Shown here piece after piece: positions 1 to 64,000 of a stretch of 64,000 nt of DNA. The translations under genes and the position numbers were made by a program. The stretch lies in contig MPNM01000004.1 in assembly GCA_002239025.1 (NCBI GenBank), positions 62,001 through 126,000 of the forward strand. The letters are read 5' to 3'. The DNA is from Chloroflexi bacterium bin125. Its GTDB lineage: Bacteria > Chloroflexota > Dehalococcoidia > Bin125. The notes under the pieces were generated by a model. That model did not search any database. It had not been told where the DNA came from and saw nothing but the letters and a program-made list of their open reading frames with translations. Position 1 is the first letter of the stretch. The number at the start of each line of letters is the position of its first letter.

Positions 1-465
1 GCGCGTGACGATGCCATCGCGTAGCTCGGTGATCGGCAGGTTCGTTGCTCCGCCGGTTGCATTCACCAGGCGCGCCGGCTGGCCGTTGTACATCTTGCCG
101 TCCCAGAAGATGTGACAGAGGCCGTCGAGATGGGTGATCGCGTAGCCGTGATAGACCAGCCCAAAGAACTCCATTGCGCCGCCCATGCGCGAGACGCCGG
201 CCTCAGCAATGGCCGCTGCCGATTCGCCGGTCGCGACCATGAACCGCTGCGGCGTGCCCATTGCATGGTCAGGCTGATGGGTGTTCTCGATGTCCCAGGC
301 GCAAGAGACCGAAACGCCTTCCGAGACCAGCCCTGCAGCAGCCTTGCGCACCTCGGGAGTGACCAGGTTGAGCGTGCCCAACTGATCATCGTCGCCCCAG
401 CGTCCCCAGTTGGAGAGCGAGTCCATCATCGCCATCACTTCAGCTTCAGTCGGAATACTCGGCAT
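1..465 (-). CDS. Cyclase family protein (kynurenine formamidase-like), C-terminal part missing
   Basis: The gene reads leftwards off the window edge, so only the first 155 codons are present. The protein starts MPSIPTEAEVMAMMDSLSNW and continues with GRWGDDDQLGTLNLVTPE, typical of the cyclase/metal-dependent hydrolase family (PF04199 type). Near residue 112 it has THLDGLCH, matching the family's HxDxxxH metal-binding motif. Members hydrolyse formamides, amides or cyclic compounds; the substrate cannot be read here. The start ATG at 465 follows an AAAGGA-like ribosome site. It is divergent from the serine hydrolase at 574, with 108 bp between them for both promoters. Family is seen; substrate is unknown. 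Confidence 0.85.
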   Translation of the reverse strand, partial: MPSIPTEAEVMAMMDSLSNWGRWGDDDQLGTLNLVTPEVRKAAAGLVSEGVSVSCAWDIENTHQPDHAMGTPQRFMVATGESAAAIAEAGVSRMGGAMEFFGLVYHGYAITHLDGLCHIFWDGKMYNGQPARLVNATGGATNLPITELRDGIVTR

Positions 466-573
466 TCGGAAGTCCTTTCAAGGTCAGATTGACGTGGTCA
501 GGCTACTCGTTGGCCGACCTGTTAGCGTTGCCTGCGGACAGACGAACACTCATTCAGCACAAGGAATCCAACC

Positions 574-1737
574 ATGACCGACGCACCGATTGGTGGATGG
601 AACGAACCAAAATTTGACGCAGTCCGCGAGGCCTTTGCGACCAACTTTGCCGAGCATGGCGAAGTCGGCGCGGCCGTCGCCGTCTACCTGAATGGCGAGC
701 CAGTCGTCGACCTCTGGGGCGGCTGGTATGACACCGACCACGAGCGCGAGTGGGACCGCAACACGCTGGTCAACGTCTTCTCGACGACCAAGGGTCTGGC
801 CGCGTTCTGCGCGCACCGATTGGCCGAGCAAGGCCTGCTCGACTTCGACGCGCCGGTCGCCGAGTATTGGCCCGAATTCGCTCAGGCTGGCAAGGGCGAC
901 ATCCCTGTCCGCTGGTTGATGTCGCACCGCGCCGGCATGGCCGCCGTGCGCCGACCGCTGGTGATGGAAGACCTGTACAACTGGGACACCATGTGTGAGG
1001 CGCTGGCTGAACAGGAGCCCTGGTGGACGCCGGGTGAGCAACATGGCTACCACGCATTGACTTACGGCTGGCTCGTAGGCGAAGTCGTGCGGCGTATCGA
1101 TGGCCGCTCAGTCGGCAACTACTGGCGCGAAGAGTTTGCAGGACCGCTCGGTCTCGATGCGCACATCGGCACCGGGGCCGAGTTTGACGGCCGCATCTCA
1201 ACACTGATGGACGCGCCCGTCGATCCCGAAGCGCCGAATATCATCGACGTCTTTGGTGGGCCCGACAGTGTCGGCGCGGCAGCCTTCTCGAATCCACCAC
1301 TCGGCGGTCCCGATGACCAGAACATCACCGCCAGCCGGGGCTGGCGAGGAGCGGAAATCCCAGCCGCCAACGGTCACGCCACGGCACGTGCGCTAGCCCG
1401 CGTCTACGGCGGAGCAGCCAACGGCGGCAGCATCGACGGGATCCACGTGATCAATCCCGAGACGCTGGACAACGCGTTGGTCGAGCAGTCCTTCGGCCCG
1501 GATACTTGTCTGCAGATCGAGACTCGTTTTGGTCTCGGCTGGATGCTGACCTCCGAGTTCATGCCGCTCGGACCGAACCCGCGCGCATTCGGACATCCCG
1601 GCGCCGGAGGCTCCCTCGGCTACGCCGACCTCGACGCCGGCATCGGCTTCGGTTACACGATGAACCAGATGCAGCAAAACCTTAGCGGTGACCCCCGTGT
1701 CAACGGCCTGATCGACGCAATCTATGGGTCGTTGTAG
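574..1737 (+). CDS. Serine hydrolase, beta-lactamase/EstB family (copy 1)
   Basis: A 387-residue class C beta-lactamase-fold serine hydrolase. The nucleophile motif SxxK is S70-T-T-K73 (context NVFSTTKG). A Tyr candidate for the second catalytic motif lies at Y159 in GYHALTYGWLVGEV, and the C-terminal FGHPGAGGS loop (about residue 338) is typical of EstB-like esterases. There is no signal peptide, so it is probably a cytoplasmic esterase or amidase and not a penicillin-binding protein. AAGGA lies about 8 nt before the ATG. A full paralog of identical length starts at 3097 and the 3' stump of a third copy lies at 2867-2965. The substrate is unknown; an antibiotic-resistance role is not implied. 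Confidence 0.9.
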   Translation: MTDAPIGGWNEPKFDAVREAFATNFAEHGEVGAAVAVYLNGEPVVDLWGGWYDTDHEREWDRNTLVNVFSTTKGLAAFCAHRLAEQGLLDFDAPVAEYWPEFAQAGKGDIPVRWLMSHRAGMAAVRRPLVMEDLYNWDTMCEALAEQEPWWTPGEQHGYHALTYGWLVGEVVRRIDGRSVGNYWREEFAGPLGLDAHIGTGAEFDGRISTLMDAPVDPEAPNIIDVFGGPDSVGAAAFSNPPLGGPDDQNITASRGWRGAEIPAANGHATARALARVYGGAANGGSIDGIHVINPETLDNALVEQSFGPDTCLQIETRFGLGWMLTSEFMPLGPNPRAFGHPGAGGSLGYADLDAGIGFGYTMNQMQQNLSGDPRVNGLIDAIYGSL

Positions 1738-1775
1738 GCGCTCGCTCATTTGGCGCTGGAGGTGCCACACTCTTG

Positions 1776-1821
1776 CCTCTCTCCCCGCGCTCGGTGAGGG
1801 AAGTGCTGAAGGAGGGTTTGG
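1776..1821. repeat. Dispersed G/C-run palindrome (family C), degenerate copy
   Basis: It has a CTCTCCCCGCG...GGTGAGGGA hairpin followed by GTGCTGAAGGAGGG, the same layout as copies near 3006, 34116, 54179 and 59807. It sits just downstream of the first EstB-like gene. The surrounding 1738-1800 sequence is duplicated at 2966-3030. Confidence 0.5.
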
Positions 1822-1871
1822 TCTGAACCATCTGCGCACGTTGCAGATTGCAAGCCGTAGCGATCAAACCC

Positions 1872-2753
1872 ATGTCAGACCGCCGTTCCTTGAATAAGCA
1901 AGTAGTGCCACCTTTATGGCCAGAGGAACTGGTTGGCTGGCTGCTTCTCCTTTCAGTCGTGCTGGCCGCGACGCATGCGTTCGGTGTGTACCTTGCGGCC
2001 TATGGCGCTAATGACTTGCTAGAGTGGCTGCCTCACGCGCCCGCTGGAGATGCCGGGATCCACTCACTGGTTGCCGTCATTGAGGTTGCCTTAATGCCGC
2101 TGACGGCTCTTGTGGCCGCCTGGACGCGGTTCGGCGCCGAGCGGATTCGGGGGCTGCGCGACACTGGGATCGGCCCATGGTTGCCGCTGATCATGGCGAT
2201 CAGCATCATCGGCCTGGCGACCTATATGTGGTGGACACTCGTCAGTCCGCAGCCCGGGTCCAGATCGGACGGATTCGGACTCCCGCGCTGGTTCGGCGCG
2301 GCGCTCGCCGTCGCGTTCACCGTCATCTGGCTGCCGCTCTTCCCGCGCGTGACATCGATCCTGGCCGGGATGATCGCGGGACCCATCGTCGTAGCCCTGT
2401 TCGGATACATATTCTATGGTTCGGTCTTTGCCGATCATGGCTCGAAACTCTGTAATCATGAGAGCTGTGGAATCGAAGCTCTGATTGCGACAATCTTCGC
2501 AGCGCAGCTCGGATTCTTTGTCTTGGTCCGCCACAAGTTATCTCTGTTGTGGATTGCGTCGGTCGGCGGCACGCTCACTTTCGCGCTGGCCACAAACAGC
2601 GAAGGTGTCGGGCTGCTGTCGCTCGTACTGCTCTTCGTATGGGTTCCGATCGGGCTAGCGCTGGTTGGACAGCTCAAGGCGAGACCGGCGCTGTGCTTTG
2701 TCGTGAGTGCCCTGGTGGCCGGAGGACTGGCCGTGTCGGGTGCGCGGTTCTAG
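1872..2753 (+). CDS. Hypothetical polytopic membrane protein
   Basis: A predicted protein of 293 residues from the ATG at 1872; an in-frame TTG at 1848 would add eight residues. No clear ribosome site decides between them. Eight or so hydrophobic stretches are visible, including LLLSVVLAATHAFGVYLAAY, LPLIMAISIIGLATYMWW, AALAVAFTVIWLPLFP, IVVALFGYIFYGSVF, AAQLGFFVLV and LLSLVLLFVWVPIGLALV, so it is an integral membrane protein. I recognise no family. It lies between two EstB-like genes without operon-like spacing. Function unknown; coding status is likely from the continuous hydrophobic periodicity. Confidence 0.6.
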   Translation: MSDRRSLNKQVVPPLWPEELVGWLLLLSVVLAATHAFGVYLAAYGANDLLEWLPHAPAGDAGIHSLVAVIEVALMPLTALVAAWTRFGAERIRGLRDTGIGPWLPLIMAISIIGLATYMWWTLVSPQPGSRSDGFGLPRWFGAALAVAFTVIWLPLFPRVTSILAGMIAGPIVVALFGYIFYGSVFADHGSKLCNHESCGIEALIATIFAAQLGFFVLVRHKLSLLWIASVGGTLTFALATNSEGVGLLSLVLLFVWVPIGLALVGQLKARPALCFVVSALVAGGLAVSGARF

Positions 2754-2866
2754 AAGGCTGCTGAAAAAGGGCATGTGAGATCTTGAAAGAGGTATTGGAC
2801 CGATAGACGAAGGAGGTCTGCGATACGCGGCGAGAGTGAGCGGCAGGCTTCGATGATGTTGGGGCT

Positions 2867-2965
2867 GACGCCGGCATCGACTATACGATGAACCAGATGG
2901 ACAATGCGCTGTACGTGGATCCTCGGGTCAGTGCCCTCATCGACGCAATCTACGCCTCGTTGTAG
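2867..2965 (+). pseudogene. 3' stump of a third EstB-like serine hydrolase
   Basis: Thirty-two codons and a stop read DAGIDYTMNQMDNALYVDPR then VSALIDAIYASL. The intact gene at 574-1737 ends DAGIGFGYTMNQMQQNLSGD then PRVNGLIDAIYGSL. Similarity continues past the stop codon: GCGCTCGCTCAT and the following 60 bp match the sequence after 1737. Upstream of 2867 the similarity stops abruptly. This is therefore the tail of a former paralog, deleted or replaced at its 5' side. No start or ribosome site is attached, so it should not be expressed as an enzyme. Confidence 0.8.
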
Positions 2966-3005
2966 GCGCTCGCTCATGTAGCGTCGGAGGTGCCACGCTC
3001 TGGCC

Positions 3006-3077
3006 TTTCTCCCTGCGCTCCGCGAGGGGAGATGCCGAAAGCCTGCCCCGCACTTGATGCGGGGGCAGAGGGGGTCC
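3006..3077. repeat. Dispersed palindromic repeat (family C) with second hairpin
   Basis: It begins TTTCTCCCTGCG...CGAGGGGAGATGCCGAAAG and is followed by a second hairpin, GCCTGCCCC...GGGGGCAGAGGGGG. The copy at 54179 has the same two-hairpin order with nearly the same bases. It lies between the stump at 2867 and the next EstB gene. Confidence 0.65.
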
Positions 3078-3096
3078 CAAGAGTCGGAGGCAGGAC

Positions 3097-4260
3097 ATGA
3101 CCACCCCAATCAACGGCTGGAACGACGCACGATTCGACGCCGTCCGCGAAGCGTTCGAGAGCAACTTCAGCGAGCGCGAAGAGGTAGGCGCGGCCGTCGC
3201 TATCTATCTCAATGGCAAACCCGTCGTTGACCTCTGGGGCGGCTGGTACGCACCGGACCAGGAGCGGGAATGGGACCGCAACACCCTCGTCAACGTGTAT
3301 TCCTCGACCAAAGGATTGCTTGCCTTCTGCACTCACCGACTGGTCGAAGAAGGCAAGCTCGACCTCGACGCGCCCGTGGCCGAGTACTGGCCTGAGTTCG
3401 CCGCCGCCGGCAAGGAATCAATCCCCGTCCGCTGGCTGCTTTGCCATAAGGCAGGAGTGGCGGCAATCTCAAAGCCGCTCGTGCAAGAAGACATGTACAA
3501 CTGGGAGACCATGACCACAGCCCTGGCCGAGCAAGAGCCGTGGTGGACTCCCGGAGAGAAGCACGGCTATCACGCGATGACCTTCGGCTGGCTCGTCGGA
3601 GAGGTCATCCGGCGAGTCGACGGCCGTTCGATCGGCCACTACTTTCGCGAGGAGTTTGCCGCGCCGCTTGGACTCGATGTGCACATCGGCACCGGTCCCG
3701 AGTTCGATGCCCGCATCTCGACCGTGATCGAACCACAGATCGCCGCTGAGTTCCCGCCCACCAGCGACCTCTTCGGCGACCCCGACAGCGTCGGCATCGT
3801 CGCGGTCATCAACCCTCCGGTCTTCAATCCCGGAGGCCCCGCAGTTGCCTCCCAGCGGGCCTGGCGAGCTGCCGAGATCCCCGCCGCCAACGGACATGCC
3901 ACCGCAAGGGGGTTGGCACGGATCTACGGCGGCGCGGCCAACGGCGGCCAGATCGACGGCATCCACCTGCTCAATCCCGAGACGATGGCGCAGGGCATCA
4001 CCGAGCAGGCCAACGGACCCGACACCTGCATCGGAATCGATACCCGCTTCGGCCTCGGCTGGGCACTGACCGGTGAGTCTACCCCGTACGGCCCCAACCC
4101 AAGAGCCTTCGGCCACCCCGGAGCCGGAGGCTCCCTCGGCTACGCCGACCTCGACGCCGGAATCGGCTTCGGCTACACCATGAACCGAATGGGAACCGAA
4201 GTCGCCCACGACATCCGAGCCGCCGCCCTGATCGACGCCCTGTACGAATCGTTGCAGTAA
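3097..4260 (+). CDS. Serine hydrolase, beta-lactamase/EstB family (copy 2)
   Basis: 387 residues, the same length as the gene at 574 and collinear with it. The SxxK motif is S69-S-T-K72 (NVYSSTKG). The GYHAMTFGWLVGEVIRR region and the C-terminal FGHPGAGGSLGYADLDAG block are conserved. GGAGG lies about 9 nt before the ATG. The middle region, about residues 205-260, differs most between the copies (PTSDLFGDPDSVG against NIIDVFGGPDSVG), as expected if substrate range has diverged. Probably a cytoplasmic esterase or amidase; exact substrate unknown. Confidence 0.9.
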   Translation: MTTPINGWNDARFDAVREAFESNFSEREEVGAAVAIYLNGKPVVDLWGGWYAPDQEREWDRNTLVNVYSSTKGLLAFCTHRLVEEGKLDLDAPVAEYWPEFAAAGKESIPVRWLLCHKAGVAAISKPLVQEDMYNWETMTTALAEQEPWWTPGEKHGYHAMTFGWLVGEVIRRVDGRSIGHYFREEFAAPLGLDVHIGTGPEFDARISTVIEPQIAAEFPPTSDLFGDPDSVGIVAVINPPVFNPGGPAVASQRAWRAAEIPAANGHATARGLARIYGGAANGGQIDGIHLLNPETMAQGITEQANGPDTCIGIDTRFGLGWALTGESTPYGPNPRAFGHPGAGGSLGYADLDAGIGFGYTMNRMGTEVAHDIRAAALIDALYESLQ

Positions 4261-4850
4261 CCCCTGTCCTTGCCCCGCACAGACTCTTGGTTGACTCAGC
4301 CTGGCTAAGGAACCAGATCAAGAGACGCGGCAGCGGTGTCTCGTTTCCCGCAGCTCTCGGGTGTCGATGCCGCAACACAAGTCAAGCCGACCCGCTCTCA
4401 TAGGTTGCTATCGGCAGTACGCTTGTTCTGTTACTCACTCACGAACGGAGTAAGCCGTGACCTATGCTCTTCACTCGGCCCAAACGAACTCTGCTGTTCC
4501 CCTGAGCACTTCGCGCTCCGGTTTTCAGTCACAACCTGAAGAAACCCGAAAAAACCTGAAAGAACCTGAAACCTTACATCCTCGATCTTCAGCAAAACAC
4601 TGGACTTCCGCCCCTTCCCGCCTCACAGAAAAAAGTTCTCCGAAAAACCTGAAAGTCCCCAAGTCTTCCCGTCAAACACCGATTTATCCCCGTACAGCGT
4701 TCACCCAAAGCCGATCGCAATCGAACAAAATCGAACGAACCAGAACGCCAAAACGCACGAACTGCCGTCCACAGCAAGGAACTCGACGCAGGCCGACGAA
4801 AATTCATCCCACCCCGAACGATCAACTCTTCCTGCCGAGCCGGAACACCA
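4261..4850. other. 590-bp convergent intergenic region with biased composition
   Basis: It lies between the ends of two converging genes. No convincing gene was seen. From about 4530 to 4850 the plus strand is unusually poor in G and T (rich in A and C). It contains phased 10-bp repeats at 4533-4570 and a further AACCTGAA at 4646-4653. The only long reading frame (from 4457) is low complexity and runs into the CoA-transferase gene, so I treat it as spurious. An untranslated RNA or protein-binding array remains possible. Confidence 0.5.
4533..4570. repeat. Four phased 10-bp repeats (AACCTGAA core)
   Basis: AACCTGAA occurs at 4533, 4553 and 4563, with the one-base variant AACCCGAA at 4543, giving exact 10-bp spacing. 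A fifth isolated copy starts at 4646. Spacing of one helical turn resembles an iteron or protein-binding array, but no partner protein is evident nearby. Confidence 0.6.
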
Positions 4851-7481
4851 CTAGACGCTCGCCAGATCCTCAGCGATTACTCCGTCGTCGGCCAGCCTTG
4901 AGATCTGCGATGAGCTCATGCCCAGAAGTTCTCCGAGGACGTAGTGATTGTCTTCTCCGTAGAGCGGCGCTCCCCGATCGATGGGGCCTCCCATGAATGG
5001 TGGGGTTTCGCTCCACTTGACGGGGACTTCTTTGGTTGGCCAGGGACCCATTTCTGAGTGCTCGACCTCGGTTAGCCAGTTGAGGTGGCTGAGCTGTGGA
5101 TCGGCCTCGACTCGGTCCTGGGCGTCCTGGCAGACTCCGGCGGCGACTCCGGCTTCCTGGAGGCGATGCATCAGGTCCCAGCGGTCGTGCTGGCGGGTCC
5201 ACTCTGTGATGTGCCGGTCCAGTTCGTCCTGATTGGCGAGGCGGTCGGCGAGGCTGGCGAAACGGTCACTGGTGGCCCACTCCGGGTCTCCCATGACCCG
5301 GCGCAACGACTGCCAGCCGGGCTCGTCGAAGCAGGCGAAGGCGATCCAGCGATCGTTGGACTCGACATCGTCGCGACACTTGTATGCGCCATGCGGCGCA
5401 GCCGGCTTGTAGGGCGAGCGGTTGCCGTAGCGCTGCCAGACCTTGCCGTTGGCCGACCACTCGAGCACCGAGGTGCCGTTCAGGTATATGCCCGCGTCGA
5501 CCTGCGAGGAATCGATCCACTGGCCCTTGCCGGTGCGGTCGCGGTAGTAGATGGCGGCCATCATTGCGTTGGCCAGGTTGTAGGCGCCGAACCAATCGAG
5601 ATAGCTGTAGCCCCAGCCGGCAGGCGCGTAGGGCTCAGGCAGGCCGGACAGTTCGGAGATCCCGGCGAAGGAGGCGGCAATCGGTCCAACGGTGCGGTAG
5701 CGACCGTAGACGCCGACCTGTCCCATGCCCGACTGCGAAAGATAGATGATGTCCGGCTTGATCTCCTTCATCACTTCATAGCCGAGACCCCAGCGCTCCA
5801 TCACGCCGGGCGAGAAGCCCTCGGCCACAATGTCGCTGACCGCGACAAGCTGCTTGGCAATCTCGAGGCCTCGCGGATCGCGCAGGTTGAGAGAGAGTCC
5901 GCGGTGTCCGGCGTGGAAGTCGTTGAACTGCCCGGATCGGTTGATCGTGGAGTTGTCGGGCGGCAACGGACCCTCGTTGACGCCGAGCGCCTGTCGAGCT
6001 GCCTTGCCGCCCTGCGGGAACTGCGCCATGCCGACGCGCAGGTCCATGTTCTGATGCCACTCGACCTTGATATCTTCAGCGCCCAGGGCGGAGAGGAATC
6101 GGGGTGCGCCGCCTGAGGCGAGCCACCAAGTGAAGTCGAGGATGCGCACGCCGTCGAGGGGGAAGGGCGTGCCCCAGCGGGAGAGGGACTCCCCCTCTTG
6201 GGGAGCTGCTACAGGCCGGCTGACGGGGCCCCCTCCGTCACTTCGTGACACCTCCCCCAAAGGGGGAGGCCCGAGCTCGGAGAGGATTTCGTCGTTGTGC
6301 TCGCCGAGCAGGGGAGCGCGCGGGCCGACCTTCCATGAGGTCTCGGACGACACCCACTTGCTTGACGTGTAGATGAACTCCGCTTCGTGTTCAGGATGTT
6401 CAACCTTGGAGAAGCTGCCTCGTTCCCACCAGTGAGGATCGAGAGCGTTCTCGTGCGGCTTGCGCAGCGGCGCCCAGAGGTGTCCGAGGTCCTGCGCGTC
6501 GCGCCAGGGCACGTCCTCGAAACGGAACTTGCGGATCAAGCGTTGCGAGACCTCCTGCAAATGCGCCGCTGTTTCGCCTCTCGACCTGGTGCTGGCTCCA
6601 CCCGTCTCTGGTGGCGTTTCCTTGAGGTCGGCGGACATGTCGTACTCGTCGAGGAAGTCGATCAGCGATTGCGAGCGTCCGCGAGGCAGCGCCATGACCC
6701 AGCGTCCGTCCTTCGTCGGACCGATCATCGGCAGCGGCGAGACGACTTCGGCCGCGTGACGGCAAGTCTGGCGGAAGTAGCGGGCGCGTCGGTAGACCCA
6801 GCTCATCAAGTCGAGCTCGGTGTTCTTGGCGACGGCGTCGTGGACGGCGGTGTGGAGCGTCTGGGCGCGGCCCGATCGGTGACGGTCAATCAACGCCGCG
6901 ATGGCATTCATGCAGGTCAGCTCGCCGGCGATGTGATAGGCCTGCCACATCTGCGGCGCAATCGGCGGAGTGTCGTAGGTGCCGTCGGGCTGCGGGTCGT
7001 AGCCGCAGTTCATCATCGGGCCACCCAGCGCCAGGTGCACGAGGTCTGAGCCACGAAAATCGGCCCACGGGCCCGAGTCGCCAAACGGCGACATCCGCGC
7101 GATCACGATGTCCGGATTCGCCTCGCGGATTGCGTCTTCATCTGGACCGTGGATATCGATATCCGTCTTGGGCCGCGCGTCTAGGAAGAGGTCGGCCGTC
7201 TCAAGCAGAACAAGCAGCGAGGAACGACCCTCCAGAGACTCAAGGTCCAGCGTGACCGAGCGCTTGCCGATGCTGTAGTGCCACCAATAGAGCGACCGCT
7301 CAGGGCCCGGTTCGTCCTCATAGAACGGGCCGATGTTCCGTGTCGAGCAGCCTTCGGGTGGCTCGACCTTGATCACGTCGGCGCCGAGACCAGCCAGCAG
7401 TTTGCCGGCGTAGGCGGAGACTTCATCTCCAATCTCAATCACGCGAACGCCGTCGAGGAGATGTGAGTCAGTGCTGGTCAT
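4851..7481 (-). CDS. CaiB/BaiF (family III) CoA-transferase, two-domain fusion
   Basis: 876 residues comprising two CaiB/BaiF domains: residues 8-402 (LLDGVRVIEIGDEVSAYAGK to LLGEHNDEILSELG) and about 440-870 (LDGVRILDFTWW onward). Each alone has the usual length of about 400. The catalytic Asp expected in the D-x-x-x-G region is D629 in domain 2 (YLDWFGAY), but the matching site in domain 1 appears to be Y182 (QAYHIAGEL), so domain 1 may be structural. These enzymes transfer CoA between acyl-CoA donors and carboxylic acids. Residues 404-440 are encoded by an intergenic-type repeat (6165-6272). The gene converges on the serine hydrolase at 3097. Substrate unknown. Confidence 0.9.
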   Translation of the reverse strand: MTSTDSHLLDGVRVIEIGDEVSAYAGKLLAGLGADVIKVEPPEGCSTRNIGPFYEDEPGPERSLYWWHYSIGKRSVTLDLESLEGRSSLLVLLETADLFLDARPKTDIDIHGPDEDAIREANPDIVIARMSPFGDSGPWADFRGSDLVHLALGGPMMNCGYDPQPDGTYDTPPIAPQMWQAYHIAGELTCMNAIAALIDRHRSGRAQTLHTAVHDAVAKNTELDLMSWVYRRARYFRQTCRHAAEVVSPLPMIGPTKDGRWVMALPRGRSQSLIDFLDEYDMSADLKETPPETGGASTRSRGETAAHLQEVSQRLIRKFRFEDVPWRDAQDLGHLWAPLRKPHENALDPHWWERGSFSKVEHPEHEAEFIYTSSKWVSSETSWKVGPRAPLLGEHNDEILSELGPPPLGEVSRSDGGGPVSRPVAAPQEGESLSRWGTPFPLDGVRILDFTWWLASGGAPRFLSALGAEDIKVEWHQNMDLRVGMAQFPQGGKAARQALGVNEGPLPPDNSTINRSGQFNDFHAGHRGLSLNLRDPRGLEIAKQLVAVSDIVAEGFSPGVMERWGLGYEVMKEIKPDIIYLSQSGMGQVGVYGRYRTVGPIAASFAGISELSGLPEPYAPAGWGYSYLDWFGAYNLANAMMAAIYYRDRTGKGQWIDSSQVDAGIYLNGTSVLEWSANGKVWQRYGNRSPYKPAAPHGAYKCRDDVESNDRWIAFACFDEPGWQSLRRVMGDPEWATSDRFASLADRLANQDELDRHITEWTRQHDRWDLMHRLQEAGVAAGVCQDAQDRVEADPQLSHLNWLTEVEHSEMGPWPTKEVPVKWSETPPFMGGPIDRGAPLYGEDNHYVLGELLGMSSSQISRLADDGVIAEDLASV
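6165..6272. repeat. Composite palindromic repeat (family C) inside a coding sequence
   Basis: CTCCCCCTCTTGGGGAG... and the facing arm CCGTCACTTCGTGACACCTC followed by CCCCAAAGGGGGAG match the intergenic composite repeat at 54179-54328 in order and orientation. Here the element is read in frame and encodes the whole linker between the two CoA-transferase domains (about residues 404-440, Gly/Pro/Ser rich). Confidence 0.7.
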
Positions 7482-7532
7482 GCAAAATCCTGGGCTTTGC
7501 TGTCTGCTTGGATGATATGAGCAGAACCGAGA

Positions 7533-8621
7533 CTAACCAGCCGACTCGAGCATCACTCTCACCTCTGGGGCGAGTTCGTAGCGTGTCGCTTTGCCTCGGC
7601 CCAGCCGAACCACCAGCGACGCCTCCGCGAGCGTATTGAGGTCGGTAAATGCTGTTGGCCGGGCGCACTTGGTAATTTTGGCGTATTGAGAGCTGGAAAG
7701 CTGACCGATCTCCTGCAGCGAGTTCAACCCAACTACTCGACGGTCGTTAATCGCGGACTGGAAGTTGGATAGCAGTGCGAGTCGTCGTTGCTGAAACGTG
7801 TTCGCCCGAGCCTCGAGTTGTCGAACTGCGTCGGCGATCACTTCGGTGTGAAAGCGGACAAAATCGGTGACATCGACCTGCTCGGCGAATGTCGTTCCCT
7901 GTGAGTTCTGCAACGCCTCAAAGTACTCGCTGCGGCGTCTCCGCATAACGCTGCTCGGTGAGATCATTCCGTCGACATCGGACTGGCGTATCGCCAGAAT
8001 CAGATCCGCGAGCAGCCGCGCGATCCGTCCGTTGCCATCGACGAATGGCCGAATACTGAGCAAGCCAAAGTGTGCTTGGGCTGCGGCAATCTCAGGCTCT
8101 TCGTGACGCAGCCATTGTCCAATCTGAGAGATGAATCCTGACATCAGCCCCGCCACCCACGTTGGCGGTGGACCGGTGTATGTAAACCGCCGAGCAGCCG
8201 TCTTAGTGATCCTCGAACTGCCCCGGCGGAATCGCCCAGCCAGTTCCGGTCCTCGGCCTGGCAAACTCTCAAACAAGATGGTGTTCAGCATCCGCAATAG
8301 GCCGACGTCAACCTCGATCGTCTCATCACTTGACAGACTTTTGACAAGGCGATGTGCACGTTCCGCATTGCGCGCTTCTCTGCGCTGGTGATCGAATGAA
8401 GAGTCATCGAGCGTGGCAAGTTGAACAGTCGCCAAGTCGAGTGGATCCTCTTTGAACGACACAGAACCATGAGCGCTTCGAATTCGCGCGTGGCGACGAA
8501 AAGAGTCTTCAAACCCGTCCGGAACCATGTTCCGAGCAATCTCGCTGCGTTGCCGGATGAAAGCCAAGTGTTGATCGGTCAAATCGTCGGCACGTCGTGC
8601 GAGCACGAGTTGCATCGGCAT
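7533..8621 (-). CDS. Fic/DOC-family protein with a non-canonical active site
   Basis: About 362 residues from the ATG at 8621, which follows GGAG by 9 nt; a longer frame reaches 8690 without a ribosome site. The layout is that of Fic proteins with an N-terminal helical part, a Fic core (residues 100-230) and a C-terminal winged-helix-like domain (about 285-355). The Fic motif reads R191-P-F-V-D-G-N-G-R199 where the family has H-P-F-x-[DE]-G-N-G-R, so the catalytic His is Arg. Fic enzymes move AMP or other phosphate-linked groups onto proteins; this one may be inactive or have changed chemistry. A perfect palindrome upstream (8659-8682) could be its own operator. Confidence 0.85.
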   Translation of the reverse strand: MPMQLVLARRADDLTDQHLAFIRQRSEIARNMVPDGFEDSFRRHARIRSAHGSVSFKEDPLDLATVQLATLDDSSFDHQRREARNAERAHRLVKSLSSDETIEVDVGLLRMLNTILFESLPGRGPELAGRFRRGSSRITKTAARRFTYTGPPPTWVAGLMSGFISQIGQWLRHEEPEIAAAQAHFGLLSIRPFVDGNGRIARLLADLILAIRQSDVDGMISPSSVMRRRRSEYFEALQNSQGTTFAEQVDVTDFVRFHTEVIADAVRQLEARANTFQQRRLALLSNFQSAINDRRVVGLNSLQEIGQLSSSQYAKITKCARPTAFTDLNTLAEASLVVRLGRGKATRYELAPEVRVMLESAG

Positions 8622-8658
8622 TTTCGCATACTCCAAATACATGTTCGATAAAACAAAT

Positions 8659-8682
8659 CGACATGCGCAAATGCGCATGTCG
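8659..8682. promoter_or_regulatory. 11-bp perfect palindrome upstream of the Fic gene
   Basis: CGACATGCGCA, two A residues, then TGCGCATGTCG: 11-bp arms with no mismatch. It lies 38-61 bp before the chosen Fic start, a normal operator position. The Fic protein has a C-terminal winged-helix-like segment, so autoregulation is plausible but unproven. Confidence 0.5.
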
Positions 8683-8714
8683 GGATACACGGATGATTGC
8701 GGTAATGCGTGCTC

Positions 8715-9923
8715 CTATGCCCTAGGCAGACCTAGCCCTCTTGTGGCGATGACGTTTCGCTGGACTTCTGAGGTTCCGCCTCGGATAGTGGCTGGGACCA
8801 TGCCGACGAAGTTTCTTGTGAACGTGCTCGCCGGAGGGGAATCGCTCCAGGTTTGGGCGTGCAGGCCGAAGACCTTGGTCGCGGTCAGCGCAAGTCTCTG
8901 ACTCAGCTCTGAGGCGAACAACTTCGCTGTGGAGGCCTCATAGTTTGGGACGAGTCCTGACGACTGCATCGAGATGATGCGGAAGCTGAATTGGTACAGC
9001 GTCTCGGTTTCCACCCAGCGATCAACGATTTCCTGACGCAGTTCAGGCGTGACTCGCTCTCGGGCGCCCTGGTCGTTGTTCTGGATGTGCGTGATCAACT
9101 GTCGGAGTTGTCGACGGGCGGCGACTGCGCCCCCGATGTTCGAGCGCTCGAAGTCGAGCAGCGTCATGCCGACGTACCAGCCGCGATTCAGCTCACCGAC
9201 GAGATTGCTGGCCGGGATTCGCACATCCTCGAAAAAGACCTCATTGAAGTAGTGGTCTCCGTTGATGTTGATCAGCGGTCGCACGGTGATGCCCGGCGTC
9301 TTGATGCTGTCAATCATGACAAAGGAGATACCGCGATGCTTGGGCGCGTCGGGATCGGTGCGGACCAGTGCGAACATCGCGTCGGCGGTGTGCGCGGCCG
9401 AAGTCCAGATCTTCTGCCCATTGATGATGAAGTCATCGCCATCACGCACGGCGCGGGTCGTGAGCGAGGCGAGGTCGGAGCCGGAGCCCGGCTCGCTGTA
9501 GCCCTGCGCCCAGGTCACTTCACCGTTGAGAATCGGCGGCAGGTACTGCTCCTTCTGCTCGTCCGAGCCGTGGACGATCAGGGTCGGTCCGAGCATGTTC
9601 ACGCCCGAGCCTCCGACGCCTGGAGCGCCCGACTCGGCCAGTTCCTGGTTGAAGATGAACTGTTCCATCGGCGAGAGACCGCCGCCGCCGTACTCGGACG
9701 GCCAGTGCGGCGCGACCCAGTGACGCTCGGCGAGCGCGGCGTGCCAGTCGACTGCGGCCGACAGCGCAAGCGGGTCATCCGACTTGCGGTCGTTTTCCCA
9801 AGCTCGTTCCGGCATCGCACCTCGAGCAGCGAAGTCGCGATAGCGCTGGGGCAAGCGCTGGCCGATCAGGGTCGCGACTTCGTCGCGGAAGGCGGCTTGT
9901 TCCGGTGTGTCTCGCCAATCCAC
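8715..9923 (-). CDS. Acyl-CoA dehydrogenase family protein
   Basis: 402 residues, the normal length. Visible family blocks are an N-terminal helical domain (WRDTPEQAAFRDEV), the FAD/substrate loop WAQGYSEPGSGSDLASL (about residues 140-156), the beta-domain IINGQKIWTSAAHTAD, and the C-terminal GGTSEVQRNVIATRGLGLP block. It removes two hydrogens from an acyl-CoA to give the enoyl-CoA, passing electrons to electron-transfer flavoprotein. The substrate is not determinable. It is the last gene before Fic in the minus-strand run and would pair functionally with the nearby CoA-transferase. Confidence 0.93.
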   Translation of the reverse strand: MDWRDTPEQAAFRDEVATLIGQRLPQRYRDFAARGAMPERAWENDRKSDDPLALSAAVDWHAALAERHWVAPHWPSEYGGGGLSPMEQFIFNQELAESGAPGVGGSGVNMLGPTLIVHGSDEQKEQYLPPILNGEVTWAQGYSEPGSGSDLASLTTRAVRDGDDFIINGQKIWTSAAHTADAMFALVRTDPDAPKHRGISFVMIDSIKTPGITVRPLININGDHYFNEVFFEDVRIPASNLVGELNRGWYVGMTLLDFERSNIGGAVAARRQLRQLITHIQNNDQGARERVTPELRQEIVDRWVETETLYQFSFRIISMQSSGLVPNYEASTAKLFASELSQRLALTATKVFGLHAQTWSDSPPASTFTRNFVGMVPATIRGGTSEVQRNVIATRGLGLPRA

Positions 9924-9988
9924 AGTCGCCTCCGCTCGTCTACTCAGGCTCGATCGAGTTAGCCCTAGAGGCCCAGTTAGAGACCTGG

Positions 9989-10639
9989 CTAGAGTCCTGG
10001 CACCGCAAGCGCGACTGCGGCCTGAATCTCGTCCAGCGTCCGGTTGACGCTCATCCCGATCAGGTCCATACGAGCGAGCTGCTCGACACGGGTTTCAACG
10101 CGCTCCAGGTACTCGCGTGGCAGCAGCAGTTCAAGCAAGCGGCTGGCTCGGGCGAGGCCGATCAGCGCGACGACGTCCGGCTCGGGGATCTCATCGGAAA
10201 GCAGCGTGTCGATCAACCGGCGCTGCACATCGCGCACAACCTGAGGGTCGGTCGGCGGGAACTTCTCCGACTTCAGCACGATCAATCGGCGGCCGGCCTC
10301 GCGGTGAATGATATTGCGATCGAGGAGGTCCTCGATCACCTGTTGTCGCAGCACGAGCGAGTAGCGTGCGATCTCAGAGATCCAGTACGAGATTGGCTGG
10401 TTGGGAGGACCAGAGTTGATCTGGTGCAGCACGCTATCGAGCAGCGGATTGCCGGTCGGGTCGGCGGAGATAATGAAGAGCCGATTGGGGTCAGTGTCGA
10501 TTCGGTTCAGGAATGACAAATCAAGCAAGGAAGCCCCGGCGATGGCGTAGTCCAGCCGCCCGTCGTACGGGCGGTCGAGCGCGCCGTCTTCGCCCAGGCC
10601 CAGCAGAACGATCTGATCGCTGATAGAGAGTTCGGGCAT
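9989..10639 (-). CDS. GPP34 (GOLPH3/Vps74-like) family protein
   Basis: 216 residues from the ATG at 10639, preceded by AAGGGG at 7 nt; an in-frame ATG at 10654 has no such site. The N-terminus ELSISDQIVLLGLGEDGALD then RLDYAIAGASLLDLSFL matches the bacterial GPP34 family, whose eukaryotic relative GOLPH3 binds phosphatidylinositol-4-phosphate at the Golgi. The role in bacteria is unknown; many actinobacterial genomes carry copies. It is mostly helical with no membrane segment. It sits between the dehydrogenase genes with gaps of about 65 and 120 bp, so co-transcription is uncertain. Confidence 0.85.
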   Translation of the reverse strand: MPELSISDQIVLLGLGEDGALDRPYDGRLDYAIAGASLLDLSFLNRIDTDPNRLFIISADPTGNPLLDSVLHQINSGPPNQPISYWISEIARYSLVLRQQVIEDLLDRNIIHREAGRRLIVLKSEKFPPTDPQVVRDVQRRLIDTLLSDEIPEPDVVALIGLARASRLLELLLPREYLERVETRVEQLARMDLIGMSVNRTLDEIQAAVALAVPGL

Positions 10640-10761
10640 CACTGTCCCCTTCATCTAGTGGCTCTATCGATACCTCGACACCGACTCTGGCGGTATCGCA
10701 GATAGAGCAATCCTAACCGACATCCAACGGCCCTCAGTGTTGATAGTGCATCGCTGCTGAC

Positions 10762-11862
10762 TCAGAGCCAGGGCTCGATCGTGACATTGACGGCTGGCTC
10801 ACCAGTCTCGCCGGCCAGCGTGTCGATTGCCGTTGCAGCGTCCTCCAAGGCAAACGCATGCGAGTGCAACTTGTCCAGTGGAAAGCGACCGGATCGGATG
10901 GTATCGACCGCCTGGACAAACGACTCATGATCGACGCCGAAGACTCCTTTGACCGTGAGGTGGCGAGTCACGATGTCGTCGGAGTTGAAATCAGGTACGC
11001 GACGGCCGCCCTTGAGTCCGGCCAGGACGACCGTACCGCCTCGACGCGCCATCTTCATCGCATCTGACACGGGATCAGTGGCGTATGGCGTGACATCGAT
11101 CACGACATCAGCCCCTCGACCATCGGTGGCTTCGAGCACTCGCTCCACGACGGGATCGCTATCGGCGACCAGGGTCATGTCGGCGCCAAACTCCCTGGCC
11201 AGCGCGAGTTTGTGCTCGTCGCGACCCAGGCCGGTGGTGATGATCGTGCCGGCGCCGGCGGCTCGCGCTGCAATGATCGAGCAGATGCCGCGCTGGCCTG
11301 CGCCGAGCACCACCACAGTCTGTCCGACTTGCAGGTCGGTCGCGTTGACCGCCCAAGCGAAGCCGGCGCCCAATGGATTGTAGAGGGCAGCCAGTCGAGG
11401 CGGCATGTCGTTGGGCATCCGGTGCATCACGGTGGCCGGATGCAGATAGAGGTACTCCGCGTAGCCACCCCAGAGACCCGGCGCGCGATCTGTCAAGGTG
11501 TAGCCAATGCCTGCGCCGTCGCTGCACTGTCGACCGTCCAGACATTGCTTGCAGCGACCACAACGCACTCCAGGCTCGACCGAGACGAGGTCACCAACCT
11601 CAAGGCCCCAGCGCTCCTGCGCGCGCTCGCCCAGTGCAGCAATCCGTCCTACGGGTTCGTGGCCCGGAATCACCGGGAAGCGCGCCGAGAACTCGCCATT
11701 GAACTGCTCATAGTCCGATCCACAGATGCCGCAGACTTCCATGCGCAGCAGGCCGTCGTCGGGGCCGATGTCGGGAATCGGAAACTCTTGCATCTCGAGT
11801 TGACGCACACCGGTCAGGACCATGGCCCGTGCGGCATTGGGAATCTCGGGCATCGCGGCCAT
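10762..11862 (-). CDS. Zinc-dependent alcohol dehydrogenase family (MDR) protein
   Basis: 366 residues of the medium-chain dehydrogenase/reductase family. Catalytic-zinc residues C44 and H68-E69 (CGICGSD, PGHEPVGR) are present. The structural-zinc cysteines C101, C104, C107 and C113 are intact. A Rossmann motif VVLGAGQRG follows near residue 190. It should oxidise a secondary alcohol or polyol with NAD(P)+; no finer call is possible. GGGAGG lies 5 nt before the ATG. It starts 10 bp after the SDR gene ends, so the two probably form one transcript and may work in sequence. Confidence 0.92.
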   Translation of the reverse strand: MAAMPEIPNAARAMVLTGVRQLEMQEFPIPDIGPDDGLLRMEVCGICGSDYEQFNGEFSARFPVIPGHEPVGRIAALGERAQERWGLEVGDLVSVEPGVRCGRCKQCLDGRQCSDGAGIGYTLTDRAPGLWGGYAEYLYLHPATVMHRMPNDMPPRLAALYNPLGAGFAWAVNATDLQVGQTVVVLGAGQRGICSIIAARAAGAGTIITTGLGRDEHKLALAREFGADMTLVADSDPVVERVLEATDGRGADVVIDVTPYATDPVSDAMKMARRGGTVVLAGLKGGRRVPDFNSDDIVTRHLTVKGVFGVDHESFVQAVDTIRSGRFPLDKLHSHAFALEDAATAIDTLAGETGEPAVNVTIEPWL

Positions 11863-11872
11863 TGGAACCTCC

Positions 11873-12748
11873 CTAGCGCTGATCGATCAGTGGCTGCATT
11901 CGTGCGTTGCGCTCCTCAGAGGCCTGCATGTGACGTGCACGCTCCTGACCAAGCGGCGTCTCAGGATCCTCGAGCAGGTTCCCACCACGCGCGTCGCGTA
12001 TGCCACCGTCCATGACGAGGTAACTGCCGGTCATGAAGTCGGCGTCAGGGCCGACCAGGAACGAGATCAGGCCGGCGATATCGGATGGAGCGCCTGAGCG
12101 ACCGAGCGGAGTCGCCTCTTCCAGTGCGGTTCGAATTGGGCCGCCTTCGTCTCCTGCGAGACCATGCGCCAGCGGGGTGTCGATCACGCCGGGACCGATC
12201 GCGTTGATGTTGATCCCGTGTGGCCCGAGGTCAGAGGCCCAGCCGCGGACCATCATGGCCACGCCGGCCTTTGTTGCGGAGTAGCTCCACATCCACTGAC
12301 TGGTGCTGAGCGCAGCCAATGAAGAGATGCAGACGATCCGTCCGCCGTCGCCCTGCGCCACCATCCGCTGTGCTGCGGCCTGGACCGTCAGAAAGACGCC
12401 CGTGAGGTTGATGTCGACCTGGTCTTGCCAGTCCTTAAGCGGCATGTCGAGGACCGAACCGCCGCGTCCGATGCCAGCGTTGGCGACCGCGATGTTGATA
12501 CCGCCCAGCTCCTTGACACATTCGTCTGCGGCGGCCTGCACCTGGTCCTGCGACGCAACATTGCATTGCACGACATGAGCTGAGCGCCCGAACTCGCGAA
12601 CCATCGACGCGGTCTCCGCTGCGCCATCCAGGTCGATCTCGGCGATGCAAATGTCGGCGCCGTCGCGCGCCAGCCGAACGGCTGTGCCCTGACCGATTCC
12701 CGAACCCGCTCCTGTGATGAGTGCGACCTTGCCAGCCTGGTCAGCCAT
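11873..12748 (-). CDS. Short-chain dehydrogenase/reductase (SDR)
   Basis: 291 residues from the ATG at 12748, which follows GGAGG by 5 nt; the in-frame ATG at 12760 is less likely. A classical SDR: cofactor motif TGAGSGIG (12-19), NAG at 90-92, catalytic S142/S143 and Y156-S-A-T-K160. Asp/Glu at the end of beta-2 (AEIDLDG) suggests NAD over NADP. A C-terminal extension of about 40 residues (ERARHMQASEERNARMQPLI) is longer than usual. Next gene is the zinc alcohol dehydrogenase. Substrate unknown. Confidence 0.92.
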   Translation of the reverse strand: MADQAGKVALITGAGSGIGQGTAVRLARDGADICIAEIDLDGAAETASMVREFGRSAHVVQCNVASQDQVQAAADECVKELGGINIAVANAGIGRGGSVLDMPLKDWQDQVDINLTGVFLTVQAAAQRMVAQGDGGRIVCISSLAALSTSQWMWSYSATKAGVAMMVRGWASDLGPHGININAIGPGVIDTPLAHGLAGDEGGPIRTALEEATPLGRSGAPSDIAGLISFLVGPDADFMTGSYLVMDGGIRDARGGNLLEDPETPLGQERARHMQASEERNARMQPLIDQR

Positions 12749-12817
12749 GCGAACCTCCACACGAGTCGTGCTCTACGTCGAGATAGAAGGTAAAGGAATC
12801 GCGGTCTGTTGACCTGA

Positions 12818-13861
12818 TCAGACGAGCGTGTAGCGCCGTTCGACATCGCCGCCGCTGCGGGTCAGCTTGTCTTCTTCGACCAGCGCTTCGAGATGGGCCA
12901 CGGTTTCCGACATGGCCATCGTCAACTGCATCCGGTCGTGGGCTCGCTTGGGGAAGGTCTGGATTGCGATGTCTTTGACCGAGTGATTGCCGTCGGAGAC
13001 TGCGTTGAGCATCTCCACGCGTCGCTCCTGGTGGTGTTCCAGAATCTCAGCGGCACGCTCGGCTGGTTGCTCAATGATCGCCTCGTGAGCGGGCAGCGCG
13101 ATCGATGAGTTCAACTCCTGGACCAGCTTGAGTGACTCTTCGAAATCTGGCAGCGGCGACCGCTCTTGATCGGGCCACATCCCGATATGCGGCGTGATCC
13201 GGCCGAGCAGATGGTCGCCGGTGAACAGCGCGTCCTGGTCGAGCTCGCGGACGCACAGGTGACCGTCGGTGTGTCCCGGCGTCCAGATTGCTTCCAGGTT
13301 GCGTCCGCCGACTTCGATCACTTCGCCGCCCTGCAGGACCGTCGGCTCCGGCATCGGCAGCTCGATGTCTTTCATCGCGTCGCGCATTCGCGAAAACATG
13401 CTGTCGCTTGCGTCCTGCGACTGTTCTCCATCGAATTGATGGTCGTCAAGCGATTCCGTCCAACCACTGGAGAATCTGCGACGGAATGCCTCGCCGGAGC
13501 CGTCGTCGGCATGGCGCATGGCGTTCATCATCTGCATACGTTCCCAGTCGGCCTCGTGGACGTAGACATCGCAATCGAAGGCACGTTGCAACCGACCGGC
13601 GAACGCGGTGTGATCGGGGTGGTAGTGACTGATGAAGACGGCATCGAGCCGGCGTCCGTCGGTGAGCAGCGGCTGGATCTCTTGCTCGAGTTTGTCGACG
13701 CCTTTTGGTGACGGGAATCCAGCGTCGAACATGGCCCAGCCGTTGCCGGTCGGGATCAACCAGACATGCACGTGACCCAGTGGAGGAGGCATCGGAAGGG
13801 TGAATCGGAGAATGCCACCGGGAAGTTCAGGAGCGTCGGTGGCGTGGTCGGCAGGGGGCAT
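12818..13861 (-). CDS. MBL-fold metallo-hydrolase
   Basis: 347 residues. The metal motif HxHxDH is present as SHYHPDHTAF (about residues 78-87), followed by TPGHTDGHLC and TGDHLLG, which supply further metal ligands. The C-terminal third (TFPKRAHDRMQLTMAMSETV) looks like the winged-helix tail found in LACTB2-like MBL proteins, which include RNases and thioesterases. The start ATG abuts the stop codon of the DppC-like gene (TAGATG), so the two are translationally linked at the 3' end of the first transporter module. Hydrolysis of an acyl-CoA or ester is plausible; not proven. Confidence 0.88.
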   Translation of the reverse strand: MPPADHATDAPELPGGILRFTLPMPPPLGHVHVWLIPTGNGWAMFDAGFPSPKGVDKLEQEIQPLLTDGRRLDAVFISHYHPDHTAFAGRLQRAFDCDVYVHEADWERMQMMNAMRHADDGSGEAFRRRFSSGWTESLDDHQFDGEQSQDASDSMFSRMRDAMKDIELPMPEPTVLQGGEVIEVGGRNLEAIWTPGHTDGHLCVRELDQDALFTGDHLLGRITPHIGMWPDQERSPLPDFEESLKLVQELNSSIALPAHEAIIEQPAERAAEILEHHQERRVEMLNAVSDGNHSVKDIAIQTFPKRAHDRMQLTMAMSETVAHLEALVEEDKLTRSGGDVERRYTLV

Positions 13862-15112
13862 CTAGCGGCTGCCCCGCAGGCGTGGGTCGAGGACATCGCG
13901 AAGGGCGTCGCCGAGGACGTTGAATCCGAACACCAGCGATGTCAGCGCCAGACCGGCCCAGAGCGAAGTCCAGGGCGAATAGACGATGAACTGGCGTCCG
14001 TCAGCGATCATTTTGCCCCAGGAGACATCCAACGTGCCCAGACCGAGGAAGCTCAGCGCCGCCTCGGCCAGGATGAACGCGCCAATGGTGATCGAGAAGA
14101 TCACGATCAGCGGCGCGAAGATGTTTGGCAGAATGTGAAAGCTCATGATTCTGGAAGAGGTGGCGCCAATGGTGCGGGCCGCCTCGACGTAGGGCATCTC
14201 ACGAATCTGGATCACGCTTCCGCGCACAATTCGATTGGTGGGCGCGATACCCAGCACTGACAGCGACAATGTCACCCAGAGCGCTGAAGGGTCGGTGATC
14301 GAGGCGATCAGCAACAGGAATGCGATAGGCGGGAAGCTCTGCACCGCGTCGAGGATTCGGTTGATGATCAGGTCGACAGACCCGCCAAGGGAACCGGAAA
14401 CCAATCCCGTCACCGTTCCGGCGGCAACACCAATCAGCGTGGCGAAGAATCCGATGTAGAGCGAGAGTCTCGCGCCTTCGGTCACGCGAGAGAAGAGATC
14501 GTGACCAGCCCGGTCCGTGCCGAACCAGTGCTTGCCGGACGGTCCCAGCAGCGACGCCGTGATCAAGGGATTGTCGGTTCCGGCAGCGAGCAATCGATCG
14601 TGGTCGGAGATCACACCGTCGTCAATCTCGATCTGTTGCTCCCGGACCAACCAGTCAATCAGGTCACCCGCTTCAACCCGTCCAAGCGCGTACTCGACCA
14701 TCTCATGCTCGACGCCGACATTCGACGCCGCCTCTTCGAAGATGTCGGGATCGCTGACAATGGCTCGCAGTTCGGAAGCTGATACATCTGCGCTCAGTCC
14801 ATCAAGGGCATTGGCGAGTTTGTCATCGGCATAGCTGACCGATGCGATTTCGAACACGTCTCGAGAGTCGTATCGCCCGATTCCCAGCCAACCACCATCA
14901 TCACCGACAGTGCCGACCGCGATGACACTCCAGAGCACCACAATCACGACGCCAGCGGCGCCGAGACGCTTGGACGACATGAACTGCCTGAAACCGACCA
15001 GCCAGCGCCGCAGGCCGGTCGCCTGGTCAACCTGCAACCCCTCGGCTGCGGCGAATTCGTCAAGCTGCTGACCCTGGTCTGGTTGCTGACTAGCGCCTGG
15101 TTGCTGACTCAT
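13862..15112 (-). CDS. Peptide/nickel-type ABC transporter permease, DppC-like (copy 1)
   Basis: 416 residues against about 300 for ordinary DppC/OppC. After a glutamine-rich N-terminus (QQPGASQQPDQGQQ) and the first membrane helix (GVVIVVLWSVIAVGTVG, about 54-70) there is an extra segment of about 105 residues (81-185) before the usual LGPSGKHWFGTDRAGHDLFS block. The rest is canonical, including the coupling loop FVEAARxxGA-type EAARTIGATSSRIMSFHILP. By DppC topology the insertion should lie outside the membrane. It follows the DppB-like gene after 7 bp. Partner ATPases are not in the window. Confidence 0.93.
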   Translation of the reverse strand: MSQQPGASQQPDQGQQLDEFAAAEGLQVDQATGLRRWLVGFRQFMSSKRLGAAGVVIVVLWSVIAVGTVGDDGGWLGIGRYDSRDVFEIASVSYADDKLANALDGLSADVSASELRAIVSDPDIFEEAASNVGVEHEMVEYALGRVEAGDLIDWLVREQQIEIDDGVISDHDRLLAAGTDNPLITASLLGPSGKHWFGTDRAGHDLFSRVTEGARLSLYIGFFATLIGVAAGTVTGLVSGSLGGSVDLIINRILDAVQSFPPIAFLLLIASITDPSALWVTLSLSVLGIAPTNRIVRGSVIQIREMPYVEAARTIGATSSRIMSFHILPNIFAPLIVIFSITIGAFILAEAALSFLGLGTLDVSWGKMIADGRQFIVYSPWTSLWAGLALTSLVFGFNVLGDALRDVLDPRLRGSR

Positions 15113-15119
15113 ATCGGCC

Positions 15120-16601
15120 CTAGTCGTAGCGGATGCGCGGATCGATCAGCGCATAGCTAATGTCGATCACGATGTTGACGATGATCACGAAGAGTGCCAG
15201 GAAGAACACCGCAGTCTGAATGACCGGGATATCAGCCTGGTAGAGCCGTTGAATCAGCATCAGGCCGATTCCGGGAATATTGAAGAGAATTTCGAGGATG
15301 ATGTTGCCGCCAACCAACGCCGCGAGCTGTAGGCCGAACACGCTCAGGACCGGCACCAGTGCGTTGCGCAGGGCGTGCCGGCGAATGACCGAGCGTTCGC
15401 GCAATCCCTTGGACCAGGCGGTACGTACGTAGTCTTGCCGCAACACCTCGAGTAGCTCGGAGCGGGTGATCCGCATCAGACCGGCCCCGGCGGCGATGCC
15501 GCCCGCGACAGCGGGGATCGTGTAGAGCGCAAAGAACCCATCAACAGAGGTGAAAATGCTCCTCGCGCTCTCCTCGGTCAGTGGAATCGACCATAAGCCG
15601 CCCTCAAAAATGCCTCCAGGCGAGACGACAAAGATCATCATCGTTGCGATCCAGAAGGCTGGTGCGGCCAGCGCCAGAATCGCGAACCCACGCAGCGCGT
15701 AGTCGACCCATTGGTCTTGGCGCATTGCCGAAAGAATGCCAACCGGCAACGCCACCACGACGGCCACGATCAACGCGTACACGGTGAGATGCAGCGAACG
15801 CGGCAGGGAACGCAGGAAAATGTCCATCGACGGTTCGTTGGTCTGGAACGAGGGCCGGAACTGGAAGCGGATCGTGTCCCAGAGATATTCGAGGTATTGC
15901 GTGCCAAGCGGCTTGTCGATGCCGAGCTGGTTCTTGATGCTGGCCTCGGTGATTTCCCGAGTCGGCGAGATGAACTTCTGACCAGGCAACAACGGAGTGT
16001 CAATTGTCAGCGAGCCATCTTCGTTAGCCGGGGTGCCCTCTTCGTTGACGTTCATGTAGTCGTCGGGACCGACTCGGTTGACCACCGCGAGCTCGCGCAG
16101 TGTGGTGCTTTCACGCAACGTCAGCGTGACGCCCGCGGGCGCGAACAGCTCACCAGCGAAGGTGCCGAACTCAACATCGGGATTGCGTTCCACGAGCAGC
16201 GCAACGCCGTCCTCTGTGTTTTCCGGCAGCGCCAACCGCGCCGTCCTTGAGATCGAGGACAAGAGTTGGCCATCGATAATGACGATCGTTGAACCAGGTC
16301 GCAACTCGGAGTCGGCATCCAGGCTTCGGTTGTTGGCGACGATATCCGCGACCCCGACGCCGTACTTCAACGCAAGAGTGTCCAGCGTGTCCCCGCCGAC
16401 GACGCGATGTAGCGTCCGTTCGACTTCGACCTCGCCGACAATCTCAGCCTCGATCTTGGTCGCGCCCGACGCTTCGAGATTGGCGAGCTTGATCGTGACG
16501 TAGTCACCAGGAAGTGCGTTGAGCACCAGAAACAGAATGGAGATCACGAGCCACAGCGTCGGGATCACCAATATGATGCGCCGGATCAGGTACTTCTGCA
16601 T
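15120..16601 (-). CDS. Peptide/nickel-type ABC transporter permease, DppB-like, with LysM domain (copy 1)
   Basis: 493 residues from MQKYLIRR at 16601; an upstream in-frame ATG at 16667 adds residues unlike family N-termini. Ordinary DppB is about 310-340. Between membrane helix 1 (IILVIPTLWLVISILFLVL) and the conserved LGIDKPLGTQYLEYL there is an insertion (about 42-220). It holds a clear LysM domain at 65-110 (HRVVGGDTLDTLALKYGVG ... LRPGSTIVI) and a degenerate second one at about 160-212. The remainder is a standard permease with EVLRQDYVRTAWSKGLRERSV as the ATPase-coupling loop. The insertion should face the outside. It is co-oriented with the binding protein upstream and DppC downstream. 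Confidence 0.93.
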   Translation of the reverse strand: MQKYLIRRIILVIPTLWLVISILFLVLNALPGDYVTIKLANLEASGATKIEAEIVGEVEVERTLHRVVGGDTLDTLALKYGVGVADIVANNRSLDADSELRPGSTIVIIDGQLLSSISRTARLALPENTEDGVALLVERNPDVEFGTFAGELFAPAGVTLTLRESTTLRELAVVNRVGPDDYMNVNEEGTPANEDGSLTIDTPLLPGQKFISPTREITEASIKNQLGIDKPLGTQYLEYLWDTIRFQFRPSFQTNEPSMDIFLRSLPRSLHLTVYALIVAVVVALPVGILSAMRQDQWVDYALRGFAILALAAPAFWIATMMIFVVSPGGIFEGGLWSIPLTEESARSIFTSVDGFFALYTIPAVAGGIAAGAGLMRITRSELLEVLRQDYVRTAWSKGLRERSVIRRHALRNALVPVLSVFGLQLAALVGGNIILEILFNIPGIGLMLIQRLYQADIPVIQTAVFFLALFVIIVNIVIDISYALIDPRIRYD

Positions 16602-16636
16602 TGCCTGCTCTCGCGCCGTAGGCGCGTTTGAGCGCT

Positions 16637-16661
16637 TGCTCCCCCCGCGAAGGAGGGAGCA
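16637..16661 (-). terminator. Hairpin between binding-protein and permease genes
   Basis: TGCTCCC and GGGAGCA arms 11 nt apart lie in the 87-bp gap after the first binding-protein stop. There is no U-tract on the minus strand, so partial attenuation or mRNA 3'-end protection is more likely than full termination. This could raise binding-protein output over permease output. Confidence 0.4.
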
Positions 16662-16688
16662 GAGCACTCATCGAATGCTGGATCCGGT

Positions 16689-18701
16689 CTAGGCCGGGAA
16701 GTCCGGGTGGCTGCTGTCCATCCAGACGGTGTCCCAGTTGTGCGAATCGTGCGCGAACTGCCAGGTGTCGTCGGGTCGATTGACGTACGGCCACCAGATG
16801 GTTGGCGCGATGCCATTCATGACACCAAACCAGCCGAAGATGCCTTCAAGGCCGTGTTCCTCGTCAACGCCGAGGCCAATCCGCTGCACCTCAAGCGCCA
16901 TCTCGCGGCGCTGCTCGGTGTCGAGCGTGACTGACATCGTGTCGACGATGTCTTCAACCGGCTGGTAGTTGTACTGCGTCAGGTTCGACGCGCCACCAAC
17001 CTTCAGCGACAGGGTGAACTGCGCCGTCGGGTCGAGGTCGGCCGGCGGGTTGGTCCAGGTCGGCGCCCTGCCGGGGAACGTCTTGTTGTCGTAGCGGTCC
17101 TGCATCACGGTGTAGGGCTGGATGTCCAGCTCGACGTTGATGCCGGTCGCCTCGGCGTACATGTTGCGCGTGGTCTCGGTGATACCCGGGTAGGTCTGCT
17201 CCCAGAGGTCGGGGATGTAGATCGTCACCGTGCGGTCCTTGTCGAAGCCGGAGGCATCGATCAGTTCGCGGCAGAGCGCGATGTCGGCATCGCGGTCGAG
17301 GCGGAAGCCCGGAACCGTGCGCAGCTCCTCGGGCGGAACGGTCCAGGCTTGGCTGAACCACGGACAGAAGTGGGTCGCCGACGGCTTGGCCGCGCCCAGG
17401 TAGACGGCATCGATCAACAGGTCGCGGTCAACCGCAACCTGCATCGCGTAGGCGAAACGACGGTCGAGGTATGGGTTCCCCAGCCCGTCCGAGCCTTCCC
17501 AGCCGGGCTCATAGGTTCCCATCACGGTGACGATCGTGAAGCCGAATGCGCCTTCCTCGACCGGGTGGTCGGGGAAGTCGCCGGTCAGCTCTTCGACCTG
17601 CACCGAAGACAGCGGGAACCCGCCGATGTCGATGCCCTTGCCGCGGTATGCCGCGTCGACAGCGGTCGCATCGGTCAGGTTGACGAACTCAACGGCGTCC
17701 GGGTAGGGAAGCTGCTGGCCGTCGGGACCATCCTTCCAGTAGTTGGAGTTGCGTTCCAGGTAAATGCCGATATCCGGGTCGAAGGTTTGCGGGATGAACG
17801 GGCCCGTACCGGAGGAGAGTTCGACGTTTGCGGTTTCGTCGCGCCAGCGAGTACCGAACTCCTGGATGCCCTCGGGCGAGGTGATCCAGGAGAAGGGCCG
17901 CAGGATGGTGCCACCGAGATAGGTCGCGTCGGGACCGGCAGTCTTAGCGACGAAGGTCGTCTCGTCGACCGCTTCGTGCGAGGCGGTCTTCTTGAAGGCG
18001 TCCTGGCCGCGGAATCGCGCGTCGGGGTTGCCTTCAGCGTCGAGCGCGGCGATCTGGCGGTCGAAGTTGATCACAATGTCGCTGGCGGTGACATCACGAC
18101 CACCCTCGGTCGGGTATTGGTCCCAGTAGCGGGCGCCTCGGTCGACATTGAAGATGTAGGTCTCGGCATCGGGCGTCTCGGGCAGAGATGTGATGTCCGC
18201 TTCCATGATCCCGCCCTCTTTCGAGGCCCAGCGGATCATGTAGTTCATGTAGAACCCCATCCAGTACTGGGTGGGGCCGAAGACGCCGCGGTGCGGGTCG
18301 AAGAAATCGTGCGTAGCGGCAGGAGTTGAGAAGCGCAGCGTGCCGCCGTACGAGCGAAGGTCGCCGGCCTGCTGTTGCTGCTGCATCGCCTGCTGTTGCT
18401 GCTGCTCCTGCTGATCGGCGGCGGCAGCGGTCTGCTCGGCTTGCTGCTGCTGATCCTGCTGCTGCATGGCCTGTTGCTGGTGCTGGGCCTGCTGCTGTTG
18501 CTGCATGGCCTCTTGCTGGTCCTGCTGTTGGGCCTGCTGACGTGAAGCAGCCGCTGGCTGCTGAGCATCGTCGTCATCGCCACCACAACCGACCAGAGCC
18601 AGGCCGGCTGCGCCTACGCCAGCCCTTCCTGAAGCTCGCAACAGATCTCTGCGGCTGAGCCGATTGCGCTTCATGCGCTGCCAATAGTTACGTTCGGTCA
18701 T
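16689..18701 (-). CDS. ABC transporter substrate-binding lipoprotein, family 5 type (SBP1)
   Basis: 670 residues from MTERNYWQ at 18701 (AAGGAG 8 nt upstream); the longer upstream frame has no support. The N-terminus has a Tat-like motif S16-R-R-D-L-L-R and a hydrophobic stretch ending LALVGC39, a lipobox, so it should be exported and lipid-anchored. Residues 46-112 are a glutamine/alanine/methionine linker encoded by CAG/CAA runs (18366-18566). The binding domain starts GGTLRFSTPAATHDFFDPHR and ends HPDFPA. The module order is SBP1-DppB1-DppC1. Ligand is probably an oligopeptide-like solute, but this is not shown. Confidence 0.93.
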   Translation of the reverse strand: MTERNYWQRMKRNRLSRRDLLRASGRAGVGAAGLALVGCGGDDDDAQQPAAASRQQAQQQDQQEAMQQQQQAQHQQQAMQQQDQQQQAEQTAAAADQQEQQQQQAMQQQQQAGDLRSYGGTLRFSTPAATHDFFDPHRGVFGPTQYWMGFYMNYMIRWASKEGGIMEADITSLPETPDAETYIFNVDRGARYWDQYPTEGGRDVTASDIVINFDRQIAALDAEGNPDARFRGQDAFKKTASHEAVDETTFVAKTAGPDATYLGGTILRPFSWITSPEGIQEFGTRWRDETANVELSSGTGPFIPQTFDPDIGIYLERNSNYWKDGPDGQQLPYPDAVEFVNLTDATAVDAAYRGKGIDIGGFPLSSVQVEELTGDFPDHPVEEGAFGFTIVTVMGTYEPGWEGSDGLGNPYLDRRFAYAMQVAVDRDLLIDAVYLGAAKPSATHFCPWFSQAWTVPPEELRTVPGFRLDRDADIALCRELIDASGFDKDRTVTIYIPDLWEQTYPGITETTRNMYAEATGINVELDIQPYTVMQDRYDNKTFPGRAPTWTNPPADLDPTAQFTLSLKVGGASNLTQYNYQPVEDIVDTMSVTLDTEQRREMALEVQRIGLGVDEEHGLEGIFGWFGVMNGIAPTIWWPYVNRPDDTWQFAHDSHNWDTVWMDSSHPDFPA

Positions 18702-18751
18702 GATTTCTCGCTCCTTCAGAAGCGCGACGTACGCGCGTCGATGGTTGGGAA

Positions 18752-18757
18752 AGTGTA
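18752..18757 (-). promoter_or_regulatory. Putative -10 element for SBP1
   Basis: On the minus strand TACACTTTCCCAA matches TACACTCTGCCAA (SBP2) and TACACTCTCCCAA (SBP3), at 51 bp from the start codon. A matching -35 is less clear here than for SBP2 and SBP3. Confidence 0.35.
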
Positions 18758-18806
18758 GCGCACAACGCGTCCAGTGGAGTACTCGCCAAGGGATGCCGTT
18801 GTTTCG

Positions 18807-18902
18807 GTGATACCCGCGCTTGGCGCGAGAATCACGACGAATCGAATACCCATGAAACTGCTGAGCGAACCGAGATTGCCGCGCCGGAGCGCGGCAATGA
18901 CG
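18807..18902. repeat. Two palindromic repeats (families B and A)
   Basis: 18807-18836 is a degenerate GTGATACCCGCGC...GCGCGAGAATCACG copy. 18871-18902 is a good CGAGATTGCCGCG...CGCGGCAATGACG copy. Both match elements elsewhere in the window and lie in the 254-bp gap between SBP1 and the DppC-like gene at 18956. Confidence 0.65.
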
Positions 18903-18923
18903 AGGGTGCAGTGATCGTCCTGA

Positions 18924-18949
18924 ACCCGCTGGAGCGCCGCCCAGCGGGT
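18924..18949 (-). terminator. Hairpin just after the DppC2 gene
   Basis: ACCCGCTGG and CCAGCGGGT form a perfect 9-bp stem with an 8-nt loop, 7 bp past the stop codon on the minus strand. No U-tract follows, so strength as an intrinsic terminator is uncertain. It fits the end of the second transporter module. Confidence 0.45.
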
Positions 18950-18955
18950 GTCCGG

Positions 18956-20194
18956 CTAGCGGCTGCCCCGCAGTCTCGGGTCGAAGACATCGCGCAGCGC
19001 ATCGCCGAGGACATTGAAGCCAAACACCAGACTGGTCAGCGCCAGGCCGGCGAACAACGAGGTCCATGGCGACTGCACGATGAACTGGCGACCGTCGGCG
19101 ATCATCTTGCCCCAGGAGACATCGAGCGTGCCCAGTCCGAGGAAGCTGAGCGCGGCCTCGGCGAGGATGAATGCGCCGATGGTGATCGAGAAGATCACGA
19201 TCAACGGCGCGACGATGTTAGGAAGAATGTGCATCAGCATGATTCGGGCGTTCGTCGCGCCGAGCGTCCGGGCGGCCTCGACAAAGGGCATCTCGCGCAG
19301 CGCGATTACCGCGCCACGGACAATCCGCTGGACGGGCCCCACAGCCAGCACCGAGAGCGCCAACGTCACCCACAGCGCAGATGGCTCCGTCACCGAGCGC
19401 AACAACAGCAACAGCACGATCGGTGGGAAGGAGAGCAGCGCGTCCATCAGACGGTTGATCGCCAGGTCAATGTTGCCGCCCAGGGCGCCAGAAATGAGTC
19501 CGATGGCTGTACCGGCGACCACACCGATCAGCGTGGCAAAGAAGCCAATGTAGAGCGACAACCGCGCGCCTTCAGTGACCCGCGAGAAGAGGTCGTGTCC
19601 CGCGCGGTCGGTGCCGAACCAGTGCTTGCCCGAGGGCCCCTGGAGCGACGCCGTTGTCAGCGGCGTGTTCGTGCCGGTCGCGAGCAAGTCATCGACATCG
19701 TTGATCGTGCCGTCAACGATCTCAATCTGGGCTGGGTCGAACTCCGCTAGGTGAGTCAGCAGCGTTCCGCTTGCGATCAGCCCTTCGGCGTACTCCAGCA
19801 TGTCGTCGAGTACGCCGGACTGCTCAGCCAGGTCGCCATAGACCTCGGGCTGCAGCAGAAGTTCGCGAAGCTCGCTGTCGGAGATATCAGCCGATTTGCC
19901 GTCGAGTTCGTTGGCGATCCTGTCGTCGGCGAAGTTGGCGTTGGCGACCTTGAAGACATCCTGCGAGTCGTAACGACCCAGGCCCAACCAACCGCCGCCG
20001 GAACCGACCGTCCCCACGGCGATGATCGACCAGACCACGACCAGCGTCAACCCGGCGGCGCCCAGGGGCTTGGTCCGGAAAAATGACCCCAACGCGCCGC
20101 CAAGCAGCTGTAGAAAGCTGCGTTCCTCAACGCGCAGGCCCTGTGCCTGCGCGAACTCCTCGAGTTGCGTCTGAGACTGTCGGTCATCACTCAT
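18956..20194 (-). CDS. Peptide/nickel-type ABC transporter permease, DppC-like (copy 2)
   Basis: 412 residues, a close paralog of the gene at 13862. The same plan is seen: a Q-rich N-terminal segment, helix 1 (LVVVWSIIAVGTVG, about 51-64), an insertion at about 75-182 starting RYDSQDVFKVANANFADD, then the shared LQGPSGKHWFGTDRAGHDLF block and a canonical permease core with EAARTLGATNARIMLMHILP. The insertion is the most divergent part between the copies while the core is almost identical. It lies 36 bp after the DppB-like gene. The membrane subunit pair would need ATPases encoded elsewhere. Confidence 0.93.
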   Translation of the reverse strand: MSDDRQSQTQLEEFAQAQGLRVEERSFLQLLGGALGSFFRTKPLGAAGLTLVVVWSIIAVGTVGSGGGWLGLGRYDSQDVFKVANANFADDRIANELDGKSADISDSELRELLLQPEVYGDLAEQSGVLDDMLEYAEGLIASGTLLTHLAEFDPAQIEIVDGTINDVDDLLATGTNTPLTTASLQGPSGKHWFGTDRAGHDLFSRVTEGARLSLYIGFFATLIGVVAGTAIGLISGALGGNIDLAINRLMDALLSFPPIVLLLLLRSVTEPSALWVTLALSVLAVGPVQRIVRGAVIALREMPFVEAARTLGATNARIMLMHILPNIVAPLIVIFSITIGAFILAEAALSFLGLGTLDVSWGKMIADGRQFIVQSPWTSLFAGLALTSLVFGFNVLGDALRDVFDPRLRGSR

Positions 20195-20230
20195 GGTGCC
20201 CCTCCCCGGTCAGCCGGTGCAGTCACCCGG

Positions 20231-21859
20231 TTAGGCGAAGCGAATACGCGGATCGATGACCGCGTATGAAATGTCGATGATGATGTTCACCACGATGATG
20301 AACAGCGCGAAGAAGAAGACCATCGTTTGTACGACAGGCAGGTCGGCCTGGTTGATGCGCTGAATCAGCAGCAAGCCGATGCCGGGAATGTTGAACAGCA
20401 GCTCGAGGATGATGTTGCCGCCAACCAGGGCCGCCACCTGCAAGCCGAGCACGCTCATCACATTGACCAGGGCGTTGCGCATCGCGTGTCGCCGGATCAC
20501 GGTCCGCTCGCGCAGACCTTTCGACCAGGCGGTGCGGACGTAGTCCTGGCGCAGCACTTCGAGCAACTCGGACCGCGTAATCCGCATCAGACCGGCACCG
20601 GCGGCAAGTCCGCCCGCGACGGCAGGAATCGTGTACAACGCCAGCGCTCCGGTGAACGATGTGAACACCGATCGCGCCTCCTCTGAGGTCAGCGGGATCG
20701 ACCAGATCCCGCTATCCGAGATGCCGCCCGGCGTAACCACGAAGATCATCATGGTCGCGATCCAGAAGGAGGGCGCCGCCAGCGCGAGGATGGCAAACCC
20801 TCGCAGCGCATAGTCCAGCGGGCGATCCTGACGCATGGCCGAGAGGATGCCGACCGGCAACGCGATGGTCAGCGCCACGATCAATGCGTACACGTTGAGA
20901 TGCAACGTACGTGGTAATGCTCGGAGGAAGATGTCCAGCGACCCCTCCTGGGTCTGGAACGACGGACGGAATTTCAACCGCACCGTCTCCCAGAGGAAGT
21001 CGATGTACTGGGTGCCGAGCCCCTTATCGATGCCCAGGCGATGCCTGATGTTGGCCTCGGTAATCTTCGTGGTCGGCGTGACGATCCGGTCGGATGGGAC
21101 GTGGATCGCGACTCCGGCTTCTAGTGGCTCAGCCGGATCAATGCCCCGGTTCGCTGTAGTCATCTCTTCGAGATCGCGACCGTAGGCGACGGCAATCTGC
21201 TCCAGCGTGTCACCCTCGTCGGTGATCACCAGCGCCGTTGGTAGCAGTTGCGTATCGGCCGATAGATTTCCGTCGGGATTGCTAGCGCTACCGGTTGGAT
21301 TCACCGCCAGGATGTCGCTCGCATCAATGCGATTGACGTGCGCTAACTCATCGAGCGTCAGGCTGTCGCGGATGACCAGAATCGACCCCGCCTCGGCATA
21401 CGGCTTGCCCTGGTACAGCGGGAAGTTGACATCGGGGTTGCGGTCGATCAGGAGTTGCACTCCTGTTTCGACTTCTTCAGGCAAAGCAATGCTCTGTCCA
21501 ATTGAAATCGCCTCGAGTAACTGGCCGGGAATCACCGTGATTCTCGTACCCGGTCGCAGCTCACCGGAGGTGTCCAGATCAGGATTCTCCGCAAGCAGCG
21601 TCGACACCGACGTGTTGTTACTGGTTGCGATCTTCTCCAGCGTGTCGCCCGAAATCACGCGATGCGTCGTGTCGGTGACTTCGATATAGCCAACGATCTC
21701 CGATTCACGCTGCTCCGCGCCCTGATTCTCCAGGTTCGAGAGTTTCCGTGTAACAAAGTCGCCAGGCAGCGCGCGCAGCGCCAGGAACAGGAGTGAGATC
21801 ACCAACCACAGGGTCGGGATCACAAGGATCAGGCGTTGGATGAGGTATCGCTGCATCAC
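20231..21859 (-). CDS. Peptide/nickel-type ABC transporter permease, DppB-like, with LysM repeats (copy 2)
   Basis: 542 residues, larger than copy 1 by about 49. The insertion after helix 1 (about 43-268) carries LysM at 66-111 (HRVISGDTLEKIATSNNTS), a degenerate unit at about 160-208 (LVIRDSLTLDELAHVNRIDA) and another clear LysM at 211-256 (VITDEGDTLEQIAVAYGRDL), the last absent from copy 1. After it come LGIDKGLGTQYIDFLWETV and a standard DppB core with EVLRQDYVRTAWSKGLRERT. LysM binds N-acetylglucosamine-containing polymers, so the loop may dock to cell-wall or envelope glycans. The start could be either of two adjacent Met codons. Confidence 0.93.
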   Translation of the reverse strand: MMQRYLIQRLILVIPTLWLVISLLFLALRALPGDFVTRKLSNLENQGAEQRESEIVGYIEVTDTTHRVISGDTLEKIATSNNTSVSTLLAENPDLDTSGELRPGTRITVIPGQLLEAISIGQSIALPEEVETGVQLLIDRNPDVNFPLYQGKPYAEAGSILVIRDSLTLDELAHVNRIDASDILAVNPTGSASNPDGNLSADTQLLPTALVITDEGDTLEQIAVAYGRDLEEMTTANRGIDPAEPLEAGVAIHVPSDRIVTPTTKITEANIRHRLGIDKGLGTQYIDFLWETVRLKFRPSFQTQEGSLDIFLRALPRTLHLNVYALIVALTIALPVGILSAMRQDRPLDYALRGFAILALAAPSFWIATMMIFVVTPGGISDSGIWSIPLTSEEARSVFTSFTGALALYTIPAVAGGLAAGAGLMRITRSELLEVLRQDYVRTAWSKGLRERTVIRRHAMRNALVNVMSVLGLQVAALVGGNIILELLFNIPGIGLLLIQRINQADLPVVQTMVFFFALFIIVVNIIIDISYAVIDPRIRFA

Positions 21860-21912
21860 TGCTCCCGATCAGTTGGCGTCTGCTCCGGTGGACGCTGGCA
21901 AGCTTGTGGATA

Positions 21913-23931
21913 TCAGGCCGGGTAATCCGGGTGGTTGACATCGATCCAGGACTCGTCGTACCGATGGCTGGCGTGGGCGAATTGGAGCGTGTCGTCGCCG
22001 TGATTGACGAACGGCCACCAGAGCACCGGCGAGATACCGTTCATCACGCCTGGGCTGTTGGCAACGCCATCGAGTCCGTAGTCGGGGTGCGTGCCGAGCA
22101 GGATGCGCTGAGCTTCCTGCGCCAACGACTGACGCTCCTCCTGGTCCAGGGTGACCGTCATCGTTTCGGCGATTTCGGTCATTCGGGGATGTTCGTACGC
22201 AAGGTTGTTCGTGCTGCCGCCAGGGATGTAATTGTTGTTGTACGAGGTGGTTGGATCGAGGTCCGAGGGCGGGTTGGTCCACTGCGGGCCCTGTCCCGGG
22301 TAGGTGCCCTCGATCCAGCGCTGGAGAATGACGGTGTAGGGCTGCACGTCGAAGCTGACTTCGAGGTCGAGCGCTTCGCGATACATCCCGACTTCGGTCT
22401 CGAGGATGCCGGGGTAGGTGCCTTCCCAGATATCGGGTGCGATGAGTTGCAGCCCACGACTCCGGTCGTAGCCCGATGCGTCAAACAGCGCCCGAGCTTC
22501 GGCGATGTCAACTGCCCGGTCGGGCCGGAAGCCGGGCGTTTGCAGCAGTTCGTCTTCCGGGATAGCCCAATAGGCGTTGTACCAGGGCGTCTCGCCCATG
22601 CCGGAGGGCTTTCCGGATCCGAGATAGACCGTGTCGATCATCAGATATCGGTCAACGGCGACATGCATCGCTTGCGTGAAGCGGCGGTCGATCCAGGGAT
22701 TGCCCAGGCCGTCTTCACCTGGATAGTCGGCATTGAAGTTCGCGCCACCGGTAATGATCGTGAAACCGAAGGCCACCGTGCCTTGCCCGTGATCGGGGAA
22801 GTCGTTCAGAATGCCCTCCGCCTGGAGCGACGACAACGGGAAGCGGCCGTTGAAGATCTCCTTGCTGCGATACGCGGCCTCAACCGCGGTTGCATCCGTG
22901 ATGTTGGACAGCGTGACCGAGTCGTAGTACGGCAACGGCTGCCCGTCGATGCCCATCTTCCAGTAGTTCTCGTTACGGACCATGTCGATCCCAATGTCAG
23001 GATCGAAGCGCTGCGGAATGAACATGCCGGTGCCCGAGGAGAGTTCGACATTGCCGGCTTCGTCACGCCAGCGGTCGCCAAACTCATTGATCGCTTCCGG
23101 GCTCGTGACCCAACTGAAGGGCCGCAGCGGCACGCCCATCCAGGTCGCATCGGGGCCAGCAGTTTTGGCAACGAAGGTCGTCTCGTCGGGCACATCCATG
23201 GATGCCGTCTTGCGGAAGGACGAAGCGCCAAGGAATGTGCCGTCCTCGGCTCCGTTCGCATCAACGGCTTCGATCTGACGTTGGAAATTGACACGAATGT
23301 CTTCGGCGTCAACGAGTCGACCGCCTTCTGTCGGGTACAGGTCCCAGTACCGCGCGCCCTGGTCAATGCGGAAGATGTAGGTCTCTGCGTCTGGAACCTC
23401 TGGGAGCGAGGCGACGTCCGCCTCCATGATGCCCTGTTCCTTGTTGCGCCAGCGGATGAGGTAGTTCATGTAGAACCCCATCCAGAACTGAGTCGGCCCG
23501 AACACGGCCCGGTGCGGATCGAAGTAGTCGTGCGTTGCCGCGGGCGTTGAGAATCGCAGGTCCCCGCCACGCACTACCTGGCTGACCGCAGCCTGTTGGG
23601 CTTGCTGATCGTCGGCATCTTCGGCTGTTTGCTCTTGCTGGTCAGCCTGCTGTGCGGTCTGGTCAGCAGATTGGTCCTGCTGGCCCTGCTGCATCGCCTG
23701 TTGTTGCTGCGACTGCATCGACTGCTGCTGTTGCTGCTCGCCCTGCTGCATCGCCTGTTGTTGCTGCTGCTGTTGTTGCTGGACCTGCGCGACGCTGTCG
23801 TCGTCATCGCCACCGCAACCGACCAGGGCCAACCCGGCCGCGCCTACTCCAGCACGCCCCGAAGCCCGCAACAAATCTCGTCGACTCATGCGATTGCGAC
23901 GGATTCGTTTCCAGTAGTTGCGTTCGGTCAT
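21913..23931 (-). CDS. ABC transporter substrate-binding lipoprotein, family 5 type (SBP2)
   Basis: 672 residues starting MTERNYWKRIRRNRMSRRDL; AAGGAG precedes the ATG by about 8 nt. Tat-like S16-R-R-D-L-L, lipobox Cys at 39, then four Asp and a Q-rich linker at about 49-120 (23572-23787). The binding domain opens GGDLRFSTPAATHDYFDPHR and ends DVNHPDYPA. It belongs with SBP1, SBP5 and SBP6 by the GFYMN-x-x-IRW block. It is the first gene of module 2 (SBP2-DppB2-DppC2) and has a candidate promoter at 23974-24004. Ligand unknown. Confidence 0.93.
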   Translation of the reverse strand: MTERNYWKRIRRNRMSRRDLLRASGRAGVGAAGLALVGCGGDDDDSVAQVQQQQQQQQQAMQQGEQQQQQSMQSQQQQAMQQGQQDQSADQTAQQADQQEQTAEDADDQQAQQAAVSQVVRGGDLRFSTPAATHDYFDPHRAVFGPTQFWMGFYMNYLIRWRNKEQGIMEADVASLPEVPDAETYIFRIDQGARYWDLYPTEGGRLVDAEDIRVNFQRQIEAVDANGAEDGTFLGASSFRKTASMDVPDETTFVAKTAGPDATWMGVPLRPFSWVTSPEAINEFGDRWRDEAGNVELSSGTGMFIPQRFDPDIGIDMVRNENYWKMGIDGQPLPYYDSVTLSNITDATAVEAAYRSKEIFNGRFPLSSLQAEGILNDFPDHGQGTVAFGFTIITGGANFNADYPGEDGLGNPWIDRRFTQAMHVAVDRYLMIDTVYLGSGKPSGMGETPWYNAYWAIPEDELLQTPGFRPDRAVDIAEARALFDASGYDRSRGLQLIAPDIWEGTYPGILETEVGMYREALDLEVSFDVQPYTVILQRWIEGTYPGQGPQWTNPPSDLDPTTSYNNNYIPGGSTNNLAYEHPRMTEIAETMTVTLDQEERQSLAQEAQRILLGTHPDYGLDGVANSPGVMNGISPVLWWPFVNHGDDTLQFAHASHRYDESWIDVNHPDYPA

Positions 23932-23966
23932 ACAGAAGCTCCTTGCTCCGAGATTGGAGGTGCAGA

Positions 23967-24004
23967 TTGGCAGAGTGTAAGCGAAATGACGCCTGACATG
24001 CCAA
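23967..24004 (-). promoter_or_regulatory. Promoter-like element of SBP2, shared with SBP3
   Basis: Minus strand: TTGGCAT, then TACACT 19 nt after the first hexamer, then CTGCCAA. SBP3 has the same arrangement with the same spacing. TTGGCA and TGCCAA are also an inverted repeat flanking the -10-like hexamer, so a repressor site is an alternative reading. Confidence 0.5.
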
Positions 24005-24039
24005 CTGCTTCACACGAGCGGTCGAATGCGGCGCCGAGC

Positions 24040-24099
24040 GCCCGACTGCTCACCCGCTTCGCACGCTGCCGAAGCAGCGAGCGGGGTGAGCAGCCGGGC
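24040..24099 (-). terminator. Long imperfect hairpin after SBP3
   Basis: GCCCGACTGCTCACCC pairs with GGGGTGAGCAGCCGGGC across a GC-rich centre that can extend the stem. It lies 20 bp past the SBP3 stop on the minus strand and before the SBP2 promoter. It has no clear U-tract. It probably separates the two transcription units. Confidence 0.5.
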
Positions 24100-24118
24100 C
24101 TATGGCCATTCCGAAGGG

Positions 24119-26170
24119 CTACGCGTCGTAGTCCTCGTGGGCGGTGTCGAGCCACAGCTCCTCGACGATCTTGTGGCCCTGGTGGGCGAACTGGTAGCCG
24201 TCCGGGATCACGTGGTACCAGGGCCAGGCCGCCTCGTTCGAGACCGGGTTCATCACGCCCAGACCCGGCGAGAGCGATTCCCAACCGTAGTCGGGGTGGA
24301 TGCCAAGCTGCAGTTGCACCATCTCGCGCGAGAGCTCACCCTTCGCCTCGAAGTCGAGCGTGACCTTCATCTCTTCGGCGATCTCGGTGACGCGTGGGTT
24401 CTCATAGCTGTAGAAGTTCGCCGATCCGCCCGGCACGCGACCGTTGAGCCAGTAGCTGGTCGGGTCGAGGTCGGAGGGCGGGTTCGTCCAGCAGGGAATC
24501 TGTCCGGTGGACGTGCCGTCGACCAGGCGCTGGAGCAGGATCGTGTACGGGTCGATGCTGATCTCGATGCCAACACCGAGCGCCGACTCGTACATGTTCT
24601 TTGCGGTTTCGACAATGCCCGGGTAGCGCTGCTCCCAGACGTCAGGGGCGAAGAGGTAGATCGAGCGGCCGGAGTCGCGGAATCCGCTGGCGTCCATCAG
24701 CTCGTTTGCTTCGCGGATATCAGCCTCGTGGTCGGCGCGGAATCCTGGGATCTCCGTCATCTCTTCCTGGCTCGGTGACCAGAAAGTCGAGAACCAGGGA
24801 ATCTCTTCCAGGACCGACGGCTTGGCCGAGCCCAGGTAGACCGTGTCGATCATCAGATAGCGGTCTGTCGCCAGGTGGAAGGCCGCGGCCACGCGACGGT
24901 CGAGCCAGGGATTGCCTTCACCGTCCTCGCCGGGCCAGTCGGGGTTGTAGTTGGTGCGGATCATGATCGTGAATCCGCCGCCGACGGTGTTGCGCTGCAT
25001 CTGCGGGAAGTCGTTGAGCAGCGATTCGACGCGACTGATGTTGAGCCAGGCGCCGTCGAGCTCCTTGGAACGCACGGCAGTTTCGATCGCCGTCTCGTCG
25101 AACAGGTTGTAGTACTCCATCCGGTCGACGTAGGGCAGTTGCTGACCCCAGGCGTCTTCCTTCCAGTAGTCCGGGTTGCGATTGGCGATGAATACCTCGG
25201 TCGGCTCGTAGCTCTCCGCGATGAACGGACCCGAGCCGGCCACACGCAAGGTGGTCGGGTCGTCGCGCCAGACATCCGATTCGGTACCCCACTCGCGGAT
25301 GCCTTCCGGCGCCGCCATCCAACCGAAGGGCCGCAGGAAGGTCGCCGAGAGATAGGTCGAGTCGACGCCGTCCGATGTCGTGCGCAGAGTGCGCTCATCC
25401 ACCGCTTCGACGCTGGCGACCTTACGCCAACTTGAGAGGCCGAGGAACGAGCCATCTTCGGCGCCGGTCGAGTCGACACCGGCAGTATTGCGGTCGACGT
25501 TGACCACGATGTCCTCAGCGGTAATGTTGCGTCCGCCTTCAGTCGGATAAGCGTCGTGCCAGCGCGCGGCCGGATTGATGTTGAAAATGTAGGTCTCCGC
25601 GTCGGGATTCTCCGGCAAGGAGGCGATGTCCGCCTCCATCTCCGACTTCTCCTTGTTCTTCCAACGGATCAGGTTGTTGTAGAGCATCGAGTGCATGAAC
25701 TGGGTCGGTCCGAACACCCCGCGGTGCGGGTCCCAGTAGTCGTGCGTCTCGATCGTCGAGGCGCGCCGCATGACGCCGCCGTGGACGGGGATGCCCGTCT
25801 CCGGAACCGCGGCGGCCGCCTGTTGCTGTTGCTGTTGCTGCGCGTCGGCGACCGCCTGCTGCTCCTGCTGATCGGCCTGCTGCGCTGCCTGGTCTGCAGC
25901 CTGTTCCTGTTGCTCTTGCTGCATGGCCTGCTGCTGTTGTTGCTGCATGGCCTGTTGCTGCATGGCCTGCTGCTGCATCGCTTGTTGCTGCTGTTGCTGC
26001 TGCTGGGCGACTTGCGAGACGCTGTCGTCATCGTCATCGCCACAGCCAACCAGGGCCAGACCAGCCGCTCCCACACCAGCGCGTCCCGACGCGCGCAAGA
26101 GCGCACGCCTGCTCACGCGGTTGCGCTTCATCCGTTGCCAGTAGTTCCTACCGCTGTCTCGCTCGGTCAT
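24119..26170 (-). CDS. ABC transporter substrate-binding lipoprotein, family 5 type (SBP3)
   Basis: 683 residues. The N-terminus has a four-residue insertion relative to its paralogs (MTERDSGRNYWQRMKRNRVS), then R21-R22 of the Tat-like motif and lipobox Cys43. The Q-rich linker spans about 56-121 (25808-26005) with clear AMQQQ repeat units. The binding domain reads STIETHDYWDPHRGVFGPTQ and, with SBP4, forms a subgroup differing from the others (LIRWKNKE, ARWHDAYPTEGG). It ends DTAHEDYDA. No permease is adjacent. It has its own promoter-like element at 26213-26243. Ligand unknown. Confidence 0.92.
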   Translation of the reverse strand: MTERDSGRNYWQRMKRNRVSRRALLRASGRAGVGAAGLALVGCGDDDDDSVSQVAQQQQQQQQAMQQQAMQQQAMQQQQQQAMQQEQQEQAADQAAQQADQQEQQAVADAQQQQQQQAAAAVPETGIPVHGGVMRRASTIETHDYWDPHRGVFGPTQFMHSMLYNNLIRWKNKEKSEMEADIASLPENPDAETYIFNINPAARWHDAYPTEGGRNITAEDIVVNVDRNTAGVDSTGAEDGSFLGLSSWRKVASVEAVDERTLRTTSDGVDSTYLSATFLRPFGWMAAPEGIREWGTESDVWRDDPTTLRVAGSGPFIAESYEPTEVFIANRNPDYWKEDAWGQQLPYVDRMEYYNLFDETAIETAVRSKELDGAWLNISRVESLLNDFPQMQRNTVGGGFTIMIRTNYNPDWPGEDGEGNPWLDRRVAAAFHLATDRYLMIDTVYLGSAKPSVLEEIPWFSTFWSPSQEEMTEIPGFRADHEADIREANELMDASGFRDSGRSIYLFAPDVWEQRYPGIVETAKNMYESALGVGIEISIDPYTILLQRLVDGTSTGQIPCWTNPPSDLDPTSYWLNGRVPGGSANFYSYENPRVTEIAEEMKVTLDFEAKGELSREMVQLQLGIHPDYGWESLSPGLGVMNPVSNEAAWPWYHVIPDGYQFAHQGHKIVEELWLDTAHEDYDA

Positions 26171-26212
26171 CTACTTGCTCCTTCGCTGATCGGTTCGCCA
26201 GCAGGTTGGGAG

Positions 26213-26243
26213 AGTGTAGTGCCGGACACCAGGATTATGCCAA
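26213..26243 (-). promoter_or_regulatory. Promoter-like element of SBP3, shared with SBP2
   Basis: Minus strand TTGGCAT...TACACTCTCCCAA with 19 nt between hexamers, matching SBP2 base for base in the conserved parts although the intervening sequence differs. It lies 43 bp before the start codon. Confidence 0.5.
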
Positions 26244-26274
26244 CTAATCAACACCATGCCGAATAGTTCGCTTC

Positions 26275-26324
26275 TCGGAAGAAAACGCCAGCCCCAAGGC
26301 GACACACCGCCGTAGAGGGGCTGG
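26275..26324 (-). terminator. Rho-independent-like terminator after SBP4
   Basis: On the minus strand CCAGCCCC ... GGGGCTGG forms an 8-bp stem with an inner GGCG/CGCC pair, directly followed by CGTTTTCTTC. It starts about 24 bp past the SBP4 stop. This is the most terminator-like structure in the transporter locus. Confidence 0.6.
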
Positions 26325-26347
26325 AGATTTCTGACCTGGGACGGCGG

Positions 26348-28366
26348 CTAGGCCGGATACTCCGGGTGGTCCGTGTCCAGCCAGGTGCTGAAGTGGTTGT
26401 GTCCCGCGTGCGCGAACTGATAGGCATCGGGATTCGGATGGTAGTACGGCCATCCAAGGTCGTTGTTGATGGGATTCATCACACCGATTGAGGGCGAGAT
26501 GCCGTCCCAACCGTATTCAGGATGGACGCCCATCATGATCTGCACGACTTCGTCTGCCATGATCTTCTTTTCTTCGAGATCGAGCGTGACCTTCATCGTC
26601 TCGGCAATCTCGGTCACGCGCGGATGCTCGTAGTGGTAGAGGTTGGATGAACCGCCCGGCACGCGACCGTTCAGCCAGGAACTGGTCGGGTCGAGGTCCG
26701 AGGGAGGATTCGTCCAGCTCGGGCCGTCACCTGGATAGGTGCCTTCAACAAGCCGCTGCAAGATTACGGTGTAGGGCTGGAGATCGATGTTGACCGTCAG
26801 ACCCAGGGCATTTTCGTACATGCCCTTGATCGTCTCAACGATTCCCGGGTAGCGCTGTTCCCATACGTCCGGTTCAAGGATGTAGAGCTCACGGCCCGTG
26901 TCGCGGAATCCAGTCGCATCAACCAGGTCGTTGGCGAGCTTGATGTCCGCATCGTGGTCCGGGTTGTAGCCCGGCCAGGTAATCAGCTCGTCTTCCGTGG
27001 GCGCCCAGAAGGCCGAGAACCAGGGCGTCTCCGGCAGAGCCGAGGGCTTGGCCGACCCGAGATACACCGCGTCGATCATCAAGTAGCGGTCTGTGGCTGC
27101 GTGGAATGCGGCCCACATCCGGCGGTCAATCCAGGGATTGCCGAGCCCGTCTTCGCCGGGCCAATCGGCGTTGAAGTTGCTGCGGCACTGAATGGTGAAG
27201 CCGCCCGCCGTCGTCCGTTTGACGAGCTCTGGGAAGTCGCTCTCCAGCGCCTGGACGATCGAGATGTCCAGATTGACCGCGTCAAGCTCCTTGGTCCGCA
27301 TGGCCGTGTCGAGCGCCGTCTGCTCAAACAACTCGATGTAGTCGAAGCCGTCGAGATAAGGCAACTGTTGGCCCCAGGCGTCGTATTTCCAGTAGTCGGG
27401 GTTGCGGCGAACCACCAATCGGTCGGTTGGATCGAAGGACTCGGCAATGAACGGGCCCGAGCCTGCTACGCGCAGCACGGTCTGTTCATCGCGCCAAACA
27501 TCGGACTGGTAGCCCCACTCGTCGATGCCCTCGGGAGCCGCAATCCAGCCAAATGGGTTGAGCACCGAGGCCGACAGGAATGTCGAGTCTGTTCCATCCG
27601 ACTTGAGCGTGATCGTACGCTCGTCAATCACGTCCCGAGAGGCGATCTTTCGCCAACTGGACGAGGAAAGGAAGGTTGAATCCTCCGACCCGGTCGAGTC
27701 GAAGGCGTTGACCTGTCGTTCAATGTTGTAGTCGATGTCGTTGGCGGTCACTTCGCGACCGCCTTCGGTTGGGTACTTGTCGTGCCAGCGCGCGCCGTCG
27801 ACGACGGAGAAGATGTACGTCTCGCCGTCGGGAATCTCCGGCAACTCGGCGAGGTCGGACGCCATGATCGCCTGTTCCTTGTTGGCCCAGCGAATCAGGT
27901 AGTTGTAGACCCAGCCATGCATGAACTGGGTCGGTCCAAACACTCCGCGATGTGGATCCCAGTAGTCGTGCGTGCTGATTGTGGAGCCAAGTCGGAGCGT
28001 GCCTCCATACTTGGGGACTTCGCCGCTGGCGACGGCCTGTTGCTGCTCTTCCTCCTGCTGCTCAGCCGGCGTCGCTTCCTGTTGCTCAGCCTGTTGGGCC
28101 TGCTGGGCCGCCGACTGTTCCTGTTGCTCTTGTTGAGCCTGCTGCATAGCCTGCTGCTGCTGTTGCTGCGCAGACTGCTGCTGCATTGCCTGTTGCTGCT
28201 GTTGCTGCTGCTGTGGGGCCTGCGAAACACTGTCGTCATCGTCGTCGCCGCAGCCAACCAGAGCCAGACCAGCCGCGCCAACTCCTGCGCGTCCTGACGC
28301 CCTCAAGAGCGCGCGCCTGCTCATCTGCTTGCGTCGCATGCGCTGCCAGTAGTTGCGCTCTGCCAT
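26348..28366 (-). CDS. ABC transporter substrate-binding lipoprotein, family 5 type (SBP4)
   Basis: 672 residues starting MAERNYWQRMRRKQMSRRAL with a GGGGAGG ribosome site. Tat-like RR at 17-18, lipobox Cys39, Asp run, then a Q/E/A-rich linker at about 52-110 (28037-28213). The binding domain has STISTHDYWDPHRGVFGPTQ and WVYNYLIRWANKE, closest to SBP3. The C-terminus is DTDHPEYPA. It stands alone, with a terminator after it and a candidate promoter at 28411-28440. It may supply a second specificity to a shared permease pair. Ligand unknown. Confidence 0.92.
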   Translation of the reverse strand: MAERNYWQRMRRKQMSRRALLRASGRAGVGAAGLALVGCGDDDDDSVSQAPQQQQQQQQAMQQQSAQQQQQQAMQQAQQEQQEQSAAQQAQQAEQQEATPAEQQEEEQQQAVASGEVPKYGGTLRLGSTISTHDYWDPHRGVFGPTQFMHGWVYNYLIRWANKEQAIMASDLAELPEIPDGETYIFSVVDGARWHDKYPTEGGREVTANDIDYNIERQVNAFDSTGSEDSTFLSSSSWRKIASRDVIDERTITLKSDGTDSTFLSASVLNPFGWIAAPEGIDEWGYQSDVWRDEQTVLRVAGSGPFIAESFDPTDRLVVRRNPDYWKYDAWGQQLPYLDGFDYIELFEQTALDTAMRTKELDAVNLDISIVQALESDFPELVKRTTAGGFTIQCRSNFNADWPGEDGLGNPWIDRRMWAAFHAATDRYLMIDAVYLGSAKPSALPETPWFSAFWAPTEDELITWPGYNPDHDADIKLANDLVDATGFRDTGRELYILEPDVWEQRYPGIVETIKGMYENALGLTVNIDLQPYTVILQRLVEGTYPGDGPSWTNPPSDLDPTSSWLNGRVPGGSSNLYHYEHPRVTEIAETMKVTLDLEEKKIMADEVVQIMMGVHPEYGWDGISPSIGVMNPINNDLGWPYYHPNPDAYQFAHAGHNHFSTWLDTDHPEYPA

Positions 28367-28410
28367 CTGGTGCCTCCCCTATGTGTTGAGGACTAGTCAA
28401 CGATGCGCAG

Positions 28411-28440
28411 ATTGTATCGTCTTTTACACAAGGTTGGTCA
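28411..28440 (-). promoter_or_regulatory. Putative SBP4 promoter
   Basis: Minus strand TGACCA, 18 nt, TACAAT, placed 45 bp before the SBP4 start. The -10 matches the consensus well and the -35 only partly. Confidence 0.35.
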
Positions 28441-28473
28441 TACGCGCTACAGAGTCAGGCCGAGGAGCGGCTC

Positions 28474-30483
28474 TTACGCCGGGTAGTCCGGGTGGTTGAC
28501 GTCGATCCAGGTGTCGTCCATCCGGTGCGAGGCGTGCGCAAACTGAAGCGTGTCTTCCCCGCGATGCACAAATGGCCACCAGATCGCTGGCGAGATGCCG
28601 TTCATCACCGCCGGCGTCGGCGAGATGCCGTCCAGCCCGTGGTCGGGATGGGTGCCCAGGATGATCCGCTGCGCATTGTGAGCCATCTCGCGCCGCTCTT
28701 CCTGATCGAGCGTGAAACGCATCGTCTCGGCGATCTCGGCCATCGGCGGGTAGTCGTACGCGAGGTTGTTCCAGGCCCCGCCGGGGATGAAGCGGTTGTT
28801 GTAGGCCGTGGTCGGGTCCAGTTCGACTGGCGGGTTTGTCCATTGCGGGCCGGAGCCGGGATACGTGCCTTCGATCCAGCGTTGGAGGATCACCGTGTAA
28901 GGCTGGACATCGAAACTGACGTTGAGCCCCAGCGCCTCGCGGTACATGCTGACTTCGGTCTCGAAGATGCCCGGATAGGTCTGCTCCCAGACGTCGGGAC
29001 CGATCAGTTGCAGTTCCCGATCGATGTCGTACCCCGAGGCGTCCAGCAGGGCGCGAGCTTCGGCGATGTCGGCATCGCGGTCGGGTCGGAAGCCCGCGGA
29101 CTCCAGCAATTCTTCCTCGGGAATTGCCCAGTAGTTATTGAACCAGGGCGTGTCTTCCTGGCCTGACGGCTTGCCCGAGCCCAGGTAGACCGTGTCGATC
29201 ATCAAGTAACGGTCGACCGCCACGTGGAGAGCCTGACAGAAGCGCCGATCCAGATACGGATTGCCCAGGCCGTCCCAGCCGTCCCAGTCGGGACTGAAGT
29301 TGTAGAGCCCGGTGATGATTGTGAACCCGAACGCCAGGTTGCCACGAGGATGGTCCGGGAAGTCTCCCGAGATCGCTTCCACCTGGACCGAGGACAACGG
29401 GAAGCCGCCAATGATGATCTCGCGTCCACGGTAGGCCGCTTCGACGGCGGTCGGGTCGGTCAGGTTGGCAAACGTCACCTGATCGAAGTACGGCAGCGGT
29501 TGGCCGTCGGCGCCCATTTTCCAGTAGTTGTCGTTGCGCTTCATGTCGATCCCGATGTCGGGGTCGTAGCTCAGCGGAATCATCATGCCGGTGCCGGACG
29601 ACAACTCGGCGTTGGTGGTTTCATCGCGCCAACGATCACCGAACTCGGAGATTGCCTCCGGCGACGTGACCCAGCCAAACGGACCCAGCGGAATTCCGAG
29701 CCAGGTGGCGTCGGGACCGTCTGTCCGCGCAATAAAGGTCTGATCGTCGGGCGTTTCCATCGACGATGTCTTGGCATAGGAGTCCTGGTGCAAGAACGAG
29801 CCATCCTCTGCACCGGTCGCGTCCTTGCCATCGATATGTCGCTGGAAATTGACCACGATGTCTTCCGCCGTGACCAGGCGTCCGCCCTCAGTCGGGTACT
29901 GATCCCAGAAGGTCGCGCCCTGGTCGAGGCTGAACACGTATGTCTCGCCGTCCGGCGTTTCGGGCAGCGAGCAAATGTCGCTCTCCATGATCGCCTGCTC
30001 TTTGTTGCGCCAGCGAATCATGTTGTTCATGTAGAAGCCCATCCAGTACTGGGTGGGCCCGAACACACCTCTATGCGGGTCGAAGTAGTCGTGCGATGCC
30101 GCCGGCGTCGAGAACCGCAGGTCGCCGCCGCGCACAATATTGGAGACTGCAGCCTGCTGTTGGGCCTGATCCGAGGCGCTGTCGTCGCCGTCTTCCTGCT
30201 GCGCCGCCTGTTGTGCGGCCTGGTCGGCGTCCTGCTGCTGCATCGTCTGCTGCTGCGCGGATTGTTGCTGGGCTTGTTGCTGCATGGCCTGCTGCTGCAT
30301 CGCCTGCTGCTGCTGTTGCTGCTGCTGGGCCACCTGCGAGACGCTGTCGTCATCGTCATCGCCGCCACAACCGACCAGCGCCAATCCGGCAGCGCCGACT
30401 CCTGCGCGTCCCGACGCCCTCAGGAGCGCACGCCGGCTCATCTGCTTACGTCGCATGCGCTGCCAGTAGTTTCGTTCCGTCAT
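28474..30483 (-). CDS. ABC transporter substrate-binding lipoprotein, family 5 type (SBP5)
   Basis: 669 residues, MTERNYWQRMRRKQMSRRAL at the N-terminus, AAGGAG before the ATG. RR at 17-18, lipobox Cys39, five Asp, then a linker of AMQQQ/SAQQQ/TMQQQ units at about 53-110 (30154-30327). The mature domain starts GGDLRFSTPAASHDYFDPHR and ends DVNHPDYPA. It is closest to SBP6 across the binding domain (for example WDGWDGLGNPYLDRRFCQA is shared), while its N-terminus is closest to SBP4, which suggests segmental exchange. No permease adjacent. Ligand unknown. Confidence 0.92.
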   Translation of the reverse strand: MTERNYWQRMRRKQMSRRALLRASGRAGVGAAGLALVGCGGDDDDDSVSQVAQQQQQQQQAMQQQAMQQQAQQQSAQQQTMQQQDADQAAQQAAQQEDGDDSASDQAQQQAAVSNIVRGGDLRFSTPAASHDYFDPHRGVFGPTQYWMGFYMNNMIRWRNKEQAIMESDICSLPETPDGETYVFSLDQGATFWDQYPTEGGRLVTAEDIVVNFQRHIDGKDATGAEDGSFLHQDSYAKTSSMETPDDQTFIARTDGPDATWLGIPLGPFGWVTSPEAISEFGDRWRDETTNAELSSGTGMMIPLSYDPDIGIDMKRNDNYWKMGADGQPLPYFDQVTFANLTDPTAVEAAYRGREIIIGGFPLSSVQVEAISGDFPDHPRGNLAFGFTIITGLYNFSPDWDGWDGLGNPYLDRRFCQALHVAVDRYLMIDTVYLGSGKPSGQEDTPWFNNYWAIPEEELLESAGFRPDRDADIAEARALLDASGYDIDRELQLIGPDVWEQTYPGIFETEVSMYREALGLNVSFDVQPYTVILQRWIEGTYPGSGPQWTNPPVELDPTTAYNNRFIPGGAWNNLAYDYPPMAEIAETMRFTLDQEERREMAHNAQRIILGTHPDHGLDGISPTPAVMNGISPAIWWPFVHRGEDTLQFAHASHRMDDTWIDVNHPDYPA

Positions 30484-30617
30484 TAGTGCGTCTCCTTGCG
30501 TCCATGCCGATTGACTATGGACTCAGGAAAGATAGAGTTTCTATCACAGCATTGCAGAACGATCAAGAACAAGCGGCGAGTGGGCAGAGCGGCAACCAGA
30601 ACAGCGGACGCAGGTGA

Positions 30618-32654
30618 TCAAGCGGGATAGTCGGGATGCGAAACGTCGATCCAGGTGTCGTCCATCCGGTGCGAGGCGTGCGCAAACTGGAGCGTGTCTT
30701 CTCCGCGGTGCACAAATGGCCACCAGATTGACGGCGTGATCCCATTCATGACGCCGGGAGTCGGTGAGATGCCGGCGAGGCCGTGATCCGGATGCGTACC
30801 GAACATGATCCGCTGCGCCTCGTGCGCCATCTGCCTGCGCTGCTCCTGATCGACCGTAACCCGCATGGCCCGGACCAGTTCGGCCATGGGCTCGTAGTCG
30901 TAGAAGAGATTGTTCCAACTGCCGCCGGGGATGAATCGGTCGTTGTAGGACGCTGTCGGATCGAGATCGGCCGGCGGCGAGGTCCACTGCGGTCCCGCGC
31001 CCGGGAAACTGCCATCGATCCAGCGCTGCAGGACGACCAGCGTCGGCTGGATATCGAAGCGCACCTCGATGTCGAGCGCATCGCGATACATGCGCATTTC
31101 GGTCTCGAAGATGCCCTGGTAACTCTGCTCCCAGAGGTCAAATCCGATCAGCTCAATCGGCCGATCCTGGTCATAGCCGGAGGCGGCCAGCAGCGCTCTG
31201 GCCTCTTTGATATCGGCCTCACGGTCGGGGCGATAGCCGGGCGTCTCAACCAGTTCCTCTTCAGGAATGGACCAGTACGTGTTGAACCAGGGCGTGTCTT
31301 CCTGGCCCGAAACCTTGGCCGAGCCGAGATAGACCGTGTCGATCATCTGGTAGCGGTCGACGGCCAGATGCATCGCCTGGCAGAAGCGCCGATCGAGATA
31401 TGGATTGCCCAGCCCATCCCAGCCGTCCCAGTCCCGGTTGAAGTTGAACAGACCAGTCACGATCGTGAATCCGTATGGCACCTGGCCGGTCTGGTGGTCG
31501 GGAAAGTCACTGGATATTGCCTGGACCTGTAACGACGTGAGCGGGAACTGGCCAATGTTGATCTCACGGGTACGGTATGCCGTCTCAATCGCCGTGGGGT
31601 CGACCAGATTGGCAAACGTGACGCTGTCGAAGTAAGGCAGCGGCAGCCCGTCGGTGCCCATCTTCCAGTAGCCAGGATTGCGCTCCAGCTCGAGCCCGAT
31701 ATCGGGATCGTAGGAGCGAGGGATAGTCATGCCGGTACCGCTGGAGAGCTCGATATTGGTGGGCTCATCTCTCCATCGATCCCCGAATTCCGCGATCGCC
31801 TCCGGCGAAGTGATCCAGCCAAACGGACCGAGCGGCACACCCAACCAGGTGGCGTCGGGACCGTCGGTCCTGGCGATGAACGTATTGTCGTCCGGCGTCT
31901 CCATTGAAGTTGTCTTGGCGTAAGAGCTTTGCTGCAGAAACGAACCGTCCTGCGCGCCGGTGGCGTCCCGACCATCGATCTGACGCTGGAAGTTCACCCG
32001 GATGTCGTCGGAGGTGACAAGTCGCCCGCCTTCAGTTGGGTACTGATCCCAGAATCTGGCGCCCTGGTCGACACGAAACAGGTAAGTCTCATCGTCGGGC
32101 GTCTCGGGCAGGCTGCAAATGTCGGCTTCCATGATCGCCTGCTCCTTGTTGCGCCAGCGAATCATGTTGTTCAGATAGAAACCCATCCAGTACTGAGTCG
32201 TGCCAAAGACGGCGCGATGCGGATCGAAGAAGTCGTGAGAGTGGGCGGGAGTTGAGAATCGTAGATTGCCACCGCGCGGGATATGTGTGGTCAGCACTTG
32301 CAGCGTCTGTGACGACTCCTGCCCTTCAGTGACTCCAGCTTCCTGCTGTTCCGATCGCTGTGCCTGCTGTTCGGCTGCCTGCTGCGACGCCTGTTGACGT
32401 CGTTGAGTCGCGTCTTGTTGCCGCTCGGGCTCGCGTGGCTGTCGAGCGACTGCTTGTTGTTCTTGTTGTTGTTCTGGGACTGCCTGTTGTTGAGTGACCG
32501 CCTGGGACACAGCTCGCGGGCCATCCTCCTCGTTGTCGCCACAGCCGACCAACGCCAGACCGGCCGCGCCCACTCCAGCACGACCCGATGCCTGCAACAG
32601 TTCGCGGCGACTGAGCCGGCCGTGTAACTGCCGCCACTGCGTCTGCTCCGTCAT
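30618..32654 (-). CDS. ABC transporter substrate-binding lipoprotein, family 5 type (SBP6)
   Basis: 678 residues from MTEQTQWRQLHGRLSRRELL at 32654 (GGAG 7 nt upstream); a longer frame to 32747 would overlap the divergent methyltransferase start. RR at 16-17 and lipobox Cys38. Its linker (about 48-125, 32280-32513) is richer in Arg and Glu and lacks the regular AMQQQ units. The binding domain starts GGNLRFSTPAHSHDFFDPHR and ends DVSHPDYPA. It is the outermost, most diverged member of the array. On the minus strand TATACT at 32681-32686 could be its -10. Ligand unknown. Confidence 0.92.
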   Translation of the reverse strand: MTEQTQWRQLHGRLSRRELLQASGRAGVGAAGLALVGCGDNEEDGPRAVSQAVTQQQAVPEQQQEQQAVARQPREPERQQDATQRRQQASQQAAEQQAQRSEQQEAGVTEGQESSQTLQVLTTHIPRGGNLRFSTPAHSHDFFDPHRAVFGTTQYWMGFYLNNMIRWRNKEQAIMEADICSLPETPDDETYLFRVDQGARFWDQYPTEGGRLVTSDDIRVNFQRQIDGRDATGAQDGSFLQQSSYAKTTSMETPDDNTFIARTDGPDATWLGVPLGPFGWITSPEAIAEFGDRWRDEPTNIELSSGTGMTIPRSYDPDIGLELERNPGYWKMGTDGLPLPYFDSVTFANLVDPTAIETAYRTREINIGQFPLTSLQVQAISSDFPDHQTGQVPYGFTIVTGLFNFNRDWDGWDGLGNPYLDRRFCQAMHLAVDRYQMIDTVYLGSAKVSGQEDTPWFNTYWSIPEEELVETPGYRPDREADIKEARALLAASGYDQDRPIELIGFDLWEQSYQGIFETEMRMYRDALDIEVRFDIQPTLVVLQRWIDGSFPGAGPQWTSPPADLDPTASYNDRFIPGGSWNNLFYDYEPMAELVRAMRVTVDQEQRRQMAHEAQRIMFGTHPDHGLAGISPTPGVMNGITPSIWWPFVHRGEDTLQFAHASHRMDDTWIDVSHPDYPA

Positions 32655-32745
32655 GGGGTGCTCCAATCGGAAGTTGCGCGAGTATAAGCATTCTGATGGA
32701 AACTCACTCGACATGTCTGTCATCCAGGAGAGATAGGCTGAACCC

Positions 32746-33573
32746 ATGACTCAACCACCCGAAACACCCGCCGAAGCCGACGCCATGCTCGCCCAGCTCA
32801 AACAGCAGGTGCTTGACGGCTGGGAGAAAGGCGCGGACTTCTTTGACGAGCGATGGGGCGACCAGGGCGATGAGTTCCATCACGGCGTCTTCGCACCGGC
32901 TGCCGAGCGACTGATGGGGCTAGAACACGGTTCAACGGTGATCGAATTCGCCTGTGGCAACGGAGGATTCGCCAGACGCCTGGGGCGTGCCGGGATGCGA
33001 GTGGTCGCTACCGACCTCTCCCCGTCGCTGATTGCGCATGCAGAACGACGGACCGAGACGATCTCAGACCAGGCCGTCGAAGTCACCTACCAGACCGTCG
33101 ATGCAACGGACGAGCGCGCCATTCTCGATTGCGGCGGACCGTTTGATGCGGCGGTCTGCATCATGGGCGTCATGTCGATGCCGTTGCTCAAGCCGATGTT
33201 TGGCGGCGCCTGGCGCGTGCTCAAGCCTCGCGGCATGTTCGTCGTCGTGACCCTGCACCCCGCCTTCGCAACCTCCGGCTACAAGTTCCAGAAATCCGAA
33301 AGTGACGACGAGCCCCACGGCCTCACAATCCAGCGTTATCTGTCCCGGTACGTCACCCACGGAGTGACCAACACAGCCCAGAAGGAACCGCAGGTGTACT
33401 TCCATCGACCGCTGAGCGAGTTGCTCAGCGACGCGTTCGCCTCCGGGCTCACACTCGATGGCATCGAAGAGCTGGCCGCGCCGCAACAGGTGATGGAAGA
33501 GTCACGATTGATGTGGAACGTGCTGCCCGAGATCCCCATGGCCATCGCCATGCGCTTCCGACGGCCCGGTTAG
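32746..33573 (+). CDS. Class I SAM-dependent methyltransferase
   Basis: 275 residues. SAM-binding motif I is VIEFACGNGGFARRLGRAG (about residues 65-83), with the acidic motif II residue in VVATDLSPSLI, and a later GPFDAAVCIMGVMSM motif. The central part is a methyltransferase type 11 fold and the last 100 residues are substrate-specific and unrecognised. It is divergent from SBP6 with 91 bp between starts and is followed after 10 bp by a small gene, probably co-transcribed. Target (small molecule or other) unknown. Confidence 0.88.
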   Translation: MTQPPETPAEADAMLAQLKQQVLDGWEKGADFFDERWGDQGDEFHHGVFAPAAERLMGLEHGSTVIEFACGNGGFARRLGRAGMRVVATDLSPSLIAHAERRTETISDQAVEVTYQTVDATDERAILDCGGPFDAAVCIMGVMSMPLLKPMFGGAWRVLKPRGMFVVVTLHPAFATSGYKFQKSESDDEPHGLTIQRYLSRYVTHGVTNTAQKEPQVYFHRPLSELLSDAFASGLTLDGIEELAAPQQVMEESRLMWNVLPEIPMAIAMRFRRPG

Positions 33574-33583
33574 GAGTTTCACC

Positions 33584-34042
33584 ATGATGATGATCGCCCT
33601 CGGCGAGATTTTCGTGGTCGTAGTGATTCGGCCGATTCGCTTCATCGCTGGCGGTCAGAAAACGGCGATCGGTCGAGCTATCCAGCGGTTCGAGAACTGG
33701 ATTCTCAACCACCTGCACGTCATGGGCGCCGAGTCGAAGATGCGATACGAACTAGAAAAGCAGGGCCAGGCCTCCGGATTTCTCGCCGAGGGCCTGACCG
33801 ACCAGGCCAGCGTGATGCCAAAATCCGGAGATACGATGGAGCGAATGCGTCGTGATTCAGGCGCGACGCACGCTGACGCCTTGCGCTCGAACGAACTCCA
33901 GCACGATCCCGAACTGAAGCGCGGCCAGCGGCAAGTCGAGACAGCCGGCGGAGATCGTTCAGACGACATCCACGAGGCCATGCTGCAAGCCCAGCGTCGG
34001 CAAAATCAGATGGAAGAGCGGGCGCGTCGGAGGCGCTCGTAG
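33584..34042 (+). CDS. Hypothetical protein with N-terminal membrane segment
   Basis: 152 residues, AGGAG about 7 nt before the ATG, 10 bp after the methyltransferase. The start MMMIALGEIFVVVVIRPIRF is a short hydrophobic anchor. The rest is polar, charged and probably helical (ERARRRRS at the C-terminus, several Gln/Glu/Arg clusters). No family recognised. Reading-frame quality and spacing support it as a real gene; function unknown. Confidence 0.65.
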   Translation: MMMIALGEIFVVVVIRPIRFIAGGQKTAIGRAIQRFENWILNHLHVMGAESKMRYELEKQGQASGFLAEGLTDQASVMPKSGDTMERMRRDSGATHADALRSNELQHDPELKRGQRQVETAGGDRSDDIHEAMLQAQRRQNQMEERARRRRS

Positions 34043-34115
34043 ACGTCCACTCAGCGAGCTAGTGCCAGAGCAAATGGATAGCAGGAACCCTCGCTAAGCG
34101 AATCCCAACTCCTCG

Positions 34116-34156
34116 CTCCCCCTTGCAGGGGGAGCTGCCGAAGGCTGAGGGGGTCC
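34116..34156. repeat. Dispersed palindromic repeat (family C)
   Basis: GCTCCCCCTTGCAGGGGGAG followed by CTGCCGAAGGCTGAGGGGGTC. This is the clearest single-arm copy and its reverse complement recurs at 59807-59852 with few changes. It lies between convergent genes. Confidence 0.7.
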
Positions 34157-34191
34157 TGCTCCTTGTCGACACACCCGCCTGAGGCGTTCAT

Positions 34192-35019
34192 TCAGCCCGA
34201 CCGATCCCACTTGAACGTCAGCACAGCCAAACCCAGACCGACCACGATCCAGACCGCAAGCACGATCGCCGCGATGTCGAGTTGCCAGTTCATGCCTGGT
34301 TCGGCGTACTTGTATGCGTCGGGCAGGAATACCGAGCGCAGTCCCTGCGCGACCCAGCGCAGCGGAAACACGCCTGCCACCCATTGCAACCAGGTCGGCA
34401 ATGAGGAGAGCGTGAAAAACACGCCCGAAATGAACTGGAAGATGATAAACGGAGCCTGGATGACAGCTGGCGCTGCGCGAGCCGACGGAATGATCGCCGT
34501 AATCGCGACTCCCATGACACAGCCGGCCGGCACGCCGAGCAGGATGATCCAGATCAGCGTCAGCCAGCCGTTGGCATCGGGCAACTCCACTCCATAGGCC
34601 AGCACGCCGAGCGCAATCATCACAACGAGCTGGAGCAGCGTGTAGAAGAGCGCAGTTCCAACGAGCCCCATGAAGAACGATGATTTGGGCAGGGGAGTTG
34701 CGGCCAGTTGCTTGAGCGTGCCGTCGTACTGCTGAATGGCCAGCGAATTGCCGAGCAGGTTGAACGACGTGCCGAAAATCGCGACGCCAAGAATCCCGGC
34801 CACGAAGTACTGGCTGAACTTGATGGCAGGCACCTGGCCCTCGGCCCCTTCGGGCACACCGATTTCGAATGTCAGCAGCGACGAGAAGATGACCAGGAAC
34901 AGAACGGGAAACAGCACCATAAAGAAGACGGCCGCGGGTTCGCGATAGACCGTCTTCAGGCTCAGCAACGTATAGGCGTAGCCCAGCCGGACGCTCCTCC
35001 AGGCGGCTTCCGCGTTCAT
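34192..35019 (-). CDS. ABC-2 type transporter permease
   Basis: 275 residues with about six membrane segments (AAVFFMVLFPVLFLVIFSSLL, YFVAGILGVAIFGTSFNLLG, FYTLLQLVVMIALGVLAYG, LIWIILLGVPAGCVMGVAI, FIIFQFISGVFF, IAAIVLAVWIVVGLGLAVL), the ABC-2 exporter layout. The motif FPLRWVAQGLRSVFLP near the end is typical. Its start overlaps the stop of the ATPase gene by 4 nt, so the two form one exporter. Cargo may be a drug, lipid or polysaccharide; not determinable. It is unrelated to the Dpp-like locus. Confidence 0.92.
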   Translation of the reverse strand: MNAEAAWRSVRLGYAYTLLSLKTVYREPAAVFFMVLFPVLFLVIFSSLLTFEIGVPEGAEGQVPAIKFSQYFVAGILGVAIFGTSFNLLGNSLAIQQYDGTLKQLAATPLPKSSFFMGLVGTALFYTLLQLVVMIALGVLAYGVELPDANGWLTLIWIILLGVPAGCVMGVAITAIIPSARAAPAVIQAPFIIFQFISGVFFTLSSLPTWLQWVAGVFPLRWVAQGLRSVFLPDAYKYAEPGMNWQLDIAAIVLAVWIVVGLGLAVLTFKWDRSG

Positions 35020-35951
35020 GAGCGCGCCTGTGTCCCTAACGCGCTGCTGTCGTCGACCAGATCGAGGTACATCTCCTCCAGGTCCGGCCGTTCGACTTGC
35101 AACTCAGGAATCTCTTCCAAGCCGCGATTGCGTGCCCAATCGATCAGACGCGACAGGTGGCGCGTCGGCTCCTGGGTGGGTAACGACAAGCGGCCGTCGG
35201 GACCAATCCGGACCGACTTCCACTCGTCCAACAGGTCAGAGAGATCGAAGCCGATTGGTGGGTGCCACGAGATCCGCGTGTCGGTCTCCATCTCACGACG
35301 CAAGGCGTTGATGTCGCCTTCGAAGATGATCCGGCCGTCTTTAATCAGTCCAATACGCTGCGCCAGAGTCTCTGCTTCGTCGAGGTAGTGGGTAGTCAGA
35401 ATCACGGTCGCTCCGCGCTCGGTAAGCCCGCGCACCACTTCCCAGGCCTGACGACGAGCCGATACGTCGAAGCCAGTGGTCGGTTCGTCGAGGAAAATCA
35501 GGTCCGGATTACCAATCACGCTGGTCGCAAGGTCGACACGCCGCTTCTGGCCACCTGAGAGCTTCGAGCCCCGACGATCGGCGTGCTCCGTCAGGCCAAC
35601 CAGCTCGATCACTTCATTAGTGGGCATTGGATTGTCATACAACTTCGCGGTGAAGTTGAGCATCTCTCGGGGCGTCAGACCCTCCATCGGAGTGCTGCGC
35701 TGCAATACGATGCCGACCTGCCGGTTGAGCTCTCCACGCTGACGCTGTGGATCGAAACCGAGCACCGAGACCTCCCCAGCGTCGCGTTCGCGATATCCCT
35801 CAAGGATCTCGATCAGCGTCGTCTTGCCGGCGCCATTCGGACCCAGCAGCGCGTAGACCTGCCCCGACTCAATCTCCAGATCGACACCGTCCACAGCCGT
35901 GACCGCTCCGTAGCGTTTGCTGACTCCACGAATACTGATTGCAGGTGGCAT
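35016..35951 (-). CDS. ABC transporter ATP-binding protein (ABC-2 exporter)
   Basis: 311 residues. Walker A GPNGAGKTTLIEIL (about 37-50), signature LSGGQKRRVDLA, Walker B LIFLDEPTTGFD and the switch His in TTHYLDEAE are all intact. The C-terminal 90 residues are the regulatory tail typical of DrrA-like ATPases. It powers the permease encoded immediately downstream. This is the only ABC ATPase in the window, and its family (exporter) does not match the Dpp-like permeases. Confidence 0.95.
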   Translation of the reverse strand: MPPAISIRGVSKRYGAVTAVDGVDLEIESGQVYALLGPNGAGKTTLIEILEGYRERDAGEVSVLGFDPQRQRGELNRQVGIVLQRSTPMEGLTPREMLNFTAKLYDNPMPTNEVIELVGLTEHADRRGSKLSGGQKRRVDLATSVIGNPDLIFLDEPTTGFDVSARRQAWEVVRGLTERGATVILTTHYLDEAETLAQRIGLIKDGRIIFEGDINALRREMETDTRISWHPPIGFDLSDLLDEWKSVRIGPDGRLSLPTQEPTRHLSRLIDWARNRGLEEIPELQVERPDLEEMYLDLVDDSSALGTQARS

Positions 35952-36028
35952 GGGCGACAGACTACGTGACCGCCTAGACTTGCCGCACGTTTGAGACGCT
36001 CAACACGCTTGAAACGGCGGAATCCGAC

Positions 36029-37159
36029 ATGACTTCTATCAATCAGGACAAACTCAACGAGCTCTTCGACTACGTCGAGGGCATCGTCACAGATGCGAAG
36101 GTGCCGGCGGCGCAGATCGCCATCGGGCACGACGGCGAAATCGCAGGATTCAAGACGTTCGGCGTCGCGCACCAGGGCACATCGGTCGCACCAGCGCGCG
36201 ACGACACGTTGTTCTGCATGTTCTCGTCGACCAAGGCGATCGTCGGCGTCGGCGTCTGGAAGCTGCTTGACGAAGGACTGCTCGATCTCGATGAGCGCGT
36301 CGTCGACATCATTCCCGGCTGGTGCGCCGAAGGCAACGGTGAGATTTCCTACGCCGATGTCACCGTGCGCAACGTCATGCTGCACACGGGCGGCTTTCCG
36401 CACGCGCCAATGAATCCGCGGCTCTGGGAAGATCGCGACGCGCGGCTGCGTCGGATGATGGGATGGCGGCTCAACTGGACGCCGGACTCGCAGTGGGAGT
36501 ACCACGCGACCTCGGCCCATTGGGTACTGGCTGAAATCATCGAGCAGAAGACGGGTGGGGATTTCCGCGATTGGCTACGAGCCAATCTGCTCGACCCAAT
36601 GGGACTCGACAACCTCTTTGTCGGCCTGCCCAACGAAGAGCACGAACGTGCGGCCTCCATTGTCTACACCGAAGAGCCGCTGCCGGTTGATGGCGGCGAG
36701 GTCTTCCCGCAGACCATTTTGCACTTCAACCTTGCCTCCCAGCGCCGAGCGGGATGCCCCGGCGGCGGCGCGTTCGCCAACGCAGCCGATGTCGCGATGT
36801 TCTATCAGAATCTTATCAAGCCGTCTGAAGACGGCCCGCTCGCAAAGAGCGCGATCGAACTTGGTACAACCGTCGGCACAAATCCCGATCGCCACACCGA
36901 TCCGACTTCGGGCGTCCACGTCAACCGCGCGCTGACCGTGGTCCTCGCGGGAGAAGACGGACTAACCGAGGAACGGGGCTTCGGCCAGGGAGCATCGCCA
37001 AGCGCCTTCGGTCACGCCGGCGCCGGCGGCCAGATCGCCTGGGGCGACCCAGAGACCGGCCTCTCCGTAGGATTCCTGACCAACGGATTCCAGCAGGACG
37101 AGAACATCCGAGAGCGCACCGCCACCATCGGAACGATGGCCAACGCTTGCGTGGAGTAG
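36029..37159 (+). CDS. Serine hydrolase, beta-lactamase family
   Basis: 376 residues. SxxK is S66-S-T-K69 (CMFSSTKAIVG). The Tyr-containing motif lies in EYHATSAHWVLAEII, and FGHAGAGGQIAWGDPETGLS is the C-terminal loop. It is clearly related to, but more diverged from, the EstB-like pair at the left of the window. No signal peptide, so a cytoplasmic esterase or amidase is likely. It is divergent from the exporter ATPase gene with 77 bp between starts. Substrate unknown. Confidence 0.9.
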   Translation: MTSINQDKLNELFDYVEGIVTDAKVPAAQIAIGHDGEIAGFKTFGVAHQGTSVAPARDDTLFCMFSSTKAIVGVGVWKLLDEGLLDLDERVVDIIPGWCAEGNGEISYADVTVRNVMLHTGGFPHAPMNPRLWEDRDARLRRMMGWRLNWTPDSQWEYHATSAHWVLAEIIEQKTGGDFRDWLRANLLDPMGLDNLFVGLPNEEHERAASIVYTEEPLPVDGGEVFPQTILHFNLASQRRAGCPGGGAFANAADVAMFYQNLIKPSEDGPLAKSAIELGTTVGTNPDRHTDPTSGVHVNRALTVVLAGEDGLTEERGFGQGASPSAFGHAGAGGQIAWGDPETGLSVGFLTNGFQQDENIRERTATIGTMANACVE

Positions 37160-37196
37160 GGGGAACAGAGGAGACGCCCTGAAGGAGCTCGAGTTC

Positions 37197-37228
37197 CGTC
37201 ATGCCTGCGACCGAGCGAGGGTATGACG
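37197..37228. repeat. Degenerate palindromic repeat (family B)
   Basis: CGTCATGCCTGCGACCGAGC followed by GAGGGTATGACG keeps the outer CGTCAT...ATGACG arms of family B (intact copies at 45451 and 51695) with several inner changes. Confidence 0.5.
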
Positions 37229-37268
37229 AACTAGTAACAGGTGGCTCGAAGTTCCCTTGCGAGCCCAA

Positions 37269-38234
37269 CTACTCCGACTCAGTCCCCGGCAGTAGCGGCC
37301 CATCCGAAATCGCCGGGAATGTCCGGGTGACCGCGAGCGCTGCATCTGTGTCGAAGAACGTCAGCCGTTGGATCACTGTCCACTCGTCCGTCGACCACCG
37401 CTGCCGCAATCGACCATCATCGTCCACGCGTTCGCAGACGACGTCGATCAGATGGTCGAGCAGCGCCTCGAGCCAGAGGAACATGTCCGTCAAAGACGCA
37501 TCGATCGCCTCAGCCGCTGCAATCGTCTGACGGGCCGACGCCTTGAGCGCCTCAATCTTCTGCTCGGGATCGGCCGCTTCAAAGTTGGGATGATTGGTGA
37601 TCATGTAGATGTTCGGATCGTTAGCAAGCGGCAGCGCCGAGAAATCGGAATCCGCGCCAATCGTCGTGCTCGCCAGGGTCTCGGCCCAGACTGGCAAATC
37701 TCCACCAGGCGCAACAATCTCGGCGAGCAGCAGGTCGACGTCGGCCAATGGACCTTGTGCCATCCGCCTCAGACTGCCACGCCGATCCAGCAGCGCGGCG
37801 CCTTCGTCGCCGTAACAGAGCGGAATCACGGTGGCCACGTGATCGAGCAGTTCAGCGAGATAGCGCGCCACGAGATCGACCTGCAGCGGCGTGCGCTCGA
37901 CCATTTCCTGTGTGAGTTCTTCCTCAATCGCGCCGACGGTGCGATTCTTCAGGTCTTCCAGCGGCAGTTGCAGTGCTTGCAACGCCAGGACCAGCTTTGG
38001 ACCTAGCTGTCGCAGCCGCACCGCCGCATCAGTCACGGCGTCGTCCGGTTCCAGGTAGGCGATCAGTTCAGACGGCCAACGGCAGAAGCCGAAGCGGATG
38101 TCGGGATTGGGCATCCGCGAGATGTCTCGAGTCCGGCCCACTTCCACGTACGTTCCGCGCGGAGGCATGTAGATGCCGTGGCGACGCAGATCTGGCTTCG
38201 TCACGATTGGGACATCTGACTCAGTAGCCGGCAT
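37269..38234 (-). CDS. Hypothetical protein
   Basis: 321 residues, mainly helical by composition, without signal peptide or membrane segments. No family recognised. Landmarks are RHGIYMPPRGTYVEVGRTRD near the N-terminus, RFGFCRWPSELIAYLEP, and a C-terminal RLTFFDTDAALAVTRTFP. The start overlaps the end of the upstream hydroxyacid dehydrogenase gene by 14 nt, so the two are very likely co-transcribed and translationally coupled. That context is the only hint to function; I assign none. Confidence 0.7.
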   Translation of the reverse strand: MPATESDVPIVTKPDLRRHGIYMPPRGTYVEVGRTRDISRMPNPDIRFGFCRWPSELIAYLEPDDAVTDAAVRLRQLGPKLVLALQALQLPLEDLKNRTVGAIEEELTQEMVERTPLQVDLVARYLAELLDHVATVIPLCYGDEGAALLDRRGSLRRMAQGPLADVDLLLAEIVAPGGDLPVWAETLASTTIGADSDFSALPLANDPNIYMITNHPNFEAADPEQKIEALKASARQTIAAAEAIDASLTDMFLWLEALLDHLIDVVCERVDDDGRLRQRWSTDEWTVIQRLTFFDTDAALAVTRTFPAISDGPLLPGTESE

Positions 38235-39243
38235 GGCGGTCCACGACGTCGCGCAAGGGCTCGTTGTTGATGAAACGGCGCAGGTTTTCGGCGAACCGAT
38301 AGGCGGCCTTGCCGAAATAGTTGGGCTGCAGACCGCTGTTGTGAGGAGTGATGAACAGGCTCGGCACGCTCCACAATTCGTGACCGTCGGGAAGCGGTTC
38401 GGGCGTGGTCACGTCCGTGTACGAAGCTCGGAGCTCGCCGCTTTCGAGTGCAGCGACCTGAGCATCCCAGTCGACCACTTCGCCGCGAGCGATGTTGATT
38501 AGAGCCGCACCAGGCTTCATCGCGGCCAACTCCTGCTGTCCAATCAAGTGGTAGGTGTCTTCTGTGAGTGGAACCGCGAGGACCACATAGTCGGACTCGC
38601 TGAGTACATCGTGCAGTCGTTCTGGCGGCCAGACATAGGCCACAGAATCGGGTGCACCCGCAGGTGGCGTGCCATCGCCCGAGGCTCGTCGTCTGATACC
38701 AACCACGCGAGCGCCGAACGCGTCGCAGAAGCGTGCGATCTCAGAGCCGATCGCGCCATAGCCAATGATTCCTACCGTGGCCCCCTCGAGCGTCTCGGGA
38801 TCCGAGCGTGCCCAAGTGCCTGCGCGATGCGCTTCGATCAATCGGATCATTCGCTTCACGTCCATCAACATGAAGGTCAGCACCCACTCGCCGATGACGC
38901 GAGCCGCCAGACCGGGCATCTTGGTGATCGCTACATCCTCACCAATTGGCCGGTCGAGAATCTGGTTCGCTCCGGCCGAAGCCAGGGCGATCCATTCCAA
39001 CGCCGACGCCTCGCCGGCCAGGTCGCCGCTGAAGAACGTGAACCAGATCCGATCACGCTGCTGGATCTCAACGCCTTCCTCGAGCGCCGCTCCTACATCG
39101 ACCTGGGGATGATCCGGCTCTCGCATGTAGCGGGCCAGATTGTGCGACACATTGTGAATCTCGATGCGTGGATCCACAGCGCGAATCACATCGAGCGAAG
39201 ACTCTGGAACTTGCAAGAAATTGGCGATATGAATCTTGTCCAT
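38221..39243 (-). CDS. D-2-hydroxyacid dehydrogenase family protein
   Basis: 340 residues. NAD(P)-binding motif VGIIGYGAIGSEIA (157-170), followed by RRR in the position that often favours NADP. Catalytic residues fit R253 (NIARGEVVD), E282 (DVTTPEPLP) and H301 (TPHNSG), as in the glyoxylate/hydroxypyruvate reductase branch. It reduces a 2-keto acid to the D-2-hydroxy acid or the reverse. It is divergent from tsaE with 36 bp between starts and overlaps the hypothetical gene downstream. Confidence 0.92.
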   Translation of the reverse strand: MDKIHIANFLQVPESSLDVIRAVDPRIEIHNVSHNLARYMREPDHPQVDVGAALEEGVEIQQRDRIWFTFFSGDLAGEASALEWIALASAGANQILDRPIGEDVAITKMPGLAARVIGEWVLTFMLMDVKRMIRLIEAHRAGTWARSDPETLEGATVGIIGYGAIGSEIARFCDAFGARVVGIRRRASGDGTPPAGAPDSVAYVWPPERLHDVLSESDYVVLAVPLTEDTYHLIGQQELAAMKPGAALINIARGEVVDWDAQVAALESGELRASYTDVTTPEPLPDGHELWSVPSLFITPHNSGLQPNYFGKAAYRFAENLRRFINNEPLRDVVDRHAGY

Positions 39244-39279
39244 GTGCTCAGAATACGTCTTCAGGGATAAACTCGGCCT

Positions 39280-39816
39280 ATGACACGCGCCAAACCATCA
39301 TCTGAGAGACAGATACTCCGCCTGACCTGCGTCGACGCCGAGGCCACCCGCGAGGTTGGCGCAGCGGTCGGACGCGACGCGCCAGCGGGGACTGTGGTCC
39401 TGCTGCAGGGCGATTTGGGCGCGGGCAAGACGGTGTTTGCGCAAGGCGTCGGACGCGGACTCGAAGCGCCGACGGTCGTCAATTCACCCACATTCGTCCT
39501 GATGAATGAACATCTGGGCGGTCGTCTGCCCATGCGTCACGCCGATCTCTACCGCCTCGACGACGTCGACTTGATCGCAGAACTGGGTCTCGATCAGGCC
39601 GCCGAGGGCGGCATCCTGCTGGTCGAGTGGCCAGAACGCGCGTCTGGCGCACTGCCAACTGACCATCTGCACGTCAACATCGTGCCGCTCTCGGACGACA
39701 TCTCCGAAGACGCCCTTGACGCCTCGCCTCGCGAGTTGGTCCTGACTGCACAGGGCGATAGCGCAATGACGCTGCTGTCCGAGCTGGCCAGGACGATCCA
39801 ATGGGTGCCTGTCTGA
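39280..39816 (+). CDS. tsaE: tRNA t6A37 biosynthesis ATPase TsaE
   Basis: 178 residues with Walker A G44-D-L-G-A-G-K50-T and the TsaE signatures VNSPTFVLMNEH and RHADLYRLDD. With TsaB, TsaC and TsaD it makes N6-threonylcarbamoyladenosine at position 37 of ANN-decoding tRNAs; TsaE supplies the ATPase that resets the TsaBD complex. The stop codon overlaps the tsaB start (TGATG), the usual tsaE-tsaB coupling. A C-terminal extension of about 25 residues is mildly longer than typical. Confidence 0.95.
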   Translation: MTRAKPSSERQILRLTCVDAEATREVGAAVGRDAPAGTVVLLQGDLGAGKTVFAQGVGRGLEAPTVVNSPTFVLMNEHLGGRLPMRHADLYRLDDVDLIAELGLDQAAEGGILLVEWPERASGALPTDHLHVNIVPLSDDISEDALDASPRELVLTAQGDSAMTLLSELARTIQWVPV

Positions 39817-40610
39817 TGGAACTCTCGATCGACACCGTTGGCGAACAGTCCAGCGTCGCCATCAGCAAACAGGGTCGCGTACTGACCGAGATCAACTGGC
39901 GCTCAGGGCGACGACACACGCCGTCGCTGACGCCAATGATCGACTTCGTCTGCCGCCAGACAGGCAACACGGAAGTGGTCAAGCAAGGGCTCGAGGCCGT
40001 CTTCGTGGATGTCGGTCCCGGCGCCTACGGCGGCATTCGCTCCGGCATGGCTGCGGCCGAAGGTCTGGCCGTCGCCCTCGACCTGCAATGTGTTGGCGTC
40101 GGGCGACTCGAAATCGAGGCCTATCAGCACGCTGCCAGCGGCCTCGCTGCCGCCATCCACCGAGCCGCCCGATCAACCTGGGCATGGCAGATGTTTTCCG
40201 GCTCGCTAGATCAGTGGAACGAGCTCGGACCTGCCAGGACCGGCGAGGAATTCGAGCTCCTGCGAGCGCTGGGCGATGCCAGACGGCTCGTCGGCAATGC
40301 CGGCGTCATCTGCGGAGAACCAGACCGGATCGAGAACGACGCCAGAGCCTCGCTCATGGACGCCGGCTGGACACTCTCGCCAGCCTCTCTCAACGTCCGT
40401 CGCGCCGGCATACTCGCCGAACTCGGCTGGCGCCGGCTCCAGGACGGACAAGGAGGAACCCCCGCGACGCCCCAGCCGCTCCACCTTCGCCCGACCGCGG
40501 GTGGCCCGGGCCCCGGGACGAAAAGGGAGCCCCGCGGGCGCCGCCCGAGCCGCTCTCCCTGCGCGAGCCGGCGATTGGTCCGCAGCCTCCGCAATAGGGT
40601 CTACTTCTGA
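39816..40610 (+). CDS. tsaB: tRNA t6A37 biosynthesis protein TsaB, C-terminus possibly frameshifted
   Basis: 264 residues from MELSIDTVGEQSSVAI at 39816. Family marks are the early ISKQGRVLTE, then VDVGPGAYGGIRSGMAAAEG near residue 65-85. It dimerises with TsaD for t6A synthesis. From about residue 228 the frame becomes very GC-rich and basic (RGRRPSRSPCASRR), unlike TsaB tails. In the neighbouring plus frame the same DNA reads PEPLSLREPAIGPQPPQ then stop, which resembles the usual PLYLR-x-P ending. An indel between about 40490 and 40560, real or from sequencing, is suspected. Confidence 0.85.
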   Translation: MELSIDTVGEQSSVAISKQGRVLTEINWRSGRRHTPSLTPMIDFVCRQTGNTEVVKQGLEAVFVDVGPGAYGGIRSGMAAAEGLAVALDLQCVGVGRLEIEAYQHAASGLAAAIHRAARSTWAWQMFSGSLDQWNELGPARTGEEFELLRALGDARRLVGNAGVICGEPDRIENDARASLMDAGWTLSPASLNVRRAGILAELGWRRLQDGQGGTPATPQPLHLRPTAGGPGPGTKREPRGRRPSRSPCASRRLVRSLRNRVYF

Positions 40611-40629
40611 GACGCCAGCCCTCAACCTC

Positions 40630-40661
40630 CGTCATTGCCGCATAGGAGCGCAGCAATGACG
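40630..40661. repeat. Palindromic repeat (family A)
   Basis: CGTCATTGCCGCATAGGAGC then GCAGCAATGACG. It sits in the 169-bp tsaB-ndk gap. Confidence 0.6.
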
Positions 40662-40779
40662 AAATGGTAGTTTCCGCGAGGATTGATCTGAGCCATCCGA
40701 CAACGACCAATACGCCACGCCGTCATAGGCTGACTCCGAACATCCGACATTCACCACAATCCACTCCCTGGAGCGTCCC

Positions 40780-41235
40780 ATGTCCACCGAACGCACACTC
40801 GTCCTGGTCAAGCCCGACGGCGTTCAGCGCGGCCTGATTGGCCAGGTGCTGTCCCGCCTCGAGCGCCGCGGACTGAAACTGATCGGCCTCAAGCTGATGC
40901 AGATGGACGAATCTCTGGCCAACCAGCACTACGCCGAGCACGTCGAGAAACCGTTCTTCCCCGGCCTGCGAGACTTCATTACCTCGGGACCATTGGTCGC
41001 CGCCGCCTTCGAGGGTCGGAATGCCGTCCAACTCGTCCGCAACACGATGGGTGCAACCAACCCGGTTGACGCTGCGCCCGGCAGCATCCGCGCCGACTTC
41101 GGCGTCGACCTGGGACGCAACGTGATCCACGGCTCCGACTCGCCCGAGTCAGGCGAGCGCGAGCTGGCGCTCTTCTTCGATGCCTCAGAGCTGGTCAACT
41201 GGTCCCGAGACGTCGAGGGCTGGATTTACGAGTAA
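40780..41235 (+). CDS. ndk: Nucleoside diphosphate kinase
   Basis: 151 residues, standard length. The phosphorylated histidine is H117 in NVIHGSDSPESGEREL, and the N-terminal ERTLVLVKPDGVQRGLIG and the RNTMGATNP block are intact. It moves the gamma-phosphate between nucleoside tri- and diphosphates to balance NTP and dNTP pools. A monocistronic plus-strand gene converging on rsfS. Confidence 0.98.
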   Translation: MSTERTLVLVKPDGVQRGLIGQVLSRLERRGLKLIGLKLMQMDESLANQHYAEHVEKPFFPGLRDFITSGPLVAAAFEGRNAVQLVRNTMGATNPVDAAPGSIRADFGVDLGRNVIHGSDSPESGERELALFFDASELVNWSRDVEGWIYE

Positions 41236-41262
41236 CTTAGAAGTGGCGCCGAAATCGCGTCG

Positions 41263-41679
41263 CTACTCGACGCGCAGCAAGGTGTCCGCCTGCGACCAGA
41301 GACCATCCAGGTCGTAGTAATCGCGCGTTTCGCGGTCAAAGATATGCACTACGACCGAGCCATAGTCACACAACAGCCAGCCGCCCTCGGAGCCACCTTC
41401 CCTACGCGGATGTTCGGTGTCGGGCACGTGACGCAGCGCATCTTCGAGCGCGCCGAACTGCCGGCGCGAAGTCGCAGAGGCAATCACGAAGTAGTCGGCG
41501 AGGTCGGTGTGCGGTTCCACGTCAAGCAGGACGATCGCTTCGGCCTGTCGCTCGTCAAGCTGTTCCACGACAGCGCGAGCGAGCCGTTCGGCGTCTTCCT
41601 TGGTGGTACGGATGTGCCCCGAAGCGGATGGTTTGAGATCCGTCGTTTGAGTGGTCACGTGGTCAATGATAACGCTCAT
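41263..41679 (-). CDS. rsfS: Ribosomal silencing factor RsfS
   Basis: 138 residues from the ATG at 41679; a longer frame to 41727 would run into mnmA and adds unrelated residues. The core DLADYFVIASATSRRQFGAL and GGWLLCDYGSVVVHIFDRET are RsfS signatures. The protein binds uL14 on the 50S subunit and blocks subunit joining under starvation. A 25-residue N-terminal tail precedes the domain. It is divergent from mnmA with only 22 bp between starts, so their promoters must overlap the opposite genes. Confidence 0.95.
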   Translation of the reverse strand: MSVIIDHVTTQTTDLKPSASGHIRTTKEDAERLARAVVEQLDERQAEAIVLLDVEPHTDLADYFVIASATSRRQFGALEDALRHVPDTEHPRREGGSEGGWLLCDYGSVVVHIFDRETRDYYDLDGLWSQADTLLRVE

Positions 41680-41701
41680 GTTGATAGTCGGGGAGTCGCG
41701 C

Positions 41702-42754
41702 ATGGCTGAGCGAGTCGTCGTCGGCATGAGCGGTGGCGTGGACTCGTCCGTCGCCGCAGCGCTGCTGGTCGAGCAGGGTTATGAAGTAATCGGGATCACG
41801 ATGCGTCTCTGGACCGAGGCGCGTCCCGAGGACTACACCGGCCGCAGCCAGTGCTGCGCGATTGAGGACATCGGCGACGCCCGTCGTGTCGCCCAGCGAT
41901 TGGGCATCCCGCACTACACGCTCAATCTCGAGCGCCCGTTCCGCAAGTTCGTGGTCGATCAGTTCATCGACGAGTACGCAAACGGCCGCACACCGAATCC
42001 CTGTCTCAACTGCAACACCTTCATCAAGTTCGACGCCTTTCTCGAGCGCGCCCGCGCCCTCGGCGCAGACTGGATTGCAACGGGTCACTACGCACGCACA
42101 CAGTTTGGGTCGAACGGCGAACCGCAACTCTTGCGAGGTGTCGACCAGGACAAGGATCAGTCCTACTTCCTCTACACCCTGACACCGGAGGCGCTCGCAA
42201 TGACTAGGTTCCCGGTCGGCGGTCTACAGAAGTCCGACGTGCGAGCCGTCGCGGAACGTCACAGCCTCGCCGTCGCCGACAAGCCCGAGAGCGCCGATAT
42301 CTGCTTCGTCCCGGGCGGCGACTACCGAGCCGTCGTCGCGACCAAGGTTGCTGACCGACCCGGCCGGATGCTGGATGTCGAGGGCAACGAAATCGGCCGA
42401 CACCAGGGCATCCAGCACTTCACGATCGGCCAGCGCAAGGGTCTGCAAATCGGCGGTGGGGGTGAGCGCCAGTTCGTGACCGACATCGACGCCGAGTCGA
42501 ACGTCGTCACCGTCGGCAGCGCCGCCGACCTGCTGGTCAACCGTATTGAACTGTCCGACATTCACTGGCTGTCCGAGCCAACTGAAGAGCTCGACGTACA
42601 GATTCGCTATCGCTCCAGTCCACTCAGCGCCCGGTTGGAGGACTCAGTACTGAGCCTCGACCAACCAGCCCGAGCCGTTGCTCGAGGGCAGGCGGCGGTC
42701 TTCTACGACGGCGACCGTGTGCTCGGCGGCGGCACAGTGGAGTCGACTTCTTGA
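41702..42754 (+). CDS. mnmA: tRNA 2-thiouridine(34) synthase MnmA
   Basis: 350 residues from the ATG at 41702. PP-loop S10-G-G-V-D-S-S16, catalytic Cys101 (TPNPCLNCN) and Cys201 (SADICFVPGGDY), and the C-terminal IRYRSSP block are all present. It activates U34 of tRNA-Lys, -Glu and -Gln with ATP and inserts sulfur. Two small membrane-linked genes follow within 14 bp and may share its transcript. Confidence 0.97.
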   Translation: MAERVVVGMSGGVDSSVAAALLVEQGYEVIGITMRLWTEARPEDYTGRSQCCAIEDIGDARRVAQRLGIPHYTLNLERPFRKFVVDQFIDEYANGRTPNPCLNCNTFIKFDAFLERARALGADWIATGHYARTQFGSNGEPQLLRGVDQDKDQSYFLYTLTPEALAMTRFPVGGLQKSDVRAVAERHSLAVADKPESADICFVPGGDYRAVVATKVADRPGRMLDVEGNEIGRHQGIQHFTIGQRKGLQIGGGGERQFVTDIDAESNVVTVGSAADLLVNRIELSDIHWLSEPTEELDVQIRYRSSPLSARLEDSVLSLDQPARAVARGQAAVFYDGDRVLGGGTVESTS

Positions 42755-42768
42755 GGTAGGCTCACGGC

Positions 42769-43092
42769 ATGGCGTTGAGCACCATCACCGACATCAGAGA
42801 CATCGTGATCATTGTGGCCGGATTGCTGGGCGTGGTCGCCCTGTTTGTGATGATCATCGCCACCATCGTCGTCGGATTCCTCTCCTTCCGCCTGCTGCGA
42901 GCGGCCCGCAAGACGTTCCAGGAAGGCATCCCGCCACTACTCGAGAACGCGCAGGAGACGGTCAAGACCGTCAAGGGCACGGCCGAGTACCTCGGCGACT
43001 CCGCTGCCGAACCAGTCATCCGCGCCTATGCCACGGCGTCAAGAATCCAGAGAATGTTCGACGTCCTCGGCGGCAGACGAGGGGACAGTTGA
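42769..43092 (+). CDS. Small single-span membrane protein (DUF948-like)
   Basis: 107 residues. One long hydrophobic stretch (IVIIVAGLLGVVALFVMI then IATIVVGFLSF, about 12-40) followed by a helical region with PPLLENAQETVKTVKGTAEY, which resembles DUF948-type proteins that have one N-terminal span and an amphipathic tail. It lies 14 bp after mnmA and runs directly into the next small gene. Role unknown. Confidence 0.75.
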   Translation: MALSTITDIRDIVIIVAGLLGVVALFVMIIATIVVGFLSFRLLRAARKTFQEGIPPLLENAQETVKTVKGTAEYLGDSAAEPVIRAYATASRIQRMFDVLGGRRGDS

Positions 43093-43093
43093 C

Positions 43094-43297
43094 ATGGGAT
43101 TCTGGAGAGGCCTGCGCTGGGGCCTGGTCCTGGGAGTGATCGGAACGCTGGTCGGCCGAGTCGTGAACTCGGACAAAGAAAACCCGCAGTGGAAGCAAGC
43201 CAAAATCGCCGGAGACATCGCCGCCGCCAAAACCGAAGCCGAACAAAGAGAAAAGTTCAAACGAACCCGCCGCGGCGAGCAACCTGCAAGCGATTGA
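43094..43297 (+). CDS. Small YtxH-like membrane protein
   Basis: 67 residues. Starts MGFWRGLRWGLVLGVIGTLV, a short N-terminal membrane anchor, then a charged Lys/Glu-rich helix. The layout resembles YtxH-type proteins, but it is too short for a firm call. The ATG begins 1 nt after the stop of the preceding gene (TGACATG), so it is translationally coupled to it; the pair probably functions together at the membrane. Confidence 0.65.
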   Translation: MGFWRGLRWGLVLGVIGTLVGRVVNSDKENPQWKQAKIAGDIAAAKTEAEQREKFKRTRRGEQPASD

Positions 43298-43370
43298 TGA
43301 ACAACGAACCCCTTGTCAAACCTGCCCTCTAGAGGAACCCCCTGCCAGCTTGAGAGAGTCCCTCAAATGT

Positions 43371-43402
43371 CGAGATTCCCGCGGCGGAGCGCGGGAATGA
43401 CG
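43371..43402. repeat. Palindromic repeat (family A/B intermediate)
   Basis: CGAGATTCCCGCGGCGGAGC followed by GCGGGAATGACG; the arms match the CGAGAT...ATGACG ends of the other copies. Confidence 0.65.
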
Positions 43403-43505
43403 GGGAATGGAACTGTGGGGGATTCAGACGTGAACGTTGTAACCATCCCGCTTGACAACCCCTAGTCTTCGATTTGCGCTACAGGCTGAAGAAGAAGAGC
43501 TACCC

Positions 43506-44408
43506 ATGATCCCGCCGGACGAGACTTTCAACGGCACGTTTCCGTTTGAGCCTCACTTCTCCGACTCCCTCGGCTTTCGCATGCACTATGTCGATGAGGG
43601 TGAGGGCGAGGCTCTGATCTTGCTTCATGGCGAGCCGACCTGGGGCTATCTCTACCGCAACTTCATTCCCCCCCTGTCCGAGACTCACCGCGTGATCGTT
43701 CCCGACCACATGGGCTTTGGCAAAAGTGAGACGCCCCAGGACCGCGTCTACACCCTGAAGACCCACGTCGAGAACCTGACTGCGCTGATCGACGAACTGG
43801 ACCAGCACGACATCACATTCATCGTGCAGGACTGGGGTGGGATGATCTCTTCCGCCTACGCCGTCCGACACCTGGACCGCGTCAAGCGATTTTGCGTGAT
43901 GAATACCAACATCGGCAGCGTTGGGCCTCGGAGTACCAATCGTCCACTGTCCCCCTGGTTCCAGTGGATCGGTAAGCACTACGAGGCCGGCACGCTGGAC
44001 GAGACGCTTGGCAACCTCGGTAGCAATGTGCTCAGCGTGATGAAGATTATCGGCCTTGAGAACATGTCGGTCGTCGATGACACCTGGGTCCGCGCCTATT
44101 CCGCTCCCTTCCCCGACCAGGCATCATGTATCGGAGCCATCAACTTTCCGCTCGACATCTACCTCAGGCGCACGCGTGACTATGTCGGGGAGGCCGCGCA
44201 CCTGATTCCTGAGCTGTCGTCCAAGCCGGCGATGATGGTCGAAGGCATGCAGGATCACGGCGGCATTCCCGAGTTTGCGATCGGGATCTTCCGCGAGATG
44301 TACCCCGACGCGCCGATCACCGAGCTACCGAACGCCGGACACTTCTGCCAGGAAGACGCGCCAGAAATCATCGTGCCGCTAATCCAACAATTCCTTAAGT
44401 TGACCTGA
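43506..44408 (+). CDS. Haloalkane dehalogenase-like alpha/beta hydrolase (copy 1)
   Basis: 300 residues from MIPPDETFNG at 43506, chosen by alignment with the adjacent paralog; an upstream non-ATG extension is unlikely. HGEPTWGYLYR gives the oxyanion region, the nucleophile Asp lies in IVQDWGGMISS (family QDWGG or HDWGS), and the catalytic His is in NAGHFCQED. An Asp rather than Ser nucleophile is the hallmark of haloalkane dehalogenases, which hydrolyse C-halogen bonds. Halide-stabilising residues cannot be assigned with certainty, so another hydrolase activity is possible. The tandem copy follows after 11 bp. Confidence 0.88.
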   Translation: MIPPDETFNGTFPFEPHFSDSLGFRMHYVDEGEGEALILLHGEPTWGYLYRNFIPPLSETHRVIVPDHMGFGKSETPQDRVYTLKTHVENLTALIDELDQHDITFIVQDWGGMISSAYAVRHLDRVKRFCVMNTNIGSVGPRSTNRPLSPWFQWIGKHYEAGTLDETLGNLGSNVLSVMKIIGLENMSVVDDTWVRAYSAPFPDQASCIGAINFPLDIYLRRTRDYVGEAAHLIPELSSKPAMMVEGMQDHGGIPEFAIGIFREMYPDAPITELPNAGHFCQEDAPEIIVPLIQQFLKLT

Positions 44409-44419
44409 GAGGACCCATC

Positions 44420-45322
44420 ATGATCCCAGCCAACGAGACCTTCGACGGTACCTTCCCCTTCGAACCACACTTCACCGATGCCCCCGGATTCCGCATGCAC
44501 TACGTCGACGAGGGCGAGGGTGAGCCGGTCGTCTTGCTGCACGGCGAACCGACCTGGGGCTTCCTGTACCGAAACTTCATCCCTGGACTCTCCGAGACGA
44601 ACCGAGTCGTCGTGCCCGATCACATGGGCTTCGGCAAGAGCGAAACACCGCAGGATCGCGAGTACACGCTCAGGACCCACGTCGGCAACCTGACTGCCTT
44701 GATCGAGGAGCTTGACCTTCATGACATCACACTCGTGATGCAGGACTGGGGCGGACCGATGGGCTCCCAGTTTGCGGTCAGAAACCTTGATCGAGTCAAG
44801 CGCATGTGCGTCCTCAACACGATCATTCCCGGCTCACGGCGAGAGCCTCCGGGAGCTCCAGTGACTCCGTGGTTCCAGTGGATCGGTAAGCACCACGAGG
44901 CCGGCACGCTGCATGAGACGCTCGGTCACCTGGGCAGCAATGTGCTCAGCGTCATGAAGATCATCGGCTTCGAGAACTCGGCGGCCGTCGACGATGCCTG
45001 GATCCGCGCATACTCGGCGCCGTTCCCGGACAAAGAGTCCTGCATCGCCGGGATTGAGTTCCCACTCGACGCCTACCTGGGCCGGACTCGCGATTTCGTC
45101 ATGGAAGAGATCAACAACGTCCAGGAGCTGGCCTCGATGCCGGCAATGATGGTCGAAGGCATGAAAGACCACGCGATCGACCCCGAGAGAGCCATCGATG
45201 GGTTCCGCGCACTCTATCCGGACGCGCCGGTCACCATCCTGCCCAACGCCGGCCACTTCTGCCAGGAAGACGCGCCCGAGATCATCGTGCCGCTGATCAG
45301 TCAGTTCCTCAGATTGACCTGA
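44420..45322 (+). CDS. Haloalkane dehalogenase-like alpha/beta hydrolase (copy 2)
   Basis: 300 residues, the same length as copy 1 and collinear throughout. HGEPTWGFLYRNF, nucleophile region LVMQDWGGPMGSQ, and NAGHFCQEDAPEIIVPL are conserved. The main differences lie in the cap domain (NTIIPGSRREPPGAPVTPWF against NTNIGSVGPRSTNRPLSPWF), where substrate choice is set in this family. GAGAGG precedes the ATG. Tandem duplication followed by cap divergence is the simplest history. Confidence 0.88.
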   Translation: MIPANETFDGTFPFEPHFTDAPGFRMHYVDEGEGEPVVLLHGEPTWGFLYRNFIPGLSETNRVVVPDHMGFGKSETPQDREYTLRTHVGNLTALIEELDLHDITLVMQDWGGPMGSQFAVRNLDRVKRMCVLNTIIPGSRREPPGAPVTPWFQWIGKHHEAGTLHETLGHLGSNVLSVMKIIGFENSAAVDDAWIRAYSAPFPDKESCIAGIEFPLDAYLGRTRDFVMEEINNVQELASMPAMMVEGMKDHAIDPERAIDGFRALYPDAPVTILPNAGHFCQEDAPEIIVPLISQFLRLT

Positions 45323-45334
45323 GTCCCACTAGTC

Positions 45335-45481
45335 CGTCATTGCCGCGCTCCGTCGCGGCAATCTCGCAGCCAACGGCAATTTCGATGGTATGGAAGTGAC
45401 AGGGGGCGCGGGCCTTGACAGGTCAGCCCCAACGACGGTGGCGCGAGTTACGAGATACCCGCGACAAGCGCGGGTATGACG
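45335..45481. repeat. Palindromic repeats, families A (45335-45366) and B (45451-45481)
   Basis: Family A: CGTCATTGCCGCGCTCCGTC then GCGGCAATCTCG. Family B: CGAGATACCCGCGACAAGCG then CGGGTATGACG. The same two families sit side by side at 51629-51725. They occupy most of the gap between the dehalogenase pair and the tRNA genes; I see nothing else in that gap. Confidence 0.75.
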
Positions 45482-45516
45482 GAGTATTCGAACTGGATAC
45501 TGAAACGAGCAAAAGC

Positions 45517-45606
45517 TGGCGGAGAGGGTGGGATTCGAACCCACGAGGGCCTTGCAGCCCTACACGCTTTCCAGGCGTGCCTGATCGTCCACTCCAGCAC
45601 CTCTCC
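45517..45606 (-). tRNA. tRNA-Ser (anticodon GGA)
   Basis: Minus strand begins GGAGAGGTGCTGGAG and ends CCTCTCCGCCA, so the CCA is encoded. The anticodon stem-loop CACGCCTGGAAAGCGTG gives GGA. A long variable arm (TAGGGCTGCAAGGCCCT region) and the T-arm GGGTTCGAATCCC fit a class II tRNA-Ser. Confidence 0.96.
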
Positions 45607-45630
45607 AGAGAGTTGGCCGAGTCGTGAAAA

Positions 45631-45722
45631 TGGCGGAGAGGGTGGGATTCGAACCCACGAGGCACGTCGCCGCACCTACCGATTTTCGAGATCGGCTCCT
45701 TCGGCCACTCGGACACCTCTCC
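45631..45722 (-). tRNA. tRNA-Ser (anticodon CGA)
   Basis: Minus strand begins GGAGAGGTGTCCGAG and ends CCTCTCCGCCA with encoded CCA. The anticodon stem-loop CCGATCTCGAAAATCGG gives CGA. A long variable arm and the T-arm GGGTTCGAATCCC confirm class II. It lies 24 bp from the tRNA-Ser(GGA) gene and shares its acceptor and T stems, so the two probably arose by duplication. Confidence 0.96.
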
Positions 45723-45839
45723 AAAATCAGTATACGCAGCAACATGAACATTCCTGTCACCCGTTGCGGCAATAGGCTGTACCACGTGTGGCGCATTTGA
45801 CCGCCCAATTTCTCCGCTGCCCGACTCTCTGGAGCAACC

Positions 45840-47387
45840 GTGACCGACGCCCCCTCCGACTCCAATGCCGACGCAAAGACACTTTCCGAATTGCTTGCCC
45901 CGCTCGATGGCAACGCGCCAGCGCTCGGCGCGCCGGGACGCCCTGAGCTCACCCTCGCCGGCCTCCGAGCACAGATCGCCAGGACCGGCGAGCAGCTCAA
46001 CAGCTTCGGCCTTGGACGCGAAGACGGCGTCGCCATCGTTCTGCCCAACGGCGCAGAAATGGCCGCCGCATTTCTTGGAGTCGCGAACGCTGCGACCGCA
46101 GCTCCGCTCAACCCCGGATACCGCGCCGACGAGTTCGAGTTCTACCTCCAGGACCTCGAAGCGCAAGCCGTCGTCGTCCAGGAAGGCGTCGATTCACCGG
46201 TGCGCGAAGTCGCCCAACGCCTCAATGTTCCACTGGTTGAACTGCAGCCGGAGTCCGATGGACCGGCCGGCGCATTCAACCTCGCAGCGTCAATCAACGG
46301 AACGCCAGAGCGTCCCGGCGAAGCCGGTCCCGATGATGTTGGGCTGGTGCTGCACACGTCAGGCACAACCTCGCGGCCCAAGATCGTCCCGCTCAGGCAA
46401 CGCAACCTGACTGCGACCGCGCACAACATCCGCAACACGCTCAATCTCACTTCCGAGGACCGCTGCCTGAACATCATGCCGCTGTTTCACATTCACGGCG
46501 TGATGGCAGGCATCCTGGCCAGCGTCGGCGCCGGCGGTTGCACCTGGTGCTCGCCCGGCTTCAACGCGATGCAGGTCTTCGGTTGGCTGCGCGAGGCCAA
46601 GCCGTCCTGGTACACGGCCGTTCCGACGATGCACCAGCTCATCCTGACTCGCGCCGGACGCAACGCCGACGTGCTCGCCGAGACCAACCTCCGGCTGATC
46701 CGCTCGTCCTCGTCCTCGCTGCCGCCGACCGTCATGGCCGAGCTCGAGGAGACGTTTGGCGCGCCGGTGATCGAGTCCTACGGCATGACCGAGGCTGCGC
46801 ACCAGATGACATCCAATCCAATGCCGCCGCAGGAGCGCAAGCCCGGCAGCGTCGGACTGCCTGCCGGTCCCGAGGTCGCCATCATGGATGAAGACGGAGC
46901 GCTGCTGGCGATGGGCCAGCGTGGCGAGGTCGTGATCCGAGGCAACAACGTCACCGACGGCTATCGCAACAACCCCGAAGCCAACGCGACTGCCTATACG
47001 AGAGGCTGGTTTCGTACCGGAGATCAGGGGGTGCTCGACAACGACGGCTACCTCACGATCACGGGACGGCTCAAGGAAATCATCAATCGAGGTGGCGAGA
47101 AGATCTCACCGCGAGAAGTCGACGAGGCACTGCTCCTACATCCAGCCGTCGCCCAGGCCGTCACCTTCGCCATGCCTCACGATCGATTGGGCGAGGAAGT
47201 CGCCGCCGCCGTCGTGCTCAGGGAAGGCGAGGAGTCAGACGAGCGAGCAATCCGAAGGTTCGTCGGAGAGCGAGTCGCCGACTTCAAGACGCCAAGGCGA
47301 GTCGTCATCCTCGAGGAAATCCCAAAGGGAGCCACCGGCAAAATCCAACGAATCGGCCTCGCCGAGAAGCTCGGATTGACCAAGTAG
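45840..47387 (+). CDS. AMP-forming acyl-CoA synthetase, oxalate-CoA-ligase-like
   Basis: 515 residues with a GTG start preceded by GGAG at 5 nt. Adenylation motifs: P-loop HTSGTTSRPKIVPLR (about 175-189), SYGMTEAAHQMTSNPMPP (about 310-327), GWFRTGDQGVLDNDGY, GRLKEIINRGGEKISP and catalytic Lys region PKGATGKIQR. The TEAAHQMTSNPxP/KPGSVG block is typical of the oxalyl-CoA synthetase (AAE3/Pcs60) branch, so a short dicarboxylic or hydroxy acid is a fair guess. It activates carboxylic acids for pathways such as the nearby acyl-CoA enzymes. Confidence 0.92.
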   Translation: MTDAPSDSNADAKTLSELLAPLDGNAPALGAPGRPELTLAGLRAQIARTGEQLNSFGLGREDGVAIVLPNGAEMAAAFLGVANAATAAPLNPGYRADEFEFYLQDLEAQAVVVQEGVDSPVREVAQRLNVPLVELQPESDGPAGAFNLAASINGTPERPGEAGPDDVGLVLHTSGTTSRPKIVPLRQRNLTATAHNIRNTLNLTSEDRCLNIMPLFHIHGVMAGILASVGAGGCTWCSPGFNAMQVFGWLREAKPSWYTAVPTMHQLILTRAGRNADVLAETNLRLIRSSSSSLPPTVMAELEETFGAPVIESYGMTEAAHQMTSNPMPPQERKPGSVGLPAGPEVAIMDEDGALLAMGQRGEVVIRGNNVTDGYRNNPEANATAYTRGWFRTGDQGVLDNDGYLTITGRLKEIINRGGEKISPREVDEALLLHPAVAQAVTFAMPHDRLGEEVAAAVVLREGEESDERAIRRFVGERVADFKTPRRVVILEEIPKGATGKIQRIGLAEKLGLTK

Positions 47388-47661
47388 CAGGAACACGAGG
47401 AGCTCCTCCTTTGGGGGAGCTATGCAGACCCTTCCCCCTGGCTGGGGGAGGTGGATAACCGCTAAACCGCCCCCGCCTCCGAGCGGGGGCCTGCTCCCTC
47501 CCCCGGCTAGGGCGCGACGGTCATGCTTGTCTTCTGTGTCTGCTCAACGGGGATCGATTCGTACTCCCTCCGCCATGCCAAAGCGGGTCCCCGCTCGGGG
47601 GCGGGGACGGAAAACTGAGTTATGCATCAGTCTCTCGCAGGGCGAGCTCTCTCTTGGTCAT
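47388..47661. other. Repeat-rich intergenic region with two strong hairpins
   Basis: A 274-bp gap between convergent genes. It holds a family C-like stretch (GAGCTCCTCCTTTGGGGGAG at about 47400) and the hairpins GCCCCCGC...GCGGGGGC (47469-47490) and GTCCCCGC...GCGGGGAC (47587-47608). Either hairpin could end transcription from the synthetase gene, though neither has a T-tract on the plus strand. No gene seen. Confidence 0.55.
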
Positions 47662-48201
47662 TTACGTCTTCGAGTCAATGCTCCTGAGCAAGTCGCGGAT
47701 CTCAACAAGCAGTTCGTTGTCGCCGTTCTCAGCCGATGCTGACGCGGCGGCAGAGGCTGATCCGCCATCTTGCAAGACCTCCCGCTGATGCAGGACGGCA
47801 TCGCGGAAGGCCGGAGCATTGACCACACCGATCAAGTTGCCCTCCGCCGATGCGCTGCTGCCAGCGGCGCCGGCGGTCTCGACCTTGAGTTCTTGCAACC
47901 CGTACCTCCGCATCAACGGATCGTCGTGCAGGCGGACATCCGTAATCCGATCCAGCGGGATCGTGCTGTCGGAGCGGAAGTAGACGCCGCGCGTCACCTC
48001 CAACGACGTGGGCGTCAGGCCCGCGCTGAAGCGGGCGTAGGCCCTGGGCAGATAGGACACGCTCCAGATCAGCCAGAACGGGATCAGCGGAATGCCGACC
48101 ACTGTGAGCACAATAATCAAGGCGACGGCGAGCCTGCCGTAAGGCATGACACGCCGATCAAATTCACCCTCGAGCAACACCGAGTCTCTTGAAGATGTCA
48201 T
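47662..48201 (-). CDS. PH-domain membrane protein (bPH2/YdbT-like)
   Basis: 179 residues from the ATG at 48201 (GGAG 8 nt upstream). A much longer open frame continues upstream to 49017 but is the antisense of the flavin oxidoreductase gene and is ignored. Two hydrophobic segments (LAVALIIVLTVVGIPLIPFW then LIWSVSYLP, about 20-50) precede a bacterial PH fold (LTPTSLEVTRGVYFRSDSTI, LDRITDVRLHDDPLMRRYGL). The C-terminal 40 residues are Ser/Ala-rich and end in a charged helix. Role unknown; probably inner-membrane. Confidence 0.82.
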   Translation of the reverse strand: MTSSRDSVLLEGEFDRRVMPYGRLAVALIIVLTVVGIPLIPFWLIWSVSYLPRAYARFSAGLTPTSLEVTRGVYFRSDSTIPLDRITDVRLHDDPLMRRYGLQELKVETAGAAGSSASAEGNLIGVVNAPAFRDAVLHQREVLQDGGSASAAASASAENGDNELLVEIRDLLRSIDSKT

Positions 48202-48282
48202 GTCATTGCTCCACTGGTTTGCCGTCCCGTTGGCTGCAACCATAGGCAAGTCCCAACGGTTTCGCGGACTCAAGGAGGCAAA

Positions 48283-49224
48283 ATGGAGTTTGGCATTCAC
48301 CTGGTTCAACAGAACACCACGCTTGCGGAGTGCCGCGAGCTCTGGCGCTGGGCCGACACCGCCGGCTTCACTTGGGTAGACGTCTCCGACCACTTCTACG
48401 AGTCTCCCATGACCGAGAAACAGGGACCGTACCTCGAGTGCTTGGCCTGCCTGGCCGCGCTCGCCGCCGACACCGATCACGTGCGCGTCGGCACCTGCGT
48501 GCTCGCCATGGACTACCGCCATCCCGCCGTGCTGGCCAACGCGTTGGCGACGATCGATCACCTCGCGGGTGGCCGCTTGGACGCTGGACTCGGGGCGGGC
48601 TGGAACGTGCAGGAGTACAGCGCCTACGGATTTCCGTTCGAGCGCATCGGTCGTAGGTTGGACCGCCTCGAAGAGGGCATCCAAGTGCTGCGTGCGCTCT
48701 GGGAAGAATCCCGAGCCGACTTCGACGGTGAGCACTACCAGCTCAACGATGCTCTCTGTGAACCGAAACCGCTGCAATCGCGAGTCCCGATCTGGATCGG
48801 CGGCGTCGGCGAGCGGCGCACCTTGAAACTCGTCGCCCAATACGCCGATGGCTGGAATGCGCCGTACCTCAACGTCGACGATTGGCTCCGGCTTTCGGGA
48901 GTGCTGGACGAATGGTGCGAGCGCGTCGGTCGCGACCCTGCCGAGATCCAACGAGACGTCAATCTCTCGTTTCACCTCGCCGCCACCGAGGCCGACCGAC
49001 CAAAGGCGCAAGCACACTTTGAGGAAGTGTTTGGACCGGCAGGAGACACGTTCCGCCAGCGCGGCGCAATCCTCGGCACACCATCCGAGGCAATCGACAT
49101 CCTCGCGCCCTACGACGAGGCCGGCGTAAATCGCGTCAACATCACATTGCGCCCACCCTGGGACTGGGACGCATTACGGGCCTTCAGCAGCGAGGTGATT
49201 CCCGTTGTTTCGGAGCGGATGTGA
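48283..49224 (+). CDS. LLM-class flavin-dependent oxidoreductase (F420 or FMN)
   Basis: 313 residues of the luciferase-like monooxygenase family. N-terminal MEFGIHLVQQNTTLAECREL, then ADTAGFTWVDVSDHFYESP, CVLAMDYRHPAVLANALATI, GGRLDAGLGAGWNVQEYSAY and PIWIGGVGERRTLKLVAQYA follow the family order. Many members in Actinobacteria and Chloroflexota use coenzyme F420; cofactor identity is inference. It would act as an oxidoreductase on an unknown small molecule. GGAGG about 6 nt before the ATG. Divergent from the PH-domain gene, with 81 bp between starts. Confidence 0.92.
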   Translation: MEFGIHLVQQNTTLAECRELWRWADTAGFTWVDVSDHFYESPMTEKQGPYLECLACLAALAADTDHVRVGTCVLAMDYRHPAVLANALATIDHLAGGRLDAGLGAGWNVQEYSAYGFPFERIGRRLDRLEEGIQVLRALWEESRADFDGEHYQLNDALCEPKPLQSRVPIWIGGVGERRTLKLVAQYADGWNAPYLNVDDWLRLSGVLDEWCERVGRDPAEIQRDVNLSFHLAATEADRPKAQAHFEEVFGPAGDTFRQRGAILGTPSEAIDILAPYDEAGVNRVNITLRPPWDWDALRAFSSEVIPVVSERM

Positions 49225-49246
49225 TTGTCACTGGGAAGGCCGACTC

Positions 49247-49540
49247 TCAGTGGCTAGGATCGATGGCTCCACGTTCGACCAGTAGAGCCTCGTAGTCATC
49301 TTGAGTCAGAGGACAGTCAATCAGCGCCACGAACTCCCGCCGAGACAATCCACATTGCCGCGCCATTGTTGCGAGAAGACGGTCGTCAATGTCGCGATTT
49401 CCACCATGAGACAGCAGTGTGCGAATCCGTGACTCGATTCCACGAATGGTGACATAGGCAAACTTGCGATGCTTCGCATCCGTCCGCTGAAAGCCTTTTG
49501 CAAGGAGCGCTGCTTCGATCCGTCGCGCCTTACGGGGCAT
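49247..49540 (-). CDS. Small HicA-like conserved protein
   Basis: 97 residues from MPRKARRIEAALLAKGFQRT at 49540, preceded by AGGGA at 5 nt. The N-terminus has the xxLxxxGF...HxxF shape of HicA-like RNA-binding folds (DAKHRKFAYVT), while the rest (SHGGNRDIDDRLLATMARQC then GLSRREFVALIDCPLTQDDY) is a pattern I associate with uncharacterised small proteins often found in two-gene modules. Its start overlaps the upstream gene's end by 11 nt. A toxin or antitoxin role is possible only as inference. Confidence 0.65.
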   Translation of the reverse strand: MPRKARRIEAALLAKGFQRTDAKHRKFAYVTIRGIESRIRTLLSHGGNRDIDDRLLATMARQCGLSRREFVALIDCPLTQDDYEALLVERGAIDPSH

Positions 49541-49865
49541 CTGATTCCCTAATGAACAATCGCCGCATCTCAGCGCCGACTTGTTGCGCCATACCGTCGA
49601 GATTGGATTGGTCGCCCACCGCAAAGCGTCGCCACAGAAACTGCAAGTCATCCTCCAGGACGTCAAGCAAGAGTTCCCGCGTTTCTGCGAACAGCAGGAT
49701 GTCGGGTGGACCCTCAATCTCATAGAAGGGCTCGGAGGTATCAGCGACAAACGTGACCTCGTAGCTCACCGGCTCCCTCGCCACGAGGCGGACCCCATCC
49801 ACCTCGATCTCCGAAATCACGATCGGACTCTCGTCCACCTTGGCCTTTGGATCGGTCGTGACCAT
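49530..49865 (-). CDS. Hypothetical acidic protein, partner of the HicA-like gene
   Basis: 111 residues, acidic (DESPIVISEIEVDGVRL, EPFYEIEGPPDILLFAETRE, LLLDVLEDDLQFLWRRFA). No family recognised. It is the first gene of a two-gene minus-strand unit, overlapping the HicA-like gene by 11 nt. An acidic first protein coupled to a basic second one is a common toxin-antitoxin layout, but no diagnostic domain is seen. A half copy of repeat family A lies just upstream at about 49862. Confidence 0.65.
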   Translation of the reverse strand: MVTTDPKAKVDESPIVISEIEVDGVRLVAREPVSYEVTFVADTSEPFYEIEGPPDILLFAETRELLLDVLEDDLQFLWRRFAVGDQSNLDGMAQQVGAEMRRLFIRESDAP

Positions 49866-49965
49866 TGCCGCGCTCCTCGGTCGTCCACGCTATTTGATGT
49901 TACGGCCTCCAGACTGAGCGGCGGTACACTGCCGACAGACCAGATTGCCGACGGAGAGGCTGCAG

Positions 49966-51567
49966 ATGCCCGTAGATCAGACTCGCGAATCGTGGAAGCC
50001 GGGACAGGACTGGCAAGGCGCGATTGAGGAAATCAATTACATCAAAGAACTCGGCCGAGAGATGGGCGGCGAGTACGGCGTCGCCCGACAACACCGCGGC
50101 GGCCGCTACACGATCCGCGAGCGGATCGACAAGTTCCTCGACGAAGACTCCTTCTTCGAGGCGGGTCCGTTGGTCGGCGGCTACGTGTACGACGAAGACC
50201 AAAACCTGCGCGACTTCACGCCCGGCGCGTTCGTCATGGGTATGGGCCAGATCGAGGGCCGCAACATCGTCATCGGTGGCGACGATTTCACCATCTCCGG
50301 CGGTTCACCGCACAACGTCTCCAAGGGCGCATCGCAGTTTGCCACGCCGCTGGCTGCGCAGTATGGATTGCCCTACGTCCAGCTGATCGAAGGCGTCGGA
50401 CACAGCGCCAAGCGCGACGAGGAAGAGGGCCGCATGGCTCTGCCTCATGGCCAGACCTGGTGGCGACACGTCAACCTGCTGAACAAGGTGCCTGTCGCCT
50501 CGGGGATCATGGGATCCGTCGCCGGCGCGCCGGCAGCCTTCGCACTGCTCTCGCACTTCACCGTGATGATCAAGGGACAGTCGCAGATCTTCCCCTCGGG
50601 GCCGCCCGTCGTCCGACGTGCGATCGGTGAGACCTTCAACAAGGAAGAACTCGGCGGTTCAAAGGTCCACGTCTACCAGAGCGGACAGGTCGACAATGAG
50701 GCGGAATCGGAAGAGGACGCCTTCGACCAGATCAAGAAGTTCCTCTCCTACCTGCCCGACACAACCAACGACGTCACCGAGCGCACACACAACTTCGACG
50801 ATCCCAACCGCAAGGTCGAGGAGCTGCTGCGGATCATCCCCGAGAACCGCAAGCGCGGATACAACCCGCGCAAGCTGGTCAAACTGGTCGTCGACAACGG
50901 CGAGTTCTTCGAAATGCGGCCGCACTGGGGCGGTGCAATCATCACCGGTTTCGCCAGAATCGGCGGCTACGCCATCGGCGTCGTCGCGAGCGATCCCTAT
51001 GTCATGGCCGGCGCGATGAACGGTGACGCCGCCGACAAGTTCGCCCACTTCGTCGACCTCTGCGACGGGTTCAACCTGCCGATGGTGGTCTTCCTCGACA
51101 TGCCCGGATTCATGCTCGGCTCGCAGGCTGAGTTGAACCAGACGATGCGTCGCGGTACCCGCGCCCTGATAGCAGCCTACGAAGCCGACGTGCCCAAGGT
51201 CGAGTTCAACATCCGCAAGAGCTATGGCGTCGCCGCTGACGCGCCTAACAGCATGGGTGAGCCTATGGGCGTCAACATGCGCTTCGGCTGGCCGGCCGGC
51301 GAGTGGGGCGGCATCCCGATCGAAGGCGGTGTCGCAGCCGCCTACAAGCGAGAAATCGAGGCCGCCGAGAATCCCGAGGCGCACCGCGAGATGATCGAAA
51401 ACCGCCTGCTCAGGCTCAGAAGCCCGCTCAAGGCGGCGCACAACTTCGACGTAATCGACCTGATCGATCCCAGGGACACCCGCCGGATCGCGTTCAAGTT
51501 CATCGACGCCGCGCAACCAATGCTCAAGCGCCTGGCCCAGCGCCCGAAGCGGATCATTCGGCCTTAG
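49966..51567 (+). CDS. Acyl-CoA carboxylase carboxyltransferase subunit
   Basis: 533 residues from the ATG at 49966 with GGAGAGG upstream; the extra residues from 49945 lack a ribosome site. Carboxyltransferase marks include GGRYTIRERIDKFLDEDSFF, VIGGDDFTISGGSPHN, LIEGVGHSAKRDEEEG, a central NPRKLVKLVVDNGEFFEMRP, and VVFLDMPGFMLGSQAE. It transfers carboxylate between biotin carrier and an acyl-CoA such as propionyl-CoA or methylcrotonyl-CoA. No biotin carboxylase or carrier gene is nearby, so its partners must be elsewhere. The exact acyl-CoA is unknown. Confidence 0.92.
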   Translation: MPVDQTRESWKPGQDWQGAIEEINYIKELGREMGGEYGVARQHRGGRYTIRERIDKFLDEDSFFEAGPLVGGYVYDEDQNLRDFTPGAFVMGMGQIEGRNIVIGGDDFTISGGSPHNVSKGASQFATPLAAQYGLPYVQLIEGVGHSAKRDEEEGRMALPHGQTWWRHVNLLNKVPVASGIMGSVAGAPAAFALLSHFTVMIKGQSQIFPSGPPVVRRAIGETFNKEELGGSKVHVYQSGQVDNEAESEEDAFDQIKKFLSYLPDTTNDVTERTHNFDDPNRKVEELLRIIPENRKRGYNPRKLVKLVVDNGEFFEMRPHWGGAIITGFARIGGYAIGVVASDPYVMAGAMNGDAADKFAHFVDLCDGFNLPMVVFLDMPGFMLGSQAELNQTMRRGTRALIAAYEADVPKVEFNIRKSYGVAADAPNSMGEPMGVNMRFGWPAGEWGGIPIEGGVAAAYKREIEAAENPEAHREMIENRLLRLRSPLKAAHNFDVIDLIDPRDTRRIAFKFIDAAQPMLKRLAQRPKRIIRP

Positions 51568-51628
51568 GTCTGTCGAAAAGGGGCAAGTCGGCCGAAAGCT
51601 CGATTAGTCGCGTCCGGTATCCCTACTC

Positions 51629-51725
51629 CGTCATTGCCGCGCAACGTCGCGGCAATCTCGCCGTGCGGCGAACTCATGTGTGCGCTCCAATCAACGTCAT
51701 ACCCGCGACAAGCGCGGGTATGACG
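51629..51725. repeat. Palindromic repeats, families A (51629-51660) and B (51695-51725)
   Basis: Family A: CGTCATTGCCGCGCAACGTC then GCGGCAATCTCG. Family B: CGTCATACCCGCGACAAGCG then CGGGTATGACG. Order and pairing match the gap at 45335-45481, although family B is in the opposite relation. They fill the space between carboxyltransferase and sulfatase genes. Confidence 0.75.
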
Positions 51726-51765
51726 TGTCCATATTGGCGATTGGATTCCGAAAAAGAGCAGTCTG

Positions 51766-51787
51766 GATCGCCTATCTTGCCGATCGA
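51766..51787 (+). promoter_or_regulatory. Conserved leader of sulfatase gene 1
   Basis: GATCGCCTATCTTGCCGATC recurs at 54424-54446 before sulfatase 2 with only small changes, at about the same distance (about 27-28 nt) from the start codon. TATCTT (51773-51778) could be the -10. Retention of this block between duplicates that otherwise differ upstream suggests function. Confidence 0.45.
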
Positions 51788-51814
51788 TTTGCAGTCGAGA
51801 GATGAGGTATCGCC

Positions 51815-54130
51815 ATGTCCAACCAGTTTGATGAATTCAAGGGCACCATTGGACTCACTGTCGACGAATCAGAACCCTGGTGGGAGTTGCTGCCCGAGCA
51901 TGAGCATGGGCCTCGCCCCAACGTCCTGATCATCTTGTTCGATGACATGGGCTTCGCCCATCTCGGCTGCTACGGCTCCACGATCGACACGCCCAACATT
52001 GACAAGCTCGCCGCCGAGGGTTTGCGCTACTCAAACTTTCACGTGACGCCGCTCTGCTCACCGACGCGGGCTTCGCTGTTGACCGGGCGCAATCACCATG
52101 CCGTGGGCATGCGCACAATCAGCTTCCACGACACCGGGTACACCAACATGCGGTCTGCGGTTACGAAGCATGCGGCGACGCTGGCCGAAATGCTCCAACC
52201 GCGCGGCTATGCCAACTACATGGTCGGTAAGTGGCACCTCAGCCCGGCGGAGGAAAACGGTCCCGCAGGCCCCTTCGACCACTGGCCGCTGCAACGTGGA
52301 TTCGACCGCTACTACGGATTCCTCAACGGCGCCACCGACCAGTTCTATCCCGAGCTGACAGAGGACAACCATCACATCTCGCCACCCAAACGTCCGGAAG
52401 ATGGCTACCACGTCACAGAAGATCTGGTTGACCATGCGATCCAGTTTCTGCGCGACAAACAGTCGCACCGGCCCGATCAGCCATTCTTCACTTACGTCGC
52501 GCTGGGCGCCGTGCATGAACCTCACCAGTCGCCTCCCGAGTATCTCGAGAAGTACCGCGGCCGATTCGACTCCGGCTGGGACGAAGTGCGACAGGAATGG
52601 TACGAACGACAACTGGCCAGCGGCATCATCCCGTCCGACACCGAGCTAGCGGCCCGCAACCCCGGCGTCGAAAAGTGGGACGACCTGTCCGACGACGCCA
52701 AGCGGTTCGCCGCTCGGCTGTTCGAGGCCTTCGCTGCGTTCCTCGACCACACCGACGCCCAACTGGGACGACTGTTCCAATACCTGGAAGATTCAGGGCA
52801 ACTTGACAACACGATCGTGGTGTTGACATCGGACAACGGCGCTTCAGGGATGGGCGGGCCCATGGGCATGTTCAGCCCTGCACAGGGCGGTAACGGGATC
52901 GCCTCAAACGAGGGTGGACTGCTGAATGTTCCGTTGGTCGAAGGTGCCGCCATGCAGAAGGATCGGATGGCCGCCCTGCAACATCGGATCGAGGACATCG
53001 GTACCGCGCGGAGTTGGACCGACGTCCCCTGGGGTTGGGCGCAGGTCGCCAACACTCCGCTGCGCTGGTACAAGAGCGACGCCTATGGAGGCGGGATCCG
53101 GGTCCCGCTCATCATCCGCTGGCCGGAGCAGGTTCCCCAGGGTCAGATACGCGACCAGTTCCACCATGTGACGGACATCGTGCCGACGGTGCTCGATGCA
53201 CTCGGTGAAACGGCTCCCGGTAGCCACCATGGAATCGGCCAGATGCCGGTCCATGGAACAAGCATGGTCTACTCGTTCGACGACTCCGAGGCGCCGTCAA
53301 ACAAGGGTGTGCAGTACTTCGAGATGTGGGGACACCGAGCCATCTGGGTGGACGGCTGGAAAGCCGTCACTCGCCACTTCCGCGGCACGCCGTTCGAGGA
53401 AGATGATTGGGCGCTGTTCAATCTCTCAGAGGATTTCTCCGAGCTACATGACCTGGCCAAACAGGAACCCGAGCGACTACAGAACATGATCGACCGCTGG
53501 TGGATCGAAGCGGGTCGCTACAACGTCCTGCCGCTCGACGATCGGCTGCCCAGACTGGCAACCCCGAGCAACAAGCCCGGCGGTCCGCACGAGGGTCTCC
53601 ACTATCGGTACTACCCGCCGGTCTCCCACTTGCAGACTCGAGTTTCACCGGTCCTGCACGTCGGAGACTGGGAGATCAGCGCAGAAGTCGAGCGAAGCAG
53701 CAGCGACGAGGCAGGTGTGTTGTTCGCCTCGGGAAGCATGGCCGGCGGCGTCTCGCTGTACGTGCAACACAACCGCCTTTGCTTCGATTACAACTCGCGC
53801 GAAGACCACACCGTCGGTCGCTCCGATTCTGAGTTGCCCACTGGCAAGTCAACATTGGCGGCGAGGATGACTAGCAATCCCGACAAGGGAGGCGTAGTCA
53901 CGCTCTCCGTCGATGGTCGAGAGTCTGCACAGATCGAGATACCGGTCCTGGGCGGCATCTCCGTTCGAGGCGGCGCGGATGTCGGAGCGGATCTGTACTC
54001 TCCGGTCAGCGACAACTACGAAGCTCCGTTTGCGTTCTCAGGGACCATCCATGTCCTTGACGTGCTAATCACCCCGAAGGGTGAGATGCCGCGAGTGCCC
54101 ACTCCAGAGGAGGCCAGCGAAGCGAACTGA
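51815..54130 (+). CDS. Arylsulfatase, Cys-type (copy 1)
   Basis: 771 residues, longer than the common 500. The active-site motif is C81-S-P-T-R, where Cys is converted to formylglycine by a sulfatase-modifying enzyme not present in the window. Metal ligands D43-D44 lie in LILFDDMGF. Other sulfatase blocks are GKWHLSP, TSDNGASG and YGGGIRVPLIIRWP. A C-terminal extension (about 610-771) looks like a beta-rich domain (LHVGDWEISAEVERSSSDEA). No signal peptide is evident, so it is probably cytoplasmic or exported unusually. It cleaves sulfate esters; substrate unknown. Confidence 0.92.
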   Translation: MSNQFDEFKGTIGLTVDESEPWWELLPEHEHGPRPNVLIILFDDMGFAHLGCYGSTIDTPNIDKLAAEGLRYSNFHVTPLCSPTRASLLTGRNHHAVGMRTISFHDTGYTNMRSAVTKHAATLAEMLQPRGYANYMVGKWHLSPAEENGPAGPFDHWPLQRGFDRYYGFLNGATDQFYPELTEDNHHISPPKRPEDGYHVTEDLVDHAIQFLRDKQSHRPDQPFFTYVALGAVHEPHQSPPEYLEKYRGRFDSGWDEVRQEWYERQLASGIIPSDTELAARNPGVEKWDDLSDDAKRFAARLFEAFAAFLDHTDAQLGRLFQYLEDSGQLDNTIVVLTSDNGASGMGGPMGMFSPAQGGNGIASNEGGLLNVPLVEGAAMQKDRMAALQHRIEDIGTARSWTDVPWGWAQVANTPLRWYKSDAYGGGIRVPLIIRWPEQVPQGQIRDQFHHVTDIVPTVLDALGETAPGSHHGIGQMPVHGTSMVYSFDDSEAPSNKGVQYFEMWGHRAIWVDGWKAVTRHFRGTPFEEDDWALFNLSEDFSELHDLAKQEPERLQNMIDRWWIEAGRYNVLPLDDRLPRLATPSNKPGGPHEGLHYRYYPPVSHLQTRVSPVLHVGDWEISAEVERSSSDEAGVLFASGSMAGGVSLYVQHNRLCFDYNSREDHTVGRSDSELPTGKSTLAARMTSNPDKGGVVTLSVDGRESAQIEIPVLGGISVRGGADVGADLYSPVSDNYEAPFAFSGTIHVLDVLITPKGEMPRVPTPEEASEAN

Positions 54131-54178
54131 CTGTTTCCGAGGGCTCCTATCGCCGAAGACCTTTGAAGAAACTCGCCT

Positions 54179-54328
54179 TCTCCCCCCTTGCGGGGGAGAT
54201 GCCGAAAGCCTGCCCCGGGCTTGACCCGGGGGCAGAGGGGGGGATCCCTGCCTGTTGGCCCTATCTGGTCGTCGTCAGCCGCCCCCCCTCTGTCACTCCG
54301 TGACATCTCCCCCCACAAGGGGGGGAGA
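54179..54328. repeat. Composite palindromic repeat (family C, two facing arms)
   Basis: The left arm CTCCCCCCTTGCGGGGGAG with a second hairpin at GCCCCGGGCTTGACCCGGGG faces the right arm CTGTCACTCCGTGACATCTC then CCCCCACAAGGGGGG. This is the most complete copy. It occupies most of the 342-bp gap between the sulfatase genes, whose only other recognisable content is the sulfatase 2 leader at 54424. Confidence 0.75.
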
Positions 54329-54423
54329 AAGGAATCGGTCGCTTCAAATGAGCTCTCGGCCAGCCTCTCGAAGCAGCGGCCAAGAGCGTCCACTTCCCAA
54401 ACTTGGGACACGACAGGGGAACA

Positions 54424-54446
54424 GATCGCCTATCTTGCCACTCGAT
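54424..54446 (+). promoter_or_regulatory. Conserved leader of sulfatase gene 2
   Basis: GATCGCCTATCTTGCCACTC then GAT matches the block before sulfatase 1. TATCTT at 54431-54436 is the -10 candidate. Confidence 0.45.
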
Positions 54447-54472
54447 CTACGACCGAGGGATTGGTGATTGTT

Positions 54473-56791
54473 ATGTCTGAACAGTTCGAAGAGTTCCGAG
54501 GCAAAGTGGGACTCACGATTGATGAATCGGAGCCCTGGTGGGAACCCCTGCCGGAACATGAGCATGGGCCGCGTCCTAATGTGCTGATCATCCTGTTTGA
54601 CGACATGGGTTTTGCCCATCTCGGCTGCTACGGGTCGACCATCGACACGCCCAACATCGACAAACTGGCCGATCAGGGCCTGCGTTATTCGAACTTCCAT
54701 GTGACTCCCCTCTGCTCACCGACGCGGGCGTCGCTGATGACTGGACGCAACCATCATGCGGTCGGGATGCGGACGATTTCGAACTTCCACGACACCGGCT
54801 TCACCAACATGCGGGCGTCGGTCTCGAAACACTCGGCCACACTGGCCGAGATGCTGCAGCAGAGTGGCTACGCCACCTACATGATCGGTAAGTGGCACCT
54901 AAGTCCGGCCGAGTCAAACGGTCCCGCTGGTCCCTACGACCATTGGCCATTGCAGCGAGGCTTCGACCGCTACTACGGCTTTCTCTCCGGCGCGACGGAC
55001 CAGTTTTACCCCGAACTGACGCATGACAACCATCACATCCTGCCGCCGAGGTCACCGGAGGAGGGCTATCACGTCACCGAAGACTTGGCCGACCATGCGA
55101 TCTCATTCCTGCGCGACAAGCAGTCGCACCGGCCCGATCAGCCATTCTTCATGTACTTCGCGTTGGGTGCAGTGCATGAGCCGCATCAGGCACCCGCCGA
55201 TTATGTCGAAAAGTACGGCGGCCGCTTCGACGCTGGTTGGGATGAAGTACGCCAGGAGTGGTACGAACGGCAACTCGCGAGCGGCCTGATTCCGCCCGAC
55301 ACCGTCCTGGCAGATCGCAATCCTGGGGTGGAGAAATGGGAGAACCTGTCGCAGAACGAGCAACGCTTCGCCAGCCGTCTGTTTGAGGCATTCGCAGGAT
55401 TCCTGGATCACACCGACGCGCAGCTCGGCCGGCTGCTTGATCACCTGGAACAGTCTGGGCAGCTCGACAATACGATCATCATGCTGACATCGGACAACGG
55501 CGCCTCGGGCATGGGCGGGCCTCGCGGTCTGCTCAATCCCGCTTCCGGCGGCCTCGGCATTTCCGACAACGAAGGCAAGGTGCTACAGAATCCCCTGCGT
55601 GGGCAAGGGTCGATGGATGACGAACTGCTGGAAGCGACGCAGTCGCGGCTCGATGACATCGGCGGCCCGCGTAGTTGGACCGACGTGCCCTGGGGCTGGG
55701 CCCAGGTCGCCAACACGCCGCTGCGCTGGTACAAGAGCGACACCTACGGAGGCGGCGTGCGTGTGCCGCTGATCGTCCGCTGGCCAGAGCGTGTGCCACA
55801 TGGCCAGACCCGGGACCAGTTCCATCACGTCACCGACGTCGTGCCGACGGTCCTTGAATTGCTCGGCGAAACGGCGCCCGGCACATACAAGGGCCTGGCC
55901 CAGATGCCGGTTCACGGCAAGAGCATCGCCTACAGCTTTGAGGAACCCGACTCTCCGTCGAACAAAGGGGTCCAGTACTTCGAAATGTGGGGTCACCGCG
56001 CCATCTGGATGGATGGTTGGAAGGCAGTCACCCGCCATTTCCGCGGCATTCCGTTCGAGGATGATCAATGGGCGCTGTTCAACCTGGAGGAAGACTTTTC
56101 GGAAATCAACGACCTGGCGGAACAAGAGCCCGAACGGTTGCAGCGGATGATCGACCGCTGGTGGATCGAGGCGGGGCGCTACAACGTGCTGCCACTCGAC
56201 GATCGGATGCTGGGCATGGGCGCGCCAAGCAACCGGCTCGGCAGCCCACACCACGAGTTCCACTATCGCTACTACCCACCCACGGCTCATCTGCACGGCC
56301 GCGTCTCGCCAACGCTATTCATCGGCGACTGGGAAATCACGGCCGAGGTGGAACGAAGCAGCGTCGAAGAGGAAGGCGTCCTGTTTGCATCGGGCAGCAT
56401 GGCCGGCGGCGTCTCGTTGTACGTCCAGGACAACCGGCTCTGCCTCGACTACAACGCCCGCGAGGACATCACGGTTGGTCGCTCGGACACCGAGTTGCCG
56501 ACCGGCAAGGCAACGCTCGCGGCCAAACTGACCTCTGTACCCGAAGGGAGCGGAGTGGTCACGCTGTCGGTTGATGGCGAAGCCGTCGGCAACGTCGAGA
56601 TTCCGAGCCTGAGGGGAATCGCCGTCCGAGGCGGAGCAGACGTGGCAGCCGATCACCTCTCACCGGTCACACCCAGCTACGAGGCCCCATTCGAGTTCAC
56701 AGGGACAATCCATGTGGTCGACGTGAAAATCACACCAAGAGGAAGCTCGCCAAGGCCACCAACACCGGAGGAAGAGAGCGAAGCCAGCTAG
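54473..56791 (+). CDS. Arylsulfatase, Cys-type (copy 2)
   Basis: 772 residues from MSEQFEEFRGKVGLTIDESE at 54473. The frame is open back to 54188, but that extension translates the palindromic repeat and is not part of the protein. The N-terminus aligns residue for residue with copy 1, including D43-D44 and C81-S-P-T-R. The same C-terminal beta-rich extension is present (LFIGDWEITAEVERSSVEEE). The most variable stretch lies near residues 350-385. It overlaps the converging small gene at 56788 by 4 nt. Sulfate-ester hydrolase of unknown substrate. Confidence 0.92.
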   Translation: MSEQFEEFRGKVGLTIDESEPWWEPLPEHEHGPRPNVLIILFDDMGFAHLGCYGSTIDTPNIDKLADQGLRYSNFHVTPLCSPTRASLMTGRNHHAVGMRTISNFHDTGFTNMRASVSKHSATLAEMLQQSGYATYMIGKWHLSPAESNGPAGPYDHWPLQRGFDRYYGFLSGATDQFYPELTHDNHHILPPRSPEEGYHVTEDLADHAISFLRDKQSHRPDQPFFMYFALGAVHEPHQAPADYVEKYGGRFDAGWDEVRQEWYERQLASGLIPPDTVLADRNPGVEKWENLSQNEQRFASRLFEAFAGFLDHTDAQLGRLLDHLEQSGQLDNTIIMLTSDNGASGMGGPRGLLNPASGGLGISDNEGKVLQNPLRGQGSMDDELLEATQSRLDDIGGPRSWTDVPWGWAQVANTPLRWYKSDTYGGGVRVPLIVRWPERVPHGQTRDQFHHVTDVVPTVLELLGETAPGTYKGLAQMPVHGKSIAYSFEEPDSPSNKGVQYFEMWGHRAIWMDGWKAVTRHFRGIPFEDDQWALFNLEEDFSEINDLAEQEPERLQRMIDRWWIEAGRYNVLPLDDRMLGMGAPSNRLGSPHHEFHYRYYPPTAHLHGRVSPTLFIGDWEITAEVERSSVEEEGVLFASGSMAGGVSLYVQDNRLCLDYNAREDITVGRSDTELPTGKATLAAKLTSVPEGSGVVTLSVDGEAVGNVEIPSLRGIAVRGGADVAADHLSPVTPSYEAPFEFTGTIHVVDVKITPRGSSPRPPTPEEESEAS

Positions 56792-57057
56792 CTCTGGCGA
56801 ATTTCGGCCATAGTGTGGTCGAGGTTCTCGCGCAGCATTTCTGCAATCTCCGGGGCAGAATAGAAGTAACGCGAGTGCGTGCGACGTAGCATCTCTTCCG
56901 ACTCTGTCAGAAACAGCACCACTTCTTCTGCTTCCGGCTTGTCACGCTCCGCCTCGTTTAGCGCTTCAAACGCTTCGGTCTGCTGCGACTCCTCAAACTC
57001 GCGCAAACTCACACCACCGCCGTTTTGGTGATTGCACCTCAACAAGATCCATTTCAT
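56788..57057 (-). CDS. Small partner protein of the alarmone-synthetase-like gene
   Basis: 89 residues, MKWILLRCNHQNGGGVSLRE at the start and acidic through the middle (ESQQTEAFEALNEAERDKPE, AEEVVLFLTESEEMLRR). No family recognised. Its start overlaps the stop of the upstream RelA/SpoT-domain gene by 4 nt, so the pair is translationally coupled. By analogy with toxSAS modules, in which a small protein neutralises a toxic alarmone synthetase, this could be the antitoxin; that is inference from context only. Its 3' end overlaps the converging sulfatase by 4 nt. Confidence 0.6.
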   Translation of the reverse strand: MKWILLRCNHQNGGGVSLREFEESQQTEAFEALNEAERDKPEAEEVVLFLTESEEMLRRTHSRYFYSAPEIAEMLRENLDHTMAEIRQS

Positions 57058-57875
57058 TGTTCGTCCGCTTCCGCTTCAGGCTGCGATGCAGCCATGAATC
57101 CAATGAGCGCATTCTTCACCTGTTCACACAGCGTATCGGTTACGACTAGCGATTTTCGAAAGTCTTCAATTGCCTCATTCAACAGGTTCCACTCTGTTCT
57201 CGCCTGGGCGCTGGAAAATTCCGATTGAACCGGGTAGCTGAGTTCCTCAACTAGATCTTGGGTCGCGCGTAGCTGTTCCATCAAAGAGTCGACTAACCAA
57301 CCTTGTTGAGAGAGCGCCAGCAGCCGGCGACGTACGTCAGGCGGGCCGCCACCTGCCTTGATGAGTCGGTCGATGCCATAAGCCAGCTTCTCAGAAAGGT
57401 TCGCCCATGCATGTTGCACCTCAGTGCGAATCTGGATCTCGGCAAATCGACCACTTTCGGTGAGTACGATGAGATGAACTGCCCTGTAGCCGCCCTTCTG
57501 ACCTTTCCTGGTGTAGTCCTTGATCCGCTGAATCGCCAGTTGCTCATGCAACCAGTCGGTGGCGGTTCGCAAATCATCCATTGTCGGCACAGTGAGACGG
57601 CAACCAGCGATGTCTTGCATCGTGGACAATGGGGTCTCTTTGCGCTGCAGTTTGGACACCACCGAATCAATCGCCTTGATTCGGGAACCGACTTCCGTGC
57701 GTCGACCCGCTAGCGCCGAACCTGCGCAGCGAATCAGAGCATCTGTTACCTCCGCCAACGCCCCTGCGAACCCTGTGCGGAACGCCTGATAGTCGGCCTC
57801 GTTCAACTCGTTGAGACCTGCGACTGCGAGCCGTCGGCCAAGCGCGTCAATCTCATTTTCAGGGAGTGTGGCCAT
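57054..57875 (-). CDS. RelA/SpoT-domain small alarmone synthetase-like protein (toxSAS candidate)
   Basis: 273 residues with a single nucleotidyltransferase domain of the RelA/SpoT family and no hydrolase, TGS or ACT domain. Motifs: R65-x-K67, D88-I-A-G-C-R93, K119-D-Y121, G129-Y-R-A-V-H134, E146-I-Q-I-R-T151 and QHAWANLSEKLAYG. D88 and E146 fit the catalytic acidic residues. It could make (p)ppGpp or ppApp, or pyrophosphorylate tRNA as some toxSAS enzymes do. A long C-terminal helical region (about 180-273) is distinctive. The ATG lies in a hairpin loop without a clear ribosome site. Confidence 0.85.
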   Translation of the reverse strand: MATLPENEIDALGRRLAVAGLNELNEADYQAFRTGFAGALAEVTDALIRCAGSALAGRRTEVGSRIKAIDSVVSKLQRKETPLSTMQDIAGCRLTVPTMDDLRTATDWLHEQLAIQRIKDYTRKGQKGGYRAVHLIVLTESGRFAEIQIRTEVQHAWANLSEKLAYGIDRLIKAGGGPPDVRRRLLALSQQGWLVDSLMEQLRATQDLVEELSYPVQSEFSSAQARTEWNLLNEAIEDFRKSLVVTDTLCEQVKNALIGFMAASQPEAEADEQ

Positions 57876-57884
57876 ACAGCCACA
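57867..57884 (-). promoter_or_regulatory. Hairpin enclosing the alarmone-synthetase start codon
   Basis: Minus strand TGTGGC-TGTATG-GCCACA: a 6-bp perfect stem whose 6-nt loop contains the ATG. No Shine-Dalgarno sequence is visible just upstream. This could limit translation or be chance. Confidence 0.4.
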
Positions 57885-57904
57885 TTACACCATGATCGAA
57901 ACAG

Positions 57905-57946
57905 GCGTTCTGTATCCAGAACCTTGATGTTCCAGATACAGAACGC
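57905..57946. promoter_or_regulatory. 12-bp inverted repeat before the alarmone-synthetase gene
   Basis: GCGTTCTGTATC and GATACAGAACGC, perfect arms separated by 18 nt with a partly palindromic centre. It lies between the amidohydrolase stop (57961) and the alarmone-synthetase start (57875). It could be an operator for the two-gene module or a bidirectional terminator; no T-tract is present. Confidence 0.5.
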
Positions 57947-57960
57947 GAGTGGCCTCGCTC

Positions 57961-59691
57961 CTAGCCCCGGCCGTGACGCAGGAGTTTGCCTGGCGTGGCT
58001 CCGGTCTCCTGACCGTCCTGCATCGTGACTTCGCCGTTAACGAGGATCCATTTGTAGCCATGCGGCTTCTGGATTCGTCGCCATTCACCACCCGGGAAGT
58101 CGTAGACGATCTCGCCCTGGAACTCCGGATCGAGCTTGAGCTCATCGAGGTCATAGACGACCACGTCTGCAGGCGCGCCCTCGACCAGCGATCCGCGATT
58201 CGTGAAACCGCCCGCGCGCGCAGGCAGGTACGACAGCCGGTAGTGCGCTTCCTCCAGCGAGACGCGGCCGCTGTCGCGCACCATCCACATGAGGAAGTCG
58301 GTCGGGTACGAACCTGCGGTGAGGAACTTGGTATGCGCGCCGCCATCCGAGACGCCGGGAATCGTGTAGGGCGATTCCATGATCTCGGCCATGTGATCCT
58401 CGTTGGCGTTGGTCACTTCGGTCAGGAACTCTGCCTTGAGGTCGGTCGCCAGCGCCAGGTCGAGCATCGCATCGATCGGATGCTTGCCCATCTTCTCGCC
58501 GACCTGCGCGAGTGTCAGTCCGACATATTCCTCAAGCTCAGGCATGGCCTCGAGGTGTTGGATCATGACCTTCTCGATTGAACCTCCAATGGCCTGGGTC
58601 TGGCCCAGCTTCTCGATCGCGTCGTCCATCTCGGCCTTGAGTCGCTCGCGCACCTCAGGATCGGCGAACTTGGCCATCTTCTCTTCGATTGTGCCGGTCG
58701 TGGCGTAGTTCCAGGCGGGCGACGAGTCGTAGAGGTTCCAGTCCTCGAGCGTGTAGGCGAAGGCCGAGCGAATCGTGAACGCCTGGCCAAAGATGCGTTC
58801 GCCGCGGTCGTTGCACTCGTGCAACCACTTGAGCGACTTCGTGTGAGCGTCTGGACGCTGCATGCTCGGCGCAATCACGTTGTGCAGGATCGGTCGGCCT
58901 GAGACCTCTGCCAGTTTCGCTTCGAAGGCGAGGTCGGACTTGATGTCGCCGGTGGCCTGCGTGATCTGGATGAATCCTTCATCACGCTCGCGCAGTACTT
59001 CGGCCAACGCCAGACATTCGTTGTCCGACATGATGTCGGTCACCATCGGCGTGCCGTCATAGTCGGCCTGGACCGAGTTCTCGCCCAGCCGCTGGGTCGA
59101 CCAGCCGCAGGCGCCGGCGTCCATCGCCTCGTGCAGCAAGCGCTGCATCTCGCGGATCTCATCGTCGTTGGCTCGGCGGTTCTTGGCCGCCTCGAGTCCC
59201 ATGACCCAGATCATCAGCGGGGCAATCGGCATGTACGACAGACAATTGACACCCTTAGGGATACGGTCGAGCGTTTCCAGCCACTCGGGGAAGGAGACCC
59301 AGTCCCAGATCATGCCTTCCTTCATCGACTCGAACGGGATCGCCTCAGTGCGCGACATGGTCAGCATCGCGCGGTCACGCTCTTCCGCTCGAACCGGCGC
59401 GAAGCCGAAGCCGCAGTTGCCGAGCACCACCGAAGTCACGCCGTGCCAACCCGAGATGGTGCAGTACGGATCCCATTGGATCTGCGCGTCGTAGTGCGTG
59501 TGCAGGTCGACGAATCCCGGAGCAACAATCTTGCCGTCGGCATCAAGCACCTGATCGGCGTCCATCGGATCCATCCGGCCGCCAATCTGGGCGACAACGC
59601 CATCCTTAATCCCAACGTCGGCAACAAATCGCGGGACACGGGTCCCGTCAACGACGGTGCCGCCGCGAATCAGTACATCGAACTTTGCCAT
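57961..59691 (-). CDS. N-acyl-D-amino-acid deacylase-like amidohydrolase (copy 1)
   Basis: 576 residues from MAKFDVLIRGGTVVDGTRVP at 59691 (AAGGAG 6 nt upstream); the open frame further up covers a repeat and is discarded. Metal-binding H64-T-H66-Y-D68 lies in PGFVDLHTHYDAQIQWDPYC, followed by SVVLGNCGFGFAPV, a hallmark of D-aminoacylases, and the late SDGGAHTKFL motif. It should hydrolyse an amide, hydantoin-like or N-acyl-D-amino-acid substrate with Zn2+. The paralog at 59877 is the same length and is transcribed in the same direction. Confidence 0.92.
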   Translation of the reverse strand: MAKFDVLIRGGTVVDGTRVPRFVADVGIKDGVVAQIGGRMDPMDADQVLDADGKIVAPGFVDLHTHYDAQIQWDPYCTISGWHGVTSVVLGNCGFGFAPVRAEERDRAMLTMSRTEAIPFESMKEGMIWDWVSFPEWLETLDRIPKGVNCLSYMPIAPLMIWVMGLEAAKNRRANDDEIREMQRLLHEAMDAGACGWSTQRLGENSVQADYDGTPMVTDIMSDNECLALAEVLRERDEGFIQITQATGDIKSDLAFEAKLAEVSGRPILHNVIAPSMQRPDAHTKSLKWLHECNDRGERIFGQAFTIRSAFAYTLEDWNLYDSSPAWNYATTGTIEEKMAKFADPEVRERLKAEMDDAIEKLGQTQAIGGSIEKVMIQHLEAMPELEEYVGLTLAQVGEKMGKHPIDAMLDLALATDLKAEFLTEVTNANEDHMAEIMESPYTIPGVSDGGAHTKFLTAGSYPTDFLMWMVRDSGRVSLEEAHYRLSYLPARAGGFTNRGSLVEGAPADVVVYDLDELKLDPEFQGEIVYDFPGGEWRRIQKPHGYKWILVNGEVTMQDGQETGATPGKLLRHGRG

Positions 59692-59806
59692 GTTGGTCTC
59701 CTTGAACTGTGTGTTCCTTAGTTGGTCGTCCCCAGTCATCATCCGGGGATGTTCACCCTCAGTGATTGCGGCACGTCTCTCGTTCGAGCCGAATGCAAGG
59801 GAGCGG

Positions 59807-59852
59807 GACCCCCTCAGACTTCGGCAGCTCCCCCTGCAAAGGGGGAGCGGGG
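59807..59852. repeat. Dispersed palindromic repeat (family C), reverse orientation
   Basis: GACCCCCTCAGACTTCGGCA followed by GCTCCCCCTGCAAAGGGGGAGC, the reverse complement of the copy at 34116-34156 with few changes. It lies in the gap between the two amidohydrolase genes. Confidence 0.7.
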
Positions 59853-59876
59853 AGATGGCGGCGACTGCCGACCTCT

Positions 59877-61607
59877 CTAGCCGCGACCATGTCGCAGCAG
59901 CTTGCCCGGCGTGCTGCCGGTTGATTCTCCGTCCTGGAATGTGATCGAGCCATTGACCAGGATCCAGCGGTAGCCGTCTGGTCGCTGGACCCGGCGCCAC
60001 TCACCGCCGGGGAAGTCGTAGACAACTTCGCCGGTCCACTCTGGTGTGATGTTGAGCGCGTCGAGGTCGTAGACGACTACATCGGCTGGCGCGCCCTCGA
60101 CCAGCGTGCCGCGGTCGCGGAACCCGGCCGCTCGGGCGGGCAGGTAGCTCAGGCGGTAGTGCGCTTCCTCCAGCGAGAGCTGGCCGGTGTCGCGAACAAG
60201 CCACATGAGGAAATCGGTGGGGTACGAGCCAGCCGTCAGGAACTTGGTATGCGCGCCGCCATCCGAGACGCCGGGGATGCAGTACGGCGAGGTAATCATC
60301 TCCGCCGTCCACTCGTCGTTCTGCTCGCGCATCGGCGTCAGGAACTCGGCCTGCAAGTCGGTCTCCAGGGCGAGGTCGAGCATCGCGTGGACCGGGTGAT
60401 AGCCACGCTGCTCGGCCACCTGGCCGACAGTCATACCGACGTATTGTTCCAACTCATCTTTGTGAGCGAGGTCCTGGATCAACAGCTCTTCGATCGGGCC
60501 GCCCAACGCCTGCGTCTGACCGAGCTTCTTGATCGCCTCGTCAATCTCGTCGATGATTCGCGCCCGCACTTCGGGATCAGCCATCTTGGCCTTGCGCTCG
60601 TCGCGGGTACCGGTCGTGGCGTAGTTCCAGGCCGGCGACGAGTCGTAGAGGTTCCAGTCCTCAAGCGTGAATGTGAAGGCGGCGCGAATCGTCGCCGCCT
60701 GACCAAAGATGCGCTCGCCGCGGGCGTTGCACTCGTCGAGCCACTTCATCCGGTCGCGGTGCAGGCTCGGGTTCTTCGGATTGACCGCGATCAGGTTGTG
60801 CAGGATTGGCCGCTGTGCAGTCGCAGCGAGCTCCGACTGGAACTCGAGGTCCTTCTGTAAGTCGCCGGTGAACTGCGTGATCTGGATGAAACCCTCGTCC
60901 CGCTCGGCGAGCACCTCGGCCAGCGCCAGACACTCGCTGTCCGACATGATGTCGGTGACCATCGGCGTGCCGTCGTAGTCGGCCTGAACCGAGTTCTCGC
61001 CCAGCCGCTGGGTCGACCATCCACAAGCGCCGGCGTCCATCGCTTCATTCAACAGACGCTTCATCTCCGAGATCTCGTCATCGTTCGCGCGACGAGACTT
61101 GGCGGCTTCGAGACCCATCACCCAGGTCATCAATGGCGCCAGCGGCATGTATGAGAGGCAATTCACGCCCTTGGGAATCCGGTCGAGCGTGTCGAGGAAC
61201 TCCGGGAAGGTGATCCAGTCCCAGATCATCCCTTCCTTCATCGAGTCAAACGGAATCGCCTCAGTGCGGGACATGGTCAGCATCGCGCGGTCGCGCTCTT
61301 CTTCACGCACTGGAGCAAAGCCAAAGCCACAGTTGCCCAGCACCACCGAGGTGACGCCATGCCAGCCCGAGATCGTGCAATACGGATCCCACTGGATCTG
61401 GGCGTCATAGTGCGTATGCAGGTCGACAAATCCGGGAGCGACAATCAGCCCATCGGCGTCGAGCAGCTGGTCGGCATCGGCAGGATCCATCTTGCCGCCA
61501 ATCTGCGCGACAACCCCATCCTTGATCCCCACATCGGCAACAAATCGGGGCACGCTGGTGCCATCCACGACAGTCCCGCCGCGAATCAGAACATCAAACT
61601 TCGCCAT
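59877..61607 (-). CDS. N-acyl-D-amino-acid deacylase-like amidohydrolase (copy 2)
   Basis: 576 residues from the ATG at 61607 (GGAG 6 nt upstream); the in-frame ATG at 61619 is less likely. Collinear with copy 1: HTHYD, VVLGNCGFGFAPV, SDGGAHTKFLTAGSYPTDFL and the C-terminal PGKLLRHGRG are shared. The least similar part is about residues 265-420, which in this fold carries substrate-contacting loops. The two copies share gene order and direction, so tandem duplication with a repeat inserted between is likely. Confidence 0.92.
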   Translation of the reverse strand: MAKFDVLIRGGTVVDGTSVPRFVADVGIKDGVVAQIGGKMDPADADQLLDADGLIVAPGFVDLHTHYDAQIQWDPYCTISGWHGVTSVVLGNCGFGFAPVREEERDRAMLTMSRTEAIPFDSMKEGMIWDWITFPEFLDTLDRIPKGVNCLSYMPLAPLMTWVMGLEAAKSRRANDDEISEMKRLLNEAMDAGACGWSTQRLGENSVQADYDGTPMVTDIMSDSECLALAEVLAERDEGFIQITQFTGDLQKDLEFQSELAATAQRPILHNLIAVNPKNPSLHRDRMKWLDECNARGERIFGQAATIRAAFTFTLEDWNLYDSSPAWNYATTGTRDERKAKMADPEVRARIIDEIDEAIKKLGQTQALGGPIEELLIQDLAHKDELEQYVGMTVGQVAEQRGYHPVHAMLDLALETDLQAEFLTPMREQNDEWTAEMITSPYCIPGVSDGGAHTKFLTAGSYPTDFLMWLVRDTGQLSLEEAHYRLSYLPARAAGFRDRGTLVEGAPADVVVYDLDALNITPEWTGEVVYDFPGGEWRRVQRPDGYRWILVNGSITFQDGESTGSTPGKLLRHGRG

Positions 61608-61700
61608 CAGAGTCTCCAAGCGATCCAGAGCGTGCGCATACGCGCAATCAACGGTTGCTCGGAGGATAAGGAAATCGGAAAGAGGACGTCGAGGAGCGAG

Positions 61701-62792
61701 CTAGCTGGCAACCCCGACAAACTTGAGACGCTGTTTCAGAGTGTTTCTCTGGTTGTAGGGCAATTGACCTTCGCGTTGCAGGCGACCGACGACTATGCCA
61801 GGATGCAACTCTTGACTCGAGGCGAAGCTACGGATGGACGAGCTTGAGAAGTCACCGTTGGTGACAAATGGTTCCCATTCATCCCTCGTAATGAGGGATT
61901 CTCTGGCGAAGGCATCGGCCTCGTCTTCGTCCGGGTTACGCCGCTCTTCACCTTTGAGATCCACGAAAGTCCGCTTGGTTTCGTGCTGTAGCACGTGACC
62001 TGCCTCATGAAAGAACGTGAACCAGAAGATGTCCGCGGTGCCATATCGGAGATTCAGCTGAATTATCGCGACTTTCGGGCTGAGCCATCGAGTGACTCCG
62101 TTTGCTCCAGTTTTCGGCAGGTGGGGTACACCTAGCAACACAACGCCTGCCGCAGCGCATAGCCCGCGCATTTTGGACCAGTACTCGGAGGGATCTTCCA
62201 ATGTGAGGCTCCTAATCTCCTTGACAGCATCGCGAAAGCGCTGCTCGTCGTAGCCAGCTACTTCGACCTCGCGAGCTTCAATCTCACCTCGCCTTAGCCA
62301 CGCTCGCAGCGCCCACTCATTGACCTTAGCCTTCTCAGTGATGCGAAATCCAACCACCTCTGTCGTCGGTTGCAGACTCTCGAGAGACGGTGTGCCAAAA
62401 AACTTGAGCAACTCACGCAGTCGCTCTGACACACGATCATGCCGCTCAATCCAACCGAACTCTGCGATTTTTCGATCTGGGATTTTCTTCAGCCAGTGTC
62501 GCTGCAATTCGAGCTTCTCGTCTTCCTCCATTCGAGCCACGACTAAGTCATGCACAGCTTGCAGATTGATCCAGAACTGAGCATCAATTCCTAAGACTTT
62601 CTCGATTCCGAGGGCAGTCTCCGGCGTGATTGACTTCTTCTCGCGAGTTATCTGGTTGATCACTTGAGGAGGTCGTTCCATCCGCTCGGCAAGCTCGCGC
62701 TGGCTCATACCAAAGTGGGCCAGCTGATCCTTGAGAAAGCGTCCTGGATGGAGTGCGCGATTCGGGCGATAGTCAGGTGGAACATCAATCAT
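61701..62792 (-). CDS. higA: HigA-type antitoxin fused to ImmA/IrrE-family peptidase
   Basis: 363 residues. The N-terminal XRE helix-turn-helix (about 14-75: GRFLKDQLAHFGMSQRELAE, PPQVINQITREKKSITPETA) is HigA-like. The C-terminal half is an ImmA/IrrE-type zinc peptidase with H262-E-A-G-H266 and a likely third ligand E291 (NPDEDEADAFARE). HigA alone is about 100 residues, so this is the long peptidase-bearing form. It represses the operon and neutralises HigB; the peptidase could cleave itself or another regulator. Its ATG overlaps the HigB stop by 4 nt. Confidence 0.88.
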   Translation of the reverse strand: MIDVPPDYRPNRALHPGRFLKDQLAHFGMSQRELAERMERPPQVINQITREKKSITPETALGIEKVLGIDAQFWINLQAVHDLVVARMEEDEKLELQRHWLKKIPDRKIAEFGWIERHDRVSERLRELLKFFGTPSLESLQPTTEVVGFRITEKAKVNEWALRAWLRRGEIEAREVEVAGYDEQRFRDAVKEIRSLTLEDPSEYWSKMRGLCAAAGVVLLGVPHLPKTGANGVTRWLSPKVAIIQLNLRYGTADIFWFTFFHEAGHVLQHETKRTFVDLKGEERRNPDEDEADAFARESLITRDEWEPFVTNGDFSSSSIRSFASSQELHPGIVVGRLQREGQLPYNQRNTLKQRLKFVGVAS

Positions 62793-63088
62793 GGGTGGTA
62801 GTCCTTCACCTCAACGATGATGATTTCGTCTTCATCGCCGTCGTACTCGAAAACGAGCCTCCAAAGACCCTTGAGAGTGATCGCATACTGCCCATCACGA
62901 TCTCCATGCAATGCATGGAAGTCGAAACCGGGAAATAGACGGAGTTGATCAAGCTGCTCGATCGCCAAGAGAACGGGTATCCGATCCACGTAGGCTTGTG
63001 CAACTCCTTGCGTTTTCCAGGCCTTCTTCGCTCTGTTGACATCATTTGCACACCGCTTGAGGGTTCCATTCGCAAAGGCGACCTTCAA
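62789..63088 (-). CDS. higB: HigB-type toxin (RelE superfamily)
   Basis: 99 residues if started at the TTG at 63088, which follows GGAG by 7 nt and gives the usual start MKVAFANGTLKRCANDVNRA. The ATG at 63142 would add 18 untypical residues. Later blocks are LRLFPGFDFHALHGDRDGQY and LKGLWRLVFEYDGDEDEIII, normal for HigB, an mRNA interferase that cuts ribosome-bound mRNA. Toxin gene first, antitoxin second is the HigBA order. Confidence 0.9.
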   Translation of the reverse strand: MKVAFANGTLKRCANDVNRAKKAWKTQGVAQAYVDRIPVLLAIEQLDQLRLFPGFDFHALHGDRDGQYAITLKGLWRLVFEYDGDEDEIIIVEVKDYHP

Positions 63089-63268
63089 GACGAGTCTCCA
63101 TTGATTTGACCGCGCGAATGCAGTTCCCGATCTACAGGGCAACGTTACTCTCTCGAGATCGAGTGTTCAACCATTCAATGAATATATCCAGAACCCTTCG
63201 TTCCGCATTCGTGGTCCGGTAGACACCGCACCTCAGCCTGTTCAAGCCTTTCCTCTATACTTCCCCGC

Positions 63269-63360
63269 ATGAAGCAGTGTGTGCTTGGAGGAGCTGAACC
63301 GCGGGCCGTCGCCCGCGGGGTGCTCGGGGCCTGATGAAGGGCCGCCGGTCGGTGGCCGCG
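63269..63360 (+). promoter_or_regulatory. Possible leuA leader: small ORF with two hairpins
   Basis: The 318-bp gap upstream of leuA contains an ATG-started 21-codon ORF (63269-63334, [20 protein letters not shown] then A), a perfect hairpin CCGCGGGC-CGTC-GCCCGCGG at about 63298-63317, and a second stem GGCCGCCG/CGGTGGCC at about 63341-63358. The layout resembles an attenuation leader, but the peptide has only two Leu codons, so this is weak. The rest of the gap (63089-63268) shows nothing clear. Confidence 0.3.
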
Positions 63361-63406
63361 TCTGTTTCCTCTTCCGATCCTTGTTCCGACCACAGGAGTT
63401 CCCGCT

Positions 63407-64000
63407 ATGGCTGACCGAGTCCGAATCTTTGATACCACCCTGCGCGACGGCGAACAGGCCGCCGGCGTCTCCTTCTCCGCCGAGGAGAAGCTGCAGATCG
63501 CCAAGCTGCTCGAGCGCATGGGCGTCGACTGCATCGAGGCCGGCTTCGCCGCCGCCTCGCCCGCCGACTTCGACGCCGTCAACCGCATCGCCCGCGAAGT
63601 GCGCGGCACCCAGATCGCCACGCTCTGCCGAGCTGTCCCCAACGACGTCGACCAGGGCTGGGAGGCGATCCGCGACGCCGAGAGCCCGCGCATCCACGTC
63701 TTCCTCTCATCCTCCGACATTCACATCGCCCATCAGCTGCGCAAGGACCGCGAGTCAGTGCTACAGCAGGCCCGCGAGATGGTCGCACGCGCCAAGCAGT
63801 ACACGAGTGACGTCGAGTTCTCGCCGATGGACGCCACGCGCTCCGATGTCGATTTCGTCCGCCGCATGCTGCGTGAGGTGATCGAAGCCGGCGCAACCAC
63901 GATCAACATTCCCGACACCGTCGGCTATGCGATTCCCGACGAGTTCGCCCGATTCATCACGGGCATCCTCGAAGATGTGCCGGGCGCCGACAACGTTGTC
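63407..64000 (+). CDS. leuA: 2-isopropylmalate synthase, N-terminal part
   Basis: The first 198 residues; the gene runs off the right edge. AGGAG lies 8 nt before the ATG. The start [20 protein letters not shown] is the HMGL-like synthase motif with the metal and catalytic Arg-Asp pair, followed by [20 protein letters not shown] and [18 protein letters not shown]. It condenses acetyl-CoA with 2-oxoisovalerate in leucine synthesis. Citramalate or homocitrate synthase cannot be excluded without the C-terminal regulatory domain, but LeuA is most likely. Confidence 0.9.

Follow-up and report, generated by a model that had tools for sequence, protein, structure and literature searches.

The window analysed here, a 64,000-nucleotide stretch of the genome of Chloroflexi bacterium bin125, carries a gene for a Fic protein in which both the catalytic histidine of the Fic motif and the inhibitory glutamate of class II Fic proteins have been lost, with the remainder of the protein preserved. 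This double loss, which is found again in other Fic lineages, is seen together with a predicted SoFic fold, a palindrome at the gene's promoter, a variable genomic site and the recurrence of the His-to-Arg change elsewhere. Our leading reading, which we hold tentatively and at somewhat less than even confidence, is that the gene encodes an AMPylation-dead, SoFic-type class II protein (a pseudo-Fic) that has been retained to bind DNA and regulate its own gene. Nearly as likely, the gene is a disarmed relic of a toxic defence gene.

The gene was found on the minus strand, where the open reading frame spans 7533-8690, with stops on the plus strand over the interval of the gene. Translation likely begins at the ATG at 8621, which has a GGAG 9 nt upstream (8631-8634), and both the coordinates (7533-8621) and the residue number (191) given in an earlier note on this DNA fit that start. 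The same note had reported an arginine, encoded by CGG at 8049-8051, in place of the catalytic histidine, with the rest of the motif intact, and reading of the minus strand confirmed both: the motif runs R191-P-F-V-D-G-N-G-R-I-A-R202, so that GNGRxxR is present and the histidine of HPFx[D/E]GNGRxxR, by which Fic AMPylases are recognised, is not. The protein nevertheless belongs to the Pfam Fic domain family by score (PF02661; 7.9e-14, 52.7 bits, curated cut-off 24). The features of the locus are collected in Table 1.

Table 1. Features of the fic locus and its flanks, in positions of the window.
Feature	Position	Strand	Basis or remark
Fic protein gene, 362 aa	7533..8621	-	ORF map, Pfam, AlphaFold2 model
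Codon CGG, Arg191, at the position of the catalytic His	8049..8051	-	sequence read
Fic motif RPFVDGNGRIAR, residues 191-202	8016..8051	-	translation
Former class II inhibitory motif S53-V-S-F-K57-E58; Glu replaced by Lys57 (8451-8453)	8448..8465	-	alignment
Predicted C-terminal winged-helix domain, residues about 293-350	7572..7745	-	Pfam, predicted model
Candidate operator, perfect palindrome 11 + 2 + 11 (24 bp)	8659..8682		38-61 nt upstream of start codon
Acyl-CoA dehydrogenase, core gene flanking the variable site	8715..9923	-	Pfam, comparison across genomes
CoA-transferase family III protein, core gene, other flank	4851..7481	-	Pfam, comparison across genomes

To place the two changes, ten relatives, 25-47% identical to the window protein and drawn from whole genomes in its order and class, were aligned with it. 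Across the class, 11 of 393 genomes, the source genome included, matched the window protein at 1e-25 or better, and the remaining ten held 11 proteins, of which the partial copy L016 was left out; a weaker match, L008 (1.9e-13), which has the histidine, also stands outside the alignment. All ten aligned relatives have histidine at the catalytic site, an outcome that the earlier note had named as one that would refute it. The arginine is thus private to the window lineage within its family, which removes the idea of a shared change and leaves the observation of Arg191 itself unaffected. The earlier account was incomplete in a further respect, as it had caught the change from histidine and missed the loss of the inhibitory glutamate. 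This region reads SVSFKED in the window protein and SVSIEGN in its nearest relative, L005, and the glutamate of the class II motif (S/T)xxxE(G/N) is present in 10 of 10 relatives and replaced by lysine in the window protein (SVSFKE). The position of this former motif and the fold match class II, the motif itself being broken.

The ten relatives agree at 34 invariant columns, and at two of these, the inhibitory glutamate and the catalytic histidine, the window protein departs from them. Other family sequences given the same treatment showed 0-4 departures each among 32-36 columns, all at other places, and for them the glutamate and histidine columns cannot count since the window protein is then among the references. 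Were two departures to fall at random on 34 columns, exactly this pair would be expected with a chance of 1 in 561, a figure to be read with the glutamate having been noticed post hoc. Exact-pattern counts in the class gave HPFxDGNGRxxR in 98 of 383 genomes and the RPF form in 1 of 383, the source genome itself, which has three further Fic genes, all with the histidine and 26-34% identical to the window protein. When genome contigs were scanned with the window protein for close relatives, 61 pattern stretches came up, and none was confirmed as a relative. Within the family the arginine form is known from one sequence, with no close Arg relative, and this weighs against the autoregulatory reading.

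Natural loss of Fic motif residues with retention of the fold has precedents in the portions of the literature consulted. The motif histidine is glutamine in Doc clade D2 (PMC4454073), in C. fetus Fic1-Fic2 and in other altered Fics the role is that of a partner or is otherwise changed (PMC5651007), and the Bep proteins of Bartonella have altered Fic motifs (PMC8401265). The window Fic resembles Doc D2, C. fetus Fic2 and the Beps in this respect; as far as these excerpts go, C. fetus Fic2 and many Beps keep the histidine and have other residues changed, whereas the window Fic loses it. A class of Fic proteins in which His-to-Arg is combined with a lost class II inhibitory glutamate was not found in the literature searched, which covered few subscription journals.

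The fold of the window protein was predicted by AlphaFold2 (mean pLDDT 90.6, pTM 0.89) using an alignment, A1, that includes 33 Arg-type proteins found by the motif scan described below. The best PDB matches of the model were SoFic structures (Foldseek 4.8e-12), and VIA-align, applied to only those chains top-ranked by Foldseek, superposed model residues 1-361 on full-length SoFic with a Z of 29.7 (337 residues, 3.4 A). The PADLOC SoFic model, a broad one that matches 34 of 34 proteins of A1, matched the window protein at 6.5e-31, and profile and fold together place it with SoFic. It shares with SoFic/Sofic (Shewanella SO_4266, E. coli H397) the same full-length fold of a Fic and a C-terminal domain, with the motif arginine and Tyr233 conserved, and is unlike them in that the catalytic histidine is arginine and the inhibitory glutamate is lysine. 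At the C-terminus the helices and strands of the model fit a winged-helix domain; the DIP2311-like_C match there (26.2 bits) falls just below the Pfam cut-off of 27, which counts against the autoregulatory reading. In the available text of PMC12249575, Sofic is an abortive-infection AMPylase, and E. coli Sofic mutated at the His is non-toxic. Phage defence through AMPylation is unlikely for the window protein, as its catalytic residue is lost. No AS1-like small gene was recognised by eye among the short ORFs near the window fic.

Palindrome arms like those upstream of the gene arose at the window promoter in 0 of 5000 shuffles. Across the family, palindromes with arms of at least 8 were found in 6 of 11 fic promoters (0.28 expected) and differ in sequence from one another; a 12-mer of the window palindrome, GCATTTGCGCAT, is present in L006 (0 of 300 shuffles). 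Against a role in autoregulation, the 24-bp palindrome reads also as a terminator-like hairpin on the minus strand, a second copy was not found in the source genome within 3 mismatches, and 5 of the 11 family promoters, that of the nearest relative L005 included, are without such a palindrome. A sigma-70-like promoter was not found at the palindrome region.

The closest functional parallels are CccR of Yersinia pseudotuberculosis and CbFic2 of Coxiella burnetii, described in the available parts of their reports as DNA-binding class II Fic-HTH proteins (PMC9755527, PMC10628234). CccR is a Fic-wHTH toxin that represses its own promoter via inverted repeats, with a separable toxicity (PMC9755527). 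The window Fic is like both in its class II architecture and predicted C-terminal HTH, and like CccR in having a palindrome at its own promoter (PMC9755527). It differs in that CccR and CbFic2 are, according to the same excerpts, active AMPylases with the histidine and glutamate, whereas the window Fic is without both and its DNA binding is a prediction.

The junction between the two core genes (7481-8715) was compared in 14 genomes, the source genome included, in which both genes lie near one another on one contig. The cargo was found to vary: G014 has a Fic with the histidine, 48% identical to the window protein; G015 has both a His-type Fic and a large helicase; G004 has a large helicase that includes a restriction-endonuclease-like domain; G009 has a large frame similar by eye to the G004 helicase; and G012 has a 386-residue frame with no Pfam match and weak PADLOC matches only. 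The junction was geneless (73-147 bp) in 8 of the 14 genomes (G001, G002, G003, G006, G007, G008, G010 and G013), of which G013 has a Fic relative elsewhere in its genome. In six empty junctions compared by eye the palindrome sequence was absent, and it thus probably arrived with the insert. For the helicases in G004 and G015 the PADLOC matches are PDC-S37 and Hhe and the Pfam matches DUF4011, AAA_11, AAA_12 and MTES_1575, and on these model names the site is a candidate defence hotspot. The empty junction of G006 retains a short stretch (L187; G006:C170:1000-1700) like the start of the G004 helicase by eye, which looks like a remnant, as if the helicase had been deleted from that genome.

Between the source genome and G014, seven flanking genes gave a dS of 0.83-1.52, whereas fic was saturated (pS 0.741, rough omega 0.14), which makes the fic copies older than the flanks. 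Fast decay after loss of the histidine, considered for the 47% identity to the nearest relative, was rejected on these grounds. The GC3 of fic is 0.62, compared to 0.73-0.80 in nine neighbour genes. Taken together, the site comparison, dS and GC3 indicate that fic is exchanged cargo and not a vertically inherited ortholog. Elsewhere in the neighbourhood, two similar neighbouring 387-aa genes on the plus strand (574-1737 and 3097-4260) look by eye like serine hydrolases and have G014 counterparts of 86-87% identity, and a GPP34 (Golgi phosphoprotein 3 family) gene at 9989-10654 on the minus strand (PF05719, 5.2e-38) adjoins the acyl-CoA dehydrogenase.

The His-to-Arg change was found to recur well outside this family. 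The pattern RPFxDGNGR occurred in species genomes at no fewer than 117 loci, at least 68 of them Fic proteins (family HMM, 1e-8) from many phyla by record titles; the pattern demanded an aspartate before GNGR and CGN codons for both arginines, and the counts are lower bounds for one motif form. From the 68 Fic loci listed, 54 were read (at least 250 aa, with at least 150 aa before the motif) and 14 were dropped. Among these listed matches, the inhibitory glutamate was present in 27 of 54 readable RPF proteins and another letter or a gap stood there in 27, compared to glutamate in 61 of 61 His controls (Fisher 1.3e-11). The controls, 61 used from 65 ORFs at 64 loci (30 each from the class and from the Arg proteins' own genomes, and four others), are a sample of matches in which two rows repeat others and four repeat family members. 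This is the pattern expected if autoinhibition matters only in an active enzyme, the glutamate being lost in RPF and not in HPF proteins. Where an RPF protein had a relative with histidine at 40% identity or more, glutamate was found in 14 of 16 cases, and where it had none, in 11 of 34 (among the matches listed; Fisher 6e-4), which fits a histidine lost first. Four doubtfully aligned proteins (L123, L022, L034 and L065) were kept out of the cluster, 40%-relative and tree counts and remain in the 27 of 54.

On a quick tree of 122 rows, which carries a long-branch warning, the His/Arg label changed 24 times (17 forced by supported branches) and glutamate was lost 13 times (12 forced). Over 17 supported independent pairs, glutamate loss accompanied arginine in 5.5 on average and the reverse never (sign test, median p 0.0625, range 0.008-0.125). 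Judged by counts the coupling is thus very strong, while strict phylogenetic pairing leaves it suggestive only, and the latter tempers the autoregulatory reading.

A whole-sequence search for relatives of one Arg-type protein, L055, covered 150 genomes of its phylum and was positive in 11, the query's own included. Of the 11 proteins, eight have arginine, one valine and two histidine at the catalytic site (nine read by script, two by eye), and glutamate is kept in both His and four of the eight Arg proteins and missing from the remaining four and from the valine protein. As the clade is mostly Arg, loss of the histidine is long-lived there and not only an artefact of searching for arginine. 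Two L055 relatives depart further, L257 with valine at the His site and arginine at the Glu site, and L261 with RPFAEENGR and without the inhibitory helix sequence. Several RPF sets share a letter at the inhibitory site, namely alanine in L043, L046 and L107 and in L025, L073, L088 and L121, and aspartate in L039, L083, L099 and L104; none of these three sets has a His member at 40% identity among the proteins compared, which makes them candidate long-lived Arg-Fic lineages. At the other extreme, L021 and L245, two Fic proteins of one genome (G420), are 92% identical where aligned, RPF in one and HPF in the other, both with the glutamate, and judged by sequence this is a fresh His-to-Arg pair.

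If the gene has been retained as an autoregulator, a SoFic-type Fic would have been acquired horizontally and its AMP transfer switched off by the change of the catalytic base to Arg191. The inhibitory glutamate, idle once AMP transfer had gone, may then have been lost to Lys57; we propose that it was lost as autoinhibition was no longer needed. The protein would have kept its fold, the GNGRxxR loop that binds phosphate and the predicted winged helix at the C-terminus. It would most likely bind the 24-bp palindrome that precedes its gene, and a nucleotide might still sit as effector in the inactive pocket. Such a protein would be maintained by selection.

Nearly as likely for the window gene is that a toxic defence gene arrived at the site, was silenced by missense at the catalytic histidine and then let its glutamate drift, with no present function. 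The locus lends itself to this, being mobile cargo at a variable site that is absent from 8 of the 14 readable genomes, with the low GC3 of fic perhaps reflecting a recent arrival. For Sofic, the available text calls autoinhibition leaky and the wild type hard to clone, its authors having failed in their vector (PMC12249575), and close relatives with histidine exist for many RPF proteins elsewhere, as recent inactivations would have. This reading has to contend with RPF lineages that are without His relatives over long divergence, with the 8 of 11 Arg proteins in the L055 clade, and with the state of the gene itself, which has no stop or frameshift in 362 codons and keeps 32 of the 34 family-invariant columns. 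The earlier note had argued on the intact motif that the change is not simple decay, and on this larger body of evidence decay is indeed unlikely to be the whole story.

A good deal less probable is a changed chemistry or a partner role, in which Arg191 would serve another transfer, a deAMPylation-like or a binding reaction, or the protein would be an inactive partner of active Fics. GNGRxxR is kept in the window Fic, and the final motif arginine, which lay outside the scan pattern, in 53 of 54 RPF proteins among the matches listed; the three other Fic genes with histidine in the source genome could supply partners, and C. fetus Fic1-Fic2 and other altered Fics are precedents in the portion of the source consulted (PMC5651007). 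However, class II deAMPylation requires the inhibitory glutamate according to the accessible text of PMC10628234, and this is lost in the window Fic; the locus suggests no substrate or partner, and the Fics of the source genome are distant (26-34% identity). The earlier note had offered altered chemistry or a regulatory role, and of these the regulator fits better, with a predicted winged helix and a putative operator in its favour, while positive evidence for altered chemistry was not found. A sequencing or assembly artefact at the motif is very improbable even in a 66-contig assembly, as two or more substitutions separate CGG from either histidine codon, CAC or CAT, and a single base error cannot explain Arg191, the inhibitory motif differs at three consecutive codons (KED versus EGN), the frame is open throughout and the same double state is found in many other assemblies.

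Returning to the autoregulatory reading, a wider form of it is possible but on present evidence rather unlikely as a whole: that His-to-Arg Fics are widespread, repeatedly evolved pseudo-AMPylases, Fic-wHTH toxins freed of the glutamate and persisting as nucleotide- and DNA-binding regulators or as partners of active Fics, with the window gene one instance, located where related genomes carry other cargo, candidate defence helicases among it. A Fic gene is usually taken to encode an AMPylase; if the Arg class is a recurrent one, AMPylation would be absent from many genes now annotated as Fic defence genes. The coupling of the two losses (glutamate in 61 of 61 His proteins, gone from 27 of 54 Arg proteins among the matches listed) offers an evolutionary argument that autoinhibition restrains AMP transfer and that catalytic loss came first, and the role of a Fic-wHTH defence protein once AMPylation has gone becomes directly testable.

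Follow-up and report, generated by a model that had tools for sequence, protein, structure and literature searches.

The window, that is, the whole 64,000-nucleotide stretch of DNA analysed here from Chloroflexi bacterium bin125, carries two minus-strand genes for DppB-type ABC permeases, designated B1 and B2, each with LysM units in one of its loops. B2 (20231..21856, minus) encodes a protein of 541 aa whose array comprises four LysM units, and matches BPD_transp_1 (PF00528) at 130.4 bits and LysM (PF01476) at 62.9 bits; B1 (15120..16601, minus), with 493 aa counted from a conserved ATG and a three-unit array, matches the two families at 133.6 and 34.4 bits, respectively, so that PF00528 is above its gathering score (26.4) in both. 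A longer B1 reading frame starts with GTG at 16667, which is probably not the true start, because all orthologues begin at the position equivalent to the ATG at 16601. In the alignment with E. coli DppB, the cytoplasmic EAA coupling loop is intact (RITRSELLEVLRQDYVRTAWSKGL against RMTRSSMLEVLGEDYIRTARAKGL in the E. coli protein). None of the NCBIfam equivalogs (DppB, OppB, NikB, Opp2B and others) was matched. Opp2B came closest, its scores of 243.7 and 231.7 bits staying below the cut-off of 350, and judged by these profiles B1 and B2 belong to the DppB class but to no named subtype.

The gene cluster pairs each of these permeases with a DppC permease and an SBP_bac_5 solute-binding protein (SBP). 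The DppC-type partners, recognized by PF00528 and alignment, lie at 18956..20194 (minus, partner of B2) and 13862..15112 (minus, partner of B1), and both have a helical insertion, about 110 residues long, that separates TM1 from TM2. One SBP_bac_5 lipoprotein with an RR signal, a lipobox Cys and a Gln-rich linker is encoded between both permease pairs (16689..18707, minus; PF00496, 114.9 bits), another directly upstream of B2 (21913..23931, minus; PF00496, 96.3 bits), and four further SBP lipoproteins in tandem at 24119-26170, 26348-28366, 28474-30483 and 30618-32747 (minus). All six same-strand genes between 16689 and 32747 show twin-arginine-type signals, a lipobox cysteine and then long glutamine-rich linkers; two are confirmed by Pfam, and the other four were assigned by eye from similarity and from this signal and linker layout. 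An SBP gene of one relative (L084:5661-7814) contains a glycine run and X derived from N, which is probably an assembly fault. No ATPase genes adjoin the permeases at the locus. The genome encodes more than 20 DppB-like genes versus three oligo_HPY ATPases, suggesting that one ATPase pair may be common to many permeases. Two of these oligo_HPY ATPase genes are found close together elsewhere in the genome (G000 contig C12, about 195950-197441, L122), upstream of a lepA-like gene and without adjacent permeases. Elsewhere in the window, tandem paralogue pairs of two sulfatase-like and two amidohydrolase-like genes, assigned by eye, occupy 51815-56791 and 57961-61619.

E. coli DppABCDF (8z1y) and M. 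tuberculosis OppABCD resemble this system in PF00528, TM1, TM2-TM6, the EAA coupling loop, the scoop helices alpha-1 and alpha-2, the DppC partner and the SBP_bac_5 lipoproteins. Here, however, three to four LysM units replace the short scoop loop, the DppC insertion is large, and adjacent ATPase genes are missing. TM1 and scoop helix alpha-1 of B2 (residues 1-46, ...PGDFVTRKLSNLENQG; 21719..21856, minus; model helices 2-29 and 34-44) align to E. coli DppB with DppB 2-35 corresponding to B2 3-36, and scoop helix alpha-2 and TM2-TM6 with the intact EAA loop (20234..21067, minus; PF00528) with DppB 50-337 corresponding to B2 269-541, while between these two blocks E. coli DppB contributes just 14 residues. 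The periplasmic scoop motif of E. coli DppB comprises residues 32-62, the loop residues E41 and R42 enter the DppA cleft, and the TM1-TM2 region is periplasmic (PMC12136057). The spacing from PGD to LGxDKP is 184-243 residues in LysM permeases, compared with 24-29 in those ordinary DppBs of this genome in which both motifs were locatable. On the alignment, the LysM array is thereby inserted after TM1 in the SBP-contacting scoop motif and begins no more than about 20 residues after TM1 ends. It is predicted to be extracytoplasmic, since TM1 is N-in by homology to DppB, and a cytoplasmic placement is ruled out by the same homology to a protein of known topology. An earlier note on this DNA had assigned the units to an external loop after the first membrane helix, which is borne out by homology to E. 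coli DppB and can be narrowed to the scoop that contacts the SBP.

LysM is a small domain that usually binds cell-wall or chitin-like sugars. Against the PF01476 gathering score of 20.9 bits, one unit in B1 (unit A, E 2.2e-8) and two stretches in B2 (units A and D, E 2.7e-17) are above threshold, which upholds the claim of LysM domains inside both permeases, and the same three sites were among the 21 LysM matches of a whole-genome PF01476 scan. Unit A spans residues 65-108 in both proteins (21533..21664 in B2 and 16278..16409 in B1, minus), and unit D, which is absent from B1, spans residues 207-255 of B2 (21092..21238, minus; Pfam stretch 21095-21217). The limits proposed for the clear units in the earlier note were thus only a few residues off. 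Two further units alone stay below the PF01476 gathering score: unit B (B2 residues 111-157, 21386..21526; B1 residues 109-157, 16131..16277; minus), the most degenerate of the array, with a segment inserted between its helices in B2, and the divergent unit C (B2 residues 158-206, 21239..21385; B1 residues 158-213, 15963..16130; minus), which carries a long conserved alpha2-beta2 loop with N186...N193-x-D195-G196-x-L198 in B2.

Each permease unit was compared by HHalign with 21 LysMs that the genome encodes outside the permeases. Probabilities of 98.5%, 47% and 97.5% were obtained for units A, B and D, respectively, and unit C gave 92% in its form without D and 24% in the B2 form, which was truncated ahead of the last strand; three control segments taken from these permeases gave 0.1-2.2%. 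The degenerate unit that had been suspected at about 160-210 is therefore genuine. B1 unit B was aligned to its B2 counterpart, and unit B is clearer in the relative L049, where the 8-residue insertion between the helices is missing and a LysM HMM matches with an i-E of 0.0012. We structured B2 with AlphaFold2 (mean pLDDT 77), and the model contains four beta-alpha-alpha-beta units at block pLDDT values of about 80-90. Foldseek searches with this model returned E. coli DppB (8z1y, 1.3e-12) and, independently, LysM proteins, namely Ecp6 (4b8v, 5.1e-4), T. thermophilus NlpC/P60 LysMs (7.6e-3) and plant LysM receptor ectodomains (about 1e-2). The structure prediction that had been suggested as a check hence gave LysM-like units for the B2 insertion, and a beta-alpha-alpha-beta LysM fold is predicted for the array. 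Chance similarity to LysM is excluded by the Pfam cut-offs, the HHalign controls and the fold matches together. From the combined sequence comparisons and model, the insertion is a tandem LysM array throughout, with three units in B1 (A, B and C) and four in B2 (A, B, C and D); the units named in the earlier note are real, but its counts of two and three were each one short, unit B at about 111-157 having been missed.

The tandem beta-alpha-alpha-beta units resemble the LysM (PF01476/CBM50) modules of Ecp6 (4b8v) and T. thermophilus NlpC/P60 (4uz2), whose GDT...N...PG motif likewise occurs in units A and D and is mostly retained there across orthologues. In contrast to the usual LysM proteins, the array lies mid-permease rather than on a hydrolase or receptor, and its units B and C have diverged, the latter with its long conserved loop. 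As a large extracytoplasmic permease domain near the SBP, the array is also reminiscent of the P2 loop of MalF in the maltose importer. MalF P2, however, has a different fold, is located in a different permease loop and does not belong to a glycan-binding family, and no MalF P2-type fold was found in the insertion, which in the model adopts the LysM fold at the TM1-TM2 scoop. In GlnPQ and OpuA, too, ligand-binding modules form part of the permease chain, but these are whole solute-binding domains, whereas no SBP family matched the LysM insertion at E values up to 1.

A class-wide profile search found LysM permeases in 16 of the 393 genomes of the Dehalococcoidia class; all 16 belong to one family and represent three of its five genera. 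Outside that family, no match at 1e-10 was obtained among the 393 genomes, and other families in a 400-genome sample of the phylum gave TM1-only or weak partial matches only; a wide distribution of LysM-DppB is supported by neither search. One member of the genus (G005) and three further genomes of the family lack matches, some of which may be missing due to MAG incompleteness. An assembly or frame artefact is excluded, as the architecture is in frame in 16 genomes. Among the named genomes, the close relatives are Dehalococcoidia or Chloroflexi MAGs, and several bin names suggest an association with sponges. Two Bacteroidota-assigned MAGs encode DppBs with a large post-TM1 insertion that has no LysM and by eye is unrelated (L097:7227-8756 and L098:7182-8717), and the post-TM1 loop has therefore been enlarged more than once.

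In a tree of the transmembrane part, all LysM permeases form one clade (support 100/99), in which the g4 copy branches first, then B3, then B1 and B2. Unit D is a clean 48-residue addition, with a gap of that length in all non-B2 members of the alignment. Its gain probably postdates the B1/B2 duplication and is most simply placed in the B2 lineage of genus g1, because unit D is confined to the g1 B2 group and even the B2 of genus g2 lacks it. The LysM number thus differs between the paralogues, as the earlier note had stated, by exactly one, and alignment and tree point to a gain in one lineage. The B3 copies belong to a third pair, B3/C3, which follows B1/C1 in some relatives and does not occur in the window genome (L084:15859-17298; L085:15834-17276; L090:15896-17344; L092:11176-12447; L101, about 7550-10110, minus). 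B3 keeps a degenerate LysM insertion and has lost the cytoplasmic EAA coupling loop; in C3, as read in L101, the EAA loop is degraded and there is no Pfam match. Purifying selection still acts on B3 (three sequences, with a median dN/dS of 0.28), and B3/C3 is possibly an ABC permease pair that is no longer driven by an ATPase.

Every unit of the array is under purifying selection, with median dN/dS values of 0.10-0.21 in B1/B2, compared with 0.05-0.08 for the transmembrane part. The units evolve at roughly two to four times the rate of the latter, which, together with the degenerate units of the B3 copies, would be expected if the array were a structural relic that is carried along neutrally in an exposed loop. 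This reading is already disfavoured by the dN/dS values, by retention of the array in three of five genera, by all units being in frame and by the gain of one unit in B2, and we deem it very unlikely.

The main rival of an envelope-docking role is a purely protein-protein function, in which the array would form an enlarged scoop comparable to MalF P2 and recognize the SBP lipoproteins, with glycan binding lost. It is a serious one, because the loop that houses the array is the SBP-contacting scoop. The scoop contacts the SBP in E. coli (PMC12136057), six SBP genes adjoin the permeases, and a single Dpp permease served by several SBPs is a known case (PMC4206461). Residues invariant in all members, the EAA-less B3 copies included, are concentrated in unit C and the scoop helix. 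Besides, all LysM pairs examined, those of g4 and the degenerate C3 among them, have the DppC insertion of about 110 residues, which occupies the loop equivalent to that of the DppB array, while the DppC partner (L121) of L011, the nearest non-LysM DppB in the tree, is short (326 aa). In the model of the DppC partner of B2 (mean pLDDT 56 overall, insertion blocks mostly 70-88), the insertion is readable only as helical, and the significant matches in a fold search with this model were ABC permeases only. On the other hand, units A and D retain canonical LysM motifs, among them the loops of the glycan site, and these would be needless for pure protein contact, and unit A is absent only from L092, a B3 copy. 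On balance, we consider an exclusively SBP-docking array rather doubtful.

Peptidoglycan is available as a possible LysM ligand, because the genome contains a mur/dcw cluster (L119, G000:C65:30001-46000) with MurF, MurD, FtsW, MurC, MurB, Ddl, FtsQ and adjacent genes, identified from their position and sequence, because FtsW/RodA occurs in 20 of 20 genomes of the family, and because a 6xLysM-Peptidase_M23 protein, a hydrolase, is encoded. A peptidoglycan-less host is ruled out by the mur/dcw cluster, which occurs here in the same class as SAR202 and Dehalococcoides-type relatives, reported to be without peptidoglycan synthesis (PMC6306507, PMC10444878). In another member of the Chloroflexota, Litorilinea aerophila, LysM is fused to the inner-membrane protein PilO as a proposed peptidoglycan anchor; unlike the permeases described here, PilO-LysM is a type IV pilus/archaellum scaffold protein and not a transporter (PMC13319060).

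We tentatively favour, at somewhat less than an even chance, a scoop in which the array ties the importer mouth to the wall. At the channel mouth, next to where the SBP lipoproteins dock, the array would reach out into the envelope. Its better-kept units (A, and D in B2) would bind a GlcNAc-containing glycan, with the cell's own peptidoglycan as the prime candidate, and thereby keep the mouth of the importer at the wall, and the several SBPs might dock on an enlarged platform made up of unit C together with the helical insertion of DppC. Glycan docking is favoured because the LysM domains exceed the cut-off, match LysM folds and lie on the extracytoplasmic side exactly in the scoop, because the GDT and N...PG motifs are largely retained in A and D and every unit is under purifying selection, and because peptidoglycan is present, the 6xLysM-M23 protein uses LysM with it, and PilO-LysM is a proposed precedent (PMC13319060). 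Against it, many array-invariant residues lie in the divergent unit C and not in the canonical unit A, which fits protein contact better, and with an array some 20 residues from TM1 the tether may be too short if the wall stands well off the membrane. To our knowledge, moreover, LysM folds are not always glycan-binding. A glycan-sensing or glycan-tethered importer, in which LysM would couple the scoop to peptidoglycan or a host glycan and thereby position or gate uptake, is conceivable, though we are not inclined to expect it.

Alternatively, the array might capture substrate, so that GlcNAc-bearing solutes (muropeptides, chitooligosaccharides or glycopeptides) would become concentrated at the mouth of the channel for import. 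Importers of the SBP_bac_5/Dpp-Opp group are of the peptide-type class, and murein peptides are known substrates of Opp/Dpp-type systems; the location of the array at the channel entrance and the ligand class of LysM are also in line with this idea. Type I importers, however, take their solute via the SBP and not via the permease, and no muropeptide recycling genes were recognized beside the locus. We regard substrate capture as improbable.

The earlier note knew of no described transporter of this type, and our full-text search of the open-licence literature likewise retrieved no paper reporting LysM in an ABC permease; within that literature, the combination of a LysM array with a DppB-type importer was found described nowhere. 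If the array of B1 and B2 binds a wall or host glycan, they would be, as far as we found, the first ABC importer permeases with a glycan-binding module of their own, and this module would sit in exactly the loop that governs solute hand-over. Even if the array docks SBPs only, LysM would have been recruited as a permease-SBP interface. The former case would offer a testable example of importer positioning in an unusual bacterial envelope and would perhaps bear on the feeding of sponge-associated Chloroflexota.

Follow-up and report, generated by a model that had tools for sequence, protein, structure and literature searches.

Why should six neighboring genes for binding proteins each encode a long, mostly glutamine-rich stretch between the lipid anchor and the binding domain? 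The question is raised by the minus strand of the window (the whole stretch of 64,000 nucleotides that was analysed), where six ORFs were confirmed between 16689 and 32654 at the positions given in the initial annotation (Table 1). All six products match the family SBP_bac_5 (PF00496; 91–125 bits against a gathering cut-off of 32.4; Pfam), and the chains nearest to them by sequence in the PDB are haem-binding protein A and OppA. From the N- to the C-terminus each consists of an SRRxLL leader, an LALVGC lipobox, an acidic patch (about five of the seven residues following the lipobox Cys are D or E), a low-complexity tether and the domain. The starts of genes 1 and 6 were placed at 18701 and 32654, each with a ribosome-binding-like GGAG upstream; the longest-ORF starts of both lie further upstream.

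Table 1. Binding-protein and permease genes of the cluster, in positions of the window.
Feature	Position	Strand	Leader	Tether	Remark
SBP_bac_5 lipoprotein 1	16689..18701	-	18585-18701	18351-18584	
SBP_bac_5 lipoprotein 2	21913..23931	-	23815-23931	23572-23814	
SBP_bac_5 lipoprotein 3	24119..26170	-	26042-26170	25784-26041	
SBP_bac_5 lipoprotein 4	26348..28366	-	28250-28366	28010-28249	
SBP_bac_5 lipoprotein 5	28474..30483	-	30367-30483	30133-30366	
SBP_bac_5 lipoprotein 6	30618..32654	-	32541-32654	32277-32540	least Gln-rich, no Met, several Arg
DppC-like permease (BPD_transp_1)	18956..20194	-			likely partner
DppB-like permease	20231..21859	-			LysM-containing loop between TM1 and BPD domain
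Second DppB-like permease	15120..16667	-			LysM-containing loop between TM1 and BPD domain
Second DppC-like permease	13862..15112	-			

In all six proteins the leader combines a twin-arginine motif with a weakly hydrophobic region (SRRxLL plus RAGVGAAGLALVGC, judged by eye), the lipobox that marks a bacterial lipoprotein is likewise present in 6/6, and the genome encodes TatC (PF00902, 199 bits), which bears out the lipoprotein and Tat-like architecture first proposed for this locus. The linkers had been put at 55–80 residues, a range that omits the acidic patch; measured from Cys to domain with the patch included, tethers 1 to 6 comprise 78, 81, 86, 80, 78, and 88 residues. The coordinates given in the initial annotation are correct to within a few codons. 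Glutamine makes up fractions of 0.49, 0.47, 0.47, 0.45, 0.42, and 0.28 of the six tethers, compared with 0.02–0.05 of the domains. The description of the linkers as dominated by Gln, Ala, and Met fits five of them (42–49% Gln), but not the tether of the sixth paralog (28% Gln), which is without Met and rich in E, R, and P.

What had been presented as a trait of six paralogs extends to nearly all SBP_bac_5 lipoproteins of the genome (3.68 Mb in 66 contigs, with 33 SBP_bac_5 genes) and to some other lipoproteins. A profile of leader and acidic patch gave exactly 30 strong matches (72–101 bits; the next score is 40 bits), all of them SBP_bac_5 proteins, and the 29 tethers read among these 30 have a mean Gln fraction of 0.55. 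One of the remaining three SBP_bac_5 proteins carries a Gln-rich tether behind a Sec-type leader, and two are without such a tether. The pattern of six consecutive Gln codons has 69 overlapping matches in the genome versus 0 for the reversed control pattern; matched by coordinates, all of these runs in the assembly fall in lipoprotein tethers, and apart from one run in the gene of an SBP_bac_3 lipoprotein at C36, the genes concerned all encode SBP_bac_5 proteins. Tethers that are first acidic and then Gln-rich (Q 0.29–0.43) also occur on non-homologous lipoproteins of the Sec type, namely SBP_bac_3, the Sec-type SBP_bac_5, DUF3179, and one unknown protein, and a hydrolase-like lipoprotein of the same genome has a Gln-rich spacer too. 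An SBP_bac_3 lipoprotein with a Sec-type leader (L361, 639-1820) contains AMQQQ in its tether. The 24 SBPs compared form 20 groups at 50% domain identity. Several of the Gln-rich lipoproteins are unrelated in both leader and domain, and the trait therefore cannot be due entirely to the descent of a single module.

Gln-rich tethers were found in 15/15 genomes of the genus, and the assembly artefact that had been considered for them is therefore not the explanation. The close named relatives are MAGs of Dehalococcoidia and Chloroflexota, several of whose names point to sponge samples and suggest a sponge-associated lineage. Sister genera keep the leader and the acidic patch with a different spacer, which is Gln-rich in g3, rich in E/A/Q with a net charge near -9 to -10 in g4, and PAAQ in g2; another family has shorter spacers of NGNG or T/P/G/S. 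Reciprocal best hits between this genus (g1) and g4 share 62% domain identity at a tether composition distance of 0.43; for paralogs within one g1 genome the values are about 24% and 0.22. The tether was closer to those of own-genome paralogs in 8/9 and 7/9 cases, in a small cross-genus sample of 9 ortholog pairs and with a composition window (C+8..C+45) that, in G208 and G116 with their short tethers, reaches into the domain. Since orthologs in sister genera bear other tether types, spacer composition tracks the genome better than it tracks the gene, which suggests that it is set genome-wide and not gene by gene. GC content and domain Gln were rejected as causes of the tether composition; domain GC and domain Gln are alike across the dialects and neither tracks them.

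Single genes and genomes among these relatives show further peculiarities. In G232, a genome of the E/A dialect, gene L223 has kept a Gln-rich tether, and its domain is 88% identical to that of the g1 relative L266 in G009, versus 40–70% for other cross-genus orthologs, a likeness across genera that perhaps reflects transfer. Many binding-protein tethers of G116 (L243-L255) are made of NG repeats (NGNGNG), and G257, a genome of another family, has 28 overlapping seven-Gln matches and no leader-module match. Two relatives, G010:C5:188135-190126 and G012:C22:307112-309106, have one internal stop codon each and are perhaps decaying genes or assembly errors.

Our preferred reading, which we regard as probable, is that the Gln-rich stretch is a hydrophilic spacer by which exported lipoproteins stand off the membrane, with its bulk properties selected and its sequence drifting. 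Judging from the motif and the presence of TatC, the twin-arginine leader would export the binding protein, and the lipobox Cys would then be lipidated and form an anchor on the outer face of the cytoplasmic membrane. The acidic patch and the subsequent 40–80 low-complexity hydrophilic residues would keep the binding domain off the bilayer, where it could diffuse, capture its ligand, and dock on the DppBC permease. Selection would retain the leader and the bulk of the spacer, i.e., hydrophilic character, low positive charge, and a roughly constant length, while exact sequence and length would drift fast. The residue by which these bulk properties are met would vary among lineages, with Q serving this genus and one of its sister genera and E/A/Q, PAAQ, NG, or TPGS serving the others, and would be common to most lipoproteins of a genome.

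The physical character of the tether was assessed from its amino acid sequence. On the charge-hydropathy scale the tethers lie well on the disordered side (mean hydropathy 0.28–0.34, boundary 0.44–0.47), and their composition points to disorder. The spacing of D and E has a period of 3.6 residues (z 10.5 for the genus, 4.9 in this genome), and part of the tether may therefore be helical. The check for a coiled coil proposed in the initial annotation led to its rejection: a simple spectrum of nonpolar positions, which is not a coiled-coil predictor, gave no heptad signal, the power ratios for the genus being 0.98 at 3.5 and 1.50 at 7.0 residues, both below the 3.70 at 13 residues. The 13-residue period is seen for nonpolar residues and for Gln (ratio 3.7, inflated by low-frequency trends), is no alpha-helical repeat, and may reflect 39-bp duplications. 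Set against a prion-like Q/N domain, the tether is high in Gln, has about zero Asn, and contains D and E.

How the tethers came by their glutamines may be explained in several ways. In this class of bacteria, spacer composition would be a trait of the whole genome if a shared component of the envelope (wall, matrix, or export factor) that varies by lineage selected the residue type, so that dozens of unrelated lipoproteins changed in concert among Gln, Glu/Ala, Asn-Gly, and Thr/Pro/Gly spacers, an extension that we regard as rather doubtful. That the composition of the whole lipoprotein set switches together would also suit a residue-specific role, in which the Gln/Ala/Met tether binds other tethers, wall polymers, or a Gln-crosslinking enzyme and clusters or positions the binding proteins. 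In line with such a role, Met is preceded by Ala in 158/176 cases, QQQ or QQE follows, and Met spacing peaks at 13–14 and 8–9 residues. These peaks, however, are weak within one genome and dominated by orthologs, no partner was identified, and orthologs in sister genera manage without a Gln/Ala/Met tether; we hold a residue-specific role to be improbable. The choice of residue may also be without function and result from neutral drift in composition.

Of 319 ortholog pairs, 93% have tethers of unequal length (4.3 aa apart on average and 12 at most), compared with 5% for the following ~70 residues, and tethers are still visibly different in ortholog pairs with 98–99% identical domains. The length variation predicted among related genomes thus exists, here between species. 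TRF detected imperfect arrays of period 3–39 at 4/6 tethers (18369-18539, 25856-26005, 28139-28213, and 30232-30325) and none at 23572-23814 or 32277-32540. Such arrays and the fast turnover in length would fit unstable CAG/CAA microsatellites that have grown by replication slippage and are tolerated because linkers are permissive. The codons themselves argue against slippage, which the initial annotation had invoked. CAG and CAA are interleaved in the tethers, CAA use is 0.24 versus 0.12 in domains, and the longest run of one Gln codon is 4 in the six genes and 5 in the genus. In counts that include orthologs, 1118 QQ doublets repeat the same codon, fewer than the 1252 +/- 18 obtained by shuffling, and pure CAG stretches of at least five codons occur twice where codon shuffles give about 53. 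Another CAG follows with a likelihood of 0.73 after 1–2 CAG and of 0.40 after 3 or more (p 7e-10; the p values of this codon-run analysis are optimistic because the sequences are related). CAA is favored after CAG in domains also (0.28); the shortage of CAG runs is partly a general codon-pair effect, and the drop after three CAG is a run-level effect. Other Chloroflexota genomes do contain pure CAG runs at least 7 codons long, and such runs are therefore not simply unassemblable. In place of the long identical-codon runs of a trinucleotide microsatellite, the tethers have runs shorter than those in shuffles. The interleaving of the two codons, together with the strong depletion of pure CAG runs of at least 5, contradicts simple trinucleotide slippage, and we give little credence to the tether as its product.

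The leader, near identical at the protein level (84%) between paralogs whose domains are 25% identical, could point to a single leader-plus-Q-tether module that recombination attached to many different binding proteins in an ancestor, but this is quite unlikely, as identity at the saturated third positions is no higher within genomes (0.431) than between them (0.436), E/A-tethered g4 orthologs bear the same leader type, and the same tether style is found on lipoproteins of the Sec type, whose leaders are unrelated. Gene conversion of the leader was rejected on the same third-position values, whose equality within and between genomes argues for constraint on the protein instead of recent conversion; an ancient spread of the module, followed by saturation, may have taken place.

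The stand-off spacer that we favor differs from the flexible arm reaching past LysM-bearing permeases that had first been suggested for the tether. The long LysM loop is present in 2/25 DppB-like permeases of this genome whereas about 30 SBPs carry the tether, and tether length near the LysM permeases is no different, in a comparison in which SBPs were grouped by C-terminal motif and one mis-measured length of 12 was included. Since the loop is rare and the tether genome-wide, the tether is not an adaptation to LysM permeases. Of the genomes compared, the loop was seen in this genus and, among the matches listed and read, in G158 and G250 and not in G241, G232, G147, G208, or G116. Within 13862-32654 of the window, five consecutive binding-protein genes share one permease pair and the sixth goes with the second pair; a similar array of binding-protein genes exists in other genomes of the genus, e.g., on contig 3 of G007. 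No gene for an ABC-importer ATPase was seen among the large ORFs at 8.5–34 kb.

The SBP_bac_5 domain (PF00496), here above the cut-off, is shared with the peptide-, nickel-, and haem-binding proteins OppA and HbpA, and we know of no such tether described for the solved relatives. Haloarchaeal Tat binding proteins have low-complexity acidic spacers after the lipobox, which are rich in G/D/S/T and are not known to be rich in Gln. Lipobox-containing Tat proteins of haloarchaea (PMC2945643) resemble those described here in combining a Tat-type leader with a lipobox and differ in being archaeal. Disordered N-terminal linkers are known from E. coli lipoproteins such as Pal and LolB, where the length of the Pal linker matters and the interaction with LolE is independent of exact sequence (PMC12826056, PMC12846838). 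Like the tethers, they are unstructured spacers from a lipidated Cys to a folded domain, but they belong to the outer membrane and Lol route of a diderm and have about 15–34 residues, whereas the tethers of these Tat-type substrate-binding proteins of Chloroflexota are longer, Gln-rich, and of one composition per genome. Eukaryotic polyglutamine tracts are similar in their CAG/CAA-coded Gln runs of variable length. In most eukaryotes studied their longest same-codon run is as expected by chance (PMC12147016), whereas here same-codon runs are below chance and the tracts are interrupted by A, M, E, and D. A survey of low-complexity domains sets eukaryotes apart from bacteria and archaea by a uniquely high occupancy of Gln-rich domains (PMC11132505). 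A partial literature search, which covered few subscription papers, turned up no genus whose binding proteins are described as carrying Gln-rich spacers. The lipoprotein spacer itself is known; its Gln-rich form on these binding proteins appears to be new.

Spacers behind a lipid anchor are commonly dismissed as filler. In this genome a single kind of spacer serves about 30 binding proteins with domains about 25% identical, and orthologs in sister genera have other kinds; together they offer naturally replicated cases in which to ask what selection acts on in a lipoprotein spacer. They also provide a bacterial case in which the protein keeps its Gln-rich tracts and the gene avoids pure codon runs.
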